Below, piece after piece: positions 1 through 64,000 of a stretch of 64,000 nucleotides of DNA (positions within the stretch are counted from its first letter, which is position 1; every line of letters starts with the position of its first letter). Position numbers and translations under genes: made by a program. The DNA comes from Tetrahymena thermophila SB210 (Eukaryota > Ciliophora > Oligohymenophorea > Hymenostomatida > Tetrahymenidae): NCBI RefSeq assembly GCF_000189635.1, contig NW_002476512.1:1302001-1366000 (forward strand), read 5' to 3'. The notes under the pieces are model-generated. The model did not search any database and was not told the DNA's origin. It worked only from the letters and a program-made list of their open reading frames with translations.

Positions 1-860
1 TGAAGAATTTATTATAGGAAGAAGGAAAAGGTATTTGAAAAATAAGTAAAAAGTATTCAGTAATAGATTCTTTTAATTCAGGTTTATTTTAGATTTGCTT
101 TAACGGCACAATAATTTATATTATTCTTATTATGGTCTATAAATTATTTATCTTTTTTTATTAATAAATAATACGACTCATCCTTTGATTAAATTACCAA
201 AGAAATTATCAATCAAATATTTAGCTTCGATGATTGAATGCTTATTATGGATTTTAATTCTAAATATACTAAGACTTATGGTTAGAATAATTACCATAAC
301 TGATAGACAGATTTAATAATTAATATCAAAAAGAATAAATATCATAAAATTGAGTATGGATGGATGATTTAATTAATTTAGAGAAAGACCTACTAGTTCG
401 TTCTTTAAAATGCTAAACCAATTAAACCTATTAATGAAACTATAAATAGTAGCATTTATTTAAATATTGAAAAATAAATAAAGGTATTTAAATTGCCTCA
501 TTTAATTGAATTCATTATAAAATATTTGTAAATTTATATTGATTATTGGTATGAAAATTAATAAAAAATCACATTTAATATAGATAATTCAATCTCATAA
601 TAACTAAAAGAAATGGTAACAAATTTAATATATATATATTATGACAAAAAAATATTAATCGAAATCTATATGCAAATTAATTTTGTGATATTAAAACTTA
701 ATTTCTAAGAATGAGTAAGTACGCAAATTAAGTAATATTTTTTGTATTTATTTGCCTGTGAATAATTAATTAATTATTAGAAATCGAAAGTTTGTTTGAT
801 TAAACAATAATTTAAAACAAGAAGGAGATTCTTTTTATATATTTATAGCTGTTCAATTGA
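1..860 (+). other. Possible 3' part of a membrane/RGS-like gene, broken or unresolved
   Basis: In the ciliate code, + frame 1 gives coding-like stretches: a hydrophobic segment around 109-170 (FILFLLWSINYLSFFI) and a polar region from about 304 to 711 containing FNIDNSISQQLKEMV and ILIEIYMQINFV. The latter resembles the end of an RGS domain (INIDSxxRxxI ... FDxAQxxVYxLM). Ciliates do have receptors fused to RGS domains, but this match is by eye only. In-frame TGA codons occur near 226, at 301 and at 712, so introns, a frameshift or decay must be assumed. A GTAAGT at 715 with an AG near 780 could be an intron, followed by a short open stretch ending in TGA at 858-860. It is cut off on the left. 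It may be a pseudogene or simply intergenic sequence. Confidence 0.25.
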
Positions 861-911
861 TCTCCTAATTTTACAAGCACGTATTTGTTAAAAAGCATAA
901 CATATATTTAT

Positions 912-3900
912 ATGGTAAGACAGTAAAAAATTGAAGCTAATTATACTGTGAGATTTTAGGTTCCAACTAAAATAGAGGATGTAAAAAACATATTAATCTG
1001 CATAATCAATCTTTAAATTTTGTAAATTTGATTTATTTATAAAAGGATAAGCCTCCTTTAGAAATACATTAGCCTCATAGTTATGCAAACAATAACCTCT
1101 AAATAGTCTAAAACAAACATAATAGTAATATAACAACTGAATCAAAAGAACACTATCCCAAAGAAAATCCTTTAAATTTTGTAGAAAGCGATGATGCTGT
1201 TAATAAATAAAATAACAGCGGCGGCTCTAATAAAGATGATTCAGAAAGTAAAGTAGATGACACTTCCACAATTGTATAAATGCTTTATTTTATAAAAGCT
1301 ATAAAAATAACTAATTGTTCTTATTATATATTGACTTAGGATCGCTTGAAATACTTGTTCTCATAAAGGTAAAGCGAAGTAGATCAATTATTCTAAGAAG
1401 TAATAAAATAACATATAAACTGATTTACAGGATATGAGTTAAATTCATACATTTTAAATATATGTAGGTCACAGATAAGAGTTTGGGATTATTTGACAAA
1501 AAGTCTAAATTCAGATAAAAAATATTCAATTTTTATCACTCACTGTAATGAATTTTTAAATAAATTATTTTAATAAATGATTGATTGAGTTATTTATTTA
1601 TTTATAAAATATAATTTTCAATCCATTAATAATAATATAACCAAACTTTATAAATAAATTAAATTTTCTATTAATTTATTTAAAGGATTATGAGATTACT
1701 TTTGATTGCTGCTACTATTGCTGAAATAGTTGCTTATCTTATGTTTGACTACTCATTTAGAAACACTGGTGCAAATATGTACGATTTAAAAATTAATGAA
1801 GTCAGTGATTTTATTTAATTTATATGCAATTCTTTTTTTTCTTTGGAAATTCTTTTGGGGATTATAGCACTCGGCCTTGTTTAAGGTAAAAGCGCTCTCT
1901 TAAGATAGTTATGGAATATTGTACTTATTCTTATTTTGTTTTCTGGGTAAATAAATTATTAATATCTCACTTACTAAGCTAAGTAATAGTGGTGGTGAGA
2001 AACAAAGAAAAAAAAAATTTACTGTTTTTTTAATTAATTTATTAATTAGCTGGATATCAAGATTTAGTGTGACTACTACTGTATTCAGCATCATCAAATT
2101 TTTAAGAATTCTTACATTTTTCAGACTGTTTCCTGAGTTAACTAAGAAAGTTAATGCCTTTTTCAGTAGTTTTTAACATTTAGGAAAAACATTTTTTCCT
2201 CTAATCTGTGTAATTTTGCTTTATGCTGTAGTAGGGATGAGCTTTTTTTAAGGTCATGTAGAAAGCAGATGCAGATTAACCGAACATCCTGAACATAATT
2301 CAGATATTTGGGAAGTTGATGAATCCAATTAATATCCATGTGGAGTTCTTGAGTGTCCTAAAAATACTTTTTGCGGTAATCCAGCTGATTTTGGTTTACC
2401 ATTTAATAAAACTGAAGCAAAGCATGAAACTTTATTATTTGGGTATAACCTTTTTAATAGTATAGAATGGGCTCTCTTTGCTGTTTACAATTTTTTGATG
2501 GTAACTGGATGGGTTCAAACAACATATATGGTAAGCAAGCATCTTCTTAATTTATAGCATAATAACGTGATTTAATCAACAATTAAATAAAATAAATTCT
2601 TAAAAATTAGTTCAATGAAAATAATATTTTTAAGCATTTAAATTTACTTTAAAAATTTAGAATTAGTTAAAAATTTAGAATGATTTAAAAAAGGAATTTA
2701 AATAATTTAAAATTTATTTTAATTTTATTCTTTATTAATTAATTTATAAATTTAAAATATAGTATTGGAGAGCATAGGATAAAGCTGTTTCAGCAATATA
2801 TTTTGTTTCTTTGGTACTTTTCTTGTAAAAAATAATAATTTTGGTTAGAATTTTTTTAATTATTTTCTTTTATAAAAGATCTTAAATTATTTCAAACATT
2901 ATCTTGGCTACATTATATGAAGGTTTTATAGATGAAACATCAATCAAAAATGATAAAATTTAAAAGAAAAAAGTTGGAAAGCAATTTTCGGGCAGCGATA
3001 AAGATAGCAATCTCAATTATATTCATCAAGATAGTGGTTAGCAATTTTAAAAGAAAAATGCTGTGATCAACTTTGAGAGTGAGGAAAACGCACATAATTT
3101 AAGTGATTTAAAAATAAAAAAAGAAATCATAAATAATGCATAAAATATAATGGTTAATGATATAAATTCCGATAAGCAAGACAATTTTCATGTAGGTTTA
3201 TCCAATTCTAAGAATCCCTCCAATTATAAACAAAATAAATAATTAAGTTTAATTTACTAAGGAGAGCATAACAAATCTGATGGCTCACTTAATAAAAAGT
3301 CAAATATTTCAGTGAAGTCAGATCGAAACGATTTCAAAGAAGTCATGGCAGCCTCTCCTATTATTAAAGCTATATTTTTTTTAAATCTGCTCCTTTAGAT
3401 TGCTAATCTCTGTTTAGATAAGTAATTTTCTTGTTTCATTTATTAAAGATAATAACAACTTTTCTTTTTTGATGAATAAATAAATTTAAATAAATAAATA
3501 AATGCATTTAATTATAATAAAAACTTTTGAAAAAATAAAAAATGAATTTGTGAAATTTATTAAATTGCTAGTGAATAAATTAAAAATTATTTAAATTAAA
3601 TCATACTTACTTTTTATTGTGTTTATTTAGTACTTTAAATATTAATTTATTTAAAAATTAAATAGTCACTGGATATCTTAGAAAGCTTATATAATTCTAA
3701 ATAAGATAGATTTTGCTACAATTATTATTCTATTTTGTGAAATAATTTACATGATTGTTTTTATTGGTTTTTAAAAATTCTTTAAAGATGTTTTTAACTG
3801 CGTAGACTGTTTGGTATTTTTAGCTCATTTGACATCTTATATTTATGAAGGAGTTAACGGCTATGATATATTTAACCCTACTTTGTAAATGTTCATACTT

Positions 3901-6900
3901 ATAAGATGCACAAAAGTCTTTAGAATCTTTAAGATCTTTTTCCACTATGAATTATTCTAAAATATGACTGTCATTTTAAAAACTTACCAGTAGACCTTAA
4001 ATTCAATACCTGAATATATTATTGTTTTTTGCATATTAGTCATTCTTTTTGCACAAATAGGAAGAGAATTATTTGCTTACTCGTAGCCTCATGAGTAAAT
4101 TATTAATTTAATGAATTTTCATGTTTTATGATGTAAATAAATTTTATTTAAATTAGCGATCACCATGTATTAAGAGTTAATTTTAATACACTTCAGGATA
4201 GCTTACTAGCTGTTGTACTTATTTTTTATAATGAAGAATGGCATATTTCAATGTATAATTTTATGAGATTTGTCGGATATCAAAGTGTGATTTATTATTT
4301 AATATGCATGCTGATTGGTTGGGTGCTCTTTGTGAGATTATTTATTGCTATTTTTATTAGCCAATTCATGAAATATCTGAGAATTAATGAAAAGGAATAT
4401 TATAAGAAAAAAAATCAACTTGATACAATTGATATGATTTTCAGAAGATGCTTTTTAAGTATTTTCAATTTATGTTCAAAGAAAAATTCATCTTAAGTTC
4501 ATGCTATTCCCACAAAACTTAATTACAGTTTAGCCACAAAGATAGAAAATATCAATTAAAATGATGAATAAAAAGCTAATTAATTTTAATGCATAGAAAA
4601 TGGAATTACTGCAAGCAAATAATTTGATGATTAATACATCTCTTCAAATCCTAAACCAATATCTAACTAGTAAATAGAAAAACAAAATGCTACTTTATAA
4701 AATGAAAATGAAAGCTCGAGTGAGAGTTCAGAAAATTCTGAAGTTTAATAGGAAGATTTTTAGACTTTTAGAGTAAAAAAGAAAGCACCCACAATTATAG
4801 GAATTAGAAAAAGTGTTCATAAGCCTAATATATAAATAATAAAGATTAATGGTCAAACACATGTTAGTTTCTAATAATCATAATCTGCATTTAATACAAA
4901 TAGAGATGACTTTAACTCATCAAGACCAATTATGGAAAGTTAAAACTAAGTATTTTAAGAAAAATCTATTAACAATGGAGTGAAGTCAATTACCTCTATA
5001 CTCTAAGATGACTATATCCAACCAAAAGAAAATAAGAATGCTCCGCCACTTAACTTTTAAATTAATCAAGGTTTTTAACAATCTGATGCATTTTTATCTC
5101 CAAACTATTCTTTCAAAAAAAATAGAAATAAAAATTTTTAATTTGAGAATAAGAGTTAAGAATATGAATATCCTTAGCAAGTCAAGAAATAAAACTAACG
5201 TTAGAATAGCGATATCTAGTTGTTAGATTTTAATTTTAGTAATTAATAAACTTAGAGCAATATTTTTTAGAGTAAATAATCTATCATGACTCCAGTGCCT
5301 TCATAATCTCTTGTTCATATTGCTTAAGAAATTTATTCTTCTGAGATGGTATTTTAAAATGTATCAAACAAAGTAATGGCTAACTAACAATAAATGTAAG
5401 AAAAAAAATAGAATTAATAAAATCAAAATAATTAATAAAATAATCAAAACAATTAACAAAATAATTAAAATAACCAACAAAACCATTAAAATGGTCAAAA
5501 AAATGCTTTGGATTAAAATCATTCCACAAATCAATAATAAACTAGCTGCGAAGACATCTCCTTAAATTTATTCAGAACTGATAATAGGTTTAGATAAATT
5601 TGCTCTAATATCTCTGAAAGTAGTAAATTTGACTTTCTTATGGTTTTGACAATTATAGTTTTTGCTGGTATACTTGTATGGGATTCTCCTTTCTTAAATC
5701 CAAAAAGCATACAAAAAGATATTATCAACATTTCCTACAAAGTTTTAGCAGGAATTTTTTTGTTTCAACTTTTTATACATCTTGTTTAACATGGTTTCTT
5801 ATTTAATGGTCCACGATCTTATCTTAGAAGAAGTCTCCTTTCGATATTAGATTTTGTAACTACACTCGCAGTGTTGCTTTACATTTTAAACATCACTTCT
5901 AAATCTAATTTTGTTTTCAAGTGCATTGCTATCTTTAGAGTTATTTTTTTGTTAGCATTCCTATCAAAATATAATAAGGACATTGCATTTGCTGGTATTT
6001 AATAATTATATTTATAACAACATTATTTATATATTTATTTCAAAATAATAGGAAGATTAATGGCATACTGCTCATCAAGAATGTTTAAACTTATTATGTT
6101 TGCTATGATTTATCTTTTAATGAATGGAATCATAGCTACAAAACTATTAAAAGACTCTGGCTGGATGTGCAAGCATCTCTATTATCCCTCTTCTCATGAT
6201 ATAATATCAAAGCATGATTGCTTTGATTTAGGTGGAGATTGGATAGAATCTGCATATAACTTCAACTCTATTATAGATTCACTCTAAGTGCTATTTATGG
6301 TATAGGCATCTGAAGGATGGCTACAGATTATGCTAGATACTTTTGATTCAAACTCTTCTTAATTCTAGATAAGTTACAAATAATAAAGTATCTGGGCTAT
6401 TTTTTACATTTAATATTTCTTTATTGCTAATATATGCATCCTAAATATGTTTGTTGGCTTAATCGTAGAGTCTCTTTTAGAGTTGAATGAGCATGAAAGC
6501 GGAACTCATTCTTTGACTAAGTAACAGAAAGAGTGGTTTTTTATTAAGAAATCTATCAGAAAACTTATTCCAATTAAAAATGTAAAAAAAAAAACTATTA
6601 AATAAAAAGAAATTATTTAATTATTTTAAAAATTTAGGAATAAGAACCAAAAAATAGATTCAGACTTTTCTTTTTTAAAAATTTAGTCACTGGAAATTCT
6701 TTAAAAATATTTTTTTACTTTTTCGCTGTTTTGAATGGGGTTTCCTTTTTATTTTTTAAGAATAGGATGGATTCCGATAACATGATGGTTTTAAGTAATA
6801 AATAGATAATTTAATTAATTAATTTATTTAATTTTTAAGATTACATAAATTCTTTTTTAAACTCTATAAAATTCAAAATGAATAAAAAAATAAATTAAAT

Positions 6901-8323
6901 TTCAAGTTAATAAAAAAATATGAATGATTATTTAATTAAATAAAATTAGAGATCATAAATTTAGTCTGCTTAATTATTCTGGGTGTTGAAATTCTATGTA
7001 GGATGATTAGTTTAGGGATTTTAAGATATTTCACTATAAGCATGTGGAATAATTTTGACATTGCAGTATTGATAATAGGAATGATAAATATTGATTATTA
7101 ATTTAATCAGCATATAACTATATTCTCAAACTATTATAGAATATTTGATGGCATCTCTAAAGGTTTGCAATTGATTAGGTTAATTAGGGTTTTCAATCAT
7201 TTCTTGATCTTTAGAAAACTTCTTAATAGCTTAAATTACGCATTGTCTTCTATATTAGGAATATCATTAATTTTAATAGTCTTTCTATATACTGCCGTCC
7301 TTCTCTCTCTTAATCTCTTTCCTTATTTAAAATTTTAATCAACAATTAACGAATATGATCTAAATTTTTCAGGATTTTTCTAGGCTCTATTCTCATTCAT
7401 AAGAATAGTCACTTTAGAAATGTGGTATCTGATTCCTTTTGAGGCCTCATAAAAAATGGCTCCTAATTTTGTTTGCAGAGATGATATGTACGATTATTAT
7501 GATTTTGTTAAATACGGCTTTCAGTCTTGTGGTTCTGTCATCTCTTACCTATTCTTTTATGTTTTTTTCCTCATATTTACTCTGATTATATTAAATTTGT
7601 TTGTAGCCACTATTATCGAGTCCTATAAGGAGGCCTTTAGTGCTGATGAGTCTGCTATCAATCATTATCAACTTGATGATATTTTGAAACTATGGACAAA
7701 ATTTGATCCTTAAGGCAAAGGTTATATCAGTTATAAGGAATTTTGGTAATTTTCTAGTTAAATTGCTATTGTTTATGGTGTTAACAGTGAGGAATTCCTT
7801 GATATTGAAAACAAAAGCCAATTTCTAAAATCCCTAAATATTCCCATCTACGAAGATCCAATTGACAAAATATTCTGTTACAAATTCCATGACGTAGTTG
7901 AAAAACTCTCTAAGATATCTGTCTAAATTAAATACGGTGTTAATAAGTAAATTTTTCATTTTTTTTGCATAAAAATATTAATCATCATTAAATAATTATA
8001 GTCTTGAACCTAAAAACTTAAAATTGAGGGAATCTCTTGACAATCAATGCAAATCTAATACATTAAAATATGAAAAAAATATTAAAGAAACAGAGTTTAC
8101 TAGTGGTGATATGATACTTTTAATTGTATTGTCTAGAAAAGCAAAAATATGGAAGAGATAATATGTTTACAAGCAAAAAGGCGATACTAATATTTTTCAC
8201 ATTTAGTCTTTGTTCTAAAAAATAAAGAGCCAAAAGTAAAATTTCATAGAAATCATCAAAAAACAAATAGAAAAAGAAGAGCAAGAAGAAAAAGAAAAAA
8301 ATTCTAATATTTAAAAACAATGA
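912..8323 (+). CDS. Four-domain voltage-gated Ca2+ channel-like alpha subunit, copy 1 (Cav family)
   Basis: Pore-forming subunit of a plasma-membrane voltage-gated cation channel. A likely start is ATG 912 (MVRQQKIEANY), with introns at 981-1045 and 1274-1339. The domain I membrane part begins near 1686, and the intron splitting the codon before WIS is 1947-2049. The four filters are domain I MVTGW (T codon 2504-2506), domain II YNEEW (first E 4233), domain III ASEGW (E 6312) and domain IV TLEMW (E 7417). S4-like basic repeats are visible in domain II (IRCTKVFRIFK) and domain IV (IRLIRVF). A domain III loop carries CFDLGGDW. After the last S6 comes an EF-hand-like stretch (FDPQGKGYISYKEF) and a pre-IQ-like segment ending IKYGVN. 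The domain II-III linker has a poly Asn/Gln tract. Many introns interrupt it. The frame stops at TGA 8321, but coding-like sequence continues in other frames. The pre-S1 exon also lacks a clear donor, so copy 1 may be damaged. Family assignment is secure; exon edges at both ends are not. Confidence 0.88.
5412..5495 (+). repeat. Poly Asn/Gln-coding tract in the domain II-III linker of channel copy 1
   Basis: A run of AAT, AAC, TAA and CAA codons in the channel reading frame encodes almost only Asn and Gln, continuing into HQNGQKNALDQN. It lies in the cytoplasmic linker between domains II and III. The other three copies have Q/N-rich linkers too, but no equally pure tract was noticed. Confidence 0.7.
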
Positions 8324-9039
8324 TTAATTCAAAAAAATAAATACCAAAATATTGTAAAAACAAATTAAAAATGTAGACAAAATTTAGATTTAAGAACAAA
8401 TTGATCTAACACGAAGAACTATTTATAGCAATTTCAATAATAAATATCTTAAAATTCTTAAGATTAAAAAAATAAATTAACTTAATATTTCAAATAAAAA
8501 ATAAAAGTATGTCATTTTAAATGTATTTAGTATTCATTCTTAATAATATCTTTTAGAAATAATTAAGTCCTAAATAAAAAAACACCAAATAATTTTCGTT
8601 ATTCTCAAATAATATGACACTCTGCAAATACAAAATTTACAGTATCAGCAAAAACTAAATTTCTATAAAAGTCTTTGAATCTAATATTGTTTTTTTTATA
8701 TGTTTTTATTCTATCTTTAATTAAGATTATTCAAGAATTAAAAAGTTTTATTAAAATATGTATAACTAATCCTGTAATTAAAATATCACTAACTGAGTAG
8801 GTACAGATCGTGATATTTCATTTAATTTTTATGATTTAAAGCTAATTGAAGATTAATTAATTAATGACTAGAATTATTTCAAATATAATTAACTACCCAT
8901 CTTTAATTCCTACCATATTTTTAAGTTTATATTATAAATACAAATATTAAGCTTAAATAATGAATATTAAATTAATTTTTCTGTAACATATAAAAGCAAA
9001 TTTATAAATAAAAATTTGATAATTAATTATTATATTTGA
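8324..9039 (+). other. Coding-like tail after the TGA of channel copy 1
   Basis: After the in-frame TGA at 8321 the next frame reads as protein: KILQKQIKNVDKIQIQEQI, then DLTRRTIYSNFNNKYLKI, up to about 8506, where a GTATG donor and an AG at 8556 suggest an intron. Further on, 8807-9039 reads RDISFNFYDLKLIEDQ and ends at TGA 9037-9039. The homologous tail of channel copy 2 is long, so these pieces are probably the real C-terminal tail, separated from the main frame by a frameshift, a missed small intron or a sequence error in the A-run near 8300. The exact splice structure could not be solved. Confidence 0.4.
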
Positions 9040-9768
9040 TTTATTATTTTTATCCATTTATAATTAGTTTATTTCCCTAAATTGCTATTCAATATTTTTG
9101 AGAGAAAAAAAAAATGATATAATAGATTAAATAGTATGAAGTTTTAGAAGAAGTAATTATTAATTTTTTTATTAATATCCTTTAAATTTATAAATTTAAA
9201 AAAAAAAAGTTTATAAACTCTTCACTTTTATCTCATTAGGTTCTCCATATTAATCTGACGTATATTTAATTAAAAAATATTATCCTTATTATTATTATTA
9301 TTATTAATATTTTTTGTATATTTAACTTTCAATTTCTTTAAAAAAATAATTTTTCTAATCAAAATTATCATCTTTTTTCAATTTTTATAAAAACAAACAT
9401 TTTTTCTCTATCTTAACTTAATTTTTATTTCAATTTTTAACGATTTATTATTCATTTTTTATTATTTTATAATTTTTCTTCATTTTTTTGCTATTAACAT
9501 TTACATTTGATAAAAAAAGTTTATTTGTTTTGGATAATAATATTTTTAATTACAAAAATCAATTTAAAGCATTAAATATATTTTAATTTATTTTCCTTTT
9601 CTTTTTATTTTGTTGCTTTTTTGTCTTCTTTCTTTGTTAATTAGAGTCATCATTTTATTTTAAACTTTGGCTTTTATTATTAATTAATCTTATTACTTAT
9701 ATTTTTTCTTCTTTTTTTCCTTCTAATTAACCATTTAATTATATATTTTTTCTTCAATATTTAAAAAG
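9040..9768. other. AT-rich stretch with a decayed LRR unit
   Basis: No convincing exon was found. Around 9500-9560 the sequence matches the start of the introns found in the downstream leucine-rich-repeat array (TTTATTTGTTTTGGAT followed by ATATTTTTAATTA), so a degenerate unit lies just upstream of the first intact one. Nothing resembling a start exon is visible. Confidence 0.4.
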
Positions 9769-12700
9769 TGACAATTAAATTGGCGATATGGGTGTATCAG
9801 GCTTAGGTTCTGCTTTAAAAAATTGCATTAATCTCTCAAATTTGACACTTGACCTTTAGTAAAAACAGTTTAATAGTTTTGAATTGTGATATTTTTAATT
9901 ATAAATAGATTTAAAACAATAAAGCTCTTTTTTCTTTTACTTACTTTTTATTGTGTTTGCTTTTTTTTCTTCTTTATTTGTTAATTTAACAACTCAACAT
10001 TTTTTACTTATATTATTAATAAATCTTATTATTTCATATTTTTTCCTCATTTTTCTTTCTAATTAACTATTTAATTAAATTTGTTTCTTCAATATTTAAA
10101 TAGGTAAAATTAAATTGGCGAGGAAGGTACATCATGCTTAGGCTCTGCTTTAACAAATTGCAATAATCTCTCAAATTTGACACTTAATCTTGGGTAAAAA
10201 CAATTTATTTGTTTTGGATTATAATTTTTAATTATAAAAACTAATTTAAAACAATAAATTTCTTTTTTTCTTTTTATTATTCTTGCTTTTTTTTCTTCTT
10301 CCTTTGTTAATTTAACAACTACTCATTTTATTTTCAACCTTTGCTAATTAATCTGATAATTTATTATTATTTCTCCCTTTTTTCCTTCTAATTAACCATT
10401 TAATTATATATTTTTTCTTCAATATTTAAAAAGTGACAATTAAATTGGTGATAGAAGAATAGAAAAACTCGCACATATAAATGCACTCAGAATACATCTT
10501 AAAATTTATTTTTATTATATTTATATAAATAATTTTTATTTATTTTTAGGTATTTTCATAATTATTAATTTTTAATAATTCAATCAATATCTGATTTTTG
10601 AATATTTAATATACACCCTGTTTCCTCTTTTTCTCATTAATTCCAGAACAATTTGGTAATTTAATAACCTTTTTCTAAAAGTTTTTTTAAATTGGTGATA
10701 TGGGTGCATCGGGCTTGGGTTCTGCTTTAAAAAATTGCATTAATCTCTCAAATTTGACACTTGACCTTTAGTAAAAACAGTTTAATTGTTTTGGATTATG
10801 TGATATTTTTAATTATAAAACTAATTTAAAACAAAAAAGCTCTTTTTTCTTTTTCTTTTTATTGTGCTTTCTTGCTTTTTTTCTTTCTTTGTTTGTTAAC
10901 TTAAAAACTCATCATTTTCTATTATTATTAATTAATATATTTATTTCATATTTTTCTAATTAACAATTTAATTATTTATTTTTTCTTCAATATTTAAAAA
11001 GTAACAATTAAATTGGTGCTATGGGTGCTTCAGGCTTAGGTTCTGCTTTAGCAAATTGCATTAAACTTTCAAATTTGAAACTCTACCTTAGGTAAAACTG
11101 TTTATTTGTTTTGGATTATGATATTTTTAATTATAAAATCAAACTAATTTAAAACAAAAAAGCTCTTTTTTATTTTTATTTTTATTGCTTTTTTTTTTCT
11201 TCTTTCTTTGTTAATTTAACTAATTAATTTAGTTTCAACTTTTCATTTTATTATTAATTAATTTTATTATTTCATATTTTTCTTCTTTTTTTTACTAATT
11301 AACTATTTAATTAGATATTTTTTCTTCAATATTTAAAAAGTAACAATTAAATTGGTGCTTTGGGTGCTTCAGGCTTAGGTTCTGCTTTAAAAAATTGCAT
11401 TAATCTCTCAAATTTAACACTCTACATAGAGTAAAAAAGTTTATTTATTTTGGATTGTTATATTTTTTAAATAAAAAACTAATTTAAAACAATAAAGCTC
11501 TTTTTTCTTTTTATTGTGATTGCTTTTTTTCTTAATTTAACTCATTATTTTAGTTTCAACTTTTGCTTTTATTATTAATTAATTAATCTTATTATTTCAT
11601 ATTTTTTCTTCATATTTTCCTTCTAATTAATTATTTAATTATATTTTTTTTCTTCAATATTTTATAAGAGGTAATTAAATTGGTGATGAAGGTGTGTCAG
11701 GCTTAGTTTCTGCTTTAGCAAACTGCATTAATCTCTCTAATTTGACACTCTATCTTGGGTAAAAATAGTTTCCTTGTTTTGGATTGTGATATTTTTAAAA
11801 ATAAAACTAAGTTAAGCTCTTTTTTCTTTTTATTGTGCTCTCTTTTTTTTTACTTTATTTGTTAATTTAACTCATCATTTTACTTTCACTTTTATTGTTA
11901 ATTAATCTTATTATTTCATATTTTTTCTTTATTTTTTCATTCTAATTAACTATTTAATGATATATTTTTTCTTCAATATTTAAAAAGTGACAATTAAATT
12001 GGTGCTACGGGTGCATCAGGCTTAGGTTCTGCTTTAGCAAAATGCATTAATCTCTCAAATTTGAAAGTTGACCTTGAGTAAAAATAGTTTAGTTGTTTTT
12101 GATTGTGATATTTTTAATTATAAAAACTAATTTAAAACAATAAAGCTCTTTTTTCTTTTTCTTTTTATTGTGCTTGCTTTTTTCTTTTCTTTGTTTGTAA
12201 ATTTAACTCATCATTTTGTCAACCTTTGCTTTTATTATTAATTAATCTTATTATTTCATATTATTTCTTTGTTTTTTCCTTCTAATTAACTATTTAATTT
12301 TATATTTTTTCTTCAATATTTAATAAGGTAAAATTAAATTGGTGATGAAGGTTCATTAGGTTTAGGTTCTGCTTTAAAAAATTGCATTAATCTCTCTAAT
12401 TTGACACTCTACGTTGAGTAAAAAAGTTTATTTGTTTTGGAATGTATTAAAAAATGATACTATGAGAACACGAACCCAGTGACTGATTCTCATTAGTGTC
12501 ATTTGTTTATGTTCTTTTTCTTTTTATTGTACTTGCCTTTTTTTTTCTTTGTTTGTTTATTTAAAAACTCATTATTTTATTTTCAACTTTAACTTTTATG
12601 ATTAATTAATCTATTTATTTCATATTTTTCCCTTATAATTAACTATTTAATTATTTATTTTTTCTTCAATATTTAAAAAGTAACAATTAAATTGGTGCTA

Positions 12701-13999
12701 TGGGTGCTTAAGGCTTAGGTTCTGCTTTAGCAAATTGCATTAATCTCTCAAATTTGACACTCTACCTTGGGTAAAACAGTTTATTTGTTTTGGATTGAGA
12801 TATTTTAAATTATAAAAATTAATTGAATACAAAAAAGCTCTTATTTCTTTTTATTTATATTATGCTTTCTTTTTTTATTCTTTCTTTGTTAATTTAACTC
12901 ATTATTTTATTTTCAACTTTTGCTTTTATTATTATTAATTAATCTTATTATTTCTTATTTTTTCTTCCTTTTTTCCTTCTAATTAACTATATAATTATAT
13001 ATTTTTTCTTCAATATTTAAAAAGTGATAATTAAATTGATGAGGAAGGTGCATTAGGCTTAGGGTCTACTTTAGCAAATTACATTAATCTCTCAAATTTG
13101 TCACTTAATCTTGGGTAAAAACATTTTATTTGTTTTGGATAATTTAACTCATTATTTTAGTTTCAATTTTTGCTTTGATAATTAATTAATCATATTTTTT
13201 CTTCATTTATTCCTTCTAATTAACTAATTAATTTTTTATTTTTTCTTCAATATTTAAAAAGTAACAATTAAATTGGTGCTAAGGGTGCTTAAGGCTTAGG
13301 TTCTGCTTTAGCAAATTGCAGGAATCTCTCAAATTTGACACTTTTCCTTTAGTAAAAACAATTTATTTGTTTTGGATTGTGATATTTTTAATTATAAACA
13401 GATTTAAAACAATAAAGCTCTTTTTTGTTTTAATTTTTATTATTTTTGCTTTTTTTTTTCTTCTTTGTTTATTAATTTAACTCATCATTTTTTACTTTTA
13501 TTAATAATCAATCTTATTATTTCATATTTATTTTTTCTTCATTTTTTCCTTCTAATTAACTATTTAATTATATTTTTTTCTTCAATATTTAAAAAGTTAC
13601 AATTAAATTGGTATTATGGGTGTATCAGGCTTAGGTTCTGCTTTAGTAGATTGCATTAATCTCTCAAATTTGGCACTTTATCTTTAGTAAAAATAGTTTA
13701 TTTGTTTTGGGTTAGATATTTTTAAATATAAAAACTATTTTTAAAAATTAAAACTCTTTTTCTTTTTATTGTTCCTGCTTTTTTTCTCTCTGTTTTTTAA
13801 TTTAACTCATCATTTTTTTTTTAACTTTTGCTTTTATTATTAATTAAATAATCTTATTATTTCATATTTTTTCTTCATTTTTTCCTTCTAATTAATTATT
13901 TAATTATATTTTTTTTTTCTTCAATATTTAAAAAGGAGCAATTAAATTAGTGATAGAATAGAATAGAAATACTCGCACATATAAATGCACTCAGAATAC
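9769..13999 (+). CDS. Array of 90-nt leucine-rich-repeat (RNI-like) exons with co-amplified introns
   Basis: About twelve copies of one unit occur, each a roughly 90-nt exon plus an intron of about 145-250 nt. Examples of exact 90-nt exons are 9769-9858, 10104-10193, 11002-11091, 11341-11430 and 11669-11758. Each exon encodes one 30-residue leucine-rich repeat, for example GAMGASGLGSALANCINLSN followed by LTLDL. Each starts after ...TTTAAAAAG and ends before GTAAAA, in phase 2 at both ends, so consecutive exons splice in frame into a ribonuclease-inhibitor-like solenoid. Families of this kind (IGDEG-ASGLGSAL repeats) are common in Tetrahymena. Two blocks end in the same terminal sequence, at 10467 and 13971, suggesting two genes or a duplicated block: two intact units first, then ten. 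The unit near 10690 has lost one base at its 5' edge and would shift frame. No start exon or clear stop was found, so this could be a reservoir of repeat exons or a pseudogene as easily as an expressed gene. Confidence 0.6.
10467..10495 (+). repeat. Shared terminal block of the LRR array, copy A
   Basis: ACTCGCACATATAAATGCAC and the following TCAGAATAC are identical to the block at 13971-13999. In both places it follows a partial LRR exon (AATTAAATTGGTGATAGA or a close variant), and similar AT-rich sequence follows. The two copies differ by 2 nt just upstream, so the reading frame is not kept, which argues for a non-coding or 3' UTR-like role. Confidence 0.7.
12453..12503. repeat. Imperfect hairpin inside an LRR intron
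   Basis: AATGATACTATGAGAA (12453-12468) is complementary to TTCTCATTAGTGTCATT (12487-12503) with one mismatch and one bulge, around an 18-nt loop that itself contains CAGTGACTG. It sits in the intron of one LRR unit and replaces part of the intron sequence seen in the other units, so it is an insertion relative to the array. It is unusually GC-containing for its surroundings. Confidence 0.7.
13971..13999 (+). repeat. Shared terminal block of the LRR array, copy B
   Basis: Same 29-nt block as at 10467-10495, again directly after a partial LRR exon and marking the end of the second block of repeats. Confidence 0.7.
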
Positions 14000-14593
14000 A
14001 ACTTAAATTAAAAATTATTTATTTATTTATTCATTTATTATATTTATATGTATTATTGTTTGTTTTTTTTGTATTATTAGGTCTTTAAATATATTATTTT
14101 TGATTTTTCTATGAAAACTTTTCCTTTGATCTTTGTTTTAATTTTTCACTTGAAAATTTTTAATTTAGCAATTTTAAAAAAAGTTTTTTTTATTTGATTA
14201 AATTTATGAATTAGATTTGTTTGTGCTTTTACTTTTTTTTTTCATTAAAATTTTTTGTATTTTTTGTTCATTTTAAAATAAAATAGTTAGTTCAGGTATA
14301 TAAATAAATATAAAGTTATCCATCCGTTTATCACATTTTATTTTTTTAAAATAAAAATTTACAGATGATAGTAATAATAATAAGTTAAATTATGTTGATT
14401 TGTTAAGTAACCATCACTATATGCTAAAAATACATACATATATATAAACATAAAATTTTTGAATTAATTAATTTGATAACATTAGAATGGCTTTAAGCTG
14501 TTTGGTATTTTATAAACTTTAAGGGTTAATAATATTAGATTTTATCTATTTTTAATGAAATTTATTTATTTTATCTTATTTTATTAGAAGTTT

Positions 14594-16460
14594 TCATGAA
14601 AGAACTCTATCTTATTAGAATTCAACTTATACTGTTATTCCATCTTCAAGAGTAAATGCACTTCTTCCGTGCATAAAATCATCTTTCCACTCACCATTAT
14701 ACTTTTATTTAGAAATAATTAATATAATATGATAGAATAATTTTATTTTATTTATTTATATATTTACTCTGGTATTATTTCTCCATTTATAAATTCCTCT
14801 TCCTTATTTTTTATCTTCTTCTACATAACCTTCATATATGTCTCCATTTGCAAATTTATAAACTCCTCTACCATTTTTATGACCATTACTCCATTCACCT
14901 TCATAAATATCACCATTTGCAAAATATAAAACACCTTAGCCGTGCTTTTTATCATTGTGCCACTCACCTTCGTACCTATTCATTAATAAATTAATAATAT
15001 ATTTAAATAAAGGAACACAAACTTTCTTATTACTTATCTTTGCTCACGAATATATAAATTCCATTTCCATTTCTTTCCCCATCTTTAAATTATCCTTAAT
15101 ATATATCACCATTAGGAAAGTAGTAGATACCTTGTCCATTAATCATATCGCCCAACCATTCGCCTGTAAAGAAAAAACAATTAATTAAAATTGAAAATAA
15201 TTATTTCTTTATATTAAAATCCAATTAAATAGATTTTTTACCTTCATATCTCGATCCGTCAGTGTAACTTATTTTACCTATTCCCTCTTTCTTTCCTTTT
15301 ACCCATTCTCCTTCATATCTGTCTCCATTTTAGAATAAGAAAACCTAGAAATAAACAAACATATTAATAAAAAACAAAAAATTAGCTGTTAAATACTCCA
15401 GATCCATGAGCTTTATCGCCGTACCACTCTCCTTCATAGATAGCTCCTGAAGCATATTCTAATTTGCCTTTACCAAACTTTTCACCTTCTTTCCAATTTC
15501 CTTCATATCTATCACCATATGCATAATTATAAATACCATATCCATGTTTCTCTCCATCAACCTTATTTTTTAATATTTTAACATTAACCAAAACATTTCT
15601 AAAAATATTTGAGTTTCTTTAAAATTTTCATGATTAAGAAATAGTTTATTTTAATTTTTGGATTGATTTTTAGTTGATAATTTGATAATTAAAGTATGTG
15701 TTACCCATTATCCATCGTATCTCTCTTAAGTACTATAATAATCATAAATACCGTGCCCGTTTTTTCTATCATTTCTCCATTCTCCTTTGTATTCATTACC
15801 ATTTACATATTTATATGTTCCCTTGCCATGCTTAGCACCCTCTGATGATGATAATAATAAAAATAAAATGTACTTAACTATTTTTGAATGTTTAAATTAT
15901 ACCTCTCAATTCACCTTCATATCTTTCTCCATTCATAAAGATGTAAATTCCAAAGCCATGAAATCTATATAATAGTATTCAGTTAAGATTTTTACTTGAA
16001 ACAATAATAAACAAATTTACTTGTCATCTTTCCAATCTCCAATATATTTATCTGAGTTTGCACTATATAAATAATTTATAAGAGATAGATAAATCCAAAT
16101 GTACAATAATGAAAAAGCTGAATTACTAATGGTAGATTCCTTTCCCATTTCTTTTATCATTTACAACTATTTTATATAGAAAATAATTTAGTTAAATCTT
16201 TTACTTAATATCAATTTTAATTTATTAATTAATTAAATACCTTCTCCTTCATATTTAGATCCATCTACATATTATTTGATTCTAATATTTGGTCTATAAT
16301 TTCCACTCTAGTCATAAATGTAATTAGCCTCAAAATCTTAAATAAGCTATTCTCTTTCCATCATAGCTTTCTACTTTTCAGCTTCTAAATTGATTGGCTT
16401 TTTGTCCAAAACTGTAATAACTTGGGAATATCTAGTTTGTTTTTGATTGTTGAAACTCAT
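14594..16460 (-). CDS. MORN-repeat protein, 10 exons, 404 aa
   Basis: The start is ATG at 16460 ([14 protein letters not shown]) and the stop TGA at 14594-14596. Exons: 16460-16241, 16166-16127, 16062-16021, 15964-15903, 15841-15705, 15561-15397, 15344-15242, 15163-15034, 14975-14768 and 14701-14594. They sum to 1215 nt and every junction keeps phase. After a short N-terminal region of about 65 residues there are about 15 MORN repeats, such as [16 protein letters not shown] and [16 protein letters not shown], running almost to the end. MORN repeats form an extended beta solenoid that binds membranes or proteins; in ciliates and flagellates they occur in cytoskeletal, axonemal and cortical proteins. 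No kinase, SET or other catalytic domain is attached, so it is a scaffold type and its partner is unknown. It lies head-to-head with channel copy 2. Introns are 50-80 nt. Confidence 0.93.
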
Positions 16461-17613
16461 TTATGTATGTATGTATAAAAGACTTTCTATGTAGCAAATT
16501 AATTTGATTTTTAATTTAAAGCAATTGATTATTATGTTTGAAATTTATAAACCAAGACTAGTAAAAATAAAGAAATATATTTTTTCATTTTGATTTTTTG
16601 AAATTTATTGAATAACTCAAACTCATATTTATCAAATAAATTTCAACGATAATATTAAAAAGCAAGGAAACCAAGCATGCTTATAAATTCATTTAAAAAG
16701 ATAATTTTTTTATCAATCCAGATAGATTAAATTTCAAATTAAAGATATTCATTTTACTTTACCTTAACATAATTAATTATCTATTTTATTTACTTCATCA
16801 ATTTTAACTGGTTTTCAAATTATTTTAACTCATTTCAAGCATTCAAATTATAATAATTAAAAAATTTATAGACCGCTTGAATGGATTCTAAAAATAATCC
16901 TTGCAATAAATTTTTATAAAATATTGCATTGAAACACATTAAAAAATCCTTGCAATAAATTTTTATTAATATTGCATTGAAACATATAAAAAAATCTATT
17001 ATAGAAAATAAATGAAAAAATAAAATCTTTATTTTAAAAATTTTAAGCATTTTTTTTTAAGTTCAAATGTAAAAAAATAAATTTTTTTCAGAATTGAAAG
17101 TTGAATTTTTGTAAAATGATAAGTTTCAATTCTTAAATTAATAAGTTTTGAAGATATTTTTTCTGATATACTAATTTAGCATTTAACTTAATAAATAAAT
17201 AATAATTGGATAATTTTTATTTATTTTTGTCAAGAATCCAGTTTTATATAAAAAAGTGTCATTAAATTACTGATTAATATTTCTTACTAATATTATAGTA
17301 AAGTTCTATTAATAAATATTTATGACTAGAAAGATTAAGTAAAGATTATTTTTGCTGGGTTTATAGGAAAAGTATACAATAATCCAAACCATAAATTTTA
17401 CTGCTTTTTGGTATCGATTTTAATTCAAGAAGTCTAACATATAATTTTTGATAAAATTAAATTAGAAAGAAACAATTTAGTAATATCTATCTATCCTTGT
17501 ATAAGAAGAAAAATTAGATTTTCTGATATCAGCTATACAAGTAATAAGTTAGCCTTCTTTTAGAGACTTCAAAGTAAAAAAATAGCTTTGAAAGGCGCAT
17601 TAATTGCTATAAA
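16461..17613. other. Divergent intergenic region
   Basis: This region separates the divergent MORN gene and channel copy 2, so promoters of both should lie here. No coding frame was identified. It contains one short direct repeat (16896-16990); otherwise nothing stands out. Confidence 0.6.
16896..16990. repeat. Two-copy direct repeat, period about 49 bp
   Basis: AATCCTTGCAATAAATTTTT followed by ATTGCATTGAAACA occurs twice in succession with small indels, starting at 16896 and 16945. Confidence 0.8.
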
Positions 17614-20600
17614 ATGAATTAAACTCCATAAAAAGCTAACAATCAAGAAACGATTGCAATAAATAATATTTTGAGTAGCCCTTAATATATCTAGCAAAAT
17701 GTATAAATAGATTAATTATAAAATGAGAAGAACATAACAAGAAATTCCCAAGTAATATCAGTTTCTTGTTCAATTAAATGTGTTATGAAGCAGCTATAAA
17801 ATATATTTTATTAAATAAAAAGGAAGATATTTAATTTTAGGAAGGAATCATTTCAAAAAAAATTTAAGATGCTAATAATGAAATAGATAGAAATACTTAA
17901 AACTATCTTTAAACTCATGAAGAGTAAGACCAATAATAGTATTCTCATTAAAATTTAGGATAAAATGTAATTAATTGCTAAGATTTTTTATAAATGATAT
18001 TATTCCTAATTTTTTATTGACCATTTTTTTATCATTTTATTATTTTTTTAAGGCAGATAGTAAGTACACAAATAATAATTCATTTTTTCAAATAATTTTA
18101 AAAGAAGGAAAAGGAAGAGAGTGCCAGTAAAAAAATGACTAAGAATAATTATTATAGGGTACTAAACTCTTAGTAAGTATTTAAAATATTATATTTATTA
18201 ATTTTAAATGCTGAAATAGTAAGAAATTTTCATTTTAATTAATGATTCTTTTTCATACTTAGCACTCTTCTACTAGTTATTTATCAATTATAATCTATAA
18301 CTTCAAAGTATTACAGACAAATTTTACTATTTGATTTTGAGAATAAATATAACAATAAATGATACAATAGTGTATATTAAAAAACTAACTAAGATTTTAG
18401 GCATTTATTTTAATAAAATAAGTGAAAATAAAAAATAATAATTTTTAGTAATACTTTTTTATTTTTCCTAATATAGAACTTTTAGATGGATAATTATTGC
18501 TTCAACTCTAGCTGAAATAGCTGCCTATTTGATGCACGACTATTCATACAGAATAACAAAGTAAAGAAAGGAGTCATTACAAATTAATGTTGTTGCAGAT
18601 TATTTTGAGCTTATTACAAATATCATATTTACAATTGAAATAATTTTTATAATTTTCGCTTATGGTGCCCACAGAAAGACATTAAATTAAATTTTTACTA
18701 CATTAAATGCCCTTTTATTGACAGTTCTTATATCAAGGTATATATAAAATTTATTCTTTTTTTGTTTTAAATGAAAAAATCATTTTAATTTATTTAAAAA
18801 CAAACTATTAATTTTATTTAAAAATGATTTTTTTAATTCAGTTTTTTTATTAAACATTTAGTTGGATATCGTATGCTACAGATGAAATTGAAGTATTTAA
18901 TGTTTACAAACATTTCAGAATACTGACTATTTTTCGACTCTTCCCTGTTCTAGCGAAGAAAGTCAATGCCTTTTTTGGTAGCTTTAAGCACTTAGGAAAA
19001 ACATTTTTTCCTTTGATTTGTGTCATTATTTTCTACTCTGTTATTGGAATAAGCTTTTTTAGAGGACATATAGAAAGCAGATGTCGCTTAACAAAACATC
19101 CTGAAGAAGGAGAAACGATATGGGAAATTGACGAATCTGTTCACTTGCCTTGTGGAGTTGCATCTTGTCCTTCTCAATCTTATTGTGGAAATCCTGCTGA
19201 ATATGGATTACCTGAATACCACCATGAATTCGATAATGAACATATGTTATGGGGCTATGTTAATTTCAATGATATTTTTAATGCACTTTTTAGTGTGTAT
19301 AACTTTCTTATGATAAATGGTTGGGTTGCTACTACTAATATAGTAATTAATAATACATATTTAATTAAATTCTTTATTTTGAATTATTATATCAAATAGT
19401 TTTGGAGAGCTCAAGACAAGACTGTTTCTGGAATATATTTTGTTTCGCTAGTTTTATTATTGTAATTTATTTAGCTACCCTTTTTATATTTTTGATTTTC
19501 TTATCTTTATTTTTTTTATAAAATAGATCCCAAATTTTTTCTAACATTGTCTTAGCTACTCTTTATGAAGGATTCATGGACAGTAATACTAGCGGTAAAT
19601 AAAGCTCAAAGGAAGGAGGAGAATCAACTCTATAGAACGATAAGGAAAGCAAAGCATCACCGACTCAAAAAAAGTCTATCTTTAAAAAAAAATAAAAAAA
19701 TGCTTCTAAGTTTACTAAGCATTCAAATGACAGCGAATAGGAATAAGAAAAAATGAGAAAATAAGGTCTTATGTTGATATCATAGATTTCTTGTGTTAGA
19801 GATGATTAATTAAAATACAATAAAGGCTATAAATTAAGTTTATTTCTTTAATCTATATATAAATATGCTAAACAGTTTAGAAAATCAACTCTATTTAGTT
19901 TTTTACATTTTGTTAATATAATATCGATAATAGTAGTCCTCTGTATTGACAAGTAAATTAATTTACTTTCATTTATAAATAAAAAATATATCATAATTAA
20001 TTAAATTTTAAATAGTATTTAAATAGAAGGATATGAATATGTTAAGTTGAACAAAGCTGATTTTATTGTCACAATGATATTTTTTTCTTTTTCTTTTATA
20101 GAGTTAATCACTTAAGGAAAAAAGTACTTTGAGCAAAAACTCCTTCTACTAGATGCCTTTATTATCTTAATAACATCTATTTCATATATCGTGGAGAGTA
20201 GTAAAGGCTATGATATTTTCAATCCATAGGTTTAAACATTTATTTTTATAAGATGGATAAAAATGCTGCGTATACTAAGACTAATAAATGAATTCTCTAT
20301 ATTTGGAAGCTTAAAAATCTTGTTACATACTTATTATTATACACTTGCCTCTTTGCCTGAGTTTCTTTTCTTGTGGGTCCTTCTTATCGTTCTTTTTGTT
20401 CAAATAGGTAGAGAGCTTTTGGCAGGAATGGATGGAGGAGATGAACATTTCGATGAAGAAGAAACAATTATTAGAATTAATTATAACACACTTCATAATA
20501 GTTTGATAGCTGTTATTATGATTTGCTATAACGAAGAGTGGCAATTAGTTATGTACAAATATAGGAGAATAGTTGGTTACAAAAGTATTTTATATCACTT

Positions 20601-23600
20601 TCTTGCTATGCTAATCCTTTAAGTACTATTTGTTAGGCTTTTCATAGCTATTTTTATAAATATTTTTATGAAGTGGCTGAGAGAAAATGAAATTGTATTA
20701 TATCACTCTCAAACATTAGTTATTATAAAAAAACTCACAAAGCAAGCTACAAATTTCTTTAATTCGAAAAGAAATTAAATCTAACCTCAACAATCAAACA
20801 CTCTAAAAGAAAACAATAATATTAAGCAGCAAGCATCCATTAAAAATTCAGTAGAAGAAATGTAAGAATATTAGTAAGATGGAATGAAAGGTTATGAAAA
20901 GCAATAAAATTTGAAAAATGAAACAAAAATGTTGAATTAAGATAGCTAAAACTAGAAAATGAATGGAGCTATTTAAAATAGTCAGACTAAAAAATAAAAT
21001 TAAAATGGTAATTTAAATTTACCTAAAATAATTCATACAACTTCGATAGAAAAAATAGATGAAATTTAAATGAAAAAATAAAATCTTAAAAGAAAACAAT
21101 CACTTGAAATGCTTAGAGAAAGTACTTAACCTTCAATAAATGTAATAATGAGTAGAAGCAAATCAAATGAAAATTTGATTGATTAAAAGTAATAGCAAAG
21201 CTCTAGAGAAACATCTAGTAAGCACTAAAACTAGCTAATAGCTTATCGTAAGATTAATACACACTCGCATGCATCAACAGCTTTTAATATTGTGTTAAAT
21301 AACGATTCTAGTGAAAAAGATTAGATAGCTGAACCAATTAATTAAGAAAATAAAAACGATTAAAAATAAAATAATATATTTTTGTTAACTCCATAAAGGT
21401 CAATTTATAACAGAAGTAAATCAGGTGAAAATGAAAATAGAAATAATCAAGATGAATTTAATAAAATAGAGCATGCTAAATTTAATATCCAAAGCCATAA
21501 TTCATCATAAAAAAGGACTCGTCATAGCTAACTACCCAGCATATCATTATAATCTCCATTAAACAGCTCTACTGTATTTCCTTTTATAAATTAAAATTGT
21601 ATCAATGAAATCATAAAACAATCAAGCAGAGAATAATTCTAGTCAGACGCTGAATCATATCCCTCATAATCTAAGTATGATAGATTGTTGATTATGAGCT
21701 TAGAAAGTTTAAAAAGCTAAGAAAATAATGATAAGCTGAGTTAGAATGGAAAATAGAATTCTCAACATCACTCAAATCAATAATAACAGTAAAACGAATT
21801 TATCGATAAACTAAATAATAATAATAATGCTTATAACAAAAATCTTGGAAGTAATAGCTTTAAAGAGCTTAATATGACCAGTGAATAAAATGAAAATAGT
21901 CATGACATAAATAATGATGAAGAAGAAGAAGAGAGATCTTTGTTCATATTTAGTAAAGAAAATAAATTCAGAAAAATCTGCAAAAATATTGTAATGCACA
22001 ACTACTTTGATTACTTTAACTCTATTTGCATAGCTGCTCTTGCTTTTCTATTTTGCGCTGACACTCCATTTGTTGATCCAAACAGCTCAGAGCAAGTAGT
22101 TATAATAGTTTTCCATGCTATTTTAACGGCCTTTTTTATAATTGAAAATATTATGCAAATAATTGCATATGGTTTCATTTTTTCACCTACTTCCTTCATA
22201 TAAAGAAACTGGTTTTTTAATTCTATTGATATTATCACAACAGTTGCCTCATTCTTCTATACAGTTGATTTTTGGCCAAGAAGTGTATATGTATTTAAAT
22301 TCATCCTAATCTTAAGATTAACTGTGCTATTCTCTTTCTTATCCCATTAAGTTAAAGAAGTTCACCATGCAGGTAAAAATTTAATTTTAAAATAAAAAAA
22401 TTATTCATACTATTATTGAATTTTGCTATGAAGAAAATTTTTATTTAAACAATTAATTTTCTGATTTAAGGAAAATAGTATTTATGATTTTATTAAAAAA
22501 AATATTATTTACTAATTAAATTTAAAGGAATGATTTTGATAAAGTGTCTCCCCAGAATGCTAAGATTAATCATTTTTGCAGCTATATTCTTACTGATAAG
22601 CGGAGCTTTAACAACAAAATTATTGAAGGGATCTATGCATCATTGCTATATAGGAGATGAAAGTGATGGAGAAAATAGTGAAATACCAGAAATTATAACA
22701 AAATTTGATTGTTTAGATTTAGGAGGTGATTGGATAGATTCTTAATATAATTTTAACAATATAATAAACTCTCTTTAAATTCTATTTATGGTTTAATCTT
22801 CAGAAGGTTGGATTCATATTATGTTTAATGTTTATGACTCAACATCTCCTGAGCTTAATTCTCATTATCGCTAAAACAGTTTATGGGCGATATTTTTCAT
22901 ATAATTTTTCTTTATTGCAAACATCTGTATCCTGAATATGTTTGTCGGTTTAGTCGTAGAAACTTAATTAGAAATGATTGAATCAGAACATAAAACTAAA
23001 GATTTACATAAATTCTAAAAAGAATGGCTGTTTATCAAGAAATCTATATATTAGTTGAAGCCATCAGCAAAAGTAAAGAAATAAATAAATAAATTAGCTT
23101 TTAAAAAAATAATTTTCTAAAATTTTGTTTGTTTTTAAAATAGGTAAAAATACCTCAAGATAAAGTTAGAAAGTTCTTATTTGATAATTTAATTTAAGGG
23201 AATGCATTAAAAATAATTTTTTATACTTTCACTCTAGCTAACTGCATAAACTTAATGCTATTCAGAAACAGATAAACTCAAGAAGAAATAGACAAACTAT
23301 GTAATTACTATTTATTTGAATTTCAAAATATAATTTTTAATATTCAAATAATTTAATAATTATATTTTATAGATATAAATATAACTTGCCCTGAGGAAAA
23401 TTAATTTTTAATATTTCTTGCGTTTGTTTTAAATTTTTTTTACAGGAATTATTTTAATTTTTTATTTTTTTTCTAGTTTTTTAATGGAATTTATTAAAAA
23501 TTTTTAGTTGATTTTTTAAAACAATTTATAAAAATAATTTTAATAGATTTAGTAAATGAAGTTTGCTTAGTGGCTATGATTATTGAAATATTTTGCAGGA

Positions 23601-25714
23601 TGGTTTGCTTAAATTTAAAATATTTCACAGAACCTTGGAATGTAATTGATTTATCTATTGTCATAATTGGGTGGATAAACTTGAGATTTTAATAAACAAA
23701 TGAATTTGAAATTTTTGATAGAGGATTAAGAATTTTTGATGGAGTTGCTAAAGGACTATAGCTATTAAGATTTTATAGAATTATGAAACACTTTACAATA
23801 ATTAAGAAATTATTTAAATCATTGCAATATGCCATTTCTTCCATTTTTGGAATTTTTTAGGTTCTTATTATTTTCCTATTTATTTCAGTTCTGATCAGTA
23901 TGAACTTATTTCCTTACATCAAAGAGTAAAAGATTATAAATGGCTATGATGTGACCTTTAGGGATTTCCCTAATGCTCTATTTACACTTATCAGAGTTAT
24001 GACAAGTGAGTATTGGTATGTTGTTGCTTAAGAAGGAGCTAAAAAAATGTAGCCTGATTTTGTTTGTTTTGAAAATATTATTCTATATGAAGATTATTAA
24101 AAATATGGATAAAATGCATGCGGTAGTAGACTTTCTTATATATTTTTCTATGGGTTTTATCTTGTTTTCACTCTTGTCATCCTAAATATCTTTATTGCAA
24201 CCATCATAGAGTCTTATAAGGAAGCATTCAGTGCAGATGAAAGTGCTGTAAATCACTATCAATTAGATGATGTGTTAGAATTGTGGAAACAGTATGATCC
24301 AGAAGGAAAAGGATATATCAGCTATAAAGAATTTTGGCAATTTTCAAGTTAAATTGCAATTATCTATGGTGTAAAAAGCGAAGATCTGATGGATATTTAA
24401 AATAAAAATGAGTTTCTAAAAACACTAAATATTCCTATCTTTGAGGATCCCATAAATAAGGTATTTTGCTACAAATTCCATGATGTTGTAATATCAATCT
24501 CAAAGATATCTGTTCAAATAAAATATGGAATCACAACGTAAAAATAATTCTATCTAAATAAATTAAATTAATTTAAATATTTGTATTTATTTTTAAAATT
24601 AGTCTTGAGCCAGAAAATTCTAATCTCAGAAATTAATTAGACTCTCTAATTAAGAAGAAAAAGCTTTCAGGAGATGATATGATTAAGCCTACTTCATTTA
24701 CTAGTGCTGATATGGTTTTAATAATTGTATTAACTAGAAAAGTTAAATAATGGAGACAAAAAGTACTGGGCAAGTAAGAAGAATATATATTAGACATAAA
24801 GCAGTTAACTTAAAAATTAAAAAGCCAATTTAACAAATCCTAAAACATAAATTTAGAGCAAGCATAAAAAGAAGAAGAAAATGATAAAAAATAAACAAAT
24901 TAAGAAATTCAACAATTAAATTAACAACAAACTACTGAATAACTTAAAATTAAGGATATTTTAAAGGAAGATAAACAATAAGACACTGAATAATTTATCC
25001 CAATTACAGTAAAAAGTAAACTGCCTCCAATTGAAAAGAAAAAGTTTAATTCTAAATAATCAACTCTCAATAAAGCAGAAAAAAATGTCAAATTTATAGA
25101 ATGCTTATAAACAAAACCTTAAGAGTAATTTTTTATTTTTGATTTAATTTATTAATTTATATTTTAAATTTCTGAAAATTTTTCCAATATTTAAATTGTT
25201 TTTTTAATATTGTTTATCACAAATATAAATTCTGTTTGAATTTATTATTTTTACAATATTTATTATTTTATTTTTAAAATTTAGCACTGAAGATGGTTTA
25301 GTTTTATAAAATAATAACTAAGATGATTTTAATTATAATAATATCGAATAACCAAATAAAATTACAGATCAATAATTTGAAAAAAATAAAAGTTTACCTG
25401 TAAAAATTAGCAAATAAAACAGTAATGCTAGTAATAATATCTCAAACACTTAAATATAATAAAAAAGTAGTTCAGAATAAAACCAAAATCAAAATATTTA
25501 AAGCCCTGAAAATAATAATAACTGCTAAGAAAATTAAGAAAAGCAATTTAGAGATGAAAAATTAAAATTCAGCATTTTACCAATTGAGTTTAAGGCTACC
25601 AGTGTAATTTAAGAATAGGATAATTATCAAGATGATGATTTTGGTTTAGATGTCAATTTCAATCAAAACTTTATTTTTGCTTTTGATGAGTAAGAAGAAA
25701 CTCAAAATATTTGA
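17614..25714 (+). CDS. Four-domain voltage-gated Ca2+ channel-like alpha subunit, copy 2
   Basis: The start ATG 17614 (MNQTPQKANNQETIA) is chosen because exon 1 (17614-17700), exon 2 (17742-17966) and exon 3 (18053-18172) join in phase. The pre-S1 exons that follow are less certain. Domain I S1 contains AEIAAYLMHDYSYR. The filters are domain I MINGW (N codon 19316-19318), domain II YNEEW (E 20533), domain III SSEGW (E 22803) and domain IV TSEYW (E 24008). The domain III outer loop has DCLDLGGDW. After domain IV come an EF-hand-like stretch (YDPEGKGYISYKEF) and a pre-IQ-like segment, then a long Gln/Asn/Lys-rich tail with an intron near 25130-25283, ending FGLDVNFNQNF and TGA 25712-25714. The domain I S2-S3 intron splits the same Ser codon before WIS as in the other copies. 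The coding frame looks intact. Copy 3 starts only 0.87 kb downstream. Confidence 0.92.
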
Positions 25715-26585
25715 TTTTGAATGCCAAAATACTTAAAATACTTATGGAATTCAAAAATGAAGTTTTGCTCAAATTATTATATAATAATTTCAAGATAATA
25801 ATTTTCATATTAATTTATGAAAATGTCACTACTTATCTTTTTATTGATAAAAATATTAAATTAATATAGCTAAATAAATTTCAAACAAATTATATACTTC
25901 TCAAACCATTTTTTAAATAAATTTATAACTGACTGATTGTTTTTATATAATTATTAATTTATTAAAAAAATTTAAATGAATTTTATCAGAAAATATTATT
26001 ATACATGATCTAAATTTTATGAAAAATTTTGCTTTTTAAAACTTAAAAGTTAAAAAATTTCTTTATAATTCAAATTAATTAAATACAAAAGATCAAATTT
26101 TATTAAAAAAATATTTTAAAAAAACAGTATTCATTAATATTTCTTAAAAAATATCATTTATAATCAAGAAATTTAAAAGCTGAAAATTGAAATTGAACGA
26201 ACAAAAATTAATTTAAATATTTAAGATAAAATATGAATAATTTACTCTATTTTTAAAATATTAATATGCTCAATTAAAGTGTATGAGTAAATTATGTTTT
26301 TTAATTAAAATTATAATTTATTTTGAGAGAGGAGGGAAGGTTTGCCAAATTCATACATTTTGTTTTTAATTTCTCTAAAAACTTATGTTTGTAACATGCA
26401 TAACTTTTAATCTACAAATATTTTGTTTGAGAAAGCTGCATAAAATATTGAAATTAAAGTAAGATATATAAAGGTATTAAATATACATTCAAAACAAATA
26501 AGTAGAAATTTGCTTTAAAAAATATTTGCAATTATTTTACAAAACGCTTTTTCCTATTTTAATTTAGTTTGAAATAGAATTTTTA
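25715..26585. other. Intergenic region between channel copies 2 and 3
   Basis: AT-rich with no convincing exon on either strand. It must hold the 3' end of copy 2 and the promoter of copy 3. No specific signal was recognised. Confidence 0.6.
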
Positions 26586-29500
26586 ATGGACAAAGTCAAA
26601 AATGAAATATAAGCAAACCATGTAAATAATAAAATGGAGTAAAGTCCTCCTTTGGATAATAATTTCCAATTTAAAAGAAAAGTAATATTAAAATTAAATT
26701 GTGTTTTATGATGATTATTCATTCTTATAAAATAAATTGGTTGTTAATATGATCTAAATTTAATATAAATATGTTCAAATAGATGACCAAATAGGAGTTT
26801 AATTAATTATTAAATCACGAAATTGAAGAAGAAATGAAAGAAGTAGACGTTGGAAAAGAAGAATTAAAGGCAGATATTTAATTCTAAAAGTAAAAAACTA
26901 AAATGTAATCAAATCATAAAAAAATCCATTTTGAAGAGGATAAGGAAGTTGCCCAAAGGGAAAAGTTTTAGAGAAAGGTAAAATAACATTAAATAAACAT
27001 ATAAAATAATAAATAAGTGTTTTGTTGATGAATGAAAATAGGAAAAAAGAATTCGAATTTCTGCCCTTTTTGAATAAAAAAATGAACTCACTACTAAAAA
27101 ATACGATTAAGTAAATTTACTAAAAATTGATTCTTAAAAATTAAAGTTTTCTAACTTATTTACAAGCTTGTCCAAAAGTCTTTAAATTATTTCAATTTAA
27201 ACCATCCACTAAGAAGATATTTATTCAAAATCACAAATACTATGTAATTAATATGTTAATTCATTTTTGTGAGAGCGATATTAAAATATTTTTAATAATT
27301 CTAGTTATTATAAAAGAATCATATTGCTGTTCACACTTCTTTAAATTGCAGGGTTTTTTATGATAGATTATAGTTACAGAAAACATCAAAACTTAGAAAA
27401 GTTTTAGATAAATACTAATAAGATTAGTTATTTCTTTGACTTGGTGTGCAATATAGTATTTACATTTGAATTAATTATAAACATTATTATTTGTGGTTTG
27501 TGGTAAAAGAAGTATACATACTTTAGGAACAAATGGAATATCCTTTTATTTTGCGTGCTCATTTCTAGGTAAAAGTTATTAAAACAAAAAAACAATTATT
27601 TATCATTAAACTGAATAGCTAAATTTATTTAATTATTTATTTAAAGCTGGATATCTTTATTTCTTGAGAATTAATTAGTTAATTCGATTAAATATTTAAG
27701 AATAACTACTTTTTTTAGACACTTTCCTAACCTTAGAATGAAAGTTAATGCCTTCTTTGTAAGCTTCAGTCATCTAACAAAGACTTTTGTTCCTTTAATT
27801 AGCATCGTATTTCTTTATGCAGTTATTGGAATGAGTTTTTTCAAAGGAGATATTGAAAGTAGGTGCAGATTAACGCAGCATCCTGATTTGGAAAGTTAAA
27901 CTTGGGAGATAGACCCTAATAATTAATTGCCATGCGGTTTTCTAGAGTGCCCTGATTTTCCTGTTTAAACATATTGTGGAAATCCTATCGATTATAATTT
28001 ACCACCTAACCATAGCGAGTATAATAATGAGGAATTACTATTTGGATTTCCAAATTTTGATAATTTTTAATCAGCATTATTTACTGTCTATACTTTCTTT
28101 ATGGTTTCTGGGTGGGTTAGTATAACGCAAATAGTAAAAAAAACTTCTTTTGTTTGATTTCATTATTGAAATATTTTTTATGATTATTTTTACTATTTTT
28201 AAATTTTTTAGTATTGGAGAGCATAGCAGAAAGAAGTTGCAGCTGTTTATTTTGGTTCACTTGTTTTAGTGACGTAATAAAAACAAAATAATTTTTATCT
28301 AAAAATTTAATTTTATTTTTAAAATTAAAAATTAGGTCTTAAATTTTTTCAAATATTATTCTAGCCACTCTTTATGAAGGTTTTTTAAATTAAACTCATA
28401 TAAAACATGGGCCATAGGTGTTCTACAACCAAAAAAAGTAAAAGAAAAGAGATGAAAACAATAATTAAAAACTAAGGTCTAGGAGTAGAAGAGATTTTAT
28501 TCATGAAATTTAAAAAAAATAAGAAAATTTAAATTCTGATCTATTTTAAAATGAGATTAAAAAATCTTCTGAAGTTTTAGATACTGAATATCCTTTAAAT
28601 GAATAACAAGAATAAAATAATTCTTCACTAAAAAGTCATTTTTAAAAGGAAAAAACTAAATTCAAATTCAGAGATTTATTTGTTTCAATAAAAAAGTCTC
28701 CTTATACAAAATTTTTGTTTTTTGCCAATAATCTGATGTCCATAATTGTCCTTTGTCTCGATTAGTAAGACATTAATTTAATTCTTTATTTATTTATTTT
28801 AAATAAAATTTTAATTTAGACTGCTGAATTTGCAATTTAAACTAAATAATCTAAAAAATTATTTAATTTGAAGAATTTTTTGTTTTAAAATTTATCAAAT
28901 AAAAATGTTTTAAATATAATGAAATAGCTCAGATATTACTGATAGAGATTATAGAATACTAAATTGTCTTGATTTTATAGCTGTTTTAGTTTTGTTATTA
29001 GAGATTTTAATTACTTTTGTTGCTGATGGGATAAAATAATACTTTAACAATAATATCAATATTCTTGATTGTTTAATATTTTTAACTCATATTATTAGCT
29101 ATCTGTTTGAGGTAAATCTGGGGTACGATATTTTCTTCCCTGTTAAGTAGCCATTTATCCTAGTTAGATGCACAAAAATAATGAGATCCTTTTAATTGTT
29201 ATATAATTATTAAATCTTTGAAAGTTGGAGAGTTATTCTAGATACCTATTATTATACTCTCTAAACTATACCTGAATATTTGATTGTTTCAATTATTCTT
29301 ATCCTTGTCGTTTCTTAAATTGGAAGAGAGCTATTCTCCCAATATATACCTGAAAGTGAGAATGAGTAATTTAAAATTAAGTTTATTATAATTAATTAAA
29401 TAAACTCATTATTTAAATTATTTTAGATTAATAAGAATAAATTTTGAGAGTGTTATAGATAGCATAATTGCTTCTATAATGATACTTTATAATGAGGAAT

Positions 29501-32500
29501 ACTATGTTTCTATGTATTTCTATTCTGAAATAGTAGGGGCTCAGAGTATTGTGTTTTATCTTTTTACTATGCTAATTTTATATGTCTTGTTTATGAGATT
29601 ATTTATTGCTCTGTTTATCAAACACTTTGTAAAATGGATGGAAGAGCTTGAGAAGGAAATATTTAATAGTAAAGAATAATAGCACATAACAGATTATTAC
29701 ACTTTTGTCAAATTAACTTTTTAAAGGTGTTTTTATTATTTTTTTAGCAAATCTGATATCAAAAAAAAGAGCTAAGTTTCTGCTATTAATGGTTAAATTA
29801 ATAATGTAGAGTCAAATATAAACGTAATAAATAATTTCAAGAATTCTTCTGAAAGTCTTTAAAATAAGATTTAGAAAAGTTTAAATTTATAAGTAGATAA
29901 AACAAACTATTTAAAAGATAAAATTTTTATGTCACCGAAAGACAATTTTTCGGTTAAATCTAGTAATAAAAATAACTCTTCTTACTTTAAAAAGTCTTCT
30001 ATTAAATCTTTAAGCTGTTAAGTTCAAGACGATAGTTCAAATTAATTTGTATCTCCTCCCAAAAAATTGAATCATCTGAATATCTTTTAGAATATTTAAA
30101 AAAGACCAACAATTCAAGGATTATTAATAAATCAAAAAGCTAATATCAAAAATCCTAGTAAATTATCTCAGTATGCAGAGGCAGGTGAATAAAATCAAAA
30201 GGATAGCCCTGGCTTAACAGATTTTAGCAATAATCAAAAAAATAAGTAAGATAATAATCAAAGGTAACAAAATGAGAGTTTTCATTAGGGTTCAGATTCA
30301 AAACCTAAATTATCTAATCTATTTTCTAAAATCACAAAAGATATTAATTCAGAAACATAATCTATCAAATTAAAAAGCGGTTACCTAAATAGTTAAAATG
30401 ATGATATGTAAAAATTGAATCCAAGTAACTAAAAGAGCTAATTTAATAAATTATTAAATAATGATGAATAAACTTATAAAAAAATAAACTTAAACCTAGA
30501 AATGTAGAATCATTCACCTAAAATTGGTAATTTTTTCCAACAAGAAGATTAAAATGAAAAAGATATTCAAATAGGTCATTTTTAAAAAGAAAAAGATAAT
30601 CAATAAAATGTAACTCAAAATCAAAATAAAAATGGCTATCTAGAAAATGATAATATAATTTAAGACAAATTGTCTAATTATAGTGCTAAAGAATCGTAAA
30701 ATATGAAAAGAGGAGATAATATAAATCATAAAAAATCCGATAGTCATATTAATAAACTTGAAAATAAGAACATTGAAGATTTAATCTCTCATAATTCTTT
30801 TAATAATCTTAAAGGAAAACACCAAAAGAGTAATACTATTATGAATATCCCTACTGGATTAACAGAGACACTTCCTACTTAAAATAATAATCAGATATTT
30901 GAAAATAACTTTTTAGAAACTCCGTAAAAATAGGCAGATTTCTTAAACTCGAAAAATAATAACCAAAGTTCAGAGAATAACTTTTTAGAAATATCTTAAA
31001 AAAGCTACAAAATTCAAAATAGTTAGATTTCTCCAACCTAAAAATAAAAAAACAAAAAATTAAATCAATTTAATAGAAGCTAGAGTTTATTCATAAGCAA
31101 AGATATTGACAGTGTAGTCGAGAGTATCAGCATGAGTAATAAAAAAAATTATAACAATAAAGAAAACAGTGACTCAATAATACAAGAAAGTCAAGCAGAA
31201 AAAAAATAAAATTAATTGAATATCGTTTAAAACATAGAAGAAGAATTAAGTAACTATTAAAACTATTAAATTGATGAAGAAAATTCGCTTATTTTGACTT
31301 TTTTCAGTATTATACAAAGTAAAAAATTTGATTTCGCTATGATTGTTTTCTTTATTTGTTAAGCAGTTATTTTTGTATTGGATTCACCTTATCTGGATAC
31401 AAAGAGCAAATAAAAATTGACTCTCTTAATATTACAGGGAATACTGAGCTTCATATAAATATTAATAAATTTGATTAAAATATTCAATTTAGGGCTGCTT
31501 AATTACCTGACATAAAATTACACAAATATAATTGATCTAATTACATCAATTACCTGTTTTGTGTATGTCTTCCCTCTTAATAAAGAACCTCTATATTACC
31601 TTAAGCTAATCAATATCTTTAGACTGCTATTAGTATTGATATATTTGGCAAAATATAATCAGTAAATTAAATTTGCAGGTAAAACAAACACATCTATTTT
31701 AATTATCATAAAAAATTTAAACATTCATTCATAAATCCTATTTTAAACGCTATTTTTTATCTTCAAAAAAATTAAAGCAAATTATTTATTATTATGCTAA
31801 AGTTTTATTAATGAAAAATATTATTTTTTTTAGCTATTATTGAGGGTGAATAGTGTAATGTTCATTTATTCTAAATTTTTATTATTTTTCATTAAAAATT
31901 TGAAATGAAATTTTAAGTTTTTTTAAAATATTTTAATTATAAAAGGAAAACTTGTGTAAGAGTGTGCTCCAAGGATGAAGAAACTAATCACGTTTACCGT
32001 TTTATACTTGCTAATGATGGGAATAATTACAACTAAATTGCTAAAAGGTTAAAATTGGTAATGCACATTCCCTACTGTGTACGGTGAAGATAAAGGATAT
32101 TAGGAATTAGTTGTTTCAAAAACAGACTGTATTGATTTGGGAGGAGACTGGACTGAATCTGACTACAATTATGATAATATAATAAAATCTGTTTAAATAT
32201 TATACAATATATAGTCATCTGAAGGCTGGTCTCAAATCATGTTTGATACCTATGATTCTCAAGGAAGAAACTTAACTCATTAATACTAAGCTCATAGTTA
32301 TTGGGCTATATTTTTTATTCAATTTTACTTTATTGCTTTTGTATGTTTTCTTAACATGTTTGTAGGACTAATGGTAGAATCCTTTAGTGAACTTCTTGAA
32401 AAAGAGAATCTCATTCACACACTGAATCCTTAGCAAAAAGAATGGTACTTCATAAAGTCATCCATTTATGGTATTTCACCTAGCAAATAAGTAAATTTAT

Positions 32501-34194
32501 TTATTTGTTTTTACTTTGGAATTAAAAAAAATATCAAATAAAATAGTTAGCTCCTCCAGATAATCCAATATCTAAATTTATTTTTAAGCATCTTATCAAA
32601 GGATATGCTTTGAAAATTATTATCTACATATTTATTTTGTTGAATGGGATATCATTTCTTTTCTTTAAAAGTAGAATGACCAGGGATGAATTAGAAAATC
32701 TATGTAAAAAATTTTTTCATTTTAAGTTAAAAATTCATTAAAAATTTTTTTTTTAAAAAAAAATAGATCTAATTAACAAGATTTGTTTATCAGTTTTTTC
32801 TGTAGAATTTATTCTAATCTTAATAGCTATACAAAGACAATTTTTGATAAGTAAAAAAAATTTGTTTAACCTCACAGTCATTATTATTGGATGGCTAAAT
32901 TTAAGTTTCTAGTTGAATAACGATGTCAAGACATACAATTTCAATTATAGAATTTTAGATGGCATAGCTAAAGGCTTATAATTGATCAGAGCTTATATTA
33001 TTTTTAGACATTTTGTTTTGATTAGAAAACTTTTTAAAAGCTTACATTATGCAATATCTTCGATCAAAGGTGTACTTATTATAGTAGTTGTCTTTCTGTA
33101 CACTTCTGTGCTATTGTCCCTTAATCTTTTTCCTTATTTAAAACCTTAGGAAATCATAAACTATTACGATAATCATTTTCAAACGTTCTTTTAAGCTACT
33201 TTTACTCTAATAAGAATAGTTACTAGTGAAGCATGGTATTTAATCCCATTAGAATGTTCATAGAAATAAGAACCTAATTTTGTATGCCGAAATGATATGC
33301 ATTCATATGAAGATTATGTCTAATTTGGATTAGCGAGTTGTGGAAATTCTCTTTCTTTTTTCTTTTTCTACTTCTTTTATCTATTTTTTACACTAGTAAT
33401 ACTAAATATTTTTATTGCTACAATCATTGAATCTTATAAACAATCTTTCAAAGCAGATGAAAGTGCTATTAATCACTACTAAATGGATGATATTCTTGAA
33501 TTATGGACTGCATTTGACCCTTAGGGAAAAGGTTATATTACTTATAAATAATTTTGGAAATTTTCCAGCTAGATAGCTATTATCTATGGTGTTGATAGTT
33601 AAGAACTGCTCGATATTGAAAATAAATAAAAATTTTTACAGACTTTAAACATTCCAATATTTGAAGACCCAGAAAATAAAATTTTTTGTTACAAATTTCA
33701 TGACGTTGTAATTTCACTTTCAAGAATTTCTGTCTCAATCAAGTATGGTGTTAATAAGTAAACATAAAAATTAAATTTAACATTTTTATTATGTTTTCTT
33801 TATTTTAATATATAAAAAGCATTTTCATGATTTAATTATTGTTTATTAAATAATAATTTAAAATAGCTTAGAACCAGAAGATGCAGATCTTAATTACATT
33901 TTAGAGTAGAAAATCGTAAAATCCAAATTAAAAGGAGAAAATTTAATAAAACCAACTAATTTAACAAGCTCAGACATGATTTTAATAATTATACTTAGTA
34001 GCAAAGTAAGGCTATGGAAGAAAAAATTTGTAGATAAAAATCACGATTCCTAATTCTATTCAAACTTAAAAAATATCACAATGAAACTAAAAAACTAATT
34101 ATATACATAATCATAAGAAATATAGCAAAAAAACTCGAAATTTGATTAATAGAATTAATAAATTGAAACCTAAGATAATTGCAAATAAATTTGA
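26586..34194 (+). CDS. Four-domain voltage-gated Ca2+ channel-like alpha subunit, copy 3
   Basis: The start ATG 26586 (MDKVKNEIQANHVNN) opens a 96-nt exon. The following exons encode an acidic, charged N-terminus (HEIEEEMKEVDVGKEE), then SKSQILCNQYVNSF, joined by a 36-nt intron (27269-27304) to S1 (YYKRIILLFTLLQIAG). The filters are domain I MVSGW (S codon 28107-28109), domain II YNEEY (E 29494), domain III SSEGW (E 32221) and domain IV TSEAW (E 33228). The domain II filter has Tyr in place of the usual Trp after the acidic pair. The domain III loop has DCIDLGGDW. The C-terminus has FDPQGKGYITYKQFW and a pre-IQ-like helix, then a short Gln-rich tail ending at TGA 34192-34194. The domain II-III linker is very long (about 29.7-31.3 kb) and Asn/Lys/Ser-rich. 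It converges on the DNase II-like gene, with only about 100 nt between the stops. Confidence 0.92.
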
Positions 34195-34298
34195 CTAATT
34201 TCAATAATATTATTTATTTATTTATTTATTATATTTTTTTATTTGTAGATTTTTTAATTTTAACTATTCAAAACAAAAAAAAATAAAAAAGGATTTAA

Positions 34299-36697
34299 TC
34301 ATATTGTAAATATTAAATATAAAATTAAGAGTAAACTTGGCTCAAAGAGTACACTATATGAAAATCTGGTAACTTCTATTTTAATTGGTTAGCATTTTGA
34401 TTCTTCTAAAAAATAATTTTCTAAACAACTTGTACAAGTATTTGCTGATTCTTTACACTCCGAGCATGGTTATTAACAAGGTAAGCATGTATTTAAATTA
34501 CTAAGGAAAAATTTTGGAGGGCAAGATAAACAAGAATTTGGATCAGAATCTTTGGTGCATGTTAAGCAGCTATTATGACAAGTTTTAACTTTATTAATTT
34601 CGCTTTTAACGCATTTTTAATTTTTTAATATATATCCATCTTTACAAGCAGTGCAATTGTCAGCAGATTCTATGCATTAAGCGCAATCAATTCCACAATT
34701 CATGCATTATTTAGTTATTTTATTCAAGTAATAACCTCCTTTACATGTTAAACAAGATTAAGGGTTGTAAGGAGATGAACATGTTAAGCATGATTTATCG
34801 CATTAATAAGGTAAACAAGTATTTAAATTTGTAAGGAATAAATTAGGAGGACAAGATGAGCAAGCATTTGGATCAGAATCTTTTGTGCATGTTAAGCAGC
34901 TTATATGACAAATTTTAGTCTTACTAACTTCATTTTTAATACATTTCTTATTGTTAAATGAAAATCCATCTTTGCAAGTAGTGCAATTATCAGCAGATTC
35001 TAAACATTAAGCACAATCAACACCACAAATCATGCATTCATTTGTTATTTTATTCAAGTAATACCCTTCCTCACATGTTAAACAAGATTATGGATTCTTT
35101 GGAGATGAACAAGTTAAACATGATTTATCACATATCGGTAGGCATTCATAATTTTTTAAAATATAATTTTATTCGCATTATGTACATTTATCTCCTTTTT
35201 CACAATCAGTACAAGGAGAAATACATTTTTTACAATTATTGTCATCTGTTAAGTAGCTACCTTTAGAGCAAGAAAGACAAGAATCTGGATCCTAAGGTTA
35301 TGAGCAAGTTAAACAAGATTGATCACAAGTTGGAATACATTAGGAGTTTTTATCTAATTCAAAATTTTCGATGCATTATGTGCATATATTTCCATTTTAG
35401 GTACAAATTTCACAGTTTTATTAACATCGAGAACATTTGTTTCCATCTAAATAAAATCCTATATCACATTCAATACAGATATTTGAGTCTGAAGATAAAC
35501 AGCTCTTACATCCAGATTAACATTAAGGGATTTTACAATTTTAACAAGAAGGATCACAATCATTTTTAATTTCTTCATAGCCATTATTATTTGTGCAACC
35601 TGAGCATTAAAGAATTTTAGTAAATTGAAAATGAATATTTTTATTGCTTATGCATATTGTGCCACCTCCTCTTTTCCATTACGATTTCATTCTGTTAATA
35701 TCACCTAAGCAAACAAATGGCTTAGCTTTATCTATTGATATACCATATTTTGAATGATCTTATGTGTCTTTAAATTATGGTGCTCCATCTATCTAAACTC
35801 TTGTATTAGAAACTACTTAGTAAGATCCTGAGCATGAAGCTTCTTCATAAGGTCTTCCCCAGCTTTAAACCAACAGACCAGTTTTTAGTTCTTGGGTAAC
35901 TATCTATTCATATAATGGTATTTAATTGTCTTTATTTTTGGAAAACTTTGTGAATGTTTCTCCATTCAGAGTCGAGTAAGTAATTATCATTTATTTGGTC
36001 TTAGTATTGCGTTTGTTATTTTTCATCTAATTGAGGCAGGGATAAGAACTCTGATCAATATAATATGGAAGAAAACTTGAATACACTTTTGGATTATCAA
36101 TATTGTAGCCACATGCTAATTTCTCTAAATTTTCAAGAGAAGTACTAGTACAAAGAAAATGCTATCCATATTTTTGTTGAGATTCTTCAATATTTAAAAG
36201 TATTTCCTTTAAGCTGCTGCTATCAGCGAATGCAGGAAACTCTGGAACACTGTGAATAAGTATAAATCCAGATTTTCTATTTTTCATCAAAAAAATATAA
36301 AAATTTAATAAAGTAAAGCTAGCTATATATTTATAAATAAATAATTTTACTATCCTAAACTAATAAATCCTTTAGCATGAGCATTACTGCTGGTGGCTGT
36401 CATATTATTTGGTGGCTAATCATTCCATAAAAGATACCCTTATTTGTCATTATTAAGGTTTTATTTTATTTATTATAAGGTTCTTAAAATTGGTGAATTT
36501 TTCGCATCATTAATTTTAAAGCCTGATAATTATATCTTATCACAACTCTTTGAATCACAGTAGGCATAATCATCACCATTGTTCAGTTTTAAGGTAATAA
36601 ACCAATCAACTTGAGCACCATTTGGGTTTATACAACTAGGATCGCTCTTAATTATGAAGATAAAAGACAGAAGCAAAATAGATTTAAATATTTTCAT
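34299..36697 (-). CDS. Secreted DNase II-like nuclease fused to cysteine-rich repeats, GPI-type tail, 774 aa
   Basis: Start ATG at 36697 and stop TGA at 34299-34301; exon 1 is 36697-36351 and exon 2 is 36276-34299, together 2325 nt in one frame. Residues 1-18 are a signal peptide (MKIFKSILLLSFIFIIKS). Residues about 20-330 match the DNase II family: VDWFITLKL, a YLLWNDQPP stretch, the first HxK motif in NAHAKGF (about residue 108), HSVPEFP, the second HxK motif in DHSKYGI (about residue 289) and GDINRMKSQWKRGGGT. In DNase II the two HxK motifs form the phospholipase D-like active site, so it is probably catalytically active as an acid endonuclease. Residues about 335-745 are furin/growth-factor-receptor-like Cys repeats (CxxC spacing), as in ciliate surface proteins. 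The C-terminus is hydrophobic (LFEPSLLLILYLIFTI), like a GPI-attachment signal. The nuclease may therefore be displayed on the cell or phagosome surface. That architecture is not one I recognise. Confidence 0.88.
34470..35132 (-). repeat. Internal tandem duplication (about 330 bp) in the Cys-rich region
   Basis: Two adjacent blocks of about 110 residues are nearly identical. Each begins CDKSCLTCSSP, continues QSCLTC, YYLNKIT, CAQC, ESADNC and SCLTCTKDSDPN, and ends near LNTCLP. The first covers about 35132-34803 and the second about 34802-34470. The similarity holds at DNA level, so the duplication is recent compared with the other Cys repeats. Confidence 0.85.
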
Positions 36698-38939
36698 TTA
36701 TTTATCTTATTTTTTGCAAAATTTTTATAAATTTATTATTTAATTAATTATGATCAAACAAATGAGAGGAAAATGATCTTCTTAAATTATTAATTTATAA
36801 ATTGTAAATGTTTGGTGATCTAATTTGTATTAAAATTCTTAGCTTAATATTTTTGAATAGCTAATTATATTTCAGTACTAGTTAGCATGTATATCAAATA
36901 TACAAATGATAAGCACATAAAATTATTATTAGTTTAATTTTTTTTAATAATTTTTGATAAATCTATCAGGTTATCAATAATGACGCTAATCATGATATCA
37001 AAAGCTATTCTATTTATATTTAATTATTTTCAAATAAAATAGTTCCATTTGTAAAACAAAAGTCATACATACATACATTTATCTCTACTTAAAAATTACT
37101 TTGAGTATTGGACATTAAATATTCAATTAGTTCTATTAATCAATAGATTAATTTTTAATCATACAAATTGAAAATTAATTTAAAATACTTACATGCTTAC
37201 TCAACACTTCTAGAACTACAAAAAAAAAAATACAAAATTATGCTTTACTAAAAAAGGATAATTTGCGGAACATTTATATCAAATAAAATAAACTTTGTTG
37301 TCAAAATTAAAATTTTTATTTTTTAAAGCACCTGGAATAGACAAAATTTAATAAAAGTAAAACCAATAATTATACATTTGCATTATATTTTCATGTGATT
37401 TTAATAATTTATTGTTTGATTTATCGATTTATTAAATCATTAATTTTAATTATGACAAAAACTAAAAAAATTATTAAAAATAAAAAATTATTAATAATTT
37501 TATTTATAGTTTGTTTAATTATTCAAATTTATTTTTATATTAAAAAACTTTTATTTTGTTTAAAATAATTCCCTTCTAGTTTTTTTGCCAATCTATCTTT
37601 AAAATATTTAAAAAATAAAATATTTTATCATTATTTATTTTTATTTAAAAATTAGACAGAAACATATTTTACAAACAATTTTTTAAATAAAGCTAAAATA
37701 TTTATTCAAAATTATATTTTGAAATTACTCATTTGTTAAATCAATAAATAGATAATTGAAAAAATAAATATATAAAGTATTATTATCAATTTTTAAATGC
37801 TAATGAAATGATTTACTAAAAGTTATAAATTGTTTGTTATTTTTTTTTGATGATAAGATATTTATTTGCAAAAATAAAACAGAAATATATTTTACTAATA
37901 TTTTTAATAAAACTAAAGTACTTCTTCTAAATAAATAATATGCTGAAATTAATGATTGCTGAAATCAATAAATAATTGAGAATAAGAAATATTACTATCA
38001 ATTTTAAATGGCAAATAAAGCACAGAAGCTTAAAAGAAAATAATTTACTTTATAAATTGTAAATTATTTTTTAGGTGAATTAGAAAATATTTGTAATTAA
38101 CAAGCCAGTCACATTCGTTCGTTAGGTTGTAGCATTAAAATATTTATCTTTACAAATCAAACAGAATCAATCATGTTTATTAATATATTTTTAAGCTAAA
38201 TGGTTTCTTCAAAATCAAATTATTAAATTGATGGTTACTGAAATCTATTAAAATTATTTAGAAAATAAAAAATGATTATAAATTAATTTATTTTTACTTT
38301 TTGATAAATATGAGACTAAAATTTAATAGAATATATTCACTTTAAATTACAAATTGCAAATTAATTCATGATATTTATTAGAAAAAAATTTGTAACTAAA
38401 TTGCCAAATTAGTTAGGTTGGCTGTAGGTTTAAAATGTTACTTTAAAAAAATCATAAAGAAAATATCATTTATAATGAATTTTTAATAAAGCTTTTAAAT
38501 TCTTAATAATCATATGATGTAATTAATGATTACTAAATGAGATAAAATAATTGAGAAAATGAAGGATGATTGATTATCAAATTTCAGAAGGTAAATTAAA
38601 CACTAAAATATTAATAAAAGAAAATTATTGGCTTAATTTTACAACATTTAAATTAACTTGTTAGAAGAAATATTTGTAATTGGTTAGAATTATTAGTTAG
38701 ATTTAAGCTTAAAAATACTTATAAGTTGGTAGTAATTGACAAAAATATTAACTTTTATCAAATAAAAAAGGAATTTAAAAAGAATAAGTAGAAAGAAAGC
38801 ACTTACTAACAGATTCATCAAAAACTTTGCTGACTTCTGGCTGATTTATTTTAACTAATATTATAAGTAAATTAGTTAATTAATTAATTGAGTTAATTTT
38901 TTTGGTAAACTATTACAACCAAGAAGAAGATAAGCTAAA
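36698..38939. repeat. Intergenic region with a degenerate tandem repeat of about 280-300 bp
   Basis: No gene was found. From about 37.65 to 38.75 kb at least four diverged copies of one unit follow each other. Landmark 1 (ACAGAAATATATTTTAC ... TTTTTAATAAAGCT) occurs near 37658, 37881, 38160 and 38456. Landmark 2 (TTACTGAAATCAATAAATAATTGAGAA) occurs near 37726, 37956, 38233 and 38529. Landmark 3 (TTAGAAAATATTTGTAATTAAC) occurs near 38073, 38375 and 38660. The array ends about 200 nt before the start of channel copy 4, so it lies in the promoter region of that gene and in the divergent upstream region of the DNase II-like gene. Confidence 0.7.
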
Positions 38940-41900
38940 ATGCAAACTAAAAAAGAAGCTAGTTCATTTATATAAAAGTAAAACAGTGTCATTTAGTTTT
39001 GTAATTAGTAGGATCGTCTTAAAGAAAGCTTAGAAGAAGAAAATTTTAAAGAATCATAGTAATTCAACACTGAAAACTAAAAATTATAAAATGAATATGA
39101 CTATCAAAGTACTCCAAAAAATAGTTGTGACATTAATAAAAAGAATATAAAATGGATAAATTCAATGAAAGATTCCCAAGAAAGATAGAAACTAAAAAAA
39201 TAAAACACCTTAAACAGCCAAAAAAATAGGAACCAATAGGATTAGTTTTAAAGCTTTAATAGTAGAGGAAAACGATCCGTTTATAAAAAAGATAATTATA
39301 GTCCTTAAGAAAGCTAAATTCAAAAAGAAAATTAGCAAGCGGAAATAGATAATATAGATAAAAAGTCTATTGGTCAATTAAAAGAACATACTGAAATTTA
39401 GACTCCCTCAATATAATAAAATGATGAAAAAACATCAGGGCAAAAAGATTGCAATTTTGAAGTAGATGATGTATTTATTTATTTGTTTATTTATTTAGTT
39501 TTTACTGAAATTATTTCTACTTGTAACTACTTGCAATTAATTATCTTATACAAAATTTAATATTAATAGGAAAGTACTTACGTTATGTTTTCTCTTTTTC
39601 TTTTCAGTAATGATAACGCAGTAAGAATATTTTGTAATAGATTCATCAATTCTAGGTAATTAATTTAATAGTTTATACACTTATCTACCAAGAAAGAAAG
39701 CAAGCAAGCATAACATGCATATTTTAAAAACGTAATGATTTAAAATATTAATGATTTATATTGAATTAAATATTAGAGTTTAAGCTTTAATAGAAATTGC
39801 TTTCACTATTACAAATGTAATAGCCCTAATGCTTACTGACTATTCATACAGAATATATGGCAATAATTATTTAGAGTATGGATTAAATTAGGCTAAGTAC
39901 ATTTTAGAGATTGTTTCAAATTCTGTTTTTACTCTCTTAGCTTTAACAAAAATAATTTCAAATGGATTCCTTTTAGGAAAGAACACATTTCTGAGAAAAA
40001 AATGGAACATATTCGACCTTTTAATTTTATCAAGCTCGTAAAATTTTGATTTTTTTTGTTACTTTTTTAATGCCAAAACAATATATTTTTTTAAAAGATG
40101 GATTAGTATAGAATATAATGATATAGAGATCTTGAATATTATTAAAGTTTTTAGAGTTTTGTTTTTAGTAAGGACTAATTAATACATTTAGCATTAAGTT
40201 GATTGCTTTGTGGTAGGTTTTAAAGAGCTATGGAAACCTTTCATTCCGTTTTTCTCAGTAGTATTGTTATACTCAGTAATAGGACTATACTTTTTTAATG
40301 GTTTAATGGAGAGTAAATGTAGATAGACTCCTGATCCTACTTTAGATCCATACTCTTGGCCTATTTTAGAAGATAGCCCTTATCTTTGTGGCTATACAAC
40401 TTGTCCTGATGATAGTTATTGCCGTAATCCCTCTGATTACAATCTTCCTGAAATTCCATCTGATAACAATTATATAGAATTATTTTATGGATTTACAAAT
40501 TTTGATACAATATGGCAATCAATGTACACGGTTTAAAGTTTTTTCACTGTAAATGGTTGGAGTACAGTGACAGAAATCGTAAATAAATTTATAATACTTT
40601 CTTTCATTTAATCTAAAAAATGAATAACTTCCTTTTTTTTACATAAAATAAATATTTTTTATTTCAGTATTAGAGAGCTTAAAACAAAACAGTCAGTTAG
40701 ATTTATTTTGGATCTTTAGTTCTACTATTGTAAACAAATTAATTGATTCATTAATTATAAAATCCTCACTTTCCATTTTTTAAGTAAAATTTATTTTATC
40801 ATAGAGCTCATATTTTTGGAAACATGGTCCTTGCAACTTTGCATGAAAGCTTTATGGAACATCATAGTATAATTAAAGATGAGGATGATAATTAAAATTA
40901 AATGATGAGAAACCTTGATTTAAAAATGCTCTTGAAAAAAGATATGACTATGCAAAAAAAATTTACTTAAGTAAGGCATTCCCACACAGGGATCAAGAAA
41001 AGGAAAACCCTTTTCAACAAAATTTTAAGCGAGTTTGCCCAGGATTCAAGCCAAAAAGAAAGCCAGAATTTAAAAAAACATAGCTTTTTCAGTTAAGTCA
41101 AAAATAGCTTAAAACAAATTTAAAATTCTTCTATTTATGTTATAATTAGACATACAAACATATGCCTATAGATAGTTGTTTTAAGTTTAGACAGGTAATC
41201 TAATTTTTAAGATAAAAAGATATTTATTAAATTTTCCTTCAGTAACGTAACAGACAACATAAATAACATTTATTATTTTATAAAAAAAAGAATTGATTAA
41301 TTTCTTGCATATTTTTTTTCAAAGATTGAATTTATTTACTTACTTACTTACTTTTTTTATTATATAAGGGTCTCAATTAAAGATGATCAACTCTCAATCT
41401 TGTATATAATTGACTTTATTACAACTCTTATACTATTTTTAGAGATCACAATTGAGCTTATTTCTTTTGGTTGGAAAAAATACTGGAAAGAGTAGTTAAA
41501 CAAACTAGACTTGTGTATAGCGTTGGCTCACATAATAATGTATTGCATAGAAACAAATAATTAGCTAGATATATTTTTTGCTACTAATTAATACAGTATT
41601 TTCATTCGTACAACAAAGGTATTAAGAATATATAGACTGATTTACACTTTAACTATATTTTAGAGTATAAAAGTTATCTTAAAAACTTATTCGAAAACTT
41701 TAAAGATGATAACTGGATATTTTATAGTTATATCTATTCTCATTACACTCTATGCTTTGATTGGGAGAGAACTGTTTTCTTAAAGAGTTCAGTATGATGA
41801 CATGATGATAAACTTCAATAGTCTCTCGGATTCTTTTTTAGCTGTACTTCTATTTTGCTTTGATGAAGAATGGCATATTGTAATGTATCAATACTACAAC

Positions 41901-44900
41901 TAAATAGGATATAGAAGTATGATTTACTGCTTGTTTTGCACATACACTTGCTCTGTAATCATGGTCAGTCTATTTATTGCCATTTTTATAAATAATTTTA
42001 TGGATTGGCTTCGCTTTTTTGAAGATTAAATTTACACTTCTTCGCCTTTTATAAACAGCATTTTTAAATTCTTTTCAAATCTTTATTGTAGATTGTAGTA
42101 ATATTTTTTATAAAATGGCAGTGAAAATACATTAAACTAAAATATTGACTTAAAAGAATAATAAATAAATTAAATTCCACCTTTAGAAGACTATGCATCT
42201 AAGTCTGCTTCACATTAAAATTTTACAAAAGAAGAAGAACTATTTAATAATAGTTCGCACAATGTTCAAAAAATTTCTAAATTCGTCAATTCAAACGTTT
42301 TGGCTAATCATAAATCAGAATTTTTAGAATAGCGAAAATTTTCAATAACTAAATCTAACTATTAATAAATATCTGTTTTACCTGTAATTTATTAAAAATC
42401 TGTAAATTAAGTGCATCATAGTGAAAAAGCGCTAAGTATTTTTAACAGAAAAAATACCATTAATCAAATGGTAAGTCCTTAAAACATATAAGGAGATCAT
42501 TAGGCAATATTAAATTCCATAAAAGAAAAATTCACTGATTTTGCTAATTAAGATACAGGATCTAAACAAAATTAAAACAACAAATCAGAGTTTTAAAATG
42601 TAATAACTACAATTAATGATGAATAAAAGGATGAAATAAACTAATTTATTGATAAATAATCTAATCATTAACAACAAGCTTCCAACAGCTAATTAGAAAA
42701 GCAGTAAATCTAAGATAAATAATAAGAAAATGAAATAAATTTAGAAAACTAAAGTTAAAAATTATGTGAAAATAAAGAGCAATATGGAGATGATTTTGGA
42801 ATATTGTAAAATATATAAAATGTTTAAAAAAATGAAGATTCTAAAAATTAAGAAGAATAAAACAGTGAGTTTGATTCTTCAAGTTAGCAATCAAAAGAAA
42901 GCTAATAATAGAGTAATTAAATGAAAGATGATAAATAAACAGAAATTTATATCTAACAAGCATCAGCAAAACGATTCTCTTTTTTCATTTTTTCTGCCTA
43001 AAGTTGTTTTAGGATTTACTGCAAGAAAATAGCAGATCACTCTTTATTTAATAAATTAAAAATAGTTTTATTATTATCATTTGCATTAGTTTTGGGTATT
43101 TTAGATCCTTACTTAGATATATATAGCTCATTTGGAAATTTCTTAATTTGGGCAGATTTTTGTATGATGATCATTTTTAATATATAAACGATTATTTACA
43201 GTATAGCATATGGTCCTATATTATATTTAGGTAATAACTCCTTTGATTTAAACATAAATAACTTTCTAGAAATAGTATTTAATATCTTTCATTTCCTTTA
43301 CTTTCTTCCTTTTTCAAACTAAACAATCTATGTTTTGAGGATCTTTAAAATTTTCAGACTACTTTTACTCCTTCCGTTCCTATAAAATAATTTTAGCTAA
43401 ATCAACTTTGCAGGTAAATTAATTAATTAATTAAAAATAACATTAAATTTATCAACTAATTTTTATTATTTTTGTGTTTATTATAATGGTTTTCAAATGT
43501 TAATTCCTTCAAATAAAATAAAAAAAATACTTTGTATTTAAAGACTTCACAATAGCTAATTTAAAATAAATAAATTACAAAAATTAAGTTTTTTTGTAAT
43601 TTTTACAAAATAATTTTTTTTAGAAATTTCAATTTATTTGTTTATTATTTCCAAAAAAAAAAAACATTTTTATTTAATCAGATTAAATTAATTTAAATAT
43701 TTTATAAAAATAAATTAAATATTTTTTAATTAATTAATAAAAAGTTCGTGTATGCAAAGCTTGCTTGCCAAGAATGTTAAAAATAATGATTTTTGGTATT
43801 ATTTTTGCTTTCATTAATAGTGTTTTTGTAACTAAGCTGCTGAAAGCTTAAATGAATTTCTGCTAATATGATGAGACAAGCTTCTCGGATTTTGAGGTGG
43901 TGACTGATAAAGATTGTATGGACGTTGGAGGAGACTGGGTTGAATATAAATACTAATTTAATAATGTTTTCTCAAGTATAGCAGTCTTGCTGATGGTGCA
44001 AACTTCTGAGGGATGGACACAAATCATGGAATAGTAGTTTAACTATACTTCTCCAAATACTTAACCAAAAAAGGAGCATTAAAGCTTTTGGATATTATTT
44101 TATATTCAGTTTTATTGCATTGCAAATTTTTGTATTTTAAATATGTTTGTTGGAGTTGTTGTAGATACATTCAAAGAATTAAAAGAAAATGAAGCAAAAC
44201 TTGATAAATTAACTCCTCAATAGAAAGAATGGTATTACATTAAATACTCTATTTACAGCTTATCAATATCAAAAAAAGTAAGTTTGTTTGTTTTTATACT
44301 AATAACTTAGTCAACATGTACATTTAAACATTAGATTACTCCTCCAGAAGATAAAATTAGCTCATTTATATACGAAACTTTGGAAGAAAAGAAATACTTA
44401 AAATATTTATTTAACTTTTTTACAGTGCTAAATTGTGCATCTATTTTAGGATATACACATAGATAAGACGAGTAAAAGCTGAACATTTTAAGTAAATTTG
44501 ATTTTGAAATCATTTCAAAAATAACTTAATTTATATTTTTTTTTATTTTTTTTTAACTATCAGACCTTATCAATTTATGCTGTATAATAACGTTTTGTAT
44601 TGAGCTAATTCTAAACATGATCAGTTTAAGAAAAGTTTATTTTGAAAAGAAATGGAATAGGTTTAATATTGTGATGATAATTATGGCGATTATCAACAAT
44701 TACTTTTAAACGACGATAAATTACAAATCTTATGATTATTTTTATAAAATATTTGGAGGAATCGCATGGAGTCTTTAGCTTATCAAAGTTTATAGAATTT
44801 TGGCTCATTTGAAAGTTCTGAAGAAACTACTAAACAGTTTTTTTGGAGCTGTTTCCAACATTTTTGGATTGTCAACTCTTGTTTTCCTCTTCCTTTATGT

Positions 44901-46479
44901 TTCAGTGCTCTTAGCGATGAATCTTTTTCCTTATATAAAAAATTAAAATACAATTGACGATTATGATACAAACTTTAATAGTTTCATGATGTCTTTACTA
45001 ACATTAATTAGAATATCAACGAGCGAGCTGTGGTTTCCTATCACTGCGGAGTGCGCAGCTTAGCAATCATCTGTTTTTGTGTGTAGATAAGACATTTACA
45101 CATATGATGATTATCTTAAGTATGGTAAAAATTCATGTGGATCTAACCTATCTTACTTCTTTTTTAACATATATTACTTCGTTTTTACTCTCTTTATACT
45201 CAATCTTTTAATTGCTTCGATCATACTTTCATATAAAGAAGGCTACATTTAAGAAGAAAGTGCAATCAATTTATATTAACTTGATGATATTAAGAAATTG
45301 TGGTCTAATTTTGATCCAGAAGGTCACGGCTTCATCAACTATAAACTGTTTTGGTAATTTTCTAGTTAAATAGCATAAATATTTGGTATAAAGTAAGAAG
45401 ATCTTTTGGATGTATCTCTAAAGAAAAAGTTTCTTGAAAGACTTAATATTCCTATGTTTGAAGATCCTTATAACAAAACGCTGGTCTACAAATTTCATGA
45501 TGTCATCATTAAATTGGCAGAAATTTCCCTTAAAATAAAATATTAAATAGAAAAGTATATTTTTTTAATAATCTATTGAATTCCTAGTTTTATTTACATT
45601 TTTTCTTAAAATAGTCTAGAACCAGATAATAAAGATATAAAAAGATATCACAAAAGAATGCTTTTGAAGTAAGAAAAGATAAAGAACGTCTAGTATTACT
45701 AAAAGTCTATGTTTAGGAGTAGAGACATGGTTGTTATCATAACCATCATCAGGAAGATAAAAGAATGGAAAAAGAGATATTTAGAAAAAGACAAAGACTA
45801 CTAAATTTTTGATATCAAAAATTTGACAAAGAGATTGTAAATAGTAAAGCAGTAAGAAATTTAATCTTAACTATCGAATCAAATCAAAGAAACACAAAAA
45901 AGTGAAAGCTTAATATAATAAAAAGAAGATAATTAGATTTAAAACACTGAATAACAACAACAACCATTATTTCCCAAATCTCAGAATTAGAAGTGCCAAG
46001 ATGATGATACCCTCTTTATTTTGAAAGAAAACTTTTAGACAGAGCCAATATCACCAGTTAGGAGAGCATCAGAAAATACTAAAACTCCTTTAAGCGCTTT
46101 TACAACTAATTTTGATAATCAAACATCAAATAATCCGTTTTAAGAGCATCAAACCATAAATCCAGACAAAGAACTCTAATAAAATGAGATAATATGCGAT
46201 AACACAGATGAGTCAATAGGAAAAAATGCTTCATTATAGATATTAGTACCTAATAATTAAATTAAAAGGAAAGCTTCGATATTCAAAAAAGAGTAAAGAG
46301 TCTTTTAATAAAAAGAAGAGAAAGAAGATTTTGATATGTCTAATTAAAACAAATAAAATAAAGCCAGAAACTCGCAATATCTATAGGTAAATGCATTTAT
46401 CAGCAACATATAACAGATAACAATAGAAAATTACGATGACGAAGTTAATAATCAAAATGAAGATGAATAAATAAATTGA
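38940..46479 (+). CDS. Four-domain voltage-gated Ca2+ channel-like alpha subunit, copy 4 (most diverged)
   Basis: The start ATG 38940 (MQTKKEASSFIQKQN) opens a long polar N-terminal exon ending before GTATTT at about 39472. A second exon has NAVRIFCNRFINS, joined in phase 2 to S1 (ALIEIAFTITNVIAL). The filters are domain I TVNGW (N codon 40552-40554), domain II FDEEW (E 41865), domain III TSEGW (E 44008) and domain IV TSELW (E 45025). The domain III loop has DCMDVGGDW. After domain IV come FDPEGHGFINYKLF and a pre-IQ-like segment ending KIKY, then a Lys/Gln/Ser-rich tail with DDEVNNQNEDEQIN and TGA 46477-46479. The intron before WIS in domain I is again in phase 2. The frame is intact. Protein similarity to copies 1-3 is clear throughout but visibly lower. 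It is the last recognisable channel copy in the window. Confidence 0.92.
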
Positions 46480-49126
46480 ATCTATTAAAATAAATGCGAT
46501 ATAAATAAAAAACGATAATAACAAAGCCAATAAATCAGTTTTTAACTTATTGATAATTGATTAATTAATTGATTGAATAATACTGAAATTATATTTTTGA
46601 TGTATCGAATAATAATAATAATATATATACATTTACTAAATTTTATATTATTGTAAATAAAACAAAAAAATACATTTAAGTACTTTGTCAAAGTCAAAAT
46701 AGATAAATTATTTTGATGAGTAAATCTTGTATAAAAAATTATTTTGAGAATCAAAATCAGTTTTATTTTTATATTAATAAGGATATTGAATTAGACATAT
46801 TATCAAAAACTAATGAATGTTTTAATTAATGTTAATTAAAAACAATTTTTTTGTTGAAATATAAATTTAATTATAATTGATAAATAAAATCTTTGTTAGA
46901 AACAGTAGATTTCTTTGAAAGCTAACTCAATAAACATAAAAATTTTAAATTTGATTTCTAAAATATTTTGGTTAGTTAATTAGTTAGCTTATGCAGTATT
47001 TTATATAATGATATATCTAATTGCAAAATATAAGAAAAATTATTAAATTTTTAATAAATAAAGCTTTTCTTATTGGACGGATGTTTATGACGATTAAATT
47101 AATTAGTTTAAAAAAGAAAAAGAAAAATCAGAAGATCATTGATTTCTTTAATTAAAATATCATACAAGATAATGAAAATTATAAAGTATTTATTTACTCT
47201 TAATTTATTTTAAATTAAGCAAAAAACATATAATGAAAGATACAGGTTACTACGATTAACAAGTCTTAAGAAGTTGAGAAAATTAAAACACGAAGAAAAA
47301 TCTGGATGTATTTAACTAAAAATTATTATTATTTAGAATAGATTAATTAGATATATTATGGTTTTAATAGTTTAACTTCTTTCTCATTTTTTATTATAAA
47401 TAATACTGAAAGATAATCTAATTTTTTAAAAAGATTAATTGGCTATTCAAGCTATGAAATTTTTTTTGAGTAATCTTATATTTTTTTTAATGTATTGTTG
47501 GCTAAGAATTGATTTTAAACTAATTTTTTATCAACTGTAACAAATATTTGTTTTCTCGATAACTCTCTGTTTTGTTTAGTTGTTTTGTTCTTAAGAAACT
47601 ATTTTTTAAAATCAGCATTATTTACTTGATACATGTTACTAAAATACAAATCAATTGCTACAGGCAATGTTCATATTTATTGAAAAGAGCATTTGGTGAG
47701 GAACCAAATATGTTTGTTTGTTTGTTTCTATCTTATCTTCATGGGGAGTTAATAATTATCTATTATTTTCTGAGCCTTTTAATAAAGATTAACTCTCTCA
47801 ATAAATTGAATTATATTTAGTAATAATTACAAAGTAGTCAAGATAAAAAAGAGAAGAAAATTATAATTTACCCAACAATTAGATATAATTTCCCAAATCC
47901 TTCACCTTATTTACTTACTTAACTTAATTAGTTAATACTTATATTCAAGAAAAGAATATATTATGACGTACTTTTATTTATGAATTATCACCAGAAACAT
48001 CAACTTTGTTTTTTTTTTAAATTTTTATAAAAAAATAAAAGTTAGATTACATACAAAGTTTTAATAGAATTCCGAACACACCAGAAATGTCTCTATATTT
48101 AAAATTGTATAATTAATATTTGCTATCATAAACTTTATCTGCTAGTAATTAAAAATGATTTTTAATACAATATATAAAATCTTTTCTACATCTAAAAAGT
48201 AATTATTGCAAAATTGTATTTGTATTTTTCAGTTATTATCAATTAAAAATCGTTTGTTTCAATCAATTATTTTTTGATATTTTGTATTTTTATTGGAATA
48301 AATTATTTTAAAATTTTAATTTTTGATCTTAAAACTTTATAAAAATTATTTTTATACTTAAATTGTTTTGTTTTTATTTATTTTGAATATTTTAAATATT
48401 TATTCTTGTTTGATAGATTTTCTTTCATTTCATAAGTGTAAACTAAGTGAATAGAATCACATATATTTTTATTTATATTTATTTTATATCAATTATTTTT
48501 AATATTTATTCAAAATCTTTTCTTTTTCTCACTATTATTCTCATTTTATAATAATTTGAAATTAATGGCTGATAAAATAATTTCTAATTGTAAAATTACT
48601 TATGAAAGAAATTTGTTAATAAAATTAATGTTAATTTTAAGATAATTTGCTGCTTAAATTATACGTTGCCTTGAGTACTTGTTCTTTTTGACTTAATATA
48701 AAATTTAAAATCAAAATTTTTGATAGGAGGTACCTACCTACCATCAACCATATAAAAAAAAGTAAACTCATCTGAATATATTTTTGTAAAAATAACTGAC
48801 TGGTTGATTATCGAAATAATCATTACAAAAAAATCATAAAAATTACAATGGATTGTATCTACATAAATTTAAAACATATTTATTACTAAAACGCATATAA
48901 TTTTTTCTCTAAAATGATGGATGGGAAGACTCATGGATATTTATTTTTAATAAAAGATATAAAATAAATTGTACTAATGTATGTATATATAAGTGTTATT
49001 AATTAATATATTAACTAGAAATAATAGTATTTAAATTGTTTGGAAGGATATTGAAATTATTATTTAAACAAATTAGTTTTCTTTTTGCTATAGTTTGTTT
49101 GTTATATGATGTTTAAGTGATTATTA
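46480..49126. other. Gene-poor AT-rich stretch
   Basis: Short open frames occur on both strands, as expected by chance when TGA is the only stop. None has balanced amino-acid composition plus plausible splice sites. No repeat family or RNA gene was recognised. Confidence 0.5.
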
Positions 49127-49684
49127 TCATTTATCAGATATAATTGATCTGGTCTTTTTGTAATATTTGATTTCTTCTGCATATTCTGGTTTATTCAAAG
49201 CTTGAATTAGAAATTCAATGACAATTTTGTGCTCATCTTTATTTTAAACCTTACTTTATTCTAACCAAAGCAAAGATTTATTATTCAAATAATAACTGAA
49301 TAAACCCTTGAATGAGCTCTTACCAAGTAAGTATTTTAGCTTCATATTCCATCTCTTTCCAAATGTTTTGAAATTTCTTTTAGTGAGTTTTTTAGCTTAA
49401 GCAAAGCTTTATCCTTTTTTAACATGGGATATTAAATTTTGTTACTCTACTTTATCTGAAGATTCTATAAACCTCTAGAATGATTTTAGAATATTTTTAA
49501 TGATATTAGATTTTTTCACATCGAAGTAGCTCTTAGATTATTGTGAATCTGTGTACTCTTTAGTTGGTGAGTCTAAGCAATGAGAGGAAGAATCATCAGA
49601 TTCGTTTATATATTCAAGAAATAAATCAATTATATTATTATTAAGAGTTAAAGAATTACTCTTTTCTTCTAAATTATTTTGCAT
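49127..49684 (-). CDS. Small protein of unrecognised family, paralogue A, 185 aa
   Basis: This is a single-exon gene from ATG at 49684 (MQNNLEEKSNSLTLNNN) to TGA at 49127-49129, 186 codons in the ciliate code with many TAA/TAG glutamines. The N-terminal 45 residues are acidic and Ser/Asn-rich. The C-terminal part is basic, with a well-conserved core: AKKLTKRNFKTFGKRWNMKL, then SSFKGLFSYYLNNKS and EIKYYKKTRSIISDK. There is no signal peptide or membrane segment. It is clearly related to the gene at 56183-56758 on the same strand 6.5 kb away, which shows that both are real genes. I do not recognise the family; the basic helical core could bind nucleic acid or protein, but that is only a guess. 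It stands alone in a gene-poor region. Confidence 0.82.
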
Positions 49685-52600
49685 AGGGAATAATTTAATG
49701 ATTATTTTAATAATATTGTTTGTTTGTTTTAATATATATTATTATTTTTATTTATTAATTATATTTCTTTGTATTAAAAAACTTATTCTTATAGCAAATT
49801 TAAATTAGTTAAACAATTATTTTTCGAAAAGTAACATATGTTTTTTACTTAATTTGATGAAAATTAATTATATTGCTCTTTAATTATTTAAGGGCTTTAT
49901 ACTAAAAAAATTGTATTTTCAATAATAATATCATGGCAAATTCTAAACTATATTAATTAATTTTAGAATAATAAACATCATTTCACCTACCAAATAATTT
50001 GGAATATGAAAGTATTTTTCAAGAAATCTTAGCAAAACAAAATTTCATTTTATATTTAAATAGTTAATATAGATAGATAGATTAATTATTAACTTGATTT
50101 TTGAGCTTCTTGCTTACTAAGAGAAATCAATTTCAAATGATCATCTAATCAACAAATTTATTATCATTTACTCTAAATTGTAATTTAAAATATTAGTTAG
50201 CTATTGAATATTAGAAGATATGTTTTATTTTAAATTACAAATTATATTTTCATAAATTTTAGCTGTTTTATCCATTTTAGCCAAAGTTTAATAGTATATT
50301 TTTATCTTCAAACGTTCTTGATTCGCTTCTTTTTAAGGATAAACATTAAATCTTTATAAATATAGGAAAGATTAGATAAAAATCTTATCTAAAATAAACA
50401 TGATTTTTCTTTAATTAATGGAAATTTACTTGTTACTTCATGAAGAAAATTAATTCAAAAGTATGTTTTCTAATTAAAATGCTTATCAATATTCCTTTTT
50501 AATTAATAACTTTACCCATCATATTAAAAAGATAGATTGATTACTGAATTTTGTTTGATAGAATTGAATTACTTTTTTAACAAAAAGGCATCAAATAATC
50601 TGAAGAACCAATATTGTTATAAAAGAGGAAAAAGAGAGGGAGAGAGAGTTAATTACTTTTATATATGTAATGCTTTATAATTATTTTTTTTATTTTAAAA
50701 ATTTAATCTTGAATAAAATTGTTTTAAAGAAAAAAATATAATCTCAAGTATAAAAAATAGATACAAATAATCATATCAAGCTTTTTTTGAAAAATAAATA
50801 TGTTTTTTTTGATATAGTCTATCTAGTTCGTACTTAAGCAAGCGATGTAAATATTATATTTGATTACTTTTTTTTCAATTATAAATATTAACAAAAATTA
50901 ATTACAACAAGATAATATCGAATATTAATCAGATGCTAATATCAAAGTAATCCAATGAGGACTTTCAATTAAATAAGTAGTTTGAAATAATCAATATATT
51001 TATTTAAGCAATAGTTACTAATGAATGAATACGCATTATTATGATGCTAATTATATTATACAAGTTTTGTGTATAGCAAACTATAAATTTTAATTATTAA
51101 TGCCTGCTGAGTCTGTCTTATTATTACAAGAAATAATTAAATTATAGCCATAAATTTTAGAGAGATATTGATAGACTGGTAAATCCTTTATTCTTTTACA
51201 AGTTAAGAAATTTTTAAAAAGATGAGCCATTTTTAATTAAAAAAATGAATTATATGCAATAAAATAATTCAAATACTTTTAAAATTTAACTAATTCATAA
51301 TGAAAAGTCAGTGAGTGTGAAAATGTATTTTAAATAAAAAACTATTTAAGATCTCTTTTATTTTTTTTATCAAGTTAAACATATTTATTATTAATTATAA
51401 AGTACTGAAAGCCATATCTTAAATTAAATGATACTAACTATTAAAGAATGACAGAATTTATATTTATTTTCCTAAAAAAAAAGCATTAAATAAATTCTAT
51501 AGTTCGGTAAATCATTTAAAAATTGTAAGGTTGTTTTTTATTTTTACCTTATTTCTATAAATGAGAGAAATTGGCAAGAAATCAAATAGATAATACATCA
51601 TAATCTTAATATTTGATGATAAAATAGAAGGAATTCGTATATCAGAAATAGTTTAATTGAAAATTTACTAAAACACAAATTATATTCTTCTATATTTGAT
51701 AAATTATCATCTTATTATTTTAAAAACGAAAGTAACTAGTGTTAATATATAAAAAGATAACGCAAATTCATTAAATTAGGGATTTAACAAATAAAGAATT
51801 CTATTTAACTTTAGCTAGAATAGTAAAATTTAAAGTAATATTAGATAACTATATCTTTTTATTTTCAAATATTTATTAATTTAATAAAGTATTTTTAAAA
51901 ACGAATTTTTCTTATATCAAAATCTTTTTGAGAAAGACTGCTCTAAATTTATGAAGAAAGTGATTTATTTATTTATTTAAAAATATATTGGTTAATTAAT
52001 TATAAAACATCTTATTTATTGAATTTTTTTAATAGTGACTTTATTAGAAAATATTTACAAACTATCTAACTTTTTATAAAATTCTATATAAAATTAGAAA
52101 AAATATTATTTAGATTAAAAAAATAATTTATGCTTTTTGTAACCTTAACAATAATTGATTTAGTGTAATGTTATTTATATTAATATCTAAGTTGATAAAT
52201 ATTTTTAATAATAAATAATTATATAATCTAAATATTGTTTTTAACTATTTTTTAAACCATTTTATAAATATAAATTTGTAAACTTAATTAAATAACAAAA
52301 AAAACATGTTTTAAATACTTTTAGAAGTAAATTTTATCAAAAATAATGATTTGATTTTACTATAAATTAATAGATTAAGAACCTCCATATGTTTTTTTAA
52401 ATAACTTGATTCACTGATAATATATACTATTACTTATAATTTCTAATAAAGTAAAAGAAGAAATTAATGTACAGATTGTTTGTTTTATTAAACTAAAGAT
52501 AGACAGAGAGAGTTATATAAAATAAATATAAAAGGAATATTTTTTTTTGTAAATTAAAAGCTATTTATAATAGAAAAATATATGTAATTTTATAAATTTT

Positions 52601-54284
52601 TTAGCTTAAATAAAATGAATGAATGAGCAGATATATGCTTAGCTAAAAATGTAAAGAATCCTTAACAAATAAAATTTTTAATTTATTATTAGTAAACAAA
52701 AAAAATTAATATATCATGACTCAATTGATACTTTCATCATAAAAATTGTTGTGACTAAATTCGTATACGTATATTTAATGAGTAAAGGAATTATAAATGT
52801 GCAATCTTAAAAAATAAATATTTATTAAAGTTAAACAAATTGATCGAAGCTTGAATATTTTAGTATTTAAGGAAAATCCTCCAATTAATAATAGTTATCA
52901 ATAAATTATTAGGCATAGACTGATTTTTGAAAATTTAATACAATCAATCAATCAAGCTTTAGTTTTAAGTTCCATTTTAAGAAATATTAAGAGGGAAGTA
53001 AACTATCTAAATATAAAATAATATTGACATTTATTTACAGAACTGGCTAAGCTAGTTAAATAGCACTACTGACTTTAGCCTGAATATTCAGCAACATAAT
53101 ATTTAAGTATATTAAATGTTATGAGCATACTTAATAAAAATAATCAAGCGAAAACCAAAAATACATCAATATTATGAAAAATTCTAAAGAGTTTTTAATA
53201 AGTATTTTATATCATATAAATATTTATCAAATCTTCGGAGGATTACCATCTATCTAATGTATTTTGCATAAAATTTTTCGTTGACAAAAATAATTATAAA
53301 ACAGCCAGCTAGCTAGCTTGCTACTTAATACCTTTTTAGAGCAAATTGTTGCAAAATTGGGTCATTTAAGAAAAATATTTGTATTTTTTCTAGTATATTG
53401 ACAAAAATAAAATAATTAACGTTTTGATTGATAAAATATATTTAATAATTCAAAATAAGCAAAAAATTTATTTTAGTATGAATAAAAAAAATATATATTT
53501 TAAATACTCTTATAGCAAAAAATATTTAAATGCATTAATCTAATGTTTAATTTTTAAATAAATCAACTATAACTTTTAACACATATCTTCATTAGTCATT
53601 CATTCATTATTTAATATATTTTATTGAATTTATAACATTAGAGATGCATTTATTAAAAAATGTTTTTTTATTGCTTAATCTTCTAATTCATTATCTTAAA
53701 CACGAAAAAGTGATTAATTCTTAAAAGAGCGTTATTTCACATCTAAAATATTAAATATATTTAAAAGATTTTTTTATACAATTCTTAATTTAGAAGCAAT
53801 ATAGCTCTCTCTATCTATACAAATTAATTTCGTACAATGAAGAATTTTTTTAAAGAGAAAATAGGACAATTATAATTTTTCTAGGGTTTAAGTTATTTTG
53901 TAATGCTTATATTTTTTAATAAGCTAGAAAGGTTTATTTAATAAAGAACGAGTAGAATTAAAGAATTGTCTAGTGTATTTTGTTGAGAATAAAATTTACT
54001 ACAGAATAAAAAATTAAGTGGGAAAAAATGTATTTAGTTAGATTTATAAAATGCTTTGCAATCTAAGTAAAAAAGAAAAAAATAAATATTAGAATAAAAT
54101 TTGGATTTGATAGTTTTAATAATAAGATTTATTTATTTACTTACATTTATATGAATATCAAAATGATTTTTAAAATTTATTTTTATTTAGTGGAAAAAAA
54201 AGCTATGGTTTTCATCAAATAGTAGGATAAATTAAATTTACCCAAAATAAAGTTTTTTATTTTCCATTTTTTATATTTTTCATT

Positions 54285-54480
54285 CATAATTTTTAAAATG
54301 TGTCAATATAATTCATGCTTTTTTGATCTAGAAGCTTTAATAAAACATTAATTATATGGAGTTATTTTTAGAAAAAATTCCAAAACTCAAACAGTTCTAT
54401 CTATCTATTTTAATTTTTAAGATGTGCCAATATAATTAATTCATGTTTTTTTATATGGAATTATTTTTAAAAAACAAGAA
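54285..54480. repeat. Two-copy diverged direct repeat, period about 125 bp
   Basis: TTTTTAAAATGTGTCAATAT followed by AATTCATGCTTTTTTG (about 54290) recurs as TTTTTAAGATGTGCCAATAT followed by AATTAATTCATGTTTTTTT (about 54413). Both are followed by TTATATGGA.TTATTTTTA and an AACTCAAA block. Confidence 0.65.
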
Positions 54481-54659
54481 AACTCAAATAGTAATATCTA
54501 TAAATTTATATTTTTGATAAGAATAAAATAATGATTTATTTTTTTTAAATAAAAAAATATTTTGATATTGAATTTAAATAATTTTTTTGGTTAATTTTAT
54601 GATCAATTTATGAATAATACAATATCATAAACAAAATTAGCTATATTTTACATAGAAAT

Positions 54660-54821
54660 GCATACTATTTATCTTTATTTTCAGCTCTAAATATTTTTGA
54701 TTTAGATCCTGTATATTTTGGAATGTCATCATATCTGTTATAATCAAAAACCAAAATATAATTAATTAATTATTAACCTCTCTTTCTTATCTTCTATTCA
54801 CTTCATAAAAAAATTGAACAT
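54660..54821 (-). other. Candidate small gene or exon remnant
   Basis: ATG at 54821 opens MFNFFMK (exon 54821-54802, phase 2). A GTGAAT...ATAACAG intron then joins to an exon at 54734 reading YDDIPKYTGSKSKIFRAENK, then DKQYAF. The second exon has a composition unlike the surrounding AT noise and its junction is in phase. Downstream the frame dissolves into AT-rich sequence without a clear end. It could be the end of a decayed gene or a short real one. Confidence 0.25.
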
Positions 54822-56182
54822 TTCGAATATAACAAATAGAACACATAGCTAATTAATTTTTAGTGATTATAATTGTAAATAATTTGTAAGATAATATATA
54901 AGCAATGAAGGAAATCAATTGCTACATTCAAATACCTTAAGAATTTAAATTTTAATCTAAAATAACCATTCCTCAAATAATTAATTTTAAGCTTTTTTTA
55001 TTAAATATATGGGTGATGAATGAATTTTTTTTAATCGAAATATTAATTTATTCCAATAATATGTTTTAATTGTAGCTAAAAAATGTTCATCTCATATTAA
55101 GAAAATTGATAGAAAGAAATGTAAATATCAAATTACTATGTCAAATCATTTAGATTAGAGTAAAAGATTGCAAATAAAAACTTGATTAAAAAAGCATATC
55201 GCAGGAATAAATAAATTTATAGAAACTAATAAAACTAACTTATATTATTTTATTGTGAATACTTTATAAAATTAATTATTATTTAGATTTTCACTACAAT
55301 TTAAAATCATTTAAGTTATACTTAAATTTTTATATTTAAATATATTAAAATCAATAGATTTAGATTACTGATTTTGTAGCATATTTACAATTAGAATACA
55401 AACAAGTATGTATGTATGTATGTGTGTGATATTAATAAAAAAAAATATTATGGTTTAACAACTAACTAAAAAATTTGTAAGAATTTTTTAAATTGAATAG
55501 ATATTGTATTTTTTAGGAATGAACAGATATAGCAAGCGAATGATTCCTCAAGTAAGGAGGAAAGCTAATCTTTTAAATAAATTTGAGTATTAATTCAATT
55601 AAATTAGCTGCTTTAATTGAATTTATTACCAATTAATAGATAAAGATTATAAACGCTAATCTAAAAGATAAAATTCTTTGTTGTAAATAATTATTTAAAT
55701 GTAAAATAATATATGACTAACACTTTCTCATTTTTTTAGTAAAAGCAATTAAAATAATAAAAAATATATTATATTTAATAACTCTTAGTATTTATTAAAA
55801 TAAGCTAAGCTTATAAAGTTAAATGAATATTTACAAGTTAAACAACTCTATATTATTTATTTGTCGCTTTATTATATTTATTTTTACCAAAAATTAGATT
55901 AGGGGGGAAACATTCCAAACATATTCCAAAGATAATTCGAATAAAATTTATTTAAATTTATATTCGACTTTTCTTTTTAGATTACTAATCGTAAAACATC
56001 TCCCCGCTTAGCTTCGATGACATAAATAATTTTTTTAAAAAATAAGTATAATTGATATAATATTTTTACAGTTGAAACAAACTATGTAGAAATATAAATA
56101 TAAATACTATTTAGTTAATTGAAAATTTGGAAAATATTTTAAATTAAGAGTTTTTTAAAGTAATTAATAACCTATTTTTCAT

Positions 56183-56758
56183 TCAAATTTTCTTTTTATC
56201 TTTAATAATTGATTTTGTTTTTTTGTAATACTTGATTTCTTTTAAATGCTAAGGATTTTTTAACGCTTAAATGATGAAATTAATTACTACTTAATGTTCT
56301 TATTTATTTTAAACCTTGCTTGAGTTTAGCCATATTTATGATTTATTATTTAAATAATATGAAAATAAAGGTTTGAAAGAGCTTTTATCAATTAAATAAT
56401 TCAGTTTCATGTTCCACCTCTTTCCAAATGTTTTGAAGTTTCTTTTAATGAGTTTTTTAGCTTAAGAAAAGCTCTGCCCCTTTTTGATTAAAGGATTCAA
56501 ACTGTCTTCTTCTTCTTTTTTACAAGTCTCAATGAACCTTGAAAAAGACTTTATTATGTTTTTAACAATATTAGATTTCCTCACTTCTTAAAAAAGTTTA
56601 GTAATATCTAAGCATTCTTCATAGCTACCACTTGAAATTTAAGATCCACTATCTTACTCATCTACCAGTTCAAGGAATATATCAATAAGATTAAGATTAT
56701 TATTGTCATTATTATTAAAATCTAAAGGTTGGTTATTAATGTCTTAAATGATTTTCAT
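56183..56758 (-). CDS. Small protein of unrecognised family, paralogue B, 191 aa
   Basis: This is a single-exon gene from ATG at 56758 (MKIIQDINNQPLDFNNN) to TGA at 56183-56185, 192 codons. Like paralogue A it has an acidic Asn/Ser-rich N-terminus (IDIFLELVDEQDSGS) and a basic conserved core: KKGQSFSQAKKLIKRNFKTF, GKRWNMKL, SSFKPLFSYYLNNKS and EIKYYKKTKSIIKDKKK. Length, domain order and the core are shared with paralogue A (49127-49684), while the N-termini have diverged. That is the pattern of selection on the core rather than of a recent copy. No signal peptide, membrane segment or known domain was recognised. Confidence 0.82.
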
Positions 56759-59008
56759 TATTTAAGTAAGTTTTCCTCTCTTTTTTTTTTAATTTAGATT
56801 TAAAGTAATTGTTATTTATGTTTTTTGATATTTATTTACTTTTCTACCTCAATATTTAAATAGTTAAACACTTACTTTTTATCAATTATTTCTCAATTAA
56901 CAAAAACAAAAAAAAATCAATTGTGGCTTAATAATAATTATCTATTAATTATTTAAATATTGAAGGATACTTAATGAATATTCATTAATATTTTACTAAA
57001 ATATGTTTTTTACTCATTTATAATAAAATATTTATATATTCTATTTTATGCTAAATAATTCTAAATTTAAAAGCTGGTTAATAAGTTTTTTTAGTAAGTT
57101 TTACATAGAATTTTTTTAAGCTAGTGAATTATCAAAAAACAGTAAATGATGGCTTGTTTGTTTAATTTATTTCCAAAAATGATTGAATATTTTTTTTGAA
57201 TAATTTAAAAAAAGCAAAAGCAACTATTTTTCCTTTTTAAACATAATCAGAATTAACAAAATATCTGCGGGCTGACTATCTTTTATAACTTAAGAATTCA
57301 TCATTGAAATTTTATTGAGTAAAAAAAACAATTTAAATAGCAAGGTAATTCAGAATATAAAAGTAAATTTTATGAATAACTAAGCCACAAATTTTTAAAA
57401 GTGATTAAAAAGAAAAATAAATTAATAGATGTTTCTAATTACTTTTTGACGAATTATTAAATACAATCAAAAAAATAATCAAAAAATTTAAAAAACTTGA
57501 GACAGTTGAATAAGAAAGAAATGGAACTCCTAAAAAAAAAACAAATTTCAACTACAAAAAAGCTTTTGAATTACATTTTTTAAAAAATTTGAAATACCTT
57601 TCATAAGATAATCACATATTATTTTTAAAAATATGTCAATTATTTGTTATTTTTAAAGAAACTAAATTATTTTTCTACTTTTTATTAACATATACTGATA
57701 ACTAACTATATCATTTAAAATATAATAATAGAAAAATAATTGATGACTACTAAAAATAATAAATTATTTTTGAATTCAGATAAATCTATTTTTTTAATAT
57801 ATATATGCACCACGAGAAGTACTTTTCAAATTTAATAGCGAAAAAAATATAATAATTGTGGCCCTAATTCCATAAATTAATATTTTAAAAAGATTAAAAC
57901 TTGAAATGAATATCTAATTAATTTACTTTATATAAGAAATTAATTAATATTATATTGTTATTTAAAAAATAGAATGAATGTTTAGTACGAGCAAAAAATA
58001 TCGCAAAAATTGTAAATAAATAAATGAATTAATTGATTTTAACATTAAATAATACAAGACTTTTGAGAGAAGTATATTTTTTAATTTGTATTAACTATTT
58101 TAGTTTACAAGATTAAGAATTATTCCAATTTTTTGAAATAAAAATAATATTTTATTTTGATTGAATCCTACCTAGTCTTTAAAAAAATTACTGCTTAAAG
58201 AATTTTATTTTTTTGAGTGACAATACCAGTTAATATTTGTTTTTAAATTTTAATGAATCTATAATTGTATAATTATTTAATTTTGATTTAATATGCAGAG
58301 AAATGTAAAATGTTGTATGTAAATTTTGAAGTTAACCTGTAAACTTTCCTATTTATTAAAAAATATTTTAATTCTGAATATTAATTTTTGAGTTTGCAGA
58401 TAAACAAATTCTATCTATTAATTTTTAGTGTTTTAAACAAAAATAATATGCATTTAAAGAATTGTTGATACTTATTCAAATTATAATTTATTTGATTAGA
58501 ATAAATCTTAAATTTAAATGGATATAAAAAATATTTATGTTTAAATATTAATAAAAGATATTAATTTGACATAAAATAAATGAAAATAAGTATTTTGGTT
58601 ATTAAATTAAATTTTAAAATAGAGTTATTTTTTTAGATAACTAAGGAGATATTTTTTTTATTAAAAATTATAATTTGAAAATATTTGTTTATTTACATTT
58701 TTGTAGAAATGACTTTTTAATATAAGCGCCATTAAATATTTGTTAATTATAAAAATATATGGCTTGTCATCTGTTAATAACAGCTTTTAATAGTGAGATA
58801 TCTTAAAAATTAAATGCAATCAATTATTTTACTGAAGAATATTCTTTACAAATTCTTGATACAAACATTATATCAAAAAAGATATAATTAAATAGTGATA
58901 TTAATTTATCAGCTTAAATCAAAAATAGCTTATTTATTTTTAAAGCAAAATTTCAATTCATTTACTAAATCAAATCAAGATAGTTAGCTTAAGTAAAGGT
59001 TTTAATAG
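56759..59008. other. Intergenic region between paralogue B and the methyltransferase gene
   Basis: Very AT-rich with no convincing exon or repeat. It separates two divergent genes and should contain both promoters; no specific motif was recognised. Confidence 0.5.
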
Positions 59009-59996
59009 ATGGCGAAATATATTAAGTACGGAATTTCTGCAACAAGTAATTAATTCTTTTAAATATTTATTTTTAGATTCACTCTTTTAGAAAATAAATG
59101 AAGCAATCATTGCAGTTTGTAATAATAAGATGAGTAATAATTCAAAAAACTAACTTGAAAAGTTTTGATATAATATTAAATAGGAGTTAATTAATTAGGA
59201 CTTTTGGTTAGATAAATATTTGTTTATCTAATGAATGATTTAGCTAAAAATATTCTAACTAAATTGATGATTATTAAAAACATTTTTTATTTGAATAGTA
59301 ATGTTTGGTATTGTCACATATGGTTCATACAAATACCACTAGATTAGATCATTTGAAGAAGAATATTATAAAAATTCGAATAGAAAAAGATAGTTTTTGT
59401 TTAATATACACTAAAACCTCGCTATTTTATATGATAAATCAGTGGATTCCTACGAAGATCTTTCAAAAATAAATTAATACCGCAAGATTCTTCTTTCTTA
59501 TGCCTAAGGTTTTGTATTAGAAACAGCTATTGGAACTTCTAGAAACTTAAAATTCTATCCTCCTGGTGTCAAAGTGTTAGGAATAGATTGGAGTTCTAAT
59601 ATGTTAGAAGCAGCTATGCAAAAAAGTGTAAATCACATCTCTTACTCTTATAAAATAGATGATACTGAAAATTTAACATTTAAAGATAATGTATTTGATA
59701 CTGTCGTTGATACTTTTGGATTAGAATATTATGTAAATCCTGATAAAGCACTTAAAGAAATGAAGAGAGTATGCAAAAAAGATGGGCTAATTTTAATTCT
59801 TGCAAGTGGTTAGAGTTTATACTAAGGACTTAATTTCTTTTTGAACTATAAAACTCCCTATACCGTTTGCAATTATGGATTCTTTCCCAACAGAAACTGG
59901 GAAGAATTCATCAAAGAAGAAGATTTTGAAATACTTAAAAAGGAAAGAAAAATAAATGGAACTGTATATATGTATGTCTTAAGAAATAAAAAATGA
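59009..59996 (+). CDS. Membrane-anchored class I methyltransferase, OMS1/METTL7-like, 258 aa
   Basis: Exons are 59009-59045, 59077-59118 and 59299-59996, joined in phase (777 nt) and stopping at TGA 59994-59996. Residues 1-20 are followed by one membrane segment (INEAIIAVLMFGIVTYGSYK), and then by a region leading into a SAM-dependent methyltransferase fold. This has a YDKSVDSYEDLSKINQYRK helix, motif I FVLETAIGTSRN, the acidic ribose-binding residue in VLGIDWSSNMLEAA, motif IV FDTVVDTFGLEYYVNP and RVCKKDGLILILASG. The order and the N-terminal anchor resemble yeast OMS1, a mitochondrial inner-membrane protein, and animal METTL7. The substrate is unknown. The third Gly of motif I is Ser. ATG 59009 is chosen because it gives in-phase short introns and a complete membrane anchor; an internal Met at 59301 would lose the anchor. 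Confidence 0.87.
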
Positions 59997-60440
59997 ATAA
60001 AACTAATTATATATATAATGTGTAATCTATGTATTTAATAATATATTTATTTATATATTTCGTATTAAACCATAAAATTAATTTAAAATTAATTAAACAA
60101 CTAATTATATTCCAAATCTTTAAATATAAAAAGCTCTTAAAAAATATAAATTAATTTATTTACAGAGAAATTTAATAGGACAGACAGACAATATTATATT
60201 AATTTTTCATTTTATTCGTTTTATTTAACGTTGAATATTAAGATTAAAAATTAACTAAAAATAGCATTTATTTTTTATATCATATTATAATATTTTACAC
60301 ACAAAATTAAATTAAATTTATTGATAAAACCAAAAACACAAACAGATTCTATTCGCGATTGATTATCTAACCAAAATTAATAATATTCTAAAAAATTTAA
60401 TATAATTTATCCTTAAAAGGAAAGAATCAGAATTTTATTT
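59997..60440. other. Convergent 3' intergenic region
   Basis: A short AT-rich spacer between the convergent methyltransferase and coiled-coil genes. Nothing was recognised in it. Confidence 0.6.
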
Positions 60441-61765
60441 TCATTTGATTTCTATTTAAGCATACTGCTTAGCTTTAGTGCACAAAATATCTGTTTTATC
60501 TTCCTAATTTACAAAAGTAAAAATAAATAATTTTTATATTAAAAAGTAATTATTAAATTACTAATAGGTCAATTTAATATTGTTGATTTGATGCAATTTT
60601 TTAATTTTAGAAAAATTAAAGCTTTATTTTACTATTATTTTTCTTTATAAAAAAATGTTAAACTTTTATTTATTCTAAGTAGCTGTTACTTGTTCAAAGT
60701 GTGACATTTCTTTTGCTTTTTAAATTTTATTTTTTAAGGACTCAATCATTTATTTTTCAGCCAAAATTTATTAAATTATTGATACATTTTTCTGAATCAT
60801 TTATTTTTTAACCTCATTGAGCTATTAATTAAAGTTAATAATATGAATGAGTTATTAATTATATAAAAAAGAAAGATAATTTGATTGATAAATTTAAATG
60901 TTAATTTGCTTGTTAATTTATTTTGATTTACTGATTTAATATCTGTGATTAATGCCTCTTTTTCTTTTTTGATAGGGTATATCTGTTCACTGAATTTCTT
61001 AGATTAAAATAAGTTTATTATGTAATATAAAAAGCTTTAATTTTACATATGTATTATCGTCTATTTTCTACTTTTGTTAGTGTATGATAGTGCCTACTCC
61101 GTTAATATTTTTGGCAGCTTTTTATTCCTCTTAAATTTATTTTTAGATAAAATTTATTTCCTTTTTTAATTATTTTTGCATTTATTCCTCTTTTTACTTC
61201 ATCAAATTATAATTATAAATCTATTGTGTTGATTTCTCTAATATTTATCTTTCCTAAAATAAATTATCTACATTTGAAAAAGCTGAGTTTTTTTCGCTAA
61301 TTCTAGAACTTCCATGCAACTTTGAACGAGCGCTTGATATTTAGTCATTCTTTTATTTGAATGAGAATTAAAATATTTTTTTATTTGTTGTCGAAGGATA
61401 ACTTGTTGTTTAGGATTTGTCAGATGCGACTTATTTTGTAAATCCATCACTTTAATTTAATCTATTATCATTTATTGATAAGTAATCCAAAGCATGTTTA
61501 CATTCAAAATTAAGTTAACCTCCATAATTAGTTTCTTATTAGCTACTAATCCTTAACCGTGGAAAATGCTAAGATTTTTGTTTTAAGTCTATTGCTTTTT
61601 AGCTTTTAAAATTAAAAAGAAGTTTTTATCCTTTAATGTATTTAAGAAATAATAGCTTAATTAATTATTCTACCTGTGAAATTTAGCAACTTAAAACTAG
61701 TTTTCCTAGAGCTTAGAAAGAGTCATAACTTTACCAGTCTTTTCAAATGAGAAATTCTTGTACAT
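60441..61765 (-). CDS. Coiled-coil protein of unknown function, 5 exons, 302 aa
   Basis: ATG at 61765 (MYKNFSFEKTGKVMTLSK) and TGA at 60441-60443. Exons: 61765-61674, 61602-61047, 60997-60932, 60821-60690 and 60503-60441, together 909 nt, all junctions in phase with GT...AG introns. The N-terminal half is Ser/Lys/Gln-rich and probably disordered (SSARSKLHGSSRISEK). The C-terminal half is heptad-like and charged (NLMKQKEEQMQKQLKKEI, then QEEQKAAKNI and LNEVKKQMIQKNV), typical of a coiled coil. No enzymatic domain, signal peptide or membrane segment was seen. Such proteins in ciliates are often basal-body, ciliary or cortical structural proteins, but nothing in this sequence fixes a role. The methyltransferase gene converges on it. 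Confidence 0.85.
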
Positions 61766-62628
61766 TTTATCTAATAAATATAGTCAAAATATATATTTTA
61801 ATTTTTTATTAATAAGACCTATTTGTAAAAATGAATTAATTCTTCTACCTTTTAATTTCTACTATCTTTTTGTAAACTGTTAATAATTAATTAATTAAGT
61901 CTTTTAATATAGAAAAAACTAATAACTGAATAAATTATTTCTCAAACAACAAAATTCAGATTTTTAAATTAATTTTGTAGATTCTTTAGAATACCAAAAG
62001 ATGTTGATTAAATCACTTTATTTCAAATTAATAAAATATTCTTTATATCATTTAAAATTAAAGCAAAAAACAATTCTTTATTAACGTAAAAATTGTTTTT
62101 ATTTTAAACCAAAAAGAGTATACATATTATTAAGGCTCAAAAATAAGATAGAAACTAAAATTCTAAAACTAATATTTTAAAATAATTTAATTCAAATTTT
62201 AATAATTTTCTTTTAAATCAACTGAGATGACAAAATAATTTTTTTTAATTTAATTCTAATATCCATTTTTAAATAGAGTTTATGTGAAAATAGTTTTTTA
62301 TTTTATTTGTAAAATGTTAAATGCAATCAATATTTTTATTTTCTTTCTTAAGGGGATGATTTGAGAGTCAAAATATTTATTCAACTCCATCAAATGTAGC
62401 AAGAGATGCAGAATATTTAATTTTTTTAATCAACCTCTGTATTTGCACCACAAGTTTATAATAGTTAATTTCAATTTAGCTTATTAAATTTAAAATAAAT
62501 AATTTGTTTAAAATGCCAAAAAAGGGAATATTTTTTAAAAATAAAAATTTGTTAAAATATAATTCACAATTATTTAATTTTGTTTATATTTGTTATTTTA
62601 TTATCTATATTATAGTTAGTTATATTTT
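61766..62628. other. Intergenic region upstream of the coiled-coil gene
   Basis: AT-rich and probably the 5' flank of the coiled-coil gene plus the 3' flank of the next - strand gene. No feature was recognised. Confidence 0.5.
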
Positions 62629-64000
62629 TCATTAAATTTGCAGGATTTTAGGTGGTGATCTGTTATCTCTGAATTTAATTTATTTATCTCCCCTTTTAAT
62701 GATCCTTTGGTTATCATCGACTTTTTTAGATTAAAAGTATTGCAATTATGGGTTAAATCTTGATATTGGTCTTTGACTGTGAGGTGAAGTTCGCTATGAT
62801 AGATATATTTTTTTACTGTCTGTATCTTACTTTTCACAATTATTGGAGTTGCTAATCTATTCAAAATTTGATCCTAGCTAAACTGAATATTTTTTATGGT
62901 TAAAAATTGGTGCTACTTCAGTGCTTTAGATTATTTTGCCTCCTTCATAATTTTGTTTATCTTTTAAGAACTTCATCAAAATCGATCTTTCATTGACAAA
63001 AGCATTCTCATTTATCCTTTTTTCTTTCTTTGGTGAATTTGAATTAGAATCTTTTATTTTCTACTATTTTATCTTTAAATACTTTGGTGCATTAAGTTCA
63101 TCATGAATTTGAATACCAATATCTTATTAATTTGTTTGCTGTAAAATAGCTCTCTTAATTTCTTAATAAATTTACTTCCTTTTTTAAACAATTGGCTTTA
63201 AATCATCAATTTAGTTGGAAAATTCAAATTATTCACTAGATTCGTTGGGTTGAGTTTAAATAAGTTTTTAAAAAACTTAGCCATTTTCTAGATGTTCTAT
63301 TTCAACAGCTCTAACTATTCCAAAATTTTAATCATTTAATTTTCTTTAAGCCCTTTCTTAATCTTTACTTTTTACGAATACAAAAAGTCTATCATAATTA
63401 TCAGTATCTAACAACTGCAAGCTATTATTTATATCAACTGGGGATGTGAGTTAGTTGGTTTATTCGAGAAAATCAAAATTTTATTAGGTAGGATGAGCAT
63501 TTTATAATTTTCTTTTTCTTTTAAAATTCCATTTTTATTAATAAAGTGATCTCGAATATTTATTTTACTAAAAAGGTTGTTCAACCATACTTTCAATTTC
63601 ATTTCCCTGGGTTGTTAAACAACGAGATTCTCTCAAAAAATCAATTGTTCTTTTTTATCTATTTGTAGAATTATTTGTTTATATAAACTACGATATAGCT
63701 GTAGTGTTTTACTTCGATTATAAAAACGAGTTATTTTCTAGATTAATTTCCTAATTTGGAGTTTTTGATCTAAAATGAAAATTACTTTTAGAAATTAAAT
63801 TATTTTATTCTTTATTTAAATTGCTTTATGTAGTTTAAAGCTAGATAAATTATTGTTGGTATTACTACTGTTTAATAATGTTTTGTTATTAGGTAATTTA
63901 ACTTTATTTTAAGTTTGAAAAATTTTGAGTATTTTTATTCAAAAAGGGTAGAGTTTTTTATAATGGTGACAGAGATTTCTCTAAAAAGTTAATCGAATCT
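62629..64000 (-). CDS. Polar Gln/Asn/Lys-rich protein of unknown function (3' part, runs off the window)
   Basis: From about 63774 down to TGA at 62629-62631 one frame is open in the ciliate code, about 380 codons. It is rich in Gln, Asn, Lys, Ser and Asp: for example SLQLLDTDNYDRLFVFVKSK, FGIVRAVEIEHLENGQVFQ, VNERSILMKFLKDKQNYEGG and a C-terminus DNRSPPKILQIQ. No domain is recognised; it looks largely disordered. Further 5', around 63840-63900, another frame reads NSSNTNNNLSSFKLHKA, so an intron probably lies between about 63770 and 63840. The start codon is outside the window. The apparent ORF that starts with MNRLATP in another frame is a shadow. Confidence 0.65.

Follow-up and report, generated by a model that had tools for sequence, protein, structure and literature searches.

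A Tetrahymena thermophila DNase II-family gene that continues into a cysteine-rich stalk and an anchor-like hydrophobic tail

Our analysis of a 64,000-nucleotide stretch of the Tetrahymena thermophila SB210 genome (contig NW_002476512.1, positions 1,302,001 to 1,366,000; "the window" below, with its first letter as position 1) finds a gene whose predicted protein appears to consist of a DNase II enzyme, a cysteine-rich stalk and an anchor-like tail, a reading that is well supported by its sequence features. We give an even chance to this protein being a membrane-tethered acid nuclease that acts on food or extracellular nucleic acid, where the activity, GPI linkage, location and role are what we infer from those features. 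The gene lies on the minus strand from 36697 to 34299 and, with TAA and TAG read as glutamine (Q), its two exons encode 774 amino acids (AAs). The coordinates and the single intron given in an earlier note on this DNA are present in the sequence, and the features are as follows:

36351–36697, minus strand: exon 1, with the start codon, a signal-peptide-like start, the N-terminal part of the DNase II domain and the HxK motif H107/K109
36277–36350, minus strand: intron of 74 nt, GT..AG, 88% AT
34302–36276, minus strand: exon 2, with the remainder of the DNase II domain (H124; H290, K292; CLGDINR; RGGGT), the Cys-rich stalk and the tail in one frame
35595–36637, minus strand: DNase II domain region, about AAs 21–343 (Pfam AAs 21–338), split by the intron
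34392–35558, minus strand: Cys-rich stalk, 69 Cys between AAs 356 and 744 in roughly eleven six-Cys modules
34472–35101, minus strand: tandemly duplicated stalk segment; its two copies lie 330 nt (110 AAs) apart and share 82% DNA identity
34302–34391, minus strand: tail, 30 residues past the last Cys with the final 11 hydrophobic; GPI-signal-like, candidate site S755
34299–34301, minus strand: stop codon TGA

AT content is 88% in the intron and 71% in the exons. Two observations support the splice (36350–36277): the DNase_II profile match continues through it without a break, and in an exon-wise search of the genome the matches to this gene and to three of its paralogues (described below) break at the same profile positions, about 97–102. 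The splices of those paralogues were themselves picked to resemble the window protein as closely as possible, and it is on the independent exon-wise breaks that the shared intron position rests.

Ion_trans domains are present in seven of the ten long ORFs scanned (from 37 ORFs of at least 280 AAs in the window), at 4095–8004, 19273–24679, 32400–33827 and 40506–45576 (plus strand); the pattern resembles a tandem array of genes for voltage-gated cation channels, with the DNase II gene inverted between two of them. A MORN-repeat protein (E=1.3e-28) is encoded at 14967–15905 on the minus strand.

Its sequence features place the protein in the DNase II/NUC-1 family. The Pfam DNase_II profile (PF03265) covers residues 21–338 at E=3.8e-97 and 325.8 bits (curated cut-off 23), with profile positions 1–320 of 326 aligned, so the domain is near full length, and both HxK motifs read from the letters in the earlier note are indeed there, as H107-x-K109 and H290-x-K292. 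A third key histidine, H124, is also in place; the contexts of the three are HAKG (H107), HSVPEFP (H124) and DHSK (H290), and CLGDINR and RGGGT are found as well. The sole solved relative at E≤0.01 in a structure-sequence search is 5i3e/5unb (one sequence, E=5.7e-20), which we take to be a DNase II from Burkholderia, and HAKG, HSVPEFP and DHSK align with its equivalent motifs. The title of a reference in PMC11430429 names porcine His115, His132 and His297 as crucial, and matching by motif identifies H107, H124 and H290 as their likely counterparts. The start of the protein is signal-peptide-like, with a hydrophobic peak at about AAs 7–16 as judged by hydropathy only. An AlphaFold prediction from the exon 2 sequence by itself, with no alignment supplied, had a mean pLDDT of 35; it is not usable as a model and carries no weight here.

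The 101 Mb genome (445 contigs, TAA and TAG again taken as glutamine) contains a TERT exon whose translation matches the T. thermophila telomerase chain 6d6v at E=1.6e-143, with every residue identical across the uninterrupted core of the alignment shown, as expected of T. thermophila or an extremely close relative. There are nine exon matches to PF03265 in this genome, at five loci, and the stalk is present at one of the five. Three paralogues on C114 could be rebuilt as proteins of 342, 347 and 340 AAs that are 42–47% identical to the window protein, with all motifs kept and the three key histidines invariant. The known animal DNase II enzymes end after the domain, and the three C114 proteins end just past it as well, at the point where a stalk would begin, whereas the window protein runs on for about 430 residues. 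At the fifth locus (C442, about 43300–44725), where the profile matched the second part only, inspection by eye finds FSKG for HAKG, DKSK for DHSK and FHGGN for RGGGT; this paralogue has probably lost its activity and retained the fold. Ciliate members of the DNase II family have been reported before (PMC5982838). Scans for more distant relatives, with six short peptide patterns from the window protein in viral contigs and with two short patterns each from an alignment of the four paralogues in prokaryote genomes and viral contigs, returned none; such scans are too insensitive to show absence, since they reported no DNase II from bacteria even though the PDB contains one.

The fusion of enzyme and stalk is present in the DNA, because enzyme and stalk are encoded in one open exon and nothing intron-like lies at their junction, and the earlier note's placing of both in one gene holds at the level of genomic DNA. 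The terminal TGA of exon 2 is its only in-frame TGA, where 300 mononucleotide shuffles gave a mean of 12.2 and a minimum of 4. One could still suppose that two adjoining genes had been taken as one, through an artefact of gene model or assembly, since the tail-less paralogues end exactly at this point and the model rests on genomic DNA. However, the junction lies inside the open exon, base composition there is exon-like, and no GT..AG stretch of 40–300 nt with more than 84% AT lies nearby; we consider such an artefact very improbable.

The stalk contains 69 Cys in residues 356–744 (about 390 residues), in a repeat close to C-x2/3-C-x3-C-x2-C-x5-8-C-x2-C-x10-12. For the two copies of the 110-AA tandem unit a simple count gives a dN/dS of about 0.23, suggestive of selection acting on the stalk protein. 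No solved structure matches the stalk at E≤0.001. The earlier note had called this half a furin-like Cys-repeat stalk; its Cys-rich nature stands, and "furin-like" describes a resemblance only, with Furin-like_2 (PF15913) matching at E=0.0023 and 18.5 bits against a cut-off of 28. The Giardia VSP family (PF03302) matches at E=3.7e-5 and 23.2 bits against 31.4, so that the window protein shares CxxC-rich repeats with both families but falls below the curated cut-off for each.

A stalk of this kind could also belong to a protein that is mainly a surface antigen or recognition protein of the Ser/i-antigen or VSP type, in which a nuclease domain was captured and its activity is incidental or lost. 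The Cys spacing fits the loose Ser pattern, CX(≥6)CX(≥1)CX(≥1)CX(≥1)CX(≥1)C within 120 AAs (for example with spacings 10, 2, 3, 2, 6), and the Ser immobilization antigens of T. thermophila are described as Cys-rich and GPI-linked (PMC4136848), so that Cys-rich repeats and a GPI-type C-terminus would be common to both; the window gene may already be among the Ser candidates in the supplement of that paper. On the other hand the pattern is a weak one, found in 4,925 of 24,725 T. thermophila proteins according to the same paper, the Ser antigens described there are not known to carry an enzyme domain, and the window protein retains its catalytic residues, unlike the C442 locus. We regard a mainly antigenic protein as quite unlikely.

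The stalk type is widespread. A search of the genome finds at least 135 stretches of it, the window gene included, and among the matches listed these form 44 loci when clustered at gaps below 2,000 nt. Again among the matches listed, 22 of the 44 have a hydrolase in the gene or just upstream: M8 peptidase at 16, GH45 cellulase at five and DNase II at one. At 15 loci a Peptidase_M8 match lies 154–1004 nt upstream on the same strand (those at C138, with 1.1e-4, and C405, with 1.7e-4, are weak), and at the sixteenth, C139, a Pfam match lies about 1.1 kb upstream; for the M8 loci the link is thus one of adjacency rather than of a proven single gene. All five GH45 loci found in the genome (C146:38013, C146:30176, C146:43029, C304:26886 and C159:84404) are just upstream of stalk loci by comparison of coordinates, and at C146:38013 enzyme and stalk form one gene, because a GT..AG splice rebuilds the GH45 signature WDCCKPSCSW in frame with the stalk. 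For ten of the 23 loci that remained before C139 was added the upstream DNA was examined, and 20 of its 133 ORFs of at least 90 AAs, from nine of those ten loci (none from C22), were scanned; they gave one M8 (that of C139), one VSP-type region and one La/RRM protein, the last probably a neighbour gene. The stalks of C146:38013, C304, C159 and C139 pass the VSP cut-off. Judged by these sequence matches, the window gene exemplifies a "hydrolase + Cys stalk" design that recurs in the genome.

Two further observations concern these loci. The GH45 domain of the one spliced gene (C146, about 37800–40430) looks circularly permuted: query residues 73–141 and 180–245 match 5glx chain residues 73–143 and 149–212, and the N-terminal WDCCKPSCSW piece of 5glx (8–47) matches query residues 261–302, at the C-terminal end that adjoins the Cys stalk. 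The match of that piece alone is weak (i-Evalue 0.0013), and restoring the usual order of the pieces joins the stretches while changing the Pfam score little, from 79.0 bits to 79.9. Tandem M8 loci followed by long Cys-rich regions are found at C4:386459-448557, C5, C91 and C180; the largest of these regions, on C91, is an open stretch of 2,838 AAs with 489 Cys.

The hydrophobic C-terminal end reported in the earlier note is likewise real: the protein finishes in LLLILYLIFTI, 30 residues separate the last Cys from the C-terminus, and this end is not there by chance, its last-11-residue hydropathy being reached by two of the 802 TGA-ended ORFs of at least 50 AAs in the six frames of the window, this gene included. 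GPI signals are laid out as an attachment site, a spacer and a hydrophobic part that starts at w+9 (PMC4136848), and by hydropathy and layout only the tail fits such a signal with S755 as the putative w residue. A Glu-Pro directly before the hydrophobic stretch counts against GPI attachment or tethering. The last 93 residues align without gaps with the GH45-stalk protein of C146:38013, which has a similar end, and the C304 tail can be aligned only with gaps. These two GH45 genes are also the only ones of 31 Cys-rich ORFs, from 20 genome regions, with a hydrophobic tail 30 residues past the last Cys; the other 29 do not show absence of a tail, because each is a lone ORF, in some cases from the wrong strand, and four of them run off the stretch examined. 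Among the four GH45-stalk ORFs examined (the fifth locus, C146:30176, is known by its GH45 match alone), those of C159 and C146:43029 stop 4–5 residues past the last Cys, and the ORF lists downstream of them contain no tail exon. An anchor common to the whole stalk class is not established.

The closest parallels of the window protein in overall layout are found among other hydrolases. The leishmanolysin-like (M8) surface proteases of ciliates, as reported for the LSF family of Philasterides, have a signal peptide, an M8 domain, an extended Cys-rich region and a C-terminal membrane anchor in this order (PMC13384842), and in Tetrahymena M8 domains lie upstream of the same type of stalk. In its layout the window protein would resemble the tethered M8 proteases, but the catalytic domain and substrate are unrelated and the M8 proteins have many members, against one of five DNase II loci. 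The GH45-stalk genes (C304, C146, C159) share the stalk type and, in C304 and C146:38013, a similar tail; they differ in carrying a cellulase domain, apparently permuted in the one spliced gene, and in the two ORFs that have no tail. A GPI-anchored nuclease also has a precedent outside ciliates. The vertebrate enzyme DNase1L1 is not known to have a Cys stalk. It is a GPI-anchored, membrane-held nuclease, but of the DNase1 family, using divalent cations and mainly neutral pH (PMC9208542). For the earlier note, a fusion that is common and already described in ciliates would speak against its reading. This holds in part: the general layout is described for the M8 proteins of PMC13384842, and the stalk recurs in this genome beside M8 and GH45; as to the DNase II version, among the papers listed by our literature searches, some of which had other aims than the fusion, none describes a DNase II with such a stalk.

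Two alternatives keep the nuclease and change its place of work. In the first it is an ordinary lysosomal or food-vacuole DNase II, in which stalk and tail serve sorting or stability and proteolysis releases a soluble digestive enzyme. Animal DNase2 is an acid, lysosomal enzyme (PMC9208542), the three tail-less paralogues indicate a domain that is able to stand alone, and two of the four GH45-stalk ORFs lack the tail; however, 69 Cys over some 390 residues together with a strongly hydrophobic end exceed what a sorting tag needs, and we hold this explanation to be rather doubtful, if the most serious of the alternatives. In the second the protein is a nuclease of programmed nuclear death, which would break down the old macronucleus inside the autolysosome when cells conjugate. 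In Tetrahymena, acid DNase activity increases towards the end of this process and a role for lysosomal DNase II has been suggested (PMC5244887, citing Aslan and Arslanyolu 2015), but each of the four intact DNase II genes is a possible source of that activity, and a stalk that also occurs at cellulase and protease loci speaks for a role in feeding; this explanation, too, seems improbable.

The tethered nuclease that we prefer, at the even chance given above, would work as follows. The DNase II, an acid nuclease of the PLD type that needs no metal, would be secreted in catalytically competent form and sit on a disulfide-rich stalk that keeps it off the membrane and resists proteolysis. The hydrophobic signal at the C-terminus, for which a GPI lipid is most likely substituted, would hold it to the outer face of the plasma membrane. 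It could in this way reach the lumen of food vacuoles formed from that membrane and, where the compartment is acid, cut prey or environmental DNA (perhaps RNA) to 3'-phosphate oligonucleotides; the unrelated digestive enzymes M8 protease, GH45 cellulase and DNase II would share this type of stalk. An enzyme that, like DNase II, acts at acid pH (PMC9208542) would be ill-suited to the cell exterior, which counts against tethering. That a bacterivorous ciliate would carry such a nuclease at its surface or in its phagosomes is a reasonable inference, and the further role proposed in the earlier note, that of limiting foreign DNA, is without support in this analysis. Going beyond the single gene, we tentatively suggest, as a possibility less likely than not, a coat of tethered hydrolases (M8, GH45 and DNase II, with the same kind of stalk and an anchor) with which feeding would begin at the oral surface or food-vacuole membrane; the window gene would be the nuclease of this coat, directed against prey, biofilm or extracellular DNA.

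If the protein is merely a lysosomal nuclease with an odd tail, the finding is a modest note on domain architecture. If it is displayed, Tetrahymena would possess an acid nuclease that is tethered, where animals have a lysosomal DNase II, together with a modular platform in which one stalk is common to protease, cellulase and nuclease domains. The idea of a tethered nuclease can be tested in a genetically tractable cell, and it bears on how ciliates digest their prey and extracellular DNA.
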